64,000 nt of DNA from Tubiluchus corallicola (Eukaryota; Priapulida; Priapulimorpha; Priapulimorphida; Tubiluchidae): positions 186,001 through 250,000 of the forward strand of contig JAQGDQ010000046.1 of the NCBI GenBank assembly GCA_030141605.1. Reading direction: 5' to 3'. Position 1 is the stretch's first letter; the number at the start of each line of letters is the position of its first letter. Below are positions 1 through 64,000 of the stretch, piece after piece. Below the pieces are notes generated by a model. It saw nothing but the letters and a program-made list of their open reading frames with translations, was not told the origin of the DNA and searched no databases. Position numbers and translations under genes: made by a program.

Positions 1-75
1 CGGAGTCAGATTCGAACTGAGAGCCTTTGCATTAAACGTGCAATGTCATGATCCCTAAATCACATTTCTCATCAG
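1..75 (-). other. degenerate tRNA-like sequence (tRNA pseudogene or SINE head), cut by the window edge
   Basis: Read on the minus strand there is a T-loop TTCGAAT flanked by a stem with 4 of 5 pairs, and before it a perfect 5-bp stem (TTGCA/TGCAA) enclosing a 7-base loop CGTTTAA that resembles an anticodon loop with TTT. The universal T33 is replaced by G, the D arm is poor and the acceptor stem cannot be paired because the 3' end lies beyond the window. It looks like a tRNA remnant or the tRNA-derived head of a SINE rather than a working tRNA. Confidence 0.25.
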
Positions 76-1735
76 ACACCTGGCAGGTATTAGTTCTGTT
101 TTAGCAGCTTACCCAACGAAAGAAGCAATAGAACAAGTGTTAGTTTACTTATGATAGTTAGAGTAATAATCAGTAATTATACTAATTTAATTTTATGAAA
201 TCGATTTAAAGCCTGAACTATCTGTAGGTGGTAAGCTCTTAGGATGCAGACAATAGAGGTCTATTTGATCGCATATGTAATAAAAATTGCAAACAAGTTT
301 ATAATTACCAACTGAAAAAAGGTGCAATAAATTATTCCAAAAATAAGTGACTTGCAACCTTATGCCAATATATATAGGGCTGTACAATAAATAAACACGT
401 TTTTGACATTCTATAATAATGCTTATTTATAATTATCTTATAAAATAGATGTCATTTAGAGTACGTCTAAGAGTTGCAAATTGCTAAAAGAAAAGCCCAC
501 CAGTCTAACAAATTTGATAATATAATATAGATAGTTGGATACCAATTAGATATCTCAAAACTTTGTAAATCATCATGACATTTACATTTTAAAACACATA
601 GATAACATTTTTTAAAACACAGTGTGGTGCACATTTATAATTCCCATATTACTAAGCTAACTAGCTGCGGACAGCTTTTATTCATAGAGTTATAAGCTAT
701 GTTTGTATGTCACAGTAAGTCAGTAACAAAGGTTACTAAACGATGCACAATGCCAGAGTCAATGTTATTTACTGCAGGCAATATAAACTGTCGCTGGCAT
801 GACGGCCAGCAATCACGCAAACATTTGTCTGCTAGTAGTTTAATTAAAAACATAAGAACAAACCAAAAATACTCGTAAAAAATAAGAACAAAAATTTTAA
901 TATTCCAATGAATACTAGACATTTAAAGTAAAGCCCAATTAAAAGACACTATAACAATAATATAAAATTTAACAAGGTAGTAGATAAAAATTGAATGAAA
1001 ATGTAGTGACAGAAGCCCTTACATTACTTATAATTGAACAGAAATTTATTTTTTCCTCAAATTTACAGATGTTCAGTAAGTAACCACTTCCAGTCTGCTA
1101 GGGTGCAATAGATGAATAGAATACAGTAAATGTAAATAGGGCCTAATTCCTAGTACTAAATGAAAAGGAGAGAGGATAGCGAGCCAGCCAAAATGTCATC
1201 AAGTCAGCCATTCTTTTAATATGTTAAAATAGTAAATGATCACAGGCAGCACAAGGGAGTAATGAGGTGCAGACAATAATAGTACTATGTCAGCCTTAGG
1301 TTCGTGTAAATGTATTATGCATTACATTACGACAGTAAGCATTTTGACATTTGGCACACTCAACAATAACTGTCCAATCGATCTTTACAGCGAGCTACCA
1401 ATTTCAAATAGCTCGAGTTTAGTGGCATGGTTTTGGTATAACATTCTAATTTTAATTACAAACTTACACAAGACACAGCTTAAACTACAAAGAAATGACA
1501 CCCCGTGTTCAGTTTACTATTCACAAATGATTGATAATACGCCATCAATAACTATTACATTATATTGACTCACCTAAATTACTCGTATCCCATATAAGTG
1601 GAATTAATTAAAAATGCAATTAGAAATCCAACTTTTGCTCTACCACACAATCCACGTCCACTCGGCTGGTGACTGGCTGACTGCTTTGAACAGAACACTA
1701 AGCGAGTTTCCTGCTGTACATAAACAAAGACCTAC

Positions 1736-1764
1736 TTGAATTCATTTTCGTCGCGTGCTGCCAT
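1736..1764 (-). CDS. possible isolated first coding exon of an unrecognised leftward gene
   Basis: In a locally GC-richer patch the minus strand reads ATG followed by nine further codons' worth of sequence (MAARDENEF plus two bases) and then a donor GTAGGT. It would be a start exon of 29 nt ending in phase 2. I could not find a convincing next exon between 1 and 1735, so the gene, if real, would continue beyond the left edge. No family is recognisable from so short a peptide. Confidence 0.2.
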
Positions 1765-3905
1765 CTGTCGTTCAGTTTAATATTTAAAATGTTTTTAGTA
1801 GTCAAAACCTTATTAGAGCAAGCAAAATAAAAATTTAATCTATAATACACACATACTGATCAAACGTCAGAATTATATATACAATATTCGGCTGATTCGA
1901 ACAGTAATCAACCTCACATAATCGTCATGTGAAACACGTCCCTAAGTAATCTCTCTTATCATTAAAATTATTAATTTTACAAAATTAATAGACAGTAATT
2001 ATTATTAATGACAATAAGTTCAAAGTTTTCTAATTTCAAACCACGCTTACAAAATCTATTAGATTCAGAAATCTTTCACCTAAATAACGAATTCCCATGA
2101 TACTCAAATTCTCGCTTTCAACGGTAATTCAATGTTATACGTAGCTGTCGTCAGCTAGACGGCCTCCCAAGTTTTCAGTTTTCAAAAAAGTGTCTCAAAA
2201 ATTAGCTGTAAAGTACACTTCAAGTTTTATTTACCACAGCTGTGACCTTGGTAGTTTGACACCCTAAGCAAAAATATTTTAGCGTACCCTCTTCAACAGT
2301 CAACTCCTTCCCTCATGGTCCTCACCATGCTCTATTGAAATTTTCTTGTATAATATTGTAATGTGTGATGGTACTTGTGTGTTACACTATACATTTCTAA
2401 TAACGTACTAATCAAGTACAGTTAATTACCTTTCCACAACTTGGACTGCTTAAATCTGAAATTTGATTTATGATCTTACTGTACGCTTTATGACTTGCTA
2501 GCTTTTTTATCATTTGTTTCCTATATTGCACCCTGATATTGATTTCAATTCTTATGGCAAAAACAGCATAATGCGTCATAAATGTATGCGTGAAGTGACA
2601 ATCTTGGGAAACCAGATGAAGCTAAAGTGTTTGGCTGTGGGAAGACTCTTGATGGCAACAATGAACTATACATTTTGATAGGAAAATAATGCAATTTGTT
2701 TGTTTCACTTAATTAGTATAGTACACTTACAGATTACACATAAACTATGCTACTAGTTATACTAAACTTAAAAATTAAAGAATCGTGTCAGAATTTGGCA
2801 CCATAGGCAACTGCCTAGTTTGCCTTGCGGTAGAGCCAGCCCTGTTTTCCCTTACACATTTTACTCAGTTAGTTCATTCCAACTCGGTATTAGTTCTTAA
2901 TTAAATATATTTTTATGCATTCATTGAAAACTTGTGTACATTATCTAACAGATATTTAATTATTGCCAAGAAGCTTAATAATCACCAGCATACACCTAGT
3001 ATATCATTTGCATGACAGTCAGAGCTTAATATATATAGTCACAGACTGTTATAGTCATCACATAGTGCACCACATAATGTCCAAAGAAAAGAAATTTTTT
3101 TTATAAAATATAATAAACAAAATTTAACAGAAATCATTCATTATCAAGAGATCTTTCACTGGCATTGCCTTATAATCTTTTTTAATCCCTTTCACATTTT
3201 ATTTATGCTAAAGTGACTCTCACCCATTAATGGTTCTAAAATTCTCTGTGCATTCAATAACAGGAAAATAAGCCAGCAACGAAAATGTAAAACATTAATG
3301 TATGTGCTCACAAATTTTATTCTTTATTAAAAGAATGTTAAAATTTTTTTAACAGGTGAATGCAAAATGTTTGTAATGACTACTGGATGATTATCGGCTG
3401 TGCAAATTCAAACACATTTTTTTATCATTTCAACACATTTCAGGAATATCAATATTTTTCTAACAGTGATAACAGATTATAAATTACTGACTACAGGGCA
3501 ATTTAGTTGCTATAAACAGTAAGTCACAAAGCAAGTGCAAAATCTAAATCACAGAAAGGTATTGCTGGTGGCTTCTACCCTAATGTTTTTTTGATAGGAG
3601 TTACAAATTCCACATCGTCAAACATAGCCATGTTGTGCCTGACCTTTCCGGTAAAGTCACACGAATGTGTACTATCTCACTGAGCTCTAAAAAGAAATTT
3701 TATAACTCTAAAGAACAACAAAATAACTCAAAAAAGAAAAAACTAGTACTATCACTGTCATTGTTATATGACTCAGTAACGACTATATCACTTCACAAAA
3801 CAGCAATGGACAGCCACCATGACAAGAAACGCAATGCGAGTCCTCGATTTCTCCAGCATTACTAAATAATGTTGATCTTCAGAGATTTCTCTGACAATAA
3901 AGCCA
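1765..3905. other. non-coding stretch downstream of NUBP2
   Basis: AT-rich sequence without a convincing exon on either strand. The part nearest 3905 must include the NUBP2 3' untranslated region; TTTATT (AATAAA on the minus strand) occurs near 3196 and 3318, but the site used cannot be chosen. Short open frames here have no recognisable protein character. Confidence 0.4.
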
Positions 3906-6900
3906 TCAGCTGGTAATGTCAGAAAAATTAAGAATACTTTTAACAATGTCATTAACTGCCTGTAACGCTTTGGAATTTGGAAAGAAGTGTGCAAGGTTTT
4001 CTCCCCTTTCTAGTGCAGTTGTCAGGTCTGGATCTATAGGGACACAACCTGCAAAAAAACAAAATTATTAATAAGCACATGGTGTTATTCTACAGTTTTT
4101 CACAATAGTAGCATTCTAGTTTAATAGATCACAGAGATCGAATGTGAAGCCAACAAAGAAAATTGCTAGCAGGACAGGGCATTGCAGAAAGTATAATAAC
4201 AATGTTCTGTAATCCAGCAAACTTATAAATTGATAAGTTGTGACTATTCCAAAACCAACTAGTCAATCTACTGACAAGGAAAAAACATTATAATCTGGCA
4301 TCCCTTTAATTAGGTTGCTAAAGCATTGGACTACCACACTGACATTGTTTTAACAGCTGATAAAGGAAAAACAACAGAGGTTTTAAGACACATTCAGACG
4401 TCCAGAAGTACAGGAAACAAAGATGAACTCCAGAGAACAAAATTTTGAGATCACTCAATTGTAACTTCAAATTTAAATAATGCTAAACTTATTCTCTGGC
4501 AATGACAGACTATTTTAACAATGAAATCACAGTCAAAAAGCATGACAATAACAGCAATGGAGAATTGTTTTACAAACTGACTTAAATAATGAGAAAATTA
4601 TGTTTAGCAACCGGAAAGATGCTCGCGGACAAAAGTAATTCAGAAAGTGTTAAATTAGTAAATTTAAAAATAGGTGACAAAAAGTTTGGCAGTGAAAACA
4701 TCACATTGGAAATGACAAGTACTTAAATTTGGTCAACGACATACACTGATTTTTATTAGGCACATTTAAAAGCTCAATGATATACAGTTTTAGATACATA
4801 ATACAAGTTTGCAGAAAAAGTATTATATGATATTAAAATCAATATTTTACCTAAAAATGGAACGCCAACTTGATGTGCTAACGATTCTCCTCCCCCTTTT
4901 GAAAATAAATTAGTGCACTCCTGCAAAAACAAATTGTGAGGTGTGATCAATAGAACGTAGTCAGGGTAAAACGATAACTAACGATAAGATATGCAAATTA
5001 CATTGAAAAGAAAAGTAAAAAAACATACGTGAGTCAAGAGGATTAATTTAGCATTTATTTGGGTTCCAGTTAAAAATGAAGTTCTTAATAGCCAAAGTAA
5101 GCTTCTTTCAAGTTCAAATTTTCCCACTGCAGGACTAGCTTTCATCAAATTCAAATTGTCAAGTTTTTAAGAAAGTCTTTGAGTTATTAAAATTAATTTT
5201 TGAGAAAGGGAAATCTTGTTCTGTATTCAGACACATTTGCTGTCATTTAATTTGTAAAAGCAATTCAACAAATTAAACCAGAAATCAACTAAATTACTCC
5301 AGGTATGAATCATTTCAATAAATTGTGAAAGTTTACATTTTTTCACTTTCTTATTTGAGATTATAGAAATGCTTTATGGACATTCCTTAGGGACTTCAAA
5401 GAAAATAAATTTAAATTTTAAGTTTGCATTTGAAATTAAAACACACTAGTTTAAGTTTGGAGATTTTTCAAGATGGAACTCGACTACACAAAAAAATGGT
5501 TTATCCATACACAAAATAGTACAATACTCAAAGCCAATTGTAAAATTAAACTAATAAATAAATTAGAAAATACATACCGAGCAATGGGGACAAACAAAGC
5601 TGCTCATATTTTCTATAATTCCAATTATTGGTATTTTGGTCTTTCTACAAAATGTCACCTCACGGCGTACGTCACCAACAGCTATAGCCTGGAGAGAAAT
5701 AAAAAAATGTTAACATTTTTATAATCATACGTTTACAGAAAAAGCCATTAGCTAAAGGTGAAAGAAAACAACTCAACATTCAACTTCCTATTAATCATGA
5801 CTGCCATCAGTTATATGACAAAATTGTATTGCTTCTAGTTGATCGTGCAACTAAAAAAGTGAAACCTGTGGAGTTGTCACCAAAACAGCGCCATCTACAT
5901 TTGTAAACCGACGTAGGTTCTCCATCACAGTGATATGTTCATCGGAAGTACCGGGTGGAGTGTCAATAATGAGGTAATCTCTGTCAAACCAGTGTACATC
6001 ATCAATGAACTGTTTTATCATAGCTGAAAGAAAATCAGTTAGGAAAATCAAGAAAAGAAAACATCAAGTCAACAACATTGTTACCAATAAAATATTCAGC
6101 AGATTTAACATGTAAAACTTAATTCCTGAACAAGGATAGCATTTCAAAACAAAGACACATAAGATATTACTGGCACGTTTAACTGGACAGTTATGCAGAC
6201 AGCTTACTGAAGAAACTAAAAACACATCCATCTATTTCCTAACTACTGTTTCTGTCATCACGTATGCCTTACTTGTTTTCCTTTGTTGTAAACAGCTAAA
6301 TTTCTAATTAATGGATTTTAATATTGTTAGTATTTTTGACACACAGAAAATTGCGAGTTCAAGTCTTGGGACAGGGCTGTGAAAAGATTAGTTACGTACC
6401 ATTTTTCTTGGGTCCTCGCCATACCACAGCATCATCCTGATGGTTTAGAAGAAATCCGATTGACATGACAGCTAGCCGTTGCTCTTTATCCACAAACACT
6501 GGCACCCAACTAAAAATAAAACAGATCTAACTTCCACACCTTTAAAACATTTTACTAAACAGCCTAAACATTCAAACTGTTTCCCTAGAATTTTGTCAGT
6601 TCTAAGGAAAATTTGTTACCGTATGTAGTGGTTTTAGGCAGTGGTACTTGTTACTTTTTAACTTACAAATAAACCTTTGTTGAATCACCATATCAATGAG
6701 TATAACATACTTAACAATGGCATACTTTTCTTAAATATACCACTTATGAAACTGGCAGATGGTCATATAAAGTCTCAAGTGGTGTTTACCTTGGTATCCG
6801 GAATGTGTTATGCGTTATGCACCTACCTGTGGAATAGCAGTGTGTAAAAAATCAATAGGAAATAGCTGCAGAAAAAATAACACATAACCCAGGTCTAGTA

Positions 6901-9496
6901 AATGGGAGCATTGAAAACAATATAAACATTGAAAACAATCTATTCTGCATCTGCATAACACATAAGCATTCAGGATGCCAGGTAAATGCCTGTGACGCAT
7001 ACTGTAGATGGAAGTACGCTGTACAGCAAACTGCACAAATTGTAGAAACACTGTCAATACAATACAATGCATGCTTTCTTACATTAACATACTTCTTTAC
7101 ATCAAGGTACAGTACAGCATTTCATAAACACATATGCTTGCATGTTGATCTGATTGCGAAATGAGTTGTATATATTGCTAAATGGTATATGCACAACTGG
7201 CTAGTTTGACGGTTTATACTTGCCCTTCAGCACACTGATGAATATCATGCCCTTGTAAATTTAGCATTTTGGGAATGCTTGGGCCACAAAGGTCAACATC
7301 GAGAATTCCAACCTGAAACAAGAAACAAAACAGAAGTGCAAATACAAAACATAACAGCAAGATAAACATGCACTCAAATTGCACACACTTGGCCTGGAGA
7401 CAGTATTGTTTTGTCCCGTGTATCCACCATGTTGTTCTGTTTACAATTACGTAATTTAGTTCCTCAACCTGTAATCAGTTACATTAGACTTGCAAATAAT
7501 TTCATGCACAACAAACAATGGATGATTGCCATATCAGATTAATATTACTTGGAATGGTGTGTTCAGAAATATCACTTCGTAAACAAGGCTTTGAAACTCG
7601 ACTCACAAAAATTTAACTTGCATTACATAAAGTTATGGTCATGTGAGAAAAAAACTGCCCACTGTTAGAGACTAGGTGAGTTATCAGAAAAGTGAAACAT
7701 TTCTAAAGGTTGGCAACATGGCCAGTTTTATTAAATTGATTATGTTGAATCGAAAAGAAAAACTGCTACAAACCTGAAATTGGCAGAAAAGGAACAAAAA
7801 TGCAAAAACAAAATGGCTACGAAGTTTTCCACAAACTATACGATTCAAAAGAAATTCCTAGAAAATTAACCTTAAGAGGTGATTACAACATCTACTCCAG
7901 AGTAATTTGACCTAACGAAAAGTGACCCGTTTTCAAAATGTCTGCCACGCAAAATGAAACTATGCCAAACAAGCAATTATATTAGCCACTGCTTCACCTA
8001 GGCACATACTTACTTGGTTAGTTAATTTTATTGACCACAGGCTAGTAGGTCCAACAATAGCATAACAAAAGAATAATAATTGACTCAAATGCATAATAGG
8101 CACACAATCTAACTTAACACAATGTCAAAACAAAATACTTATAAAAGTTAAGTATAGACATACTATATAAATCAGAGGCTTCAAGTCGAGTATTCATATT
8201 TTCATAATGCATTTTGTGTTAATTGACAAATAATTTTTGGATCTAAATTCCGTAAAGCATCAACATTAATAATTGTCTGACTTATGTATTTAATACGTAA
8301 ATTCTCAGTTACTGCACAATTAGTTATACATCAATGTTTTTCAGTTTGAACACTTAGACTGCACTCACAAAGTTATAGGTCGCGGTCAACACATAAGCAA
8401 TGCCCAGTTTCAACTCCCAAGTAATGTGAAATGTGTCTCATGCCAGAAAAAGATATACATGTATGTTCAGAAATACTCTTACTACTATAGACTGAGTGGA
8501 AACTTCAATTTGGATTTAATTCAGTTCTATAAGTAACACTTTTTGTTTTATCTGGTAACAATATACGTACTTTGATTTTCTGTGCTCATACATGTATTAT
8601 AAAAAGCAAAGCAAATTTTTGTACTAATTCGAACTCGCTGGATCTAAACAGCTGCTACTAGTTCCCTCAAAAAGAAACAAAATGAAGACCCAGTTCCCTA
8701 AGATCACATACCGTAGCAGAATGGTAAACCAGGATTTACAATATACCTTTTTGAGTTTGTCTTGCAATCCCAGTGCTAGCTGTACAGCAATGGTGCTCTT
8801 TCCTACGCCACCCTTTCCAGACAGTATTAAAATCACATGCTTAATAGTAGAAAACTGGACAGATTCTGATTCTGAAAAATGATGCAAGACTCAGTAATCA
8901 CAGTTTACAGCTATTATAAAATTTTATAACCTATGCAATATACACACAATGCACTATCACTTGAATTGACCTTCATTTTAGAAATCAGAAGAAACTCTGC
9001 AGCTTATTTGCCTGTGGCTTTACAGTTAAATTAGTATTACAGAAAAGATTCTAAATTAATGAATTATCATCATCATATGCCCATTATGTAAATTGTAGAC
9101 ATCGGGCAGGCAGAATTCTAAAATAAAAGAAATCCACCCTCAAGACAGGTGTGGTGTTTTTGCCTTGGTTAAAACCCACTTAACCTTTGCTACAACAAAT
9201 GATGCCTTCGCTGGGAGCAGACGTGCTTGTTTGCGAAAACTAACTATACGTATAACCGATGAAGGCGCGCAACAAGAAAATCATGCCAATTGAGAGTCGT
9301 TGGGATGCTCGATATACAAATTAATTTACCGAAGATTATTTTTAGTTGAGCTTAAACATTTGTTATTATTTGTTAGCTGCAAAATAATTAGAAGAAAGTA
9401 GATGACAAAGTAAACTGTAAAATAAGCAATTTAGTAGCTTATTAAAAAGATGCCAATGAAAATAAGTAGCAGTTGCTTGAAACCCTCATTTGACAT
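3906..9496 (-). CDS. NUBP2: cytosolic Fe-S cluster assembly factor NUBP2 (Cfd1), complete, 8 exons
   Basis: P-loop NTPase that with NUBP1 forms the scaffold on which [4Fe-4S] clusters are built in the cytosol before transfer to client proteins. Exons (high to low): 9484-9496 (tentative), 8747-8871, 7224-7312, 6400-6509, 5866-6023, 5578-5688, 4851-4920, 3906-4048; all phases agree and give 272 aa (human is about the same length). Visible motifs: P-loop GKGGVGKST at about residues 23-31, [30 protein letters not shown] and the cluster-binding CPHC at about 198-201. There is no N-terminal cysteine motif, which separates it from NUBP1. Exon 3 ends in a GC donor (GG|GCAAGT), needed to keep frame with exon 4. 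Exon 2 has no ATG and begins right after TTTTTCAG, so a start exon is required; the 13-nt exon at 9484-9496 (MSNE plus G) fits in phase but has a weak donor. Exons 2-8 are secure. Confidence 0.93.
7640..7960. repeat. decayed interspersed repeat related to the element at 38722-39357
   Basis: Inside NUBP2 intron 2. The order of blocks (AAAAACTGCCCAC, GGCAACATGGCCAGT, TATGTTGAATC, AAATTGGCAGAAAAGGA, AAATGGCTACGAAGTTTT, a block ending in ACATCTACTCCAG) matches two stretches at about 38730-38930 and 39025-39245 in a DNAAF11 intron. It is a diverged relative without clear ends. Confidence 0.6.
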
Positions 9497-9519
9497 GCAG
9501 TATGGTATCACCTGGCAAA

Positions 9520-9529
9520 GCGCATGCGC
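9520..9529. promoter_or_regulatory. NRF1-type palindrome at the NUBP2 start
   Basis: GCGCATGCGC is a perfect palindrome matching the core of the NRF1 binding consensus, typical of housekeeping and mitochondrial/Fe-S gene promoters. It lies 24 bp upstream of the proposed NUBP2 ATG (9496, minus strand) in a small GC-rich island. Function is inferred from motif and position only. Confidence 0.5.
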
Positions 9530-10452
9530 TGAGCACCGCGTTTGTGTATAAAGCAAGTGTTTTAGCCGAGATCAATGCATTCACTGCCCTGCTGAGAGAA
9601 AAGCAGAGAAAAACAAAAACCTGCAGTAAAGGTGAGAAATTAAAACTCAAACTTCCAAATTGAAGGATGAAATAACTCAAATTGCCTCAGTCACATGAAC
9701 TTGTGACTGAATTAAGGCAGAGATGTACAAATATTTATCTGACAAATTGAACAGCCCACTTCATTCTGAAATAGAATGATACAACCTTAAATTAAAAATG
9801 TGTCAATTTCAATACTCAGTTTTAAGTTTGCTCCGAATAATAAAGTTGACTCCTACTTTATGGAATGTTTACTATCACTTTATTGTATCTGATTTATGAT
9901 TAGAAAAAACTGGTTAAACTTAATTTCTTTGTTTGCATTTTCTTTCCACATGTTCAATTTAATCCAATTTGGTACACACACGCAGAAATGGAACCAAACT
10001 TTATACCTACACTATTATTTTAGTGAGGTTAATGTACTGTGGTGCACACAATTCATTCCCCTAGACAACAAAAATGTTAATAATGCCAAACAGTGCAAAC
10101 CACATTACACAGGTAAACACAGCATTAATCTAGTAAAAAACTCGACATTGCTATATGCCAGTGACTTGTCAACATAACCATGATAAACACGTGAAATATA
10201 TTACGTACCAAAGGGCGCAGACATCTTTGCTTTCCCAGAATGCCAAATACCAAATTACAGTATCTGCAAAATCAAGGATAGGATAAAAGCCCATGTATCA
10301 CACAATCAAATTCAATTAAATTTATTTATTTCTTTATTGTTTCTGAAAGAAAATTCAACGATCTGGCAACAATAGAATCAACTCTTTGGTACACATCTTC
10401 TTATAATGTGGATTCCATAATTGTAAACAATACAGAAAATATAGACTAATCG

Positions 10453-10839
10453 ATCGGGGTGAGCAATCTCTACCAGAAAGTGAATTTGAATCGAACCTAA
10501 CTTCACTGTTTCGAATTTGAATAATCGAATAAATTCGAAAGATTTGCGAACAAGTTTTCGAACCCCCGGTAAAAATTAGTCTTACAAAGATCATGCATAT
10601 TACTTGATTTTGTTCTACCAATAAAACCTCTAATAATTTGTTTAAAATTGTGCACAGAAATCAAAGCTAAATTATGCTAATTGCATGATATTTTAATAGT
10701 TTTAATGATAAAGAATATATGTGATTGAAGTGCTGAATTATTCGAATCTATAATTTTAGGTTCGAATAGAATTCGAACTAAAATAACTCCTTCAAATTCG
10801 ATTCGAACCTTCGAACTAGAAAGTTTGATGCTCACTCCT
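10453..10839. mobile_element. hAT-like miniature inverted-repeat transposon
   Basis: The ends read ATCGGGGTGAGCA and, on the other strand, AGGAGTGAGCA, the GGGGTGAGCA-type terminus common in hAT elements. Flanks give a near-perfect 8-bp target-site duplication ACTAATCG/ACTAATCA (10445-10452 and 10840-10847). The interior is rich in TTCGAA-type motifs in both orientations and could fold into a long hairpin. No transposase is encoded, so it is non-autonomous. Confidence 0.6.
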
Positions 10840-11268
10840 ACTAATCAATTAAGTAATTATAGTAACATTAACAAGAGGTCTTTATATATTTCTAAGATGT
10901 ACTCATAATCATGTATAAAAAACTTGTATAATTACTTTTTTTAGCTGATTCACACACTGCTGATCTCAGATTTTATTATATTGTGAGGGCTATTCTTCAA
11001 ATTTATTTTATATGAATTATCAACTTATATTCATACCACAATTTCATTAAAAATTTTCAAATCTGCAATGTATCACATTTGCCAACAGTAAACAGCACTT
11101 CCCAATCATTGCTCACTCCCATAATCGTTAAATATTTTTCTATGAAGTTGGTGACATTGTTAAAGAGTATTTAGACTGCAAATTACCTCTTTATCAGTAT
11201 CATCAATGAAAATAAGGCAAAACGAAGCCCCAAGCAATAGTCCCTATTTTTAATTAATAACTATTTCA

Positions 11269-11311
<43 letters not shown>
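11269..11311. repeat. ATT microsatellite
   Basis: About 14 uninterrupted ATT units between NUBP2 and TMEM165. Confidence 0.95.
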
Positions 11312-11312
<1 letters not shown>

Positions 11313-11499
11313 TAATGTCGGTATAGGATTTGACATCGATAAAACTTAGTATTAGCGCAATGTACGGACTTCGTCTGTGTATAAGTGCTCATAACCAGGG
11401 CTGAATCTCACAATCATCTGTATCAGTGCAGGCAGTAGTTATAATGCTGAATCACTTGTGGTGTCTTAGTCTTCTTGTATTTAATAGTCTATGGCTATA

Positions 11500-12143
11500 A
11501 TAGTGTTGTCTGAGCCCGAAAAAAATCGATGTGAACCGAGCCGAACCGAATCAATACCAAACCGGCACCGATTTTTTTATTATCCTCAAAAACCAATACT
11601 GAAACATCACTGATATTTTTATTTTCCTTGAAACTCATATCGAACCAATACTGATCCCGTGTTTTTGAACATCAGTATTGATTTCCTAGAAATCGATACT
11701 GATTAACTGATCAGTAATCATCCGAAGATTAAGATAGCTAGGACATCTTCTAAGATTACCAAATGAAACACCAGCAAGAATCGCCTTAAAATCTTGCAAA
11801 AAAACAAGGTAAACCTGAAACTTGGATAGCGAAGTGTTTTTCAAATTTGAGATGCTTACTTATCTTTACATTTAATCCTTCTTGCAGCTACTGCTGGAAG
11901 CTCGAATAACATATTATATTATTAAATTATCAAGTAATTATGCAATGTGAAACATTCACAGTTTGCTCTGAAATGTGTATACACGACACCAGTGTTGTTC
12001 TGAACCAATGCCAATTTTTTGTTTTGTTTGAAACTGATACTGACCGTTACAAATTATTTTATTTTCCTTGAAACCGATACCGAGCTAATACCAATCCTGC
12101 GTTTTTCACAAAAATCTGCAACCAATCTATTGGAACAACACTG
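11500..12143. mobile_element. degenerate hAT-like repeats, at least two nested or adjacent pieces
   Basis: Hallmark AGTGTTGTTC-type termini occur at about 11502, at 11990 (CAGTGTTGTTCTGAACCAA) and inverted at 12132-12143 (CCAATAGATT... ending in GGAACAACACTG on the plus strand). Between them are repeated blocks such as ATTTTATTTTCCTTGAAAC followed by CCGATACCGAG-like strings. The piece 11990-12143 has matching inverted ends but no clear target-site duplication, so boundaries are approximate. Confidence 0.45.
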
Positions 12144-12604
12144 GTGTTTTGTTGTTGTAGCTACAATAAATAATATACTTTTTTTTCTTTTAATAACTGT
12201 ACTCAATTTATGACTGTATTATGAATATGAATGATTATTATAATTTATATATATTACTTACATGAATAGTTGTTGTAAAAAATCTGCATTTTAATCTTTT
12301 ATGCAATTTTTTACATTTTCGACTGAATTATTTTAGTACACAGTGGTTAACTGAATTAATTGCATTTTAGAGCTTAAATCCTCCCAAGAAATAAATGTTG
12401 ATGAAACCTAGTTTTTCTTTTTGGGGCTATTGTTATCTTTCCGAACCAGAATGATTAGCATATGTCAACAAATGTTTACAAAATCTAGTAAACCTTGCCA
12501 ATCATAAACTTAAATCAAGCAAAAATTCGGATTGTTGGCTTTCTTTAAACAAAACGAAATCCTAATGACCAATTTTGCGACCAGTCAATCATACAAGAAC
12601 GCAC

Positions 12605-12763
<159 letters not shown>

Positions 12764-13525
12764 ATACAGTACTGTTTTTTGGTGTCATTTCTAAGTTTTA
12801 TAAATTAATGCAGCAGTCGTGGAGACTGCGTGAAATGTTAATTTTATTTCATTTCAAGTTGTTTTATTATTTAAACTAATTGCGATCAGTTATGTTCCCG
12901 ATGCACGTTTTTTTGTTTCCACTTTTCTTTCCCGTTTCCGTCAATCGGAAAGTTGGCAACACGGCTTTTTAACACTTAATTTGTTACTGCACTTTTTCGT
13001 GAAAGTTTTGATTTTTAAGCCTTAAGGTAATGCTCTGCTTTCGCAATGTTATTGTTCTCCAGTAAGTATTTTGCTCAAAAAGCTAATCTAAGCAGATCAA
13101 TTTATTGTTTTTTCACCGTCCCTGCGCATAATTTTAGTGACAACTAAACTGTGGATACACACAAGACTAAACCGCATAGCTGGTCGCCCAAATTTGTAAT
13201 AAATAGTTTGTATAAAATTTACACCGGCATCTCTGTACCTTGGATTACTTGAATATCAATTTTGGGTCTACCAAATAGCAGGTTTAGCTCAAGCGTTATT
13301 TCTCATTTTTTTCAAATAAACAATTTTGAATCATTCCTTAATAATAAAATTAAGTTAATCTATAGGGCCGGTCACAAAACTTTTGTTCCTGTCTTACCTT
13401 TTGAATTAAAAAATGTCAATAATAAAAGAGAAAAATTTTTGTAGCTGTGCGAATTTTAAAAGTGAAATGCAGAATATTTAAATTCATTTCTAAAACATCA
13501 TTAAATTCGTATTTTATTACATATA

Positions 13526-14105
13526 CACTCATATCTCGGTTTGCCAGATAAAAGTGGGTAGATGTAGGTCCGAATTTGCCGATTGTCCGTATTTACCGAT
13601 ACTGAGTTAGTACAGTAGGCGCCGTGTATTAGACTCACGGTAATGTAGAATCAATTACCTAATTGTTTCTAGTACGGGCCGCTTTTATGCAAAAGTATAT
13701 AAAAACTGTCGGCAGTTGACTCAAATAACTCCGCATAATTGACTCTATTTTTATATGTAGTAGTAGTAGCAGTAGTAATAAATATAACTTTTGTGATAAA
13801 TAGTTTTTCCACTCTAATTGCAACAAATTCAACATAATATATATATTAGATTATCATCAACACCTAGGTGGCTCCACTGACAGGTTTTCTTACTATAATA
13901 TGTAATCTCACATGTAATATAGAGATATACACGTGGTTACACTGGTGTAGTGATGTAAACGAAGTGACGCCCCCCAGCTAGCTGTCAGCATTCGAAACAA
14001 TGGACTGTGTCCTTAGTATGTGGGACTTTTTCACTATCCAGATTTTTAACGTCCGATTCTTCCAATATCTGTAAAAGCGAGGCCCGGCAAACCGAGATAT
14101 GAATG
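13526..14105. mobile_element. pogo/Tigger-like miniature transposon (580 bp)
   Basis: Terminal inverted repeats of 20 bp: CACTCATATCTCGGTTTGCC at the left and CATTCATATCTCGGTTTGCC read from the right, one mismatch. Both ends are flanked by TA (13524-13525 and 14106-14107), the target duplication of Tc1/mariner/pogo elements, and the ATATCTCGGTTT core resembles Tigger termini. No transposase frame is present. A second repeat (13611-13745) is nested inside. Confidence 0.75.
13611..13745 (+). repeat. interspersed repeat, copy 1 (nested)
   Basis: Starts TACAGTAGGCGCCGTG, contains ACTCACGG, a GTATATAAAAACT block with a TATA-like string, and ends near TGACTCTATTTTT. A second copy with the same order of blocks lies at 17759-17880. 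The TA-CAGTAGG start resembles a pogo-type terminus, but no matching right end is evident. Confidence 0.65.
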
Positions 14106-15576
14106 TACTAAACTTTGTAATTTGCTTACTGAAAATCATGCAATAAATTAAAACAGCTATAATTTGAAAACAGATTCATTTTTTGTATTATTTCACTTAA
14201 CAGCTTAACAGAGGTACCATGTTTAAATACCGAATGGGGCTGATTGACAATGAATTTTGTACTTGTGGTCTCAAATCTCGAAACGTCTAATATATGAAGA
14301 AGTGATAAACGTGCCTTTGAAATATATATTAGTATTGTTTGTGAATTAATTAGAATGAAATGATCAGCAATTAAACAGGATTCCAAATTATACATAGTAA
14401 CAGTATTCATTGTCAGATGTTATTATCGCGTCTATAACAACTTAGGAAAGTAACACTTAAAAATGCCAATTATAATTGGAACTTTGCAATTAGACTAAGT
14501 CTACTTTGTTATGTGCCTATTTGCAAAAAGCAAAATCTAGTCAAATGTAATTAATGCTTGAAACTGTAAACGTTATTGTAACCTTTTTTGTATTTCAATG
14601 TTAATATATATTGTGATGTGTAAATAAGCTTAATCTCTAGCATTTAGGTAAATTTCGTCACTGTGCCTTGTAAATAGAGGGCTTGTTTGGATTGCAGATT
14701 TGCATTATGTGTTTTCTGAATAAGTTAGAGTTATAATAATAATAATAAACCTATTAGAATAACCACAGCAATCAATATATACAAGCTGTCCACCATATTT
14801 ACTAATTAATGCCATGGCACTCGAGAGAGGTTGGTGCTACAAAACCAGTGCCTTGAAAACTTATAAAAATTTATAATGAAATATATCATTCCACCACCAT
14901 GTATTATGGCTAGGTGTTTAAAAGCACTGATGCACGGAATACAGTGATTGCATTATTCAACTGGCAAAAATTTAAGTAGCAAAATTAAAATTTTTGTAAG
15001 CACTTTCTTAAACTTTTTGGCTATATAGTATAATTGCAGCTTGCTTACTGTGCTAGCATGTTGCATTTACCCAATCATCTATGTTACTCATGACTGCGAT
15101 GATTCTAAAGACCTGTTCTAGGCTTCTTTGAATGAAGGTGCAAGTAGTCAAACATGTTGTAACCACTGATGACAGTACGCAAATAGGTTGTTTTATTGCT
15201 GGCTTCATACAGTAACTGTTATTGTCTCAGTTTCTGTGAAATAATAGATTTCTTTTAAATAGAATAAAGTGCTGTATAACAATTATTTATTTGAACAAAA
15301 AATTTTGAATCCAATATAATAAACATGATTTTTCAATAGCTGAAATGCTTTTGCAATTTCTATCGCATATTTCATTAGTCGAATTTAACCTCGATGCTGT
15401 ACTGTTAAGTATTTCAGCAAATGTTTTCGTAGTATCATTTTTTTACCCGGTTGTTTCACAGATGCAAGCATCGCCTGTTCTTTTCGCAAAAGACATTAAT
15501 ACAGAAAACTAATCATAGCATATGCAGCTGCTGTTACTCTGATCACTCAAATGGCAAAAATTAGCTGTAGAGAAAC

Positions 15577-15795
15577 ATGGCTTTGCCCTCGCCGAAACAG
15601 CGATGTTATGATTATTTTTGCGTTTTATGTTTTAAATTGAAAAAATATCACTTTTATATGACTGCGCCAGGTAAGTATAAGAATGCACAAAAAATTCCTG
15701 ATTGGGTGTGCTATGACAAAAAAATTATCTTGCGATTAGACGGAAACAGATGTATTTTTATTGGCCTAGTAAGCAGAAGTAAAGTAAAGCGCTAG
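15577..15795 (+). other. 72-codon open frame upstream of TMEM165, unrecognised
   Basis: An ATG-started frame encoding a Lys/Cys/Tyr-rich peptide (begins MALPSPKQRCYDYFC, ends SRSKVKR). I see no domain, no flanking splice signal that must be used, and no relation to TMEM165. It could be chance or a decayed gene piece. Confidence 0.12.
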
Positions 15796-16135
15796 GCCAG
15801 CTACGTTAGTGTAAACAATTAAAGATATTTTTAAGTTTATTTGCAAAGTTATTTTTAAGAAGTTCACTCTTACTCTTAGTGTGGAAAAAGGAATTGAACC
15901 ATAGATAATGGATGAAAATTCAGACAAGGATTAAAAATCTACAGGATGGATGTAATGTAGTGTAGGAAAACTCAAAAAGATGAATAAACACATTAGGAGG
16001 TTAATCACAAGTAGCACAATAGTTTTGCTATTAAATGTCCTCTTAAGCATCATATGAAATTATGTGATCTCATTATCAATTATATAGTAGTATGTGCTTT
16101 ACAGTGGCTAGCCAGGTCTTTCTTCAACAAATGGG

Positions 16136-19100
16136 ATGGAGAGCTGTAAGTCACATTTTATCTTACTAATGGCAGTCGCTGTGATTTTCTTTCTGATATT
16201 ACTGGTAGTTCCTGTTACCGTAGCAACTGATAAAGACCTGAACATTGAACCTAAAAAGGCATCTTTGGAATATCCGCCAAAAGAAACCGGAGCTGAGGTA
16301 AATAACAAATGAATCTGTTCAAATAGCTGAACTTTTTTTTAAAGAACAAAAATGCTTTTGAAGTTTCTTTTCTTAGCTGATCCTGGTGCTGTGCTGTACA
16401 TGATACTTTGTGTAAAAGTGTACTGTGATACGCTATGTAAAACTTGTAGTTGTTTTAGGCCTGTGTTGTTACAGAGTTAATGCATAATTTTGTTTTCATG
16501 TTCTCATAAATTGCTAACCTTTCCAAGAGTGGACTTTTGTTAAATTTCTTTTTTAGTCTACCAGTTCAAAACAGGGAGTTGTTATTGCACCCGCTGGAGG
16601 ATTTGTTCATGGTTTTATCGAGACCGTATCTGTCATCATAGTGACAGAGCTAGGAGATAAGACATGGTTCATTGCTGCTATAATGGCTATGAAATATCCA
16701 CGAACTGTAGTTTTTACTGGAGCCATGAGTGCTCTTATTATTATGACAGTTCTGTCAGGTAAAAAAATTTGTTATTACGTTCAACAGTGAAGACTACAAT
16801 CTCATTATTTTACATGTACTGATGAAATCATTATTGTACATCTTGTATTCATTACTATTTGCAAGCTGCCTGTTAATTGCTCACCACTGCAATAAGACAA
16901 CTGACAGTATTCAATATGTAGCAGTATTAACCAAATTAAACTGGTTGAGTACTTCAAACATAATAACACATTATAGCTTGCATTATAGCACATTAATGTA
17001 TTTGAAATTGTGCTGTAATAGCTAATTGGCTGTATTACATGCACTGAAAAATTACTATTACAGGCAAAAAATTGCCTTTCAACACCTAGCGTTTCATCTG
17101 AATAAATACAGTACAGAGGTACAACGTCGAAGCCGATATGGCTAAATCAGTGCGAGTCAGATGTCCATTGTCATCATGGAGAAAGAATTAGCACTGAGAC
17201 GCTTGCGCGCGAGAAGAGATGGCCGCGCAAAGTCCACCTCCACTTGGCAGATAGAGTGTAGATCGGCGGCATGAAGAGACACGACGGCCGCACTCATAAT
17301 CTGTTGCACCGCAGTGAAGACAACCAGAAAACAGGCCGAATCGGCAAAATGAACTGAAAGCTTCTCGATGAGCCATGCCATGCCAGAAGACGAGTTGCCA
17401 GCCTTGCACGCCATGAACCATCATCCACACAAGCTGCTGCCCTTGTGCTTGGGTGCCTTCATCCGCTTTTACAGCCGTTGGGAGTGGAAGATTCCTCGTC
17501 CGCCTGTCAAACCGTTGAGGACTTCAGTCGTATCCCTGACCAAGGGGGGCGCGCTATACCCCGCACCACTGGGTCCTTGCCTGAACTTAGTTACTGCTCC
17601 CGCAGCATCCACCCCCGCGACTAGGACGCGCCAGACAAGAGTTGCCCAAGTGCATCTAGAGAAGAGGGCTCTAGATACCAGAGGCCGGGTTAACTCCTCT
17701 GTGTGAAGCCAGAAGAGAAAGCACAGAAGAGAAAAGAAGAAGAGAAGAATAAATACAGTAGGCACCGTTTATTAAACTCACGGTTAATAGAATCAGTTGC
17801 CTAATTGACTCAAAAACGTCTGGTGCAGGCTGCTTTCATTCAAATGTATATAAAAACTCTCAGTAACTGACTCGATATTTTTCCTTCACATACTTAAAAT
17901 AAGGTGCTTGTGTGTGCTCAAAGAGCTTTTGTGTCATCTTTACTCCAATTTTGTACATTATAATACATGTAGAAATAGTCATGTTTGGTACAGTTTTGTT
18001 TGTAAGTAGGTACAGTACATTTATCATATGTGCTAACATGTTAGCATAGCGGTTTTGCTTTGAATCTGTCACCTGCTTTTTCGCTATAGTTAACCTCATT
18101 GTTTCTGGAAGCTAAACGTTTTAATCACTTGCCCAGTGGTTTGCTTTTGAAGTTCTTACTGCTTTTCACCGGGGAAACAAGATCGTCACCAATTGCAGCT
18201 CAAGCACTAGGTGACTAGGTGTTTTGTCTGAATATGTGCAGTATAGAGCAACTGATTTTCAAAGTTTTTATCATTATGAGATTTTCATAAATCAACTTCT
18301 TCATGAAAAAATGAAGCAGCCGACCTTGCATGAACTTTTGTAATTTTCAGGGTTAGGAATCAGATTTGTACATTTTTTTTATTTTCTTTTTTTATTAATT
18401 CACTTATATAATTAGTATTCTTAAATAATTGCACATAGGAATTTTAACATTAATTCATTTCTAAAATTCATTTAAGGCCTTTAGAATACATAATAAGTAA
18501 CAATACTTCTATAGTTGTATCAGGCTACACCCATCGGCTAATTGAATCAGTCAGTTAATTCGGTCAAAACACTTCCATCCCAAAGTGAGTCTCTTAGCAC
18601 CACCTACTGTAATAAGAAACATAAAAAATTAATATGTTCACTCGAATGGTTTTTAGCACAACAAATGTTAAAACTCTATGTGAGTACATTAGTAGTATTA
18701 AGCAATGCTTTAACTGAAAGAACAATACATGGTGACCATGTAATTTACCTATAAAATTTTGTTATTAACCACTTTTTGCTTGCAGCGTTATTGGGATATG
18801 CTACAACGATTGTTCCACGTACTTACACGTTCTATGCTTCGGCAATTCTGTTTGCTGTTTTTGGCATTAAGATGTTGAAAGAAGGTATAGTAAACACCGA
18901 AATTTACACAACATAAAGCAATAGCACATTCATTTGATTTTTGGTGTTAATGTTTTTGACTGTGGTAAAATTAAATTGGTGATTACTGAAAAAAAATGTT
19001 TGTAAAGAAATAAGTTTCCTCTCTGGCTACTTAAAAACATGAAAGGCCTACTCATAACTTCTTTAAATGTTGATTCAGGCAAGAACATGATAAGAAATGT

Positions 19101-22086
19101 AATGCACAGAAATTTTGAAAACAATGAAAAGAAAAACTAAAAAGTATTGTAAATACTACAAATATATTAAAGTACTAAATATCACCTTGTGCAAACTTTT
19201 GTTGTGAACTTTTAATGTATGCGCAGTGCTTTTGTGAATAATTAAATTGTCAGCTGTTATGTACACGAACATGTCGAACAACATTTGTTAAATTAATGTT
19301 AAGAAAATCACACTGGTATCTGCAAACTTGAACGATTTCTAAAACAATGCACAAACTAGACAATTAGATGTTTGTCTACTGTACACACACTATGTCAGTT
19401 ATGTAACTCCTTTCTACTGTTCTGACAGAATAAACTATTCAGTGCATTTGATCAAAGTGCCACATGGAGTAGACTCAGCTCCCTTGCTACACCACTGATT
19501 CTGAAATTAACCATATCTCTACTCACTCACATGTTAAGATTTTATACACTGAATGGCAGTTCATAAGTGTGTCCTTTCATTTGTGATAGGATGGTACATG
19601 TCAGAAGATGAAGCGCAGGAAGAGATGGAGGAAGTGACAGCCGATTTAAAAAAGCGGGAAGAAGATCAGGTAACAATAGCATCTTTATTCCTGTTTGGAG
19701 TTAGTAGATTTTTATGGTGGAGGTATAATTCTATACCTGGCTACTCAGCCACAAATCAGTATAACTTGCCACATCATCTTTTATTCACAATAAAGGGTTA
19801 TACAACATATGTGGGTGGTTGTTTAGCAGTTTTCCGGGCTACAACCAAAGCGATAAAATGCTCACTTGAAAAGCTAGCGGTCCTAAGCCATGATCTTATT
19901 TTTTACCGGGCTCTGCTTAGGAACTTATGGTTTCTCATGTTAACCAGAACAAGTATCGATTTTCTGCATTTCAACAGCAAAATTTAGTATGAAATGGAAG
20001 AAAAGATTATGATTCGTTTTACTATTTTTATTTATTAACTTTTTAGCTGGTTTAGGAAATCAAATATCACATTATAACAAACTGAATAACGGTTCAAAAG
20101 ACAGCAATAACTTCTACAACATAGTAAAAAACGAAATTTATACTTAGGAATACGTAAACCCTTCCCTTGGGGGGGGGGGGATAAGGAAATGGAAGAGGAG
20201 TTCAGACGTATCTCACGGCTTCACGTATTAGTAACTTCAGTCTTTGAAATAACCCTCAGTGGTGATGTTGACTGCTACAGCACTTAACAAACATGGGCTA
20301 AAAAATGACTTTCATAAGTCCTCCTAGTTTACGCTCAGCTCAAGATACGTCTTCACCCTCGGGCTACTTGTGGCTGATCACCTCACTATTTAGTTTGGCT
20401 TAGGATTTGGCACATTGTAGACCATTCTAACATTCAAAAGCAAGATCAAAGCTTTATCCACAATTTCAGTGGACTGATAGTCCCTTTATGTCAGATAAGT
20501 AAACAGCTGTGCACAAGCTTAACCAAATTTAGATAACCATTTTTATAGAGTAAAATCAAAGTGAAGGTAAAGGCATCTTTAGGCAGCTTTAAGGGTCAGC
20601 AGTTCCACTGTGATGACCTGAATATTAGTGTAATGCACCTTCCAAGATCGTATTATGAGCATAGTGGGTAATGGGTAGGAAGCCCTTCCGGTATACTATA
20701 ATACGTTAATGGCCAGTTTAGCTATGTGAACCTTACAATGCCTTTTTGTAGATAACTATAAATAGTTTAGTGTAAAAGATGTTAGTTATGCTGTTTGTTA
20801 CTGTGTTAAAATTATTACTTTATGTACGTATTACTGTTTTTTAGCAAACTGCAAAGACACAACCGCAAGATATAGAAGGAGGGGGTTTAGGACGTAAAGT
20901 TCGACGTCGTATATTTCCATGTATATCGTATATATTTTTTGAAGCTTTGAGCTTAACATTTTTGGCTGAATGGGGTGATCGATCTCAATTAGCAACTATT
21001 GTTTTAGCAGCTCGAGGAGTGAGTACATTCACACTGAGTTTTTGTTTATTACAGCTTTCATTGTAAACAGGAAAGAAATATTTAGAATTTGAAATAACTT
21101 TGTTTATTAACTCACATTAGACATGTTTTATAAACTTTGAGAATCCCACTGAGAATATGCTCTAAAATTTATAAATTAATCAATTGCCCTGTCAGTCAGT
21201 ACTTCATTCCCATGGTACATCATTGTAAGATTTGGCAGCTTTTAAGGCTCTTTAGGGACAAAACTGAAAACTACTGACATCCTGCTTAATCAGTCGATGT
21301 GACACACAAAAACAAATTTGAAAGACATTTTGTTTTAGTAATTATCTAATAAATCTAATCTAATGTCATATGTAATTAGTTATTTAAAAAATAAAACTGC
21401 AATCTCTAGCATGGTTCAATTGACAATGTAGGTAAAACCTTGTGCTTAAATAATTTCTAGTTTAATGGTTTTTGCATATCATCTAGTATGAAAAACAGTA
21501 AAACTAAGTTGTTAATTCAGAATTGATGACATTTCAATGTCGCTGTGAAAAACCTGTCATTTTTTCAATCTACAAATGCCATTTAATGATTTTGTAGAAT
21601 TATACAAAAATACTTGCTTACTCAAAAGCTAATTTTTGAAAAAATAAAACTTGGCATGGACAACGTTTTCCAATTCTTGCGTGGCATTTAGTGCCATACT
21701 CATGTAGGCAGTGTGTATGTTATTGCAGAATGTCGTAGCTGTAACATTAGGTGGCATATTTGGTCATGGACTCTGCACTGGTTTAGCTGTAGTCGGAGGA
21801 AAGCTAATAGCATCCCGGATATCAGTTAGAACAGGTAAGGTTGTGTTACACCAATCAACAGCAAATTATTAGCTGATGTTGACTCACATTTACATGAACT
21901 TTCTAATATTTTTGCTTTTGACTGGTTAACATGAATGTTAAATTTGATGAAAGACTAACTGTTGCATTTAATTTGATTGTAAATGACATTGTTTTTCTTG
22001 TTGTAGTGACTTTGATTGGCGGAGTTGTTTTCTTGCTTTTTGCCATTTCCTCGCTGTTTTTGGATCCAGAGGAACGGATGAGCTAG
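16136..22086 (+). CDS. TMEM165: TMEM165 / Gdt1-family Golgi Mn2+/Ca2+-proton exchanger, complete, 7 exons
   Basis: UPF0016 (GDT1) membrane transporter that supplies the Golgi lumen with manganese for glycosyltransferases and exchanges cations for protons. Exons: 16136-16297, 16557-16758, 18786-18884, 19590-19669, 20845-21018, 21729-21834, 22007-22086; all are GT-AG, phases agree, 300 aa (human 324). The first exon begins with a hydrophobic signal-like segment (about residues 10-30). The two signature motifs are ELGDKT at about 85-90 and EWGDRS at about 223-228, each in a hydrophobic helix, separated by an acidic/basic loop (SEDEAQEEMEEVTADLKK). The residue after ELGDKT is Trp where vertebrates have Phe. 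The start is the ATG with G at -3 and +4; five bases upstream an out-of-frame ATG opens a 12-codon overlapping frame. Intron 2 contains a recent retroposon. Confidence 0.96.
17114..17746 (+). mobile_element. GC-rich retroposon with 14-bp target-site duplication in TMEM165 intron 2
   Basis: The segment is bounded by perfect copies of GAATAAATACAGTA (17100-17113 and 17747-17760), the signature of endonuclease-primed retroposition. It ends in an A/G-rich tail (AGAAGAGAAAAGAAGAAG). Near the head (about 17128-17165) CGATATGGCTAAATCAGTG resembles a tRNA D-arm/A-box, suggesting a tRNA-derived SINE, though the body is unusually long and far more GC-rich than its surroundings. A 112-codon open frame (17368-17706) is unlike any family I know. 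Alternative: a retroposed transcript fragment. Confidence 0.65.
17759..17880 (+). repeat. interspersed repeat, copy 2
   Basis: Counterpart of 13611-13745: CAGTAGGCACCGTTTATT, ACTCACGG, GTATATAAAAACT and a TGACTCGATATTTTT end in the same order. The retroposon at 17114-17746 inserted at its left edge, so the first bases of this copy form part of the target-site duplication. Confidence 0.65.
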
Positions 22087-22336
22087 TGATTCCATCTTGT
22101 AGGAAATTACAATTTTTTAAATATTCAAAAACTAGTTAAGTCACTGTGAAAATTACAGTATAGAAATCTTTATGAAATAGCAAAAGGACTGTTTGTGAAT
22201 GTTGCTTAGGGAGTAAAAACTAAGAAACTAAGCTGAGAATGAAGAAATGATCTTAGGAAATATAATCATGGTGAACACCCACAGTTATACAACTGCTAGC
22301 ATTTCACTGTCAACTACTAGTATCACGTATGAGAAA

Positions 22337-22342
22337 AATAAA
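22337..22342 (+). terminator. candidate TMEM165 polyadenylation signal
   Basis: AATAAA 250 bp after the TMEM165 stop codon, the first canonical signal downstream. Use is inferred. Confidence 0.4.
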
Positions 22343-22470
22343 TTTTCGTGGGCAATTTTGCAAATTTACAAAAGTACACGCGTGAATTAGAAATATTTTT
22401 TTACATAAAATTGATCATCTTTTAAGTTGTTAACCTACGTTGATCATCGTTTATTGTTCGTTTTCACATA

Positions 22471-22646
22471 CAGTTATACTTCATTATAATGCCAGCCTTG
22501 CTCAAATGCCCACATTTTGGCAAAACAGAATGTTTATATTTGCATAGACATGTAGATATTAATGTACCTTGTTATAATGCCAAACTCACGTAACTCGCTA
22601 CCTTTTTTTGCTGTTCCAAAGTAGGCCGTATAAAGAGGTTTCATTG
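22471..22646. mobile_element. pogo/Tigger-like miniature transposon, copy 1 (176 bp)
   Basis: Flanked by TA (22469-22470 and 22647-22648). Left end CAGTTATACTTCATTATAA; right end read inverted CAATGAAACCTCTTTATAC. The interior (TTTTGGCAAAACA, TTTGCATAGACAT, ACCTTGTTATAATGCC) matches the element at 55058-55271. No coding capacity. Confidence 0.7.
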
Positions 22647-22649
22647 TAT

Positions 22650-25308
22650 TTCTTAAATTTAAGCCTTTATCCATCTGCTGATTTTGGGGTACTTTCGTTA
22701 TGAGTGAAAAAACTCTATCCTGCTCACGAAAATAGAACATTTATTTTCTTTAAAAAGCTGAAATTGTATGTTGTCATTTCTCCAAAGTACGGAAAAGTAT
22801 GTAGCTAATTTTTGTCTTGCTCTTTTTTCTAAACAGAATAGGCAAATAATCTACTGATTTAATTCAAAAATGAACCAAAAATGAAATCAAATAGTTTCCA
22901 AAAAAATCCTTATTGTTAATGTTGGAAAGCCTCTGTCTCTACAGCTACAACACAGTGTATTTATATAGAAATGAACCATGTATTACGTTTGAAAAAATCA
23001 GGACTTCGCTTAACTTCTAAATTGCACTTTATCAACAATAAACAAAAATTTGCTTTGTTAATTTTCATGGGTAAAAGTAAAGTAATCTGCAGTTTATTTA
23101 TTAGCAGAGTATATGCCTGCTTACCAAAGATATCAAACCAAGACTTTAATAAAGATATTGAAAGTTATTATTCTTGTTGTAAAAAATGTACTTATTTTAC
23201 AGTTTTTGTGATAACTGCATTGAAGGTGGCGCCAGCCATGTCATAAAAAATTGAGTCGTCTAATAGTAGATATCTTCATTGACAAAATGTACCAATAATA
23301 TTGTTTTATTACGCATGTAATGTATAAAGTTAATTAAAAATATATAATATTTGTTATGTTGTAATAATAATTATAATGTTGGTTGTACATAGTATCATTC
23401 ATGGCAAGTGAAAATTTCTTTGTGAACTTCGTGTCCTTTGAAAAAAATGGCAACTTAGTTTGGTGCATTGACTGCTGACAAAAAAGTTATTAATATATCT
23501 AAGTCGTTGCATTAATCTACCAATACAGATACCTTACAAATTTCGTGAGACTTGGTGCTTATTAATCTTGATGCATAAGTATGGACTTTCTGATTTACAT
23601 TCTTTAATCTGAGTCCTTGCGAACTTCGTGATGTGTAAGGTAATAATTTGATTTATTAGTTATTGTGAGTCCAGAAATGATAAAATGCTAAAAACCTGAA
23701 AATGTAATAAATTCAACAATCTATTTGGATAATATTTTGAGAAAATTCAATGAAAAATATTGTTTTAGCAATTATATCAAATTTTTTCATCTTTGATGTG
23801 GCTACATCTGTTCACTCATCAGAAGTGTTACTTTGTGTTTCTTCATTGCAACTATCAAACACTTATATGTATGTATTACATAATAACGGCAGCTAATTAA
23901 GTAAAGTAGAATTGCAGTGTTGTCCTGGCTGCTCTCTGAATCTCTCTACATGAGCTTTGCAGTTATTTTTATTTTTTCTATTGAAAGTGCTGTTAAATTG
24001 AAACTATTATTTGGCTATTGCAGTATAAAACCGTAACTCATTGGCAGCAAATCTTGTATATAAAAATTCTATATTGCTGCAAAATGCCACAGTGTGGCCT
24101 AGTTGTGATAACTATTTTGTATATTGCGGAAATGGTTAGTGTTGTGTATACTACACTCAGTGCATTAATTATTATTATGGTGATGGTGCTATTATGTAAA
24201 TTAAGAACACATAGGCTTTGTTAAAAAATTTTGAATGTTGTGTGGAAGATTGTTTGTTCCTGCATCAGTTCTTGGATGCAGAGTGGTTGCTGTTTCAAAG
24301 AAAACCCCCTTTGATTATAATGATTTTGATTATGACTCCAGGAGTTTTGACAAATATTAAAAATCAGCCATACTTTGTTGACATCTGTATTGCACGCGTA
24401 TTCCTGCAATAAACATGATGTTTTGGAGGTTTTTTGTTACCGTATTTGATTTATGCAGCTAATTTGATTACAAGTTAAATTATAGTTAAGTGGGTGATTT
24501 TCACATTAAAATTTTTATTAGATTTTGAAAATATAATAAGATTGACTGTCCATAATAATAAAATCACAGTAATGCAAGGCATCAGCCGAGATGCATGTAT
24601 CATAAAATGCGGTATTAATTCTTTGTACAATGCAAGTAATCAAGGTCTCACCTGTACATGATCAATACATTCAAATGTACTACAAAGATGCCTATTTGTA
24701 CACTAATAACAGCAAGGTTGACGACTATGTTAAACAAGGAAATCAAAAACATCAAAGCATAATACATCATAAAGATGCAAATTTTTACAAAATTTTATAT
24801 AAAGCCGATTAACATTTTAATAAAACAGTGACATGATCCAAAACATTATCTGCCTTAGCAGTTTAAAAATACACGTTTTAAGCAATGCACATAATTCAAG
24901 TCTTTTAAGCAATTAAATTCCTAGCATGCTAAAGAACAAGACAAAATTGTGTTAATGAAAAAATATGTTGAAAAACATTAATTATGTTTTAGAAAAGAAA
25001 CAATTTAAAATTTTAAGTGGTGATTAAATATTTACAAAAACATGATTAACAAAGGTAGAAAACACAATGAGTTAATGATTTTAGATAATTCACCATAATA
25101 AGAATGTCTAATAAGCATTGAAGGTCTTCCACACCTTGCTGACAGGAACATGAAATTAATAGTCCTTATATGCATTTAATTGCAAAAAGACAAAATTAAA
25201 ATTACTTATTTGGCGGATAATTAATAAATTAAAAATAACATCACAACAAGGGAATAAGAAAAGAATGAAAAACAGAATTATAATTAAATTACTTAATAAA
25301 TACACCAA
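22650..25308. other. convergent spacer between TMEM165 and ZFAND2
   Basis: AT-rich sequence holding the 3' ends of two convergent genes. Open frames at 22971-23246, 24018-24224 and 24630-24812 have no recognisable domains and are probably chance. I see no further gene or RNA. Confidence 0.4.
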
Positions 25309-28300
25309 TTAATTTACGACGCACGCTGACTTCTTGGATCTTTGCTGCTGTAAAACAGACAAAAAGTAAATATAGTAGAACTCATACAGCTAAGAAAAAT
25401 AAAGAAAACATGGTACACAACATTTTTGCAGAAGACACAACATTTAATTGAGATAAATTTTTAAATGTCAAAATTATTAAGATCTCCTGCACAATTTGTT
25501 CATAGTGTTGAAGCACTATTAAATAACATAAACAAACCTGCGAATATTCCTGTTCACTAGCCGCTAATGCCCGAGCCAAAGCTAAATCTTCTTCCTCTTG
25601 TACGTTTGTGCCTTGTCTGCGCAAAGAAAAATTATTTCTCTTACTAGCAGTTTTCTCCAAAACGATACTAAACAATAAAATAGCAATATAAAGTCTAAGA
25701 TACCATAGGTGCCTATTAATATATAATTCAACAGAAATTACATGTTTGGTTTAACAGTTATGGAAGTGAAGTTGAGTGTAAATTTCAGTTAACAATTAAT
25801 TAAGGTGAAAAGCATATCTATTTTATTCACTAGTGATCAATTAACTCAAAATCATGAAAACACACCTTTGCTGTTGAGCTGGTTGAGAAGACTGTGGAGT
25901 GGCAGCTAAGGAGAGTTGGAGAGCCCTAGCCATTGCCTCGTCTTCAGACATATTACCTTGAACTGCCTGAGCCGAAGTGTTCTGAGTTGAATGTGCGCTA
26001 GGAAAATAATTTTAGAAAATTAACATTTTGATTTTTTATTCACAACACTATTTTTCCTACATGTTAAATATACTTACACAAGCCGTACAGTAGCACCACA
26101 TGTAGAGTCATTCTATAGCCAAATCAATGCTATTTTGGTATTCCTACGATCAAGTTGAAAAAAATCAGCTACAAAATATTTTTGTGATTATAGCTGGATA
26201 TTGGCAATAGCTTAAATAACTTCAAAGTTTAGTATAATTTTCTTTCACATGAAAATTAAGCAAATGACCTAGAATTTTAGGTATAATTTATAAAAGCAAG
26301 CACCAATATACAAATTTACAGAAGTACCTATGTATGGCAGCTGATGGTCTGTTTGGATGAGGTCTTGATAACTGTGAAGCCTTGGAGCTTGAACTAATTA
26401 AACCTTTGCTGGTTACTTTATTTTGATTACGAAAAATAGCTGCAGCCCTGTAACACACAACCAAATAAATTTAGGAAAAACTGTAAAGAGAACAATTATT
26501 AGTAATTCTTGAGAAGCCAAGTTTGAAAAAACATAATACTTAAATTATAAAGTAAGAGAACTTCACAATGTGGTAAACTTAAGTTGCAAGACAACTTACT
26601 CACCACCTGACACGCCCTGCCTGGTGCCCTGAAATCCTAGGCAATCATGGATACTATAAAGTAAAGAGAACTTCACAATGTTGTAAACTTAAGTTACAAA
26701 GTAACTTACCCAGCACTTGACACGCCCCGTCCGGTGCCCTGAAATCCTTGGCAATCATGGTCAGTTTCGTGCCTATGCCGAAGACAGAAGTTCTTCCTGC
26801 ATTTGTCACATGTAACTGGTACAAGTTCCTTCTGCTTGCAGCCTGTGACTGAGCACTTGTTAGTGTAAACCTGCATAAAACACTGAATATATATGCAAGA
26901 ATCAACGTAATGGATCTCCACTCTGAACAACCTCTACACCAAACAATGAATAAAGAAATATGAAGCACAAGCATCAACCTATAGATAACCACCGGAACAA
27001 AGTTGCCCCTTTTGATATTTATTACCTTTTATGCACAAGTTAAAAAAATAAATTTAAAAAATACACTGGTATTTATATACATATTTCTCAATTCACTATA
27101 GCTCCTGATTCTATACGAATTAAGCTACTTCAGTGCAAAGTTTTCAACAATTACAAATTTTAATTATGAACTTTATGTCAAAACAGTTTTTTAATGCACA
27201 TATTTGCATTATGAATACTTTAAATTTGATGAGACTAACCTTTCTTTTAGCTTTAGCGGGATCTGACTGACATTCTCTATCAATGTGTTCACCTACTTTT
27301 ATGTCTGGTGTTTCACCTCGCTTAACAGGAACTGGTGCATTACATAAGGGACAGACTGGTACTTGCACATCTTTCTTATATGCTGCTTCACAATGATGTT
27401 TCTCGTATGGAAAATGGTCTCTACTAAAAAACAACACAAATACACCTGATTGTAATGCAGCAAACTTTAAAACAAACCTATTAAAATGGTGCAATAGACC
27501 ACTATATAGTGTATTATTCATTCAACCCTCCTGTTACGTATGTGCTATAAAAATAGAAAATCTCAAAAAGTTGAACTACACACTTAATAATATATTAGAA
27601 GCAAAAACAAAACAGAGAATTCTTGAGAGTGAGCTTCCTGGGTGATGTTACAATAAAACACAATAAATTTCATATAACATAAAAAAAGATCCTGACTGTC
27701 AAGAAAGTAATTATTTCTAATAATTGTGATTTCATCACTGCACACAATACAGCTATATTTACTTAGCAGTTATTCAGCTGAGTGCAAACATTAATAATTA
27801 GCTTTTTTATATGAATGCAGCAATCTGCAACAGGGTCTACTCAGTTTGTGACATGAACAGAACCTTTAATTTGTTAAACTGATCTCATTATCAAGGTTTT
27901 CAAAGATGAGTCACTGAACAAACAGATGTGTCTCAGCCAAGTTCTGGTATATACAAGGTATCCACCCTCTACAAGGTAAACAGTTGAATGATAGCGAGCA
28001 TAGAGAAGCGCCCACCTAGGCGGTCACAAACTGTACATAACCACAGGGCTATGAACTCAACAGCAGACATCGCAAACTGTAGTCAATATAGCTACGTTTT
28101 AATGATTACCCGCACAAAAAAAAAATAATGAAAATTGACACTAATTGAAACTTTAGACACTACTGCTTACCAAAAGATTCTTGAACATGCATCACATTTC
28201 ATGGGTAAAAAATCTGAAACATAAATTAAAATTGGTGCTTAATTAATATTTCGAGATTTCAGTTTTGTTAAAACACATTCACTGTAATTATTCAGTATCG

Positions 28301-28749
28301 CACCTATGGCAATAACTATTGATTAATTCAGCTATTTATAATTATAACTCAAATTGCATGGCCTAAAACTAGGAACCTACCGTAAGCATTAATATTACAA
28401 GTCTGCAATGTGCTATGATAATACTAAAACTAAAAGTGCTACCATTTACAAATATAAATCTATGTAAATAGTAATTCTAATGACATGACTTATAAAACAA
28501 CCTGTTAAAAAACAAATCAGTAAGAGGTTCAAGTAACTTACATTTACGTTCGTAAAAATGAATCACACCAAACAAAACCAAAAATAATAAAAATAATGTT
28601 TACGCGCCAGAGCTTCATTTAGTTTTGGGTTGTTCGATTAAGTTAAACACCGAGGAGCCCAAATTTACAAACTTAATTAAATACACGTACATACCTAATT
28701 GTTTACAGGTAGTCTCAGAGCAGTGTTCTCCTAAAGTGGGAAATTCCAT
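25309..28749 (-). CDS. ZFAND2B: AN1 zinc finger/UIM protein of the ZFAND2 (AIRAP-like) type, complete, 8 exons
   Basis: Proteasome- and ubiquitin-associated protein that helps clear misfolded or newly made membrane proteins. Exons: 28695-28749, 28171-28213, 27240-27423, 26710-26870, 26328-26447, 25866-25997, 25538-25616, 25309-25347; phases agree, 270 aa (human ZFAND2B 257). Two AN1 fingers: residues about 10-60 (start MEFPTLGEHCSETTCKQLDF, then CDAC and VCPLC) and about 100-134 (CSVTGCKQKE, CDKCRKNFCLRHRHETDHDC). Two ubiquitin-interacting motifs follow, SEDEAMARALQLSLAA (about 205-220) and EEEDLALARALAASEQEY (about 239-256). The protein ends CVVN, a CaaX-like box comparable to the prenylated end of ZFAND2B, though X=N is unusual. 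The start has A at -3 and G at +4. A tandem copy of the exon 4 end gives a possible extra exon (26600-26653). Confidence 0.95.
26543..26760 (-). repeat. 110-bp tandem duplication spanning the end of ZFAND2 exon 4 and its donor
   Basis: Two copies, about 26543-26650 and 26653-26760, with period 110 (CTTCACAATG at 26561 and 26671; GCAATCATGG at 26641 and 26751). Each holds about 50 bp of exon 4 coding sequence, the donor, and about 55 bp of intron. The copies differ at scattered single bases, so the duplication is fairly young. The right copy is the genuine exon end. Confidence 0.95.
26600..26653 (-). CDS. candidate 54-nt cassette exon of ZFAND2 made by the tandem duplication
   Basis: On the minus strand the duplicated exon tail is preceded by a pyrimidine-rich tract and AG (TTCTCTTTACTTTATAG) and followed by the donor GTAAGT at the position homologous to the exon 4 donor. 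The piece is 54 nt, enters and leaves in phase 2, has no stop, and reads in the parental frame: it would add 18 residues repeating the exon 4 end (HDCLGFQGTRQGVSGG against HDCQGFQGTGRGVSSAG). Whether it is spliced in is unknown. Confidence 0.45.
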
Positions 28750-28950
28750 GATTTTAATTAGCGTTATTTTATCGTATAAGTCTTTCTCTTTTTTTTTATT
28801 TTATCATAGATCTAGATCATAAACACACAAATTTTGGTAAACGTGCTTCGCCTACAAAATTTTCATGATGACTGAGCAAAAATTGATGACAGAGCCGTTA
28901 TATACCCTAGTGGAAATTTCGAGAAATAGGTAACAAGAGAACATGTTTAT

Positions 28951-28964
28951 GTAACCATAGAAAC
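28951..28964 (+). promoter_or_regulatory. RFX X-box in the shared ZFAND2/DNAAF11 promoter
   Basis: GTAACCATAGAAAC fits the X-box (GTNRCC, AT spacer, RGNAAC type half-sites) bound by RFX factors that switch on cilia genes in animals. It lies 384 bp upstream of the proposed DNAAF11 start and 202 bp upstream of the divergent ZFAND2 start. A forkhead-type TGTTTAC follows at 29103-29109. Role is inferred. Confidence 0.6.
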
Positions 28965-29347
28965 TGACTGTAAATAAAGTCTCCCGTGGAAGTGATTATT
29001 TTAAAATAATTAATATTATTTTAAACATTCTTTTGGCTTGGAAGTGGTGCTGACAAGCCACTGACATAGTAGTATCTAGTTGTTTTTACTGGATAACTGC
29101 TGTGTTTACCTGTTTTGAAGGTAGTTTTCTTTTATTTTCGAAGTCTGCCTGCCCAATGTCTACAAGTACAATAGACGTTATGATGATTTTAAACATACAA
29201 CGAAATTATTTTGTTCGAATTAAATTTAACAATCATAATTATTTTTTGGATTTTTTAAAGTATAAACATTGTGAAGAATTTGAAGAAACCACTAAGCGTT
29301 CGTTTTTGTGCCTAAGAACTTGCTGAAACTGGGAAAACAAGCTGGAA

Positions 29348-32300
29348 ATGGTTAGAAGTAGGTGATGTTTTTTATCCAAATTCTGCTGCTCCACCAACAG
29401 TATCAGTAATTAGAACTTGTTGTTGGGCGCCGAGTAACCTACTAGCCAAAGTATTTTATTCTGACTTGGTAGAACGGACAATATTAAATTTGGCTTCGAT
29501 ATTAACGTTGCTGAAATGAAATAAACCACTTTTTAGGCGATTTCAACATTTGTTTAAGGTACATCATTTTTTATTTTGTCTCGCTTCACAGACAGGTGAT
29601 TCATTTCACTACCTCTTGGACAAATAATTACTTGCTCCTAAGTTAACATTGTAGTGATCCATGTGCCCTACATTCTACACTTCACACCTATATTTAAACA
29701 AAATATAATATATTAAATTTAATACTATCAAACAAAAGCGAATGAGCGTGCATGAACTAACGAATCCTTTCAAGCAGCCATACCATTCTTCACATAGTAT
29801 AACCAGGCCTCAATCGTGCGGACTTCGAACATCTGTCATCTTTATCACCTTAATCTGACAGCAATTCTGGTTATACTGACTGTGAAGAAACAATTTTCGC
29901 CATCAACTGCAACAAAAAGCTATAACACACAATTACGACAAATACTATGATGTAATTAGTTACCTTAAATTAAACACCGATGGTACACCCAGGATGAATT
30001 TGTTTAATAATGGCACATAATTATTCGATATTGTTAAATCTGCACGCCTTGTAATTTGAATAAAATTAGCTAATATAAGCTATTTCCTACCATCTGATTT
30101 ATGAACAGCCAGAACATATTGCAGTCCTAAATCAGGTAACTTGACCAGCACAAGCTGGTTTGAATCAGTAGAGCATCTGATGATATTCCTACTAAAGTCA
30201 CTCAGCTTCAGATTTGCTTCTGGAAGATCCCTTCTCTTCCATTTCAAATATCTAACCACTTCAACACACTTTGCTACACTGATGATAACAGAATTTTTGG
30301 CTTTCTCTAATGCAAAAATTGCAAAAATTGTGTTTTTGCAAATGTATAATTAAGCGCTGTGTTGTATGGAGAAATGCAGCAGAAATATTCCTCTTTTTAA
30401 AGCTGTCACTCGACCCGTTTTAGAACACCTGTCGTGTGCTCTGACCTCTGCAGTATGTTATTTCTGTTCCGTCTATAGACAAAATGTTCTCACGTGTATA
30501 ACTTTTCCACATTATGCTGGATGACTACTACCTAATGTACCAAAAAAAAATATGTACGGGTGTTTGCCATTTTTGCCAAAAGGCCTCAATCCGGCAAATG
30601 TGCAAAATTTTAAAATGTTTAAAGTTTGTTGCCAAAGTTGCAAAAAAGCCACCGTATATTAGTCTGAACATGCATCAAATATGCCACTAATTATTCCTGA
30701 CATTTGTCAACAATTTCAAAGCCTATGCAAATTTGGAGAAAATTTTGAAATACTTTCGCAAATGCTGCGATGACTTTATGACTATTTTTAAAATTTTAGA
30801 GAACTATGGTTGTCCTTCACTTCCTTCCGCAACAGTTCTATGAAATAAGTCATGAAATGATCCCAGTACTATATTTACTGGAATGTCGTGCAACATTCGT
30901 ATTGTCGCATAAGTACCACAGAGGTCACCAGACAGCTGCAAATGTGTCGCAACCATGCTGTACTAAATGTGCCATTCTGCCAATTGTCTGTTTTTTGCTT
31001 GAAAAAAACCTAAAAATTTAAAAAAAGTAGTGACACTTGCGCAAAATTATTTAGAACTTTGTACTCAGACTGATTTGTGACCTAGGCAACAAAACACAGT
31101 CTCATGAATTTTTTGCCAATTGCTGAACTTTCAGTCGTTGCAAAAGAGGTGCATCTCCATAAAACTCTGGCTTAAGACAGGCCATACCATAACATCATTT
31201 ATATGTTCAGTAATTGTATATGCTGCCATACATAGATTTGGTGTTTGGTATATCTACTATAAAAATACTTCACCTATTTATATTTTTTGCTGTTAAGTCT
31301 ATCTTTTAAAATACTGGTACAATGATTTAGATATATTTTCTAATAAGTCCATAAATATTCACATGTACATGCCTCTATACATAAGGCTGTATCAGTTTTG
31401 TTAACTTATATTTTAGTAACAGAGGATATGGTTCGTAGACGTGCTGAACACAACAATTGTGAAATATTCTCGCTAGAGGAACTGTCTTTGCACCAGCAAG
31501 ATATTGACAGGTAACTAAAATAAACATAATTGCAAATGAATTGAGGAAATTATGAATAGCATCTTCATCTTTTTTGAATTTAATGCAATTTTGGAAGAGC
31601 AATTAATTGAGTGAGAAAATGTTTAAATACTTATTTGCTGTAAAACATAAAGCGAATAGAACCATGGCTCTCTATGTGTGTCCGTGATATGTGCTTAGCA
31701 GTTGAAGTTAAGCATTGCAGAGCCTGGTCTGTAGTGGATAGGTGACCGTCATCTATTTACCTTGTTGAAAGAAGCTGTATACTCATCTGAATCTTGTTTG
31801 ATACATTGGAGTGTGGTTGAATCCTGGTCTTGAATGTTGGAAGAGTGCCATCGACAATGGCCTGTTGCTTATGAATGCATTTCATAACATGCTTGACTAC
31901 TGATTTGCAGCTATATTTATATTAGAAGAACTTACATAGAAGTGTAGAAACAAATGGCTTTTTTCAACTGTTTGATATACTAACATTTCATTTGTTACAT
32001 TTATACCACATCCAAACATTTTATTGATACCTGATATATGTGTGCATGCATATATTTTTTAGATTTCAGAACTTGATAATGCATTGGTAGTAGGTACCTA
32101 CCAGCAAGTACTGTTTTTTCAACCTATTTAGTACCTTTTCATTTTTAGAATTGAGTTTTTGGATAGCTGGTGTCGTGACTTAAAGATTTTGTACTTGCAA
32201 AACAATCTTATTTCCAAAATAGGTAAGAAATTATTATAATAATATGTACCTTGCACTAGTTATTTTATCTGATTTATTGATCTCATAAATGTTAAGTAAT

Positions 32301-35300
32301 AAAATTATTATGCTAAGGAATTTGTTTAGCAGCATGGGCAGTTGATTATTTTAACTAACTAAGACATCAACATGTTATGAATTAAGTTTGAAAACATTTA
32401 TAATGAGTTTTTTTAATTTTGAAATTATCTTTGCAAGTGCTGTTATTTTTTGCACTTTTTGTAATAATTCATTAACATTGCATGTCTATATATATTTGAC
32501 CTAGTATTCATTCTTAGTCATTTATTTGCATTCGACAGATCAGTAATTAAATAGTAATTATATTTCAGAACATGTTGGGCGGTTGAAAAAACTTGAGTAC
32601 ATTAATCTAACTCTAAATAATCTGACACAAATTGAAAATCTAGAAGGTAAATTTATAATATTTTAGTTACCAAGAAGTAAAAGGACTTCGTTAGCAGTAA
32701 AAGGCACTATAGTTTTTTGCAGTAATTTGATATTGCTGTTCGTTTTCATGATTTACTATGTGTTTGGTAACAGCTATTTAATGTAACTGATTTGAAATAA
32801 AAAGAAAAAAATTACAATCAACTATTCATAAGTAATAGTCAGGCATAATAAAATGAAGTAAGCGTGCTTGAGTGTTAATTGATATTGCGAGGCAAGTGAA
32901 GATATGTATTATCTATTTTTGTCTGTTCAAAGAATTATAAAAATTGTTCAAACAAATAAAAAATTGTAACTAGTTGACAATATTTCTGACGTTGTCGGAA
33001 ACTGAAGATTTTGCAAACAATAATTGTAAGACTGAGCCTTGAAAATAAACAGACGACAGCCTTTTTTTTGAAAGTGCTTATTTTCTTTTATTGAAGTGCT
33101 TGAATACATGGAAAGTGCATTTCACAATGAAACCTCAGCATTTGACTGTTCAGCTCATCACCCATCAATGGTCAACAATCTTGACATAACTTATATCATT
33201 CAGTTTGTCTCATGGAGACCTTTCATTTGATATACAACAGCCTACTTTTGGTAGATCCTGGAAGGCATTTGTCTCCTCGATCCCCATTTTGTCCCTTAAC
33301 TGGGCCACAGGTTAACGATTCACATTGTAACCCATACCATTCGATTCGCCTCATCAAGATCTTTCATTTGACGTGCTATATGTACTATTTGTAGACACTC
33401 GATACATTTCTGTTCTCGATCCCCATTTTTCGGTTTTTGCCCCTTAGCAGGCTTGCGGTTTAGCCATTCTCATTGCAACCTATGCCACTCGACTCGTCTC
33501 ATTGGGACCTTTGATTTGATATGCTACACGTCACTATTCTAATACCCTTGTGCATTTCTGTTCCCAACTCCCATTTTTTGGGTTTTGCCTCCTAGCAGAA
33601 AAATTTCCCCCTCCAAATCACCCATATTCTGCCATATCCAACAACTTGGCCCTACCTAACCATATACCAAATATTGTTGCCCTAGCTCAGAACTATGGGA
33701 GCAGACGGATCCTAAAGAAAAATAAATGAAGACCCGCCTGCTCCATGACCTTTGACCCAGCAACTCGGGTCACACTTATACGTAGATAACTTTGGCCAGA
33801 GAGTTTACCCTGTGAGTTTTGTGTCCTTAACCTTCAGCATGTAAAATTTCACAAATTGCGCGATCCCAAGTTTTGAATTTTGGCCCCTCACTGGGGTGTT
33901 TAAAGCTTGTCAGCTTTTTAAAACCCCAGGTGCCCCACAGTACCCAAATACTTGTGAAAAAAATTGGAAAAAAACGAAAGCCCTAGGAGGAGTGCGACTT
34001 AAATGGAAAGGTGACTGATGTCTACTGCCCTTCCCCCTTGACAAGTGGTCAGTGGTCACCACACGGTTGTATGTCCCCCATCCAGGTCTACCAACCCTGC
34101 AAGGCTTGCAAGCCTTATGAGTTAGTAAGCGTTAAAGTGGCGGAGAATAAATTAATAATAACTAGTTGACAATGTTTCTGACGTGGTCAGAAACTGAAGA
34201 TTTTGCAAACAGTAGTTGTAAAATTCAGCCTTAAAAATTAAGAGATGACAGCCTTTTTTGAAAGTGCTTATTTTCTTTTATTGAATTCACCTTGCTCGAG
34301 AACATAGAAAGTGCATTTCACAATGAAATCTCTGCATTTAACTGTTCAGTCTGTCACCCACGGGTCAAAGGTCAACCAATGTCAACATAACTTATTTCAT
34401 TTAGTTTGTCTCACTGACATCTTTCATTTGATATATGTACTACAAGCTAGTTTTGGTTAACACTTAAAGAAGTTTGTCTTCTCGACCCCTATTTTGCCCT
34501 TGCTGGGGTCAGAGGTCAACCAGTCTTGCCATAACTTATGCCATTAAAGCTCACTGAGACCTTTCATTTGATATACTACAAGCTACTTTTGCTCAACCCT
34601 GAAAGACATTTGTCTCCTCGACCCTAATGGGGTCACAGGTTAACATTTCTTATTGTAAATCATACCATACTCATCGAGACCTTTCATTTGATATGCTACA
34701 TGGTACTATTCCTAGACAATCGATGCATTTCTGTTCACGACCCCTATTTTTAAGTTTTTGCCCCCTATTGGGGCCTGAGATTAACCGATCGCTATGCAAT
34801 TATTACCATTCAATTTGTCTCATTGAGACCTTTGATTTGATAGACTACAAGCTAGTTCCAGTCAACACAAAGGCATTTGTCTCCTCGACCCCTATTTTGC
34901 TGTTAAATGATTCTTATTGTAACCTATGCCATTCGATCCGTCTCATCGAGACCTTTCATTTGATGTGCTACAAGGTACCGTTGCTCAACACTTGAAGCTC
35001 TTCTGTTTCCGATCCGCATTTTTCAGGTTTTGCCCCCTAGCGGGGTCGCAGATTAACTATTCTCATTGTAACATATGCCATTCGATCCGCCTCATCGAGA
35101 CCTTTCATTTGACGTGCTACAAGGTACCATTGCTCGACACTTGGTGCACCTCAGTTCCCGGCCCCCATTTTTCGGTTTTTGCCCCCTAGTGGGGTCGCGG
35201 GTTAACTATTCTCACTGTAACCTATGCCATTCGATCCTCCTCATCGATACCTTTCATTAGATATGCTACAAGGTACCATTGATCAAGACTCAGTGCACTT

Positions 35301-38300
35301 CTGTTTCCGACCCCCATTTTTCGGTTTTTGCCCCCTAGCGGAGACTTTTGCCATATGCGCGCTTCCCATATTTTGCGATGTGCAAGGCCACGTCACCACC
35401 TAGCAATATACCAAATATTGTGGCCGTGGCTTAAAAACTGTAGGAGCAGATGGATCATAAAGAAAAATAAATGAAGACCCTCCCGCTCCGTGTCCTTTGA
35501 CCCGTATCCCTAGCTGTCAGCATGTAAAAGGTCACCAATCAGGGTTCTCCAAATTTTGCATTTTGACTCCTCCATCGGGCAGTTGAAACTTGCCAGGTTT
35601 TTAAAACCCCAGGTGCACATCTACCCCATTGTACGCAAATACTTGTGAAAAAAAATGGAAAAAACCAAAAGCCTTAGGAGGAGATGTGACCTAAAGGAAA
35701 AATTGACCAATGCCCACTGCCCTTCCCCTTGACCAATGGTCAGTGGTCACCACACTGTTGTACATCCCTCGCCCAGGACTACCAACCCTGCAACTTTGGT
35801 GACCCTAGCTTGCAAGACGTAGGCGTTATTAAGCGTTAAAGTGGCGGAGAATGAATAAATAAATAATAATAACTCAATAAAAACAGTAAAATTTTGCTAT
35901 AGCAAAATCTTAATTACTGGGAAAACTGTCATATTTCGACAAAGAGGCAGTCTGGAGAAATCCTGTAATAGTATCGTACATTCTTGCTTCTTTATTTTTA
36001 GGTTGTGAATCTCTGACCAAACTGGATTTGACTGTGAATTTTATTGCTGACCTTACCAGTGTAAAGTCACTGAAAGCAAACAAGTTTCTGGAGGAATTGT
36101 ATGTGCAAGGAATTGAAATTATCATATATGTGTAAACATTTCTGAACACAGGCTTACATTGTCAAGCTTTTAAAAGTGTAATCGCACATTTTAGATCTAT
36201 AATCTGCTGCCTCATTTGAATGCAATTAAACATCAAAAATCATCTGGTCCACCTATGAACATTAAAATGTATTTAATGAAAAAAGATGCACCTATAAAAA
36301 TATTAAATTTATGTAAACTTTACTAAGTTGCTAGTATATGATATGATGACACTTGTTTGTGTTTTAGTGGAATCGGGTTGATCTTTGTGTTTTGTTTAAG
36401 GTGTTTGAAGAGAAATTTTGTGTTCCTACTAGTTTTTGCCTTCTGTGGAAATGTTATTGGTCAAGTAGAAACTAGATTGCACAAATTTAGTGTATGAGGC
36501 AAAATTAGTGAGGCAGAAAGTGTAGTTACTGATGCAGCATTTTTAAACAACATATGCATATGTATTACATATGTGAAGTGATTATATTAATCACATATTT
36601 GATACCGCTTTCTCAGAATGATTGACTGAAACCAATATAATAAGTATCAGATAGCAGAAAAACAGAATAGTAAGGCAAAATAGTAAAACTGGCAGAAATT
36701 TAAAAGAGCAATCTTATAAGAACAACTGGAGAAAATGTTTCAAATTAAAGGCTGCATATAGTACATGCAATAGGGATGCAAATTTATAATTTTTTATCAT
36801 TTAAACTTTTGCAGCTCGGATGCAGGCTAATGTAGTATGTAACTATTCCAGGTATTTAACAGGAAATCCTTGCACTGACTTTGATGGTTATCGGCAGTAT
36901 GTAGTAGCTACTTTGCCGCAATTGAACGTACGTAAATTACCTGTAGTTCATATGAACTAGCATGGAATATATGTTCAATATTGGACATTTATAATATGAT
37001 GTTGCTTGGAAACTAGTAGCATAACTATAGACACACAGGCCCTGCAGTTGCAAAGTTCCCTTTCATTGGAGGAGTCCTTGGTCAGTATTGGGATAATTTC
37101 TTCACTAATGTAGCTGTTACAATCGCAGTTGCATTTTTTAAAATGCATAATTACTTTTCACACTCTCGAATTCTCTTTAGTCTTATATCATTTTTAAGCA
37201 TTCACGGCTCTAAATTTGCGTGCTTGTTTCATAGATCATACTGTTAATATTAAATGTTTCAAGTATAGTATTTTGATGTTGATTTGTTAATGATTATTAT
37301 GTTGTGTATCTTTCCTCTTAACCATGTAAGTGTAGAATATTCATGCCTCACTGGCACTTTTGTTCCTATAAGAGAAAATGAAGTCGAGTAACTACCTGCA
37401 AGCTGTTGCAGTTACAGTATATAGCAAAAATGTGTGTTTTGCTTTCTACTTATAATAGTGTGTGTAAATCTGGTGTAGAAGGGAAACATTGTTTTTTGCT
37501 GTTGCGGGCCTGTTTATGCAGACATCAATTTTGGCTGTTGCATTATGCAGTAACGCAGATCTTGTGTGCCTGGGTGAAGTATGATATGCAATTAATTAAA
37601 AAACTTTTGGTTTGGTTTGTTTTACTAAATTCTAAGCAAATGTAACCGAAAAAGTAATAGTTGTTTCCATATATGCTACAGCAAAAAGAAACTTGTTATA
37701 GTTACAAATTACTTCAAAAAGTTTGTAATTCTTTACAGTTACAGTATCACATTTCTGGAGATACTCTACAATATGTATACATTTGTAACGTGTTACTTGG
37801 TCACGAAGAAGACTGCGAGTGCACCGAGTGCATAATTAGGTTTACCAAATACTTGCTAACATGTAATCACGAAGAAATAAAATTTAAAAGCAACTTGTAA
37901 CAGTTTATATCAGATTTTAAAATTTGTACTACATCCATAAGCCACAAAAATTTTACTTTTGAACTATAGGGGCCTAATTATTTTGCAAAGTGACAAAAGT
38001 ATAACTATGCTAGCCAACCCAGGAGAGTTTAGCATTACAGACTAGAAACACTTGGCTGTTTGAATTGCACGTATGTCTGCTATGGTAGAATTACTTTTAA
38101 AGTGATCAATGTGCTTGACAAAAATACTGAATGCTCACAATTGTTATGACTAATATCTGTTGAATGTTCAGTTCTTAGATGTTGTAGTTTTTGTGTAGAC
38201 ATCTTATAAATTCTTTTTACAGAGGCTAGATGGCAAAGAAATACTTAAGTCAGAGAGAATAGAAGCCATGCAGGTAATTGTTCTTTTTACAAAAATTAAA

Positions 38301-41300
38301 TATTTAAAATATTTGTAGAGTATTCTGTGTCCCTAACAAAACTAATAAAAGCTGTGTAACCTTTTCATAAAAAATGTGTGTATCTGATGGAATTGGAAAC
38401 ATATAGATATATTCTTGCTATTCAAAGAAAAAAATATTCTAAATTTCTATGCGTTCGCTTTGAAAGGTACAGTAGCTTTTTATGAGAAGCGCAACCATTA
38501 GCTCTTTCTGTCAAGTTATTTTATGTGTTTGAAGCTTTTTAATTTAAAATTTGTCATTACCGTTGCAGGATGCTAGCATATTCGAGCAACTAATGTAAAT
38601 TTTGACTTATGAAAAAATGTTGCAATTGTGTGTTAGTGAGATGTATTGCCTTTCTAAAACATAAAGCTGTCTGGCAAAGTGAACAGTCTAGTCCCATTTT
38701 CAGAGAAGAGGAACCCTAGAAGCATTTTTTTCTAAAAGTGGGCAATACAGCCAGACTTACTAATTTGACTATGTTGAATCCGAAAAAAGCTGTTATCAGC
38801 TCGTGAAATTAGCGGAAAGGAGTCAAAAATGGCCGCCAAGTTTTTGCACAACCAATGTAAATTAAAAGAAATCTAACATTAAGAAGCCATTATGACATCT
38901 ATTCCAGGGTAGTTGGACCATGGAACCCTTTTCTGTAATTTAATTTGAAAAATGATGACGTTTCCAAAATGACCGCCACTAGACTAGAACAAAGTCATGA
39001 AAAGATGCTTCTATAAAGTTATAGGACATTTTTTTCTAAAAGTGGGCAACATTGCCAGTCTTATCAATGTGGCCATGCTGAATCCGAAAACAGCTTTTGC
39101 CGGCTTGAAAAATTAGCAGAAAATGGTCAAAAATGCAAAAAAAAACAAAACAAAATGGCTGCGAAGTTTTTGTGCACACAATGTAGATCAAAACAAGTTC
39201 CAAGAAAATTAATAATGTGAAACGATATGATGACATCTATACCAGGATTTTTGCAATCTATTTCTGTTACTTTTATTACATTATGGCAACAGCTTAGTTC
39301 GGATTCAGCATAGTCAAATTAATGACTGGCTATGTTGCCCACTTTTAGAAAAAATGCCCTTAGAACTTTATAGAAGCACTCTTTCAAAATTTGGGCCTAG
39401 ACTAGACATAACTGTTTAGAACCGAAGTTCTGTTGTTGTTTTGTTGTTTTGACATAGGTATATGAAGAAGTATCTGCAAAAATTCTGAAACAGCAGCAAG
39501 ATTACTTTGAAAAACAGGTAAAAAATTGTTTAATTTAATAAGTAATCAAACTGGCACTTGTTTAGCAAAATATCAAAATTGTAATAATGAACAAAATGAG
39601 CTTTTATCAAAATCACACCGAGTAGCATCATAAATGAATAACATAAAAACTGCATCAAAATTTTTGGTTTTTCGTTAATTTTTAATATGTTTTAAAAAGA
39701 CAATCTGCTATAAGTCGTAAAGCCACAATATTGTACTTAAAATTTTGTAACGTGTTTTAATTTTATTGCGCATTAGATAGTTTTCACTAATACTGATGTG
39801 TTTTTATATCAGGAAAGAAAAGAAGAAGAAGAAGCTGAAAAGGAGAGGAGAAAAGCAGAAAAGCAGCCTGGATTTGATGGTCATTGGTACACGGATATCA
39901 ACACTGCTGACACAATTGACAAACATTCTGATTTGTCTAAACCCGTTGTCGACGACAATAAATTTTGGAATACACCTGAATTGTACACTCCACAATCACG
40001 GATTGAAACTCATGAATATTTACAGCAAATGAAGAAAAAGGATCCCAAGACCAAGCATGTTTTTATATTCACTTTACTATTAATAAATGGTTATTTTTCG
40101 TTAACAAGACAAATATTGACGATAAAAACTTTCAGTCTTTCTTGCCAGGAAGCACAGAACAAATTTGTTTTTATAAGACGAAGCACAACTGTGCGTAGTT
40201 ACAGACATATACTACGGTAAAATCTATTTGTAATAACAAAACGGTGAATTCCTATTCATGTCAAAACAACAAAAAAGAATAATAGATGGTTAAAAACAAA
40301 AGAAAGCGAGACTCTGTCAAAAACAGTTTAAAATAGAATCTATTATAGAAAAATATCACTGAATCATGTGTTGCAAATGAACCATTGTGATTGGCTTACA
40401 GATAATAAATACACAATATTTTTTAACTACTGTTTTTCGTACAATAAATTGGGTTACGTTTTCATGTTATGATACGTCAAAAACATTTAACTTGATTTTG
40501 CAAATATTTATAAATAATGTGCAGTTTAAGAGTGCAATAATATGTATGGTGATAATTAATTATACACCATTAACATTATTTTAACTTTTTATTATAGATC
40601 ACAGTTATATGAAAAAGAAGCAAAAAAAACTGTAAAGCTTGTAAAAGATGATGGACAATTTTTAAATGTCAATGAGGCAAAGTATGTACTTATGCAATAA
40701 AATTTCATGGATTAAAAATTGAAAACTAATAGTCACTGTGTATGATGAAGTAGTACACAAGAGAACAACCCTTTACCAGACCTGACCAAATAATCTCGGC
40801 AGTTTGCATTGCTCCTGCGTATCTGAGGCATTAAGCAGTATTTACCCTTCTCACTTGAGTGCAGGTAGGAACCTAGTAAGTCCCACTTTTTGAAAATAGG
40901 CAGCTCACACAGGTATTTAGTTCTGCTTCAGCGCAACCTAGCACATCCATTATAATTAATTTAAGAACTCTTCCTTTTACAAAATGATAAATCAACTTTT
41001 AAAGTGTAGACAGGGTAATCCATTAAACCATTGTTTCTTGGCAAGCAAAACAGTTTTTCACCGTGTTTCTCCTAACTAGCTGAAGTGTACTTAACTAGAT
41101 ATTTCCAGAAGATGGGAGATTTCCACTTTGTCCATTAATTCTGTCATTTTCATGTCAATTTTAATTTTTATCAGCATTTTCCTTAATTTCAGAATTGACT
41201 TTTGTCTAACAGATGACAACTCAAATTTATATTTGGAATTACATCTATACAGACATATGGATACATCGCTGGTTGATTTAGATATTCATCCAACTCATGT

Positions 41301-43573
41301 TAAAGCCATTATTAAAGGAAAGGTAGGCTAAAATGAGAATTATGCCAGAAGAAGTGCTTTACTGCATGGAAAATAATGCATTTTAAGCAGCAAGACTATA
41401 TAAAGAATTAGCCTGACTTTTTGTTCAACTTTTCTAATGAAAAGTACAATAATGTAGTTTAAATCATTAAACACAACACATTTTCTAATAAGCCTAGTTT
41501 CGTAAAGCTGTATTTCTAAATGCCTTGGTTTTTAGCCTTTGTTTCTACTGAATGCTGAAGACTTTTTCTTACAGGTATTTCAAATGGTTCTACCTGAGGA
41601 AATCAAGGTAGATTCAAGTACAGCAAAAAGGTCACAAACAACAGGACATTTGCTCATTACAATGCCAAAAGTATAAACAGTTTGAGTGTTAATTAGTAAG
41701 AAATAATTGCAATATAATTGTTCTGTAGCATTTTTTCATTTAACTTTAACTGATTAATAGAATTTTAAATGTACACGTTACATACTGAAAGTATGAAGAA
41801 GCTAAGCCTAAGACTAAATCTTTAATTCTGTTCAAAATTATATTGGGATCACAAAATATTTCAGCATGACACATATATGTATAGTATAAATATATGCAAG
41901 GTAAATAGATGAGAAACCCTGCTGTAGTTATTATTAAGGTCGTTGCTTCACTGTAGTATCTTCTTGATTCACCTTCAGTTTTTATTTTTTTTTTATTATT
42001 TGCATCTTTTTGTTTTTTAATATTTACCTACACACAGGGATAGGGTCACAAGACTCCCTGGTAGGTGGGAGGTAGACTCCTGAGGATTTATGTTTATATG
42101 CGATCTGTCACATTTGGGTCAAAGGTCACGGAATGGGCGGGATTTATTGTTTCTCGTAAGCTTGACCTTCTAGTTTTTGATATGTGGTTAGGTAGGGTCG
42201 AGGTCTTGTGCTTGGCTGAATATTTGCCATTTGCATATGTGAACAATTTTCGGTTAAGGGCAAAATCAAGGGTCTTGGGGACATCAGTCAAGTAAATGGG
42301 TATGTAATACATTGTGTTGAAGGTTTCAAAGAGACGAATCGAATGGCATAAGTTTTTTCGAGTTCGATGTAGACTCTGTACAACAAGGTCGCAAGTTAAA
42401 GATGAACAGGTCCGATTTAACAGGTGAAATGTTCTCGAAACACCATCAAGGACAACGTTCATTGGGCATGTCATGGGAATGTTTAAGGGATTTTTATAGT
42501 TCCTGAGAGCTGGGCAAATGGCGGTGTAATTTTTTTGAAGATACCTAAAAGTGTCCCAACTATTGCGAAGACCGCGATATGTTAATAATTGTCATAATCC
42601 TAATCATAGCATATGTATTCAACTGCAATTTTATTTGGCAATATCAAAAATTTGTTCTGTACAATGAATCAATTATCAGCTTTAACAAGCCTAATGAGGT
42701 GCTGCCACTGCTCTGAAATTATTGTCAACAAGACTTTCTTACTACAACTTATGTATATATATATATATATATATATATGCTTGCTCATATCTGGGTAAGC
42801 TTGCTCTCTACCTCTACCTCTTCCAGTTCAGACTTTCTCGTATCATCAAAAATACATTAAATTTCCCACTTTAGTGTATCCATATATTATGTTTACATTT
42901 GTTATGCATTTATACAAGTACAGTTTAGTAAGAATTCCTGATGTTCACAGTCCTGAATTTCTACATCTATCAAGTTTGTCCGATTTGGGGCCGTCGTGAC
43001 ACCAACATTGACCAACTAATCTCAGGTTGAATAGTGCAAAATTTTGCATGTAAGTGATCAGAGTTCGAATCCTAGTGGTACTTTTTGAAAAACACTTCTT
43101 TATGTGTAAGTACAAAATAAAGCTGTCATTTAAAGCACCTCCTGTCACAGAAGTAGAATCTTGCCACAGTTTTTTACACAATTAAAAACGTTTGCTAATT
43201 TATAATTCACATATTCACTGTCACACATTTACTTTGTATGTACATGTTTACCTAAAAATTGCCTAATCTAAACCAATTAAATTTAGCAAATTTTTTTCAG
43301 GTCAACAGAATGCCAGAACTTTCGGCCAATAAAAACCGAGGTAACACAGATCAAAAACAGCATTCAACAGTTGTTGCAACTGACAACTTTTCCAGGAAAT
43401 CGTGCCAAGAAAAACTGGAAGTTAAACCACTGCATGCAATGACTGACATTGCAAACTTCGTGAATGATACAAAGAGGACAACTTTGTGTATGGAAAAGAA
43501 CAGAGATAAACTGCAAGTGTGCACTAATAGTGAAAACTTTTTTGATAATCCTGAAGTACCACCGTTGGAGTAG
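29348..43573 (+). CDS. DNAAF11: dynein axonemal assembly factor 11 (LRRC6/tilB), complete, 13 exons
   Basis: Cytoplasmic factor needed to preassemble outer and inner dynein arms of motile cilia. Exons: 29348-29357 (tentative), 31417-31510, 32149-32222, 32569-32646, 36002-36098, 36852-36927, 38223-38273, 39458-39517, 39813-40054, 40598-40681, 41193-41322, 41575-41670, 43301-43573; 454 aa (human 466). Residues about 20-150 are leucine-rich repeats with LRR-cap ([61 protein letters not shown]), about 165-205 a charged coiled coil, then [12 protein letters not shown] and [13 protein letters not shown], and about 265-365 a CS-like domain with [21 protein letters not shown]. The end DNPEVPPLE is typical of the family. 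Exon 1 (MVR plus A) matches the expected MxxITED start and has a good start context, but being 10 nt it is uncertain. Exon 9 needs a GC donor (AA|GCATGT) to reach exon 10 in frame. Confidence 0.94.
30500..31020. repeat. low-complexity stretch rich in TTTTGC/GCAAAA strings in DNAAF11 intron 1
   Basis: Repeated short blocks such as TTTGCCATTTTTGCCAAA, GTTGCAAAAAAGCC and GCAAAAATTGCAAAAATTG (30315-30340) in both orientations suggest a decayed element or hairpin-forming sequence. No clear ends. Confidence 0.35.
32968..34157 (+). mobile_element. mobile repeat with internal tandem units, copy A (about 3 units)
   Basis: Head AACTAGTTGACAATATTTC followed by TGAAGATTTTGCAAACAAT; then units of about 145 bp, each with TATGCCATTCGA-like and CCTTTCATTTGATATGCTA-like blocks and a CCCATTTTTCGG/TTTTTGCCCCCTAG-like block (at about 33219, 33360 and 33509); then a tail with CCCTAGGAGGAG, CCAACCCTGCAA, AGCTTGCAAG and ending AGCGTTAAAGTGGCGGAGAAT. 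It lies in DNAAF11 intron 4, immediately followed by copy B. Confidence 0.8.
34160..35855 (+). mobile_element. mobile repeat with internal tandem units, copy B (about 7 units)
   Basis: Same head (ACTAGTTGACAATGTTTCTG) and tail (TTAAGCGTTAAAGTGGCGGAG) as copy A, but the CCTTTCATTTGAT-like block recurs at about 34420, 34560, 34680, 34828, 34950, 35100 and 35250, i.e. seven units spaced 120-150 bp. Open frames across the units (34627-34995, 34926-35189) follow the repeat and are not genes. Confidence 0.8.
38722..39357. mobile_element. hAT-like non-autonomous transposon (636 bp) in DNAAF11 intron 7
   Basis: Left end GCATTTTTTTCTAAAAGTGG, right end inverted GCATTTTTTCTAAAAGTGGG; the inverted similarity continues for about 60 bp (GGCAA..., TATGTTGAATCC against GGATTCAGCATA). 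Flanked by an 8-bp near duplication CCCTAGAA (38714-38721) / CCTTAGAA (39358-39365). The first half is repeated directly inside (from about 39025), so the element has an internal duplication. No transposase. Confidence 0.75.
42040..42480 (-). repeat. diverged relative of the internal-unit mobile repeat
   Basis: In DNAAF11 intron 12, on the minus strand, CTTATGCCATTCGATTCGTCTC and a GTGACCTTTGACCC block match blocks of copies A and B. Much of the rest does not align by eye; ends are unclear. Confidence 0.4.
42752..42778. repeat. TA dinucleotide microsatellite
   Basis: About 13 TA units in DNAAF11 intron 12. Confidence 0.95.
43010..43085 (+). other. weak tRNA-like sequence (SINE remnant?)
   Basis: GCAAAATTTTGC hairpin followed by AGAGTTCGAATCCTAG, which has a T-loop-like TTCGAAT, but the stems do not pair well. 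Not a working tRNA. Confidence 0.2.
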
Positions 43574-43577
43574 AGTT

Positions 43578-43659
43578 CTTTACAGGCATGTGCTATACTA
43601 AATTAGCGCCTGACGACTCTTTACAGGCATGTGCTATACTAAATTAGCACCTGACGAAG
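43578..43659 (+). repeat. 41-bp tandem duplication just after the DNAAF11 stop codon
   Basis: CTTTACAGGCATGTGCTATA and the following 21 bases are present twice (43578-43618, 43619-43659) with essentially one substitution (TTAGCGCC/TTAGCACC). It lies in the 3' untranslated region, four bases after the stop. Confidence 0.95.
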
Positions 43660-46554
43660 TGCTGTTATGCAAAACAGCAGCACATTGGATCGAGTATGAT
43701 TTTAAATGTACGTAGTTGTAATATTGAATGTGTCGAATCAATGAAGTCGAGCAATTATACTGTGCCAAAACAAGTTAACGGCAATTCCTTGATTTTGCTA
43801 GCATACCTATATAAACATTGGTGATTTCCCTAGAATTGCCTGAATGTATATGAAAATTTGATTCACAATGTACTAAGAAAAAAGCACTTAACATTGTCAC
43901 TGTTAGAAAGAAAAGTTTATTTAGAAATAACAACAAAAAATACTGCCATAAAATCGAATATTGCAAGCTGAAAGATTAAAACAGTAACACTAAAGTTTTA
44001 ATAACAGCAAATACGCATGTGTTTGGATGCTGTAGTGTCTATAACAAAAGTACTATATAGGACATCTTGTTTTTTTTTTACTTTTTACAAATCCAGCCAA
44101 ACTAGTAGATCATTGTTCATGAATTTTCTGTTGTTCTAAGTTAACTTGGTAAGATTTCCTAATAAATAAGCACCAAGGGCAAGAGGTAATTTTCACAACT
44201 AATTCAAATGCTACACAGTAATTTAGCATCCAATTCATAAAACAAAATTACATCCACTTTTGAAAGTAAACAATATTTAAATCAACATTTTCAACGTAAC
44301 ATTAAAAAGCAAAAATATACAATTAAAGTTCTTTCTACAATAATGACACAAAATAGTCTGCAAAAAAACTGTGAAAAAACATGAAGCCTTTTTGACAAAG
44401 CAAAAATGTTAACAATACAATCAGTCAATATAACCCGCTTTGGAAGAAAGCATATGTGCAGCAAGTGACCACCTAAATAAATTAAGTGTACCAATGCAGT
44501 ATATGTAATGATGGTAAGTAAGTCTAACAGCTGCAAGAATTAATTGCAATGAACACATTATAGGTAGTCTCAACTTTTACAGAACTTTTAGAGATTTTTT
44601 ATGGCAGCCTATAACTCAAAAATTGGATGACTAGCATTTGAAGCACTAAACGGGCGTTACTCTTTACATTAAAATATCAGAACAGTATCAGAAAATTTTG
44701 AGCACCAGGAATGTGAATCCCTCAAATTGAAATGTCATACTGGCAATACACCACAGCAACAGCAATCACATAATTATTACAAATCAATAAATAATTATAA
44801 TTATATTAATATTTCAAGATTGGTTATTATACATTAAGGGGGCTTCTTCACAATGGAAAAAATTAACTATCATTACTTGGTTATATCATTATGCAACACA
44901 TTTAGCTCTTGATACTGAAGTACTGTGTAGGCAACAATTCACAACACGCAATGTCTAAAAAGCTGCAACCTTTGTATATCACTATTTACAAAATGTAACA
45001 CAAATATAAGCAGTGGTGACTTATGTAACAAAGTCACTGCTGTTGTAGTATGGCCACCTGTACATTTGTTGTCTGAGCAAGTTACACTAGAAAAACAATC
45101 TGCAAGTTTATAGTATTACTACAATATCTTCCACAAATAAGAAACATTAACATCCTACATTACTAACAGACAACAGTCATAATAAGACAACTACCTAACT
45201 GTTTAATAGGCCTAAGCTTAGTTGCAAAGCATGTCAAAAAAGTTATAACATATCATTAGTCTTTGGTATATTAAATGGCACATACACAACATATACTGTG
45301 AAATTAGGTATACTCTATTGCTAGCAAGGATATTATGTAAAAATGGCATATCAAATTTATTAAATCATAATATTTCATTATGCTTCACAGGCTGTTGGAA
45401 GATATATGGTTTTGGCAAATATTTATTTGGAATATCACATAACTAAATTAATTTAATTATAAATGAATATACTATGAGCTCAACTTTTAGCAATTTTGTT
45501 TGATCACTTATAATAATGTTTGAAAACCTATTAATTTTGTTGGTATTAAAATCAAATATCAAGATTTCATATGCAGTATAAATTGTACGACAAATGCTCA
45601 TAGTTTACTCTAAATAATAAACAAATATGCTTATTTTAAATTCTAAATTCTGATAATAGCAGACAGTAACAAATGCAAACCATTCGCTTCATGTATTTTT
45701 TAATTGTTTTACAGATTTATTGTTTGCATGATTAATTTTTTAAGAAACAATGCTTGCTACTAAATTAAACAATACTTGTGCTTGGCAAATACTATGAACA
45801 TTAAACAAGCATTTATCAAGACGTTTTCATCATGTATATATATCTGTTACAGGCAATGTGTGAAATTGGGTACTTCATAGAGTGCCAAAACAAACCAGGT
45901 AAATTGTCTAAAATAATTCCTTCTACACTTTTCCTTGGTTTTATGCACAATGCAAAAGTTTGTCTAATTACTAGATTCTGAATATATATTTTCCTAGGCA
46001 TTTTACATAATGGAAATAGGGAATGTGTTAATTTGAATTTGGTAGGCTGGTTGGATGACAGACGGATACATAGATTAGACAGATGACAGATAGATAGATA
46101 AAAAGGTAAACGGACGGGCAGACATAGAGAGTGACAGAGATGCAATCCTTACGGCCTGCTGTGCCAGTTATAATTTGTAAATTGTCTGAACACAAAAAAT
46201 TGTTTTCTGCACCTCAGATTTCTATTACTAATCTCTTCTTCCACGACAATACTAGTCGTAACTATTTAAATCCTGCACAGCATGCAAAATTATATTTAAA
46301 CTCTAGGCCTTGTGCAAAATTGAGAACAAATTTAAGATTTTTACAAAAACAGCCTGATAAATCCGTTTGCATGTACTGCTAAGAACGTTCCTACGCACAT
46401 GCATGTTTATGAAAAAAATTGTTCCTAAGAACTCTGATAAATCCGCCCTCGTGCTTCCTAGCTATTGAAGGTGATCCACCAGATTTAGAAGCATGTCAGA
46501 GATGGTGACAATGCACCCACCGTTAGATTAGTTTAGTATGTTGGGTAACAGGGT

Positions 46555-46836
46555 GTTCAGACTGTCAAGTTTTCTCGTTAATGTTAACTCGCCAAGTAAC
46601 TTGCAAGCATATTTAGACTAGACAGCAAAACTTGCTGCGAATTACTCTCCGACAGTAAGTGTAAGCTGATTCTGTTCTTCTTTATTCACTGCAAGAAATA
46701 TCAATAGTAACTCACCGAGACGTTCACTTTAGACAGTAACTCGCGGCAACTTGCAGTAACTTGCTGACAGAAACTCGCAATTCGCAATTCACAATTCAGA
46801 GAAAAAATTCGTGACAGAAAACTTGCTAGTCTGAAC
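46555..46836. mobile_element. inverted-repeat miniature transposon (282 bp)
   Basis: Left GTTCAGACTGTCAAGTTTTC and right, read inverted, GTTCAGACTAGCAAGTTTTC differ at two bases. Sub-terminal ACTCGC/AACTTGC-type motifs recur inverted through the interior, so it could fold into a hairpin. No clear target-site duplication. A hAT-like origin is possible. Confidence 0.6.
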
Positions 46837-47109
46837 AAGTCATTGCATGCATTCCATACAATGCCTAGTCAATGTATAACATATCAAGCAAAAGTTCCAT
46901 TCTACACAAATTATGTTCATTTTACACATTGCCAAAGTCAATTTACGTATTTTGTATAAATCCTGGCAAAAAGGTTCATTTCACGTGATTATATGAAATT
47001 CCTAAGAATTTTACAAAAAGTCTGAATTTTACACATTGACTACAACATACCCAATATGAACCAAATAATTAAGATTTATTGCAAAATCTTCTTGATTGTT
47101 AATCACTTA

Positions 47110-47527
47110 TTGCTTAATAATACATTAGCCTTGCAAGCTAGAGTAACAAAACTTACAGGACGGGTAGCCCTTCTTGGTGAAGAGCAGCAGTGGAGCGACC
47201 TCTGATCTGTGGTCAAAGGTTTCGTGGGTGTGCGAGTCATTCCACTTTTCTGTTAATATACATCTCCTCCTAGGGCCTTAGGTTTTCAATTTTTTCATAC
47301 GTATTTAGGTATTGTGCGGTAGATGTGTATTAGACTAGCATATCAAATAGGGGTAGCAAGTTGCGATTTCATTGTGAAGTACAGTTCCTAGGTAATCAAG
47401 CAATGCATATTTAATAAAATCACATTTATAACTTTCAAACAAAGGGTCTTCACTTTTCATTGTCTAATTCTGTAACTATTGTCTGCAAAACTCAGTTTCA
47501 GATCATGTCAGAAACACTGTCAACTAG
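47110..47527 (-). mobile_element. mobile repeat of the copy A/B family with a single internal unit
   Basis: On the minus strand: head AACTAGTTGACAGTGTTTCT with TTTTGCAGACAATAG, then CACAATGAAATC, one TATTTGATATGCTA block, then tail GCCCTAGGAGGAGATGTAT, TCTAGCTTGCAAGGC and TATTAAGCAATAAG. The order is that of copies A and B but without the tandem expansion. Confidence 0.7.
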
Positions 47528-47803
47528 TTGTATCGAATTCTAACAATTTCATAGTACATTCTCGCCCTCAATATAAATGTTAGTTGCTAGAAATACTACC
47601 TTCTACAACTACGGTCATCATAACTATATTACAATAACAGTACCCTGTTTTACACTAATGTATGGATCAACAATGGTACCTATAACTAATTACAGTCAAA
47701 ATGACATGTACCTGATAAAAATCATGAGCATAGATAATTGCATAAACTAATGCTAAACTAATGGCATAACTACTAGTAGTTATATATTTTTATGCCACTT
47801 AAA

Positions 47804-50800
47804 CTATGAACTATCTTTAAATGTTTCATTTGCAGACGTCTGCTTGCTTTTTTCTTTTGCCTTTTCTTCATCTTGGCTGACATATAGGATAAGCCTTTCA
47901 AGTATGACTGACAAAACCTAAAAAAGGATAAGACTGAAGCACACTACAGAAGAGTTCAAACATATGAAACAAAGCATGAAATGTTAAAGAGAATATCACC
48001 CAGTATAAAACAACACTGAAAACAAAACAATACCAAGGAAACGTAAAAGACTACATTAAATACAGAAATACATTTGCCAGTACTCTACTTTTAGTTTCCT
48101 ATTGCTAATTAACAAGTACACAATAATTACAATGTAGATATGCTCGATTATTAAAATACTGCTAAAAGTCTCATCAAAATTATCTAAACTATGCTTGAAA
48201 GTTATATATATATACATGTGCACCTTGTCTACTGGATCCATGAAGCCTCTTTGTATCCATTTCGGAATAGTTGTCCTAGCATGAGTGAAGCCAAGCTTTT
48301 GGAGAATATAATCCACTCCATAAGGTTCAATCGATTTGCCAGCCCAGGACATTATTCTTTAAAAATTTACCCAACAAACTACCTCAGCATCAACAAAATC
48401 TTCTTTTGCAAACAAATGAATAGACGTTTAGAACACTAATGCACCTGCAACTCTAAACAGTCGACAGTAGTTGCAAGAGACAAAAAAACATCAAAGTGAT
48501 ACTCATGAAGGATGTATGTGCTCCAGACTTTACACTTAGATGATGAAATTCTACTCTTACTCTTAAAAGCTGGGCCAACAATGCAAATACAAGGTTTGAA
48601 CAGGGTGCTTGGTACCAAGGAAACAGCATCATTTGTGAGCATAAAAGTAATGACAATGTAAGTTAAGTCGGATTTTAATGTGGAATGTATTTGTTAATAT
48701 CCAAAAACATAGGCAAAAAGTCTGCAAATAGTCATAACAAAATATAGAATCCAAAAAATTCATTCCCATAAGATTTATTGTAGTGGAAATCTAACCACCA
48801 CCATAATCATCAGAATCTAAAACGTTACCTGACAGTAGGCTCAAGATGCCACGTCTGACAGACAAATTCCCTCCAATCTTTCTTCAACTCCTCTGTAGGA
48901 TTTGTAATACGGCGGCGTTTGTCAGGATCTGGAGAATTTGCCATTGACATTACTGAAGTCCGTGAAAAATCTATAAAATTAAAAGAATGGCTAGTTGATT
49001 ATAATACAAAGGTATATTAAATAAATGTTGGTCAAATGTCAACTTCATTAAATCGTGTTAAAACACTTACATATCAATAAGGTATCACTGCTACGAGTAT
49101 CATTGAATGCACTTTCAGCACATGCATATTAATGACATAAAAAACTTTACCCTTAAGCTGGTAATAAAAAGTTTCTCTAATTCATACACAAACAGAATTG
49201 CTACGGCCACATAATTCATCTAAGGTTATGGATAAATTTTTGTCAAAACCCTCTAGGGACAATTTTCTGGTACTTACACAAAAGCTCTAAATCTTATAAA
49301 ATCTACATCTAACCCACACAAACTATTGTGATCAGTATAAAATATGTATCTAGAAAACAAATGTAATAGCCCAGCCTTTGAATGTTAAATACATTTAATT
49401 GGTGGTGCTAATTAATTAAATGCAATACTGAATGGAATTTGTGTTTGTGTCAGTAATTTTACTTGACAAAAATTGTAACTGTTGTTAATGTACGATAAAG
49501 TTAAAGCAAATTTTCTTTGGGTATTACAAGTATTAGTATAATCTAATAATAATCTAAAAAGAAAATAATAAGACATACTAACCTTTATCCTTCTCTTTTA
49601 CGTATGACACCACAAGATCATGAAGGAAAAAAATGGCTTCGGCATCCACAGCAACAAGGATATGATCTTCAAAATCAGTAACAAAACTGTACTCCACACG
49701 AGGCTTCGGATCTGAAAGTCAAAAACGTGTAAGAGGGTTGCTTCAGAAACTGAGTTCACCAATGAGACTGCAATGTAATTTATACTGGTTACAGCAAACT
49801 TCAATCAACTAAGCTTTTCTTCAATTAATGTGAGGAAATCTCATTGCAGCAACAAAGTGCAAACAATTTTCAAGGCTTAATAACTGGCTGAGTCACTGAT
49901 GATAAACAAAGATGATAGCAAATTTTCAATTTATGTACGCTTTTGTCAACACTGTAAAGTTAGAAAAAATTTGAAACTTTAAAGATGGAGAAGCACTGAA
50001 TGTCCGAGGTTCCTAAATTACCCTTTCTTTAGTAACCAAAGCTGGAAAAGTGTGAATAAAAAAAAGAAACAGTTACTTGCAATGCTAACATATATTATAC
50101 AATATTTACATACACAAACAACATTAACAACAGTACAACAAACAAGCAATATTAATCAGCATAATCTACTACGAAAACTTGTCTACAAGTAATCCGTCTA
50201 AGTGGGGGTAACGTTCTGGTTTCTCTAAGACACAGTATCTAGACATTACCAGTGCGTTAGTTTGACAGAGGGCTTTTATAACATTCAATATTCATTATAT
50301 CTAAAAATAGATTAGGAACGAGTTTAAGATCATGTATGCCATGTTACCTTTACGAGGTCAAAACTACCTATGAACGCAGCTTCGACAAGTGTTTGAAATC
50401 GCGACTGTTTTACATTTGCAAGAGTCAGCGACAAACACTTTGACTACAACAGTTTGTGAGATTTCTATCAATGCTTCAGCCAGCCCCAGAAAATAATCAA
50501 AACAAAAGAATAACGATATTTTGTTAGTAAAAATTTATGGTAAAGAATAATGTGATTTTTCTCGATGGATCTGGAAAAAATGTGAAAAGCTGTTGTAATT
50601 TTTTTTGCAAGATCTGTCACACATGTGATGTTTTTTCAACTCGTAAACATAAATTTTAGATAATTTTAATGACTATTCTAAGTTTTCTCAACAGTGGCTG
50701 TCATGTAATCAGACTACTGAAATTTATGATAGGTAGCTTTTTTGATCCTATGTCTGAACCTACATTCCATCCAAAATACAAAAAATGATATACGGACGTT

Positions 50801-53800
50801 GTGTATCAACAAATTGCTCCCAAAAAAACAAGATATCCTAACTGTTTAAAATAACAGCAATAACAAAGCAAAATAAATTACTTGATTGTGTAGGTTGGTG
50901 TTCTTCTTGTAAATGCTCTGTCTTCAAGTTAAGCTGGAACACTGGTAGAGCAAAGATCATCTCAGTGATGTGACCATAGTCCTTGCTCTGATGACGTGAT
51001 TTTTTGTCAAGTCCACTGGTAGCTGATTCAAGGCGTTCATACTCTACTATGGGAAACCTACTCATATCTGAAGCAAAAACAGATTAATACACTTCTGTAA
51101 GTAAGAAACAGTAAAAGGTCAGTGCAATAAAGTGAGTATAAGCTTGTTATTAAGCAATGATTAGCAATGGATATGCTTATTATTTTCTGTAACATGTAAG
51201 TTGCAGAAATAATTAGCCGCCACAGTGTGTTGACTGCTAAGGTGAATTGAAAATGTCAACAATGAAAGCCCTTAACAAATTTTCTGCATGTCAATTAAGA
51301 ATATAAAACACAAAAGAAGTTACAATTGAAAAGTTAGCAATTTTCGATAATAAAATTAAAATGTGTTTTGGCAGATAGGATTCAGTCCGTTTCCTGAAAC
51401 TGTGGTACATTTAAATGACTGGTTTCATTCAGATTCATAATGCGTAAACATTGCGCGTGAAATTGATAGAATCATTTACTACTGTTATTTCGCTTTACAC
51501 ACAATTACATAAGACACATAATGGTTGACAAGAGAACGCGCTGACAAATAAACTACATAACCTATTAACAATGCTGCTAAATTTTTCTCTATTTAATATG
51601 TACAGCCAACTCGGACTGTACGTTGTATAAGCAAATGTAAAGACAAAAAATTACTTTAAACTCGCATATCGATCATATACTTTCAGCAATGTACCTCAAA
51701 CAAACTGAAATAATTATCTATGTAAGTGGCATGTGCAAAAACTGCTTGACTCGGTCATCTAGGAAAATAATGAAGATGCCTAATTGCAGACTTAAACTTG
51801 TAAGTAGCCATTTAATCCCTAATTAAAATTCTGCATCTTCTGGTGCAGATTTCTATCACACAGATTTTGTGATTAGATAATCTTTAAAATTAGACCCTAT
51901 TGCCCACACATATAGCTGATGATGAATAGGTGGATAAAAATGTTTATAACTCCCACTAAGTCACTGAGGTTTGCAACTTACCATCAATTTCACTGGATGC
52001 AAAAGCGTAATTGAACCAATCACCCACAGCGCGAAACTGTGGTGGAATGTAATGACTTCGGGTTATACGACAAATAGTTGCCATGTCTTTGCTATGTGTA
52101 TGTTCTGTTGTGTGGTGGCCCAGTCTCAACGATAGGTTCTGAACTATGTGTGTGCTGCAAGACTCTAAAATATCGAGAATGACCAAATCTAGTGAGACAA
52201 TTATGATATAGGACTATTCCACTCTTTAATGCTCTTCAAAAAGTAAAAGTATTTCTAAGTTGTACATCTTAGTTATCACTTAATATGCAAAATATCTGGG
52301 TTCAAAAACAGTGCAGTAACAACTATACTGATAAAATAATAATGATTTTAAATAGGCAAAAACAAATGAATATATCTCCAAGGTCTTTTGACTGAACGTG
52401 ATTATGAACGACCAAAACAAACTTGTCACAAAAAACAAGTTTATAGAAAAATTAACAACTAATTGGGATAAATATTATCACTCACCACCAGCCATAACAT
52501 CCTGAGCTTCAGAGGCAAAAGCAATGTGTGGTTCTCTCAAACTAAATAGTGCCCACGATTTTGATCTAAAATTGATACCATGAAAGCATGCCAGTGAAAT
52601 ATTGTTTCCCGTCAGATCGATTGTGCCACCAAGAATGGTGCCATGCTCAGGGAGTACATTAGCGAATGTACCAAGACGGAATCCTGATACTAGCTCCAAC
52701 ACTTTCTGCCAATGTCTATGATGTCGTACAAAGTCTTCTGCATATTCTAAAAAATGAAATAATCACAAATGTTGAAACCGCAATTAAGCAAAAGATGAAA
52801 CAAATACATCCCATTTAAAAAAGTGATGCGTGTTGACCTAAATGCAATATCCCTTGGCAAGGCTCTTAGAAATGGAGAAAATAATTCTACTACATAGGTA
52901 CACACTAGTTATACATTATTAACTGTGACATTAATGATATATGTTAACTAGTGATATAAGAAAGGAGCAGTGAGATACACATAGTTAAGTGAACTCATCT
53001 GGTCGATGATATTAGGAGGAGATCAGCAGCAATGAAATCACTTGAAGATGAAAAACTTTCATATAATTAACAGAAGGACTGAAAAAACTGTATAGAAGTA
53101 GAAATTTTTATATGACCTAATAAAAGGAAATAAAAAAATGATATACCAAGATCTTCTCTTCAATTAATCATAATTATAAAACATAAGCCCTTCTTGAAAA
53201 TGATGGTTTTGAGGACTGATCAATACCTCGTTTTTTAACAATCCTGTTACTGTGCTGAGAGTCGCTTAAAATAAATTGGTTTAGCAAGGCATGATCAAAA
53301 ATGAAGTAAAATACTAGGGAATGTGTAGAATCATACAGTAACAAACAATAAAAAGAGAAGTTTATTTGGCACATAAGGGCAACACGTAACTTAATGTGAA
53401 CTGCTAATGACAACACGCTTGCCAAATTTGAGTGGAATCGTTTTTTTAAATTTAAATCCTTTTCAACCAACTCCTATAATATTCATTGTTGTGATAATGT
53501 TGTACAACCTTATGAATTCTTTGAAAAGCACAAAAACTTATTAACAAACCATCAGCAATAGTGGACAACTTTCGTCGTGTTCTAATAGACCTAGCTGTCG
53601 ATGTCCTGGGCTGCCAGACAGTTAAAACTCTTTTGCTACTATCAAACTGTTGATTGAAAAACTCCTCTAGTTTGTTTGTCATACGAAGCAAATCAGCTGT
53701 CGTTGAACGAGAGATCATTAGATGGAGCTGGTCCCAGTGAAGGTCACCAATAACAAATATGTGTGCATTCCTAAATGATAAAGATTGTGAGACTTCACAT

Positions 53801-56800
53801 AAAAATCCACTTTGCCTGCTCACCATTATTAAAAAGAATGCAAGACAACTGGAAAATTGCTGCTTATAAAAATTACACTGTTCAAACAAGTGACCAAAGG
53901 ATAAGTTTTTAAAATGACATTTTTAACTTTGTAATTAAATTTCCCATTATCAAAATTTTTACACAAACAAGGCTAACTGAAATCACAAACAAATAATTTA
54001 TATCAAACGTGTGTTATCAACAGAGTAAAAAAGACGAAAATATAATTTAAAGATGTACAGAACGGTTTGAAAACCCAGGCAACATACATCATATCGCAAA
54101 TAAATCTTACACATACAGATAATTTAACTACCCGTACCATTTTTCATAGTTTCCATAAATATGACTATTCTTTATTGATTACAAAATACTACCACACCGT
54201 GGCACACTCATTTGAAAAAAATGCATATAACTATTGGTTGGTATGATCACTAAAAAATAAGAAACCTTAAATCTTCTATGTTATCTATAAAATACCTTTT
54301 TGTTGCTGAAAGTTCTTTATCTTCTATTGGTGAACTAACACACCATTCATCATTTACTAACACATTTAATGAACTGATGCGAACCATTAATACACTTGAT
54401 CCCATGTAGTCCAACTTCGATTCCAGTGCCCGCAATGACACACCTAGTTTATGATATGGCTCCATGCCAACATCTTCTTTTACGTGTGCTGTATGTTACA
54501 CAATAAAAAATTGAAAGTCCTTTTATTTAAATGTTCAATGACAAACAAAACAAAACGTTTCTAGCAAACCTCAAGTAAACCTCAATTTGAAAAACAATTA
54601 GAGTAGCAACACGTGAAAAGAGATTGGCAACTTAACTTGAAGCAATAAAATCGGATGTTGTGCAGGACTATTTTAACTTTTCCATCGATTAGAATCACAA
54701 GCATATAATCATGTCTCAACAAAGCACAATAGACTTCAACGCAGAATTTACAGGAACGCATGAAAAACTGTAAAAAATATGTACCGTAACAATATAATTC
54801 AGATAATCCTATGGTACCACCCACAATACCACCTTTCCCATCAACAGTTGATGTACCTAAACCCATGGAAGCAAATAAATTCTTATGCCCTCGACTGCCA
54901 ATAGAAAAACGACCTTGAGATTTCAAGTCTTTGGTCAGCCATCTGAAATACATGCAAAACATTTTAAAAAATGTTCATCAGTATATTAGTTTAAGAAATA
55001 ACAAGTTTGCTTCCCAACAAAATTAAACATATTTGCCTTTGAAATGTGATCTAAGTACAGTCAAACCTCGTTATAACATCCCACTTTATAATTCCAACCA
55101 TACTTATTGCCCAGACTTTTGGCAAAACAAAGTGTCTCTATTTGCTGGCAAAACAAAGTGTCTCTATTTGCATAGACATATATGCATTAATGTACCTGTT
55201 ATAATACTAAAGTCACTTAACGCCAATTTTTTTTGCAGTCCCAAATTAGGCATTGTAAAGAAGTTTGACACTAATATGAAAAAGCTTAAGATTGCATGAG
55301 CAACACCTGTTATTCACAATCATAGGTCATAAAGTCACTTGAAATCCCTGACTATTCATCACAAGCAATGCAGTTCAAGAATACTCGCCATTACACGAGA
55401 TTTCTCCTGATTACTGGTTATTCATGATTAGATGAGATTGATCAAAGGTCATACGTGTAATTTATGATTACCAACAATAGTATGATTATTCGGTTTAATC
55501 AAGTTTAATCTTTGATTATCAACAATAACCTTACTCACGTGCAATTCCCCATTACGTTCCCCATATTCATATGAATCTCAAGCCTCGCCAGATTCACTGC
55601 AAATAGAACCAGAGTTTCCCATATTTTGCTGGATTTAGGGGGGTGAGCTCCGACAGTCAAATGGCGACGCGCTGTCACATCAGTAGCAGCCTCAGTAGGC
55701 TTTAAAACGGTACCCTTTTCTGAAGCAACTTCGTGCCTCTTTTCTTCTTGTTTTTGTTCTTCTTCACCAATCTTTTTTGATTTTATAACTGGTTGTGATA
55801 AGCGAGTTGTTTGGGGTATAGAATCTGAAACATTAACAACAGCATACCAGCACTACTTCCCTCATAGATGGAAAAATGAACTACAGCAAAGAATAAATTC
55901 CTAGTTTTTGCTATTATTACTTTAGATGAGATTTTACCGGAATAAACTGAAACTACGTACTAATTAAAAAAAAAACAGATATAACAAACATATTAAAGAA
56001 AATGGGAAATCCAAGGTGCTGAAGAATCTAGTATAAATTATTGGAATAAAAGTTATTTTTATTTTATTGCTGGTGTTGACATTTTTAGTGAGAATCTAAC
56101 AGAGCATAATGTAGACATAAGAACAAAGGTGAATTGTTTAACACCATTAATTGTAACCTGGAAGGCTTTTGCAAATTTGTGAATCAGTAAGGTGCAGTGG
56201 CTTCATGTCCATCCCATGGTAGTACGAGGCCACTGACATTTTTAGTGAGAATCTAACAGAGCATAATGTAGACATAAGAACAAAGGTGAATTGTTTAACA
56301 CCATTAATTGTAACCTGGAAGGCTTTTGCAAATTTGTGAATCAGTAAGGTGCAGTGGCTTCATGTCCATCCCCATGGTAGTACGAGGCCACTGATCAGAA
56401 GAGCCTCGCCGATGAGACCGCCTACTCATCTCTCCTGGCAGTTCACATTTTGTGTAGAAATAGGTAAGATCGCTTTCTACAGATGATCCGGAAGAAACAC
56501 TGCTGGTCTCATCTACACAAAACAGTCGAAACGTAAACTCAGATCCTTAGTTACATAATTACCAATTTCCTATACAATGAATGATTTTTAGTTAATCAAT
56601 TAATCAATTAGCTGGCAATTAACTCATTTACACAGATGTTTTAATTGCAACTAGCCAGAATTAATACACTTTGTGGTTAGGTATAAGTGATGCCCAAATG
56701 TACAAGAGTATAGGTGGTGCTGTTTGATTGTGCATGGTGGAAGGATGGATTCAGGCCTTCTCTGTCCAGTGGTGGGTTCATATCTTAGATGATTAGAGCA

Positions 56801-59800
56801 AGTGGGCATAATCCATTGGCCTCAGGCACAAGTCCCGATATATTCACAATTTTTTAGCATTATCTCTTTCTGTAAAAAATTTGTCATAAGACTAATTGTT
56901 GCATATTCTAACTGTAAAGTTCATATATTCTGACTAACCACAGTACTCCTTGAATGGATTAATTGTCAGGTAATTTAAAATTCATTAACTAAAAGGTAAT
57001 GGTTAGCAGTGGTATAGATGGTTGTGTTTCACTGTATCTGCTATACAGCTGAGAACTGCTAAGATAGATAGAACAAGTGAAAATGTATACACGATTTTTT
57101 AGCATCATCTCTTTCTGCGACAAATTTGTCATAAAACAAATTGTTTTCAAATGATTTTTGACAAACTATTTGATGATACAGAATTTCGACAAAATTTTTT
57201 AGTTCTACAACTTTGGATTAACATTTAAGATGTTGTATTCAGGAGCATAACAGCGGGCGAGTTACACTTGGATTTCATTAGAACTCTTCTGTACACTAAT
57301 CAATTCTCATAGAAATAGGCACACTGACAGGTAAAAGAACTGTTTCCTAAAACGCCATTTCACAAAAGAGAATCTGCCACAATCTAATGAAACCATCAAA
57401 ACAATCTCCATTCAAAGTCTTAGTATAACAGTATGGATAAAGTAACAGTATACTTTATTATGAATTTTAAATAACACGTATAATATATATATATGGGAAA
57501 CCTTCTGAAGAATATACTGTCACTCCACCACTTTGGTCTCCCAGAAACATGCGACGAGCAATGCTACGCCGATACCAAGCTTTTGGAAAGGCAAGAATTT
57601 CTGTCAGCCTCCTCATGTCATACTTAAACGATGCATAGCCAATGTCACATACAGCTAAAGAAAAATATTTGCTTGCTTAACATAAAAGTTTGAAATGCAA
57701 GGATCAAAATACAATACAGCACACTTGTGAGGAATGTCTTTTAGCAAACTTGAAGACGAATGTAAAGTGTTATTATGCAATCGAGAACTTACTAGAGAAC
57801 TTAATGATTGCTCTGTGTTTTGTTGATGGAGATCGGCCTGTCAAGCCATCTGACATCGCACTTTTGGAAGTGCAAGCCTCTTCTATCTTCCGACTACGTG
57901 ATATATTGACCTAAGCAAAAATGAAATGAAAACACAATTTAGATGTAGCACATTCAGGGTGTAATCTTGAGTAACCAGCCACCTACTGCCTATAAAGTAA
58001 AAGTTATGGAAAAATATTGATGTAGGAGACCATAAAAGATAAAAAAGAACAGAATATGTCTTCAAAATGCAACTTGGCTATAATACAAATCTTGGAATTC
58101 CTAGATTTTAAATTTCTAAGAATTAAACAAATGCAACATTTGCCATTAACGAACTTACCTCTGAATTAAATAAATATTCAAAATGACAATCTAACTTATT
58201 ACAGTTTAATAATAATAATGTTTACTGTCAATTCCTCGCTTCAAAACTTCATAATAAAAAAATATAAAAGCAGCTTTACTCACTTTCACAAATTCCACGT
58301 TAAGGCTCAGAGAATCTTTCCGGACCATATCTATGTAAGGGGACGCATGTTCTTGCTTTTTGCCTGCAACACCTAGTGCCACCTATATACAAGCATGATT
58401 ATCAATAAGGCTAAAAATATAAAAAATTCAAGATAAAATCTTGAAGCAACCAAAAAAAACCAAGCAAAACTTATTAGTGCCTTGTATTTCTTTGTAAAAA
58501 GAATTACAAAGCAGATGCCTTAATGAAAATAATACATGAAACTGTCTGAAATATAGTCAGTACTAATTTAGCTGCGCTTACAGTAAATCAACCAAGTGTG
58601 TAGTTTCTTGAGCAATTTTGTAAAACATGGTCAAATAAATCACTAATAAACTGTGGTGTCAGTGCCAAATACTAACAGATGATATAAATTTGTTATCTTC
58701 AATTTACATTTTTTATGTTTATAAAACGTGTTTGTATTACACAAAATACCTCATGCAAGACTGTTAAATTTTTGTTTAATTTTACTTTAATTTAACTTTG
58801 CCATAAATAATGCCAAAAAAAAGTACGTTAACGTAACAGGTGGGTTGTTAGCACCTGGATTTTGTCCAAATGAGACTATCAGTTCACAGTTTTATGAATT
58901 ATTAAACCTGTTAATTGCTTGCCGGATTTTCACAATGCAATTAATTATTTAATCTTTACTGTATGTTAAGGTGTATTGTAAACATAATAGGCTATACAGG
59001 AATGATTTAAAGTCATGTAAAGTTACCGGTTTGCATAGTAGACTTAATGTTACAAGCTATTAACTTTGTAACTAGTCATAAAGTGATTCTTCAATTTCTA
59101 CTAAACTAATTTCTCTAGTACATATCGATATAAGCTTGTTCAGGGAGTTTCTCCCTAGAAAACAATTATTATGTGTTACAGGGGATATACCTAATTTCCC
59201 ATTTGTCTAGGCAAAGCAGTTAGTATGCACAATGTAACAACTAAAATGCTAGAGCAGATGATGTAAAAAGTTGTTTATTTATAGTTAAAACCGTGATATT
59301 GTATACTACCCATAATGTGACATCTAACCAAGTTATCATCTATCATCATTTCTTAAGCACAATTAACTATAGTTTATAAAACCATAAATAACGAATTGAC
59401 TTTCTCAACCCCTTGTGCAGAATTGTTAAATTTTTAAGCTGTTGGTTTCTATATCAGCATAGTAAATAAGTAGGTCACTGCAATAGCTGGGTTATTTAGT
59501 GCCTCCATTTTGTGCAAATGAGATGGTCATTTTAGAATTTGAGGAACATTACACATTCAAAGACATCATACAAAAAATGCACTAACAGAGCTACCCAGTG
59601 GATTGTATTTTCAAGGGGCACTTACCTTTTTTCCTGCACCACCATACGGGTGGAATATATACATAGAAAAGTCAGCCAGGCTAGCCGTAATGCTGATGCC
59701 ACCACCACCTACAGTAGTGCCACCAGTGGAAGAATCTTGACTTAGGCTAGTACTGAACGAACCCCGACTGTTACCACTGCTGGTACGCGCACGTTGTCCC

Positions 59801-62800
59801 TTACTTGTATCTACATAACAAAAAAAAACTGTGTCAAATTCAACAAATTACATATGACGTACATTTTTAATACTTCCTGCACGTGCAGTGGAAAATTGCA
59901 AAATTGAGAAACAAAAAAGATTATGACATCATATTCCTGGTCCACAACTTCCGACCTAGAAGCCCCCAGCTCTGGAACTTAATGAGGCCCCTTACTGGAT
60001 TCGCACGTCACCTGGTTCTCGAGTTTTGACACTAGAATTACTGTACATTAAGCGGAGGGTATTGAATAAGAAAATCATATTGCAATATATCGCGATATTC
60101 TTGCACAATGCAATATGTATTGTGATGTATTGCCATTTTTAAAGGAAATATAAGTCAATATGTAGAGAGTGATGCACAATGCAGGAGAGTGATGCACAAA
60201 CGCAAGCAGCACATTTCAAAATTTCACTTCCCCGCAGTGCAGCTCTCATTAGTATACATGAAGTGTGCATTGTTCAGTTCTGGTAAGCTTTAGCAGTTCA
60301 GTTTGTTGAAAGTGTAATGATTTGGGAGCTCGTAGTTTAGGTGGTTCTTGCTAATGTATCTACAATTGCCCAATTGCCAAAATCACCTAAATTGCAAATA
60401 TGCTATAACCTGAATCAAAATTTGTGAATTTGATGAACTGATTTAAACTGAGATTGAATGAGAATCTTACATAATAGCTCAGTGGTTTGCAAATTTTGTA
60501 ACAATATTGTCCAGTCAAAAGACATTAGGTAAATTGTCAAGGTGCTCCTAGTGTAATGATGACCTCAAGCAGTTACTGATTAACCTTAAAAAACAGTTTT
60601 AAAATATTTAATGAAATGATCATATTTGTTACACGTTGCAGGATTATAAGTTTTCGCTGTGAATTGAAGCAGCACAGTGAAAAATGCAATAACCAGAAGG
60701 GCCACTCTTGCTCAGAGACCCTTCAGCGCTTACTGGGAAAGCCAGCATGGTAGTTACAGCCCAGGGCAATCTGTCAACATCCCCAAAAAAACTGGTTCAA
60801 TGTCTAGAATTGTGAAGACACATAAATGCATCTTAAAAACATCCTAAAACAAAACAAAATACAAATTATAAATTATAGTATGATACAAACTTTTGACATT
60901 TGAAAAAGATGTCTCATGTGATATATTAGCACTGGACAAAGCATCGCCCGTCTCATCGGTCTTCTTTGATGACACAACAAGATCCACTGAGGGCAGCCTA
61001 AAAAAATCAACAATGGCGATTAGCATACTGGCAAAGTGATAACTTATTCATGATGATCACACCTCACACCTGGTTTGCAAAGCTGTGTATGTGATGGCAT
61101 GGCTCCTTTAAACAAATAAATCACATGACATTTCAAAATCAAAACAGAAAAGTACGATACGATCGTTATGTAATGAGGGCATAGCTTGAAAAGCCAGATT
61201 GCTGAAAGTGCAATAGGACTTATGGCAAACTCACAGCCAATAAAAAGGACTTAGAATCTCATACATACAGTCACTATGATGTAAAACCTCTTAAGTAATG
61301 AAATTAAAACTATTCATATAGGACCTTATTCGCTATATAATAATTAACTTATACCAGACTGCCAGACATACTATTTCAGGCAGAAGCAATAGGTCTCTAG
61401 CTAAAAACACTGCATTTGTAGCACTCGTCTTCACAACTTTATTAATGCAGTATTGATTTTTTTGCTTAACTTATAATGTTAAGCTTGCTGTATCATAAGG
61501 AACTAATAGGTACAAATAGTAGGTGATGCTACAAGTAGTAGCAGAAACTAAAATGGCCTTGAATAAGATAGGTATCATAGTAATCTTACACTTAAACTTT
61601 ATGGTACATATTGATTTCAAATTTTACAAAAAGAATCTGATTTCATGTATTAAGACACTTTCATGCTCGTTCAGAATTTGTACTCTTTCACCAGCAACAC
61701 ATCCAGTCTTTTCTAATTCACTTAAGTACAGTGTTTCTGGAGAAACTCTCAATGTACATTTATGGAAGACAAAAGTATGGATCTACTAAAATTACAGCAA
61801 AATCTATGTCGAGTTTGTTGTTTATGAATTAATTAATATAACTTTTAAACTACTTGAAATGCAAAACATTGACAGGTACATTCTAAAACACTGACATAGG
61901 CATTTTGTTTCAGTTTTAACGTTTGTTAGCCTAGTAACTCCTTCCTAGTAACTTAAAGCTTACCACAGTAACACGGAGACAAGAAGAGAATTAAAAACAC
62001 ACTAAAAATCTTACAACATGCAGTACAGAATAGGACTAAACAATGACTAATCATCATTTAGTGAACAACTGACTGATTACCTCAACAAGCATTCGACACG
62101 GGAAACTGGAAGGCAGCTAAATCGAAATACACTAGGCTGAACCCTCAGGTAGACGACGACATCAACAGGAAATGATGCGTAGACATAGTTGCCATCAGAT
62201 ACTAATGATGCAGATGATGCTTCCATGTTGAAAACACTTCCTACAGCTTCGCTGGCTAATGAAGATAAAAGCTGGCTGCATTAATGTGAATAACTGTTAC
62301 AAAAAGCTTAACTATAATAACAATTTATGTGAAGGTTATGTAATATCATTTGCAGAGACAACTTTGTGCAAAATATTCTAAATGCAAAGGTTTGTATACA
62401 ATAACGGACTAAGACTAAATAATGACTAATCATCATTTAGTGAAAAACTACTTAAACAAGCATTCGACAAGTTTGGAATAAAAAATGTAAGTATCACCAA
62501 GTTTATATAAATGCTGTATATTATATACATACACATAATATTCTTATACAACAAGAAACAAAAGTCTTGTTAGACAAAGTGAAGTTCAGCACAATACTCA
62601 TGCCACATAAATGACAATTTCTACTCTTTTTACAAAAAGCAAAAAAACATTTCCGGTGCCTTTGCGATTTATGTACTTACTTTGTGGAATGGCAGGCTTT
62701 TGCACTGTGCCACCTTGTTGTAAAGGAAACACGTCCAGTGCTTCTTCCAAGAAATCTAGCAATGTCGGGCTAATAAATGTTTCCTGTAAGACCACAGTTA

Positions 62801-63461
62801 TAAAATACTTCATACGTACCAAAGACATAGTTTTTTTGAACCTGAGGGCAGGCCATTATTATCTTAGAACCTACATAGGTCAGCAAAACTAAGACGTCAA
62901 CTAGTTACTTTTGGAGTGACCTATCTTTTAAAACAAAAATGATATCTATAGCAACTTATTAGGATGTTCTTGTTAAGAAGCATATAAAGCTAGCATGAGA
63001 ACAAGGCAATTCAACTTACAAAGTGTTCCGCATACGATAGTATATGATCAGGCTTTATAATACGTAACAAATCGGGAACAACAAAAATTGTAAACTCGGT
63101 TGTTGGAAAAAACAATTTCATAATGCTTTGCACAGAGAATTAGAAGCAAAAACATGACTGAGGCTCGTTCATCATATTTGCACCCATTTGGGGAACAGAC
63201 ACACCTCCTTCGAATATACCCACATCCCTCTTGACATACCTCTACAGTTTGTAGACTCAACCAAGCATACAAATTTGCCCTTTTCATGCCGCTCTTCCGA
63301 CTGAGTCCTGACAGTGCTGCTGAACTGCAAGTTCTTTGTAAAGACAGGTTTTCTGTAGGTACTGATGAAATAAGATGGCCTGCATTAGTTGGTAAGGGCT
63401 GTGCAGGTAAACCCAACATTGCTGTAGGTTCTGTCGAAGCCGTTTTAGAATTGTAGTGCAC
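47804..63461 (-). CDS. BLTP1: BLTP1 (KIAA1109/tweek/FSA) bridge-like lipid transfer protein, C-terminal 1180 codons, 5' end beyond the window
   Basis: Giant tube-shaped protein that moves bulk phospholipid between membranes at contact sites and acts in endocytic membrane recycling. Exons (high to low): 63240-63461, 63020-63094, 62681-62783, 62081-62255, 60891-60997, 59626-59810, 58284-58382, 57793-57910, 57502-57654, 56315-56512, 55539-55824, 54785-54942, 54296-54488, 53472-53770, 52486-52746, 51982-52188, 50882-51067, 49583-49711, 48829-48970, 48224-48356, 47804-47917; every junction agrees in phase and the sum is 3543 nt. Diagnostic stretches: CLPVSRVECLLRLPSVDLV, ASLADFSMYIFHPYGG, FPKAWYRRSIARRMFLGDQ, KGGIVGGTIGLSELY, PKPRVEYSFVTDFEDHILV and GVDYILQKLGF before ARTTIPKWIQRGFMDP: this is the FSA_C region. 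The exons at 63020-63094 and 56315-56512 rest on open frame, splice signals and phase rather than remembered homology. The tail (DEEKAKEKSKQTSANE) is hydrophilic. Confidence 0.95.
55058..55271. mobile_element. pogo/Tigger-like miniature transposon, copy 2 (214 bp)
   Basis: In a BLTP1 intron. TA flanks (55056-55057, 55272-55273); left CAGTCAAACCTCGTTATAAC, right inverted GTGTCAAACTTCTTTACAA. The AAACCTCGTTATAA core is the classical Tigger-type terminus. The block GGCAAAACAAAGTGTCTCTA is repeated twice in tandem (about 55111-55153), which makes it longer than its relative at 22471-22646. Confidence 0.8.
56078..56392 (-). repeat. 157-bp tandem duplication covering the end of a BLTP1 exon, its donor and intron start
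   Basis: Copies 56078-56234 and 56235-56392 are nearly identical; the obvious difference is one extra C in the right copy (CATCCCCATGG against CATCCCATGG). In transcript direction the right copy contains the genuine end of the exon 56315-56512, and the left copy lies downstream in the intron. Confidence 0.97.
56158..56232 (-). CDS. candidate 75-nt duplicated cassette exon of BLTP1
   Basis: On the minus strand the left copy of the duplication has an AG acceptor at the junction (TCTCACTAAAAATGTCAG), followed by 75 nt and the donor GTTACA identical to that of the parental exon. It enters and leaves in phase 1. Because this copy lacks one base in the ATGGGG/ATGGG run, splicing from phase 1 brings it into the parental frame, giving VASYYHGMDMKPLHLTDS and onward to KSLP. 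Unless spliced this way, the missing base would put it out of frame. Use in mRNA is unknown. Confidence 0.4.
56844..57146. repeat. diverged direct repeat in a BLTP1 intron
   Basis: The block around ATTTTTTAGCATTATCTCTT (56844-56900) recurs with few changes at 57089-57146, about 245 bp away, and a GAACAAGTG/GAGCAAGTG block precedes each. It may be a decayed SINE-like tail duplicated in place. Confidence 0.5.
58720..59535. repeat. diverged direct repeat in the BLTP1 intron 58383-59625
   Basis: Blocks CAAGACTGTTAAATTTTTG, TTAGCACCTGGATTTTGTCCA and AAATGAGACTATCA near 58755-58880 recur as CAGAATTGTTAAATTTTTAA, TTAGTGCCTCCATTTTGTGC and AAATGAGATGGTCA near 59418-59530. The rest of this intron shows nothing else to me. 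Confidence 0.45.
61641..61790 (-). other. protein-like open frame inside a BLTP1 intron, unassigned
   Basis: The minus strand has an open frame reading TLRVSPETLYLSELEKTG and then CVAGERVQILNEHESVLIHE. It could form a phase 2 to phase 2 exon using AG before AGTTTCTCCAG and the donor GTAAAATT. But insertion here would split the run CLLR|LPSVDLV that is contiguous in the animal orthologue, so it is probably not a constitutive BLTP1 exon. It may be an alternative exon, a gene fragment or chance. Confidence 0.2.
62031..62469 (-). repeat. decayed duplication of a BLTP1 exon end with its donor and intron start
   Basis: The segment 62031-62098 (18 nt of the end of exon 62081-62255, the donor and about 45 nt of intron) matches 62413-62469: GACTAATCATCATTTAGTGA and CAAGCATTCGACA occur in both in the same order. 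The copy lies upstream of the exon in transcript direction and has substitutions and a short deletion around the donor (now AAG|TAGTTT), so it looks non-functional. Confidence 0.8.
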
Positions 63462-64000
63462 CTGAAAATAACAATTTTCATGTAAGGCCAAATTTCACTA
63501 AAGTGAGAACAATAAAACAAGCCATCGAAGAGAAAAATTACTAATCCTGTATGCATACGTTACAACAATTCTCATTAAGCCATTAATTCAAAAAAATGTT
63601 CAGCCTTCAATTGTTTTTAATATGATGAATAATAACAAATCACGATAAAGTATTTTTAATGAACAAAGCACGTACAATAATATTAGCACCTGTATTCGTC
63701 TACATAGTTGTATTCAAAAGCCAAGATAGATGCTATATCACATTTTCAATACCGAAGTATGATAAATAAGCATTTCTAAAAGTACAGCTCACTACACTAA
63801 TATTTAAGCGCTCTAATTTCCTTTTAACGTTGATTTTTTCCAGTGACGCAGTCAGTCAGTCATTTGACTCGTTCCAATTTTTAGGTAAACTAGTCTTCTT
63901 CTTAAGCTAACACATCCAAATTTTTTAATATCATGATGGTAAATGCAAAATGATGCATATGCAAAATTGGTAAATGCAAAATGCTAAGTAACAAAAACTT
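63462..64000. other. BLTP1 intron running off the right edge
   Basis: No exon with matching phase and homology is visible upstream of 63461; the sequence is AT-rich and the preceding exons lie beyond the window. Confidence 0.5.

Follow-up and report, generated by a model that had tools for sequence, protein, structure and literature searches.

The window, the whole stretch of 64,000 nucleotides that was analysed, carries BLTP1 on its minus strand. The gene was identified by matches to PF25040 (BLTP1_C) in the exons neighbouring the feature under study, on the same strand, and such matches were found in all three minus-strand frames of 54001-63600 and 44401-54000. The preceding exon (57529-57654, minus strand), which lies 5' of the feature, matches residues 3293-3331 of PDB 9cap_A, a BLTP1-family chain of 4299 residues, with a whole-sequence E of 5e-9, and a further match to the same chain has an E of 0.002. 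The next exon (55539-55824, minus strand), which lies 3' of the feature, has a phase-1 acceptor and matches BLTP1_C positions 1324-1353 (PF25040, E 2.6e-6). Between these two lies an exon of 198 nt (56315-56512, minus strand, phase 1-1) with a CAG/GTTACA donor. Its open frame joins the next exon, which starts at 55824, in phase 1 across an intron of 490 nt. This exon, referred to below as the parental exon, yielded no domain match of its own in Pfam. Between the two 9cap_A anchors, the second of which is a sub-match that is not significant alone, the query has 122 residues and the chain 36, which makes it probable that the parental exon belongs to a linker whose length varies. A PDB match obtained with the parental and next exons alone (E 1.3) and a match to a Pneumovirus glycoprotein (E 0.12, below its cut-off and on low-complexity linker) were both rejected as chance. 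Rfam scans at the gathering threshold and tRNA scans of the window found nothing, and a search of viral contigs for sequences related to the exon gave 45 stretches that fit the pattern, none of which was confirmed.

The 3' end of the parental exon is duplicated in tandem. In the assembly the pair consists of a 158-bp copy that holds the working exon end (56234-56391, minus strand) and a 157-bp copy inside the intron (56077-56233, minus strand), and the match between them overruns by three bases, TGA, up to 56394. The sole difference between the copies is a run of C, which has four bases in the parental copy (CCCC, 56370-56373) and three in the intronic copy (CCC, 56213-56215). TRF returned a period of 157 with 2.0 copies at 99%, and self-BLAST of the pair gave 99.4% identity over 161 columns (E = 3e-76), a similarity far above chance. 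The unit contains the last 75-76 nt of the exon, the donor and about 80 nt of intron; it is a direct tandem duplication that spans a splice signal, as in intron or exon gain by tandem genomic duplication. A sequence-only reading had placed the feature at 56078-56392, correct to within a few bases, and had described a near-identical 157-bp tandem copy carrying an exon end and a donor, a description that TRF, self-BLAST and the comparison of the copies all bear out. TGA recurs at the junction and at both outer flanks as a 3-bp microhomology, which would fit an origin by repair or by replication slippage. As we read the sequence, a run of only three C would introduce a stop into the parental exon, which would make the three C of the intronic copy the derived state.

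The duplication is a real feature of the assembly. It is nevertheless conceivable, if unlikely, that an assembly or base-calling artefact is responsible and that the duplication, or the C-run difference alone, is absent from the DNA of the animal. A change in homopolymer length is a typical long-read error, and near-identical short tandem copies can come from assembly; here the sole difference is such a change and a single assembly is the source. When the 351-bp duplicated region was searched against this assembly (343.5 Mb, 2344 contigs), in which the window is C859:186001-250000, it matched one place only, itself, so no second haplotype contig was found. Several observations argue against an artefact. 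The surrounding 264 kb, within a contig of 917 kb, has no N, and the same contig has other tandem duplications of various ages. The coding sequence nearby also reads cleanly: 20 core BLTP1 exons were located, with their ends picked by an acceptor matrix, and the 12 of them whose ends are clear, on which the frame was checked with 8 left out, contain no in-frame stop in 2014 nt, although they were chosen as open stretches.

The intronic copy holds a candidate cassette exon of 75 nt (56158-56232, minus strand, 25 codons). As had been proposed, an AG is present at the duplication junction, the 75-nt piece that follows it is phase 1-1 and open with three C, and the junctions 56315/56232 and 56158/55824 would by frame reading insert 75 nt in frame. 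With its phase-1 G the piece translates stop-free as VASYYHGMDMKPLHLTDSQICKSLP. The parental donor and the junction AG delimit a potential mini-intron of 82 nt (56233-56314, minus strand), and a competing TTAG acceptor (56252-56254, minus strand; AG at 56254-56253, first exon base 56252) lies 20 nt upstream of the junction. If the copy is skipped and 56315 is spliced to 55824, the normal reading frame is predicted. Use of the junction AG (first base 56232) is predicted to insert 25 residues, encoded by the 75 nt, with the frame staying open. Use of the AG before 56252 would add 95 nt and lead to a stop after DSH, and retention of the 82-nt mini-intron with use of the copied donor would lead to a stop after GYN.

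It is possible, at quite low probability, that the copy is a real new cassette exon, with the junction AG and the copied donor adding 25 residues to the variable BLTP1 linker. The one-base deletion would then have made a frameshifting exon coding, and it may be favoured. Slightly less probable again is the fuller scenario of a cassette exon very near its birth. Here the tail and donor of an exon would have been duplicated, the junction would have supplied the acceptor, and the loss of one base would have made the exon coding before the copies came to differ in any other way; the lipid-transfer protein would now gain 25 residues in a linker that tolerates them. The 75-nt, phase 1-1 form is open and the 76-nt form with four C hits an in-frame stop. 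The parental exon, which has no Pfam match, lies in the stretch of 122 versus 36 residues, and such a region could accommodate an insertion. The donor in the copy is identical to the real one and follows the same exon tail. The acceptor, the branch-like sites and the ease with which an open frame arises by chance count against such an exon.

Acceptors were scored with two rough matrices. The first, called the metazoan matrix below, consists of approximate metazoan values; the second was trained on 19 window sites that the first had selected and is therefore not independent of it. The set of 19 was obtained from 20 first-choice sites by leaving out the doubtful acceptor 48356 (score -4.4). By the metazoan matrix the score of the junction AG is -5.0, compared with a median of 2.2 and a minimum of -1.4 for the 19 picked BLTP1 acceptors. 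It falls under all 20 first-choice acceptors, 48356 included, and 65% of the 3512 AGs on the minus strand reach or exceed its score. The window-trained matrix also gives the junction AG -5.0; by this matrix 37% of AGs do equally well or better, and the junction AG lies below 18 of the 19 left-one-out values, the exception being 60770, a presumed real acceptor, at -8.5. The AG at 56252 scores -0.2 with the metazoan and 1.4 with the window-trained matrix, by which 7% of AGs reach it. These scores do not support the copy as an exon: the frame is open through the junction AG, but that acceptor is poor by both matrices and the better-scoring AG gives a stop. The mini-intron contains two branch-like CTNAY sites. 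Only one of them falls between the AG at 56252 and the junction, 14 nt short of the junction cut. The other precedes the competing AG and is 23 nt away from the 56252 cut and 43 nt away from the junction cut. Ahead of the junction AG the pyrimidine content is 0.53; for the picked sites the minimum is 0.47 and the median 0.67. The parental and copied donors score -0.2, the lowest of the 12 exons with clear ends; four of the 20 first-choice donors score lower, and 11% of 3910 GTs are at least as good.

The frame of the copy is matched often by chance. Parental exon tails of 40-149 nt give an open phase 1-1 exon at 36 of 110 lengths with no deletion at all, and 48 of the 72 single-base deletions tested in the 76-nt copy open the frame. 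The earlier proposal that the missing base is exactly what places the copy in frame thus holds in part: the one-base difference does make the frame work, but this particular deletion is not required. Exon-tail duplications were also simulated in 11 other BLTP1 exons (the parental exon was excluded), with 3000 duplications each, with and without a deletion. AGs scoring -5.0 or better were counted, and those within 45 nt of the parental donor or among the final 5 nt ahead of the copied donor were skipped. At least one open phase-compatible exon was produced by 67% of the duplications with no indel and by 56% of those with a random deletion. Most simulated duplications offer such an exon, so the frame alone is no evidence of use, and against these base rates the open frame, which had been considered notable, is unremarkable. 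The best-scoring AG gave an open phase-compatible exon in 47% (no indel) and 23% (deletion); at this locus the best AG of the simulated kind is 56252, which is frame-incompatible. The figure most favourable to a new exon is the junction-specific one, in which an AG at most 4 bases from the junction yielded an open phase-compatible exon in 13% (no indel) and 5.5% (deletion) of simulations that were not conditioned on the presence of an AG at the junction. The coincidence is modest, and it was singled out post hoc. Overall, the new-exon interpretation is weakly supported; the sequence-only reading had itself allowed for coincidence.

Silent recursive splicing, in which 56315 is joined to 56157, the donor is rebuilt and then joined to 55824 with the mRNA unchanged, is very unlikely. 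The copied exon end and donor do form a juxtaposed AG/GT site (CCTTCCAG|GTTACA at 56158/56157), a duplicated AGGT serving as splice sites is the classic duplication model in the available text of PMC3443670 and PMC4974935, and with the metazoan matrix the AG at 56158 scores 0.2, compared with -0.2 for 56252 and 0.3 for the parental acceptor, but the window-trained matrix gives this AG -10.9, with 76% of AGs at least as good.

Tandem repeats occur elsewhere in the window and contig. In 264 kb of the same contig with no N, TRF found seven arrays with a unit of at least 40 bp, two of them at 97% match or better, the BLTP1 duplication included. A tandem duplication of 41 bp is present at 43577-43657 (97% match by TRF), and a perfect 26-bp tandem duplication is present at 55120-55171, in a BLTP1 intron as judged by exon ends and about 0.9 kb from the BLTP1 duplication. 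The intron before the parental exon contains a direct repeat (56838-56900 and 57083-57145, 86% over 63 bp, spacing 245 bp), a possible remnant of an older duplication. A diverged repeat cluster at 32955-35341 has a tandem spacing of about 141-149 bp and copies that are 67-86% identical, one of which overlaps an open frame of 130 aa.

An older exon-tail tandem duplication is present at 26546-26760 on the minus strand, with copies that are 88% identical by self-BLAST, beside an exon with a ZFAND2 zinc-finger match (27144-27521). It is probably the first such duplication implied by the sequence-only reading, which called that in BLTP1 the second. Its 54-nt copy (26653-26600) is open and phase 2-2 by our own reading. 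The acceptor at its junction, TTTACTTTATAG, scores well (3.2), and the donor is GTAAGT (0.9). By these site scores it would be a better candidate for splicing than the BLTP1 copy. All five of its changed codons are non-synonymous, so this copy, within such small numbers, is without visible coding constraint, and it suggests that a phase-compatible exon tail can persist in that condition.

The explanation that we consider likely is a recent tandem duplication with a skipped copy, in which the C-run change is neutral or erroneous and its effect on the frame is coincidental. A TGA-flanked event would have inserted into the intron a second copy of the last part of a BLTP1 exon, together with the donor and some 80 nt of the intron itself. 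The downstream copy is most likely skipped, with 56315 spliced to 55824 and a normal mRNA as the result; a premature stop would follow if the copied donor were occasionally used while the mini-intron is retained, or if splicing occasionally went to the AG at 56252. The one-base difference would be a neutral deletion, or a base-calling slip, in a copy without coding constraint. The identity of the copies and the TGA microhomology point to a recent duplication, and the abundance of tandem duplications nearby suggests an ordinary one. The older duplication beside the ZFAND2-like exon, open and phase-compatible yet without visible coding constraint, also counts in favour of this explanation. Skipping is favoured by the gap between the junction AG and the median of the picked acceptors together with the stop that follows the better AG, and the coincidental frame is favoured by the open-frame base rates. 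On the other side, both matrices are rough, the window-trained one places the junction AG better than the metazoan one does and puts the presumed real acceptor 60770 lower still, and the pyrimidine content before the junction falls inside the range of the picked sites. The parental donor is also weak, and the copied donor, identical to it, comes after an identical exon tail. The copy may therefore not be silent, and competition between the two donors is a real possibility.

Intron gain via tandem duplication is an established process (PMC4974935, PMC2891723, PMC3443670). In the available text of PMC3443670, 188 intron-gain events are tabulated with one in vivo demonstration, and "imprecise" gains that change the coding sequence are described. 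In a potato RdRp gene, an intron was gained by tandem duplication across an intron-exon boundary (PMC4974935). According to the portion of that account available, the potato and BLTP1 duplications both span one splice boundary and inherit parental signals, and the recruitment of one new site in potato, which gives an extra intron and coding sequence, follows the same scheme as the BLTP1 candidate. The potato unit spans the acceptor side, whereas the BLTP1 unit spans the donor side and the acceptor to be recruited is weak; the potato case is backed by 106 RNA-seq reads and by relatives, whereas the BLTP1 candidate comes from sequence alone. The tandem-duplication introns of Drosophila, as presented in the accessible part of PMC2891723, resemble BLTP1 in that a small regional duplication provides both splice sites, but there exonic AG/GY proto-splice sites were duplicated and in BLTP1 an existing donor and part of its intron. 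Recursive splice sites, or ratchet points, share with the BLTP1 copy an intronic juxtaposed AG/GT, as described in the portion of PMC8605326 available, but the BLTP1 acceptor is poor by the window-trained matrix and its intron, at 490 nt, is not long. Among the literature matches listed there was no BLTP1 exon duplication, which is weak evidence of absence.

The BLTP1 copy falls in the known class of intron gain by tandem duplication; in all likelihood it is neutral and is skipped. Should it be spliced in after all, the locus would show an exon and an intron gained very recently by duplication across a donor boundary, a mirror image of the potato case. If it is not spliced in, the locus is a caution, since an open, phase-compatible frame alone proves no use.
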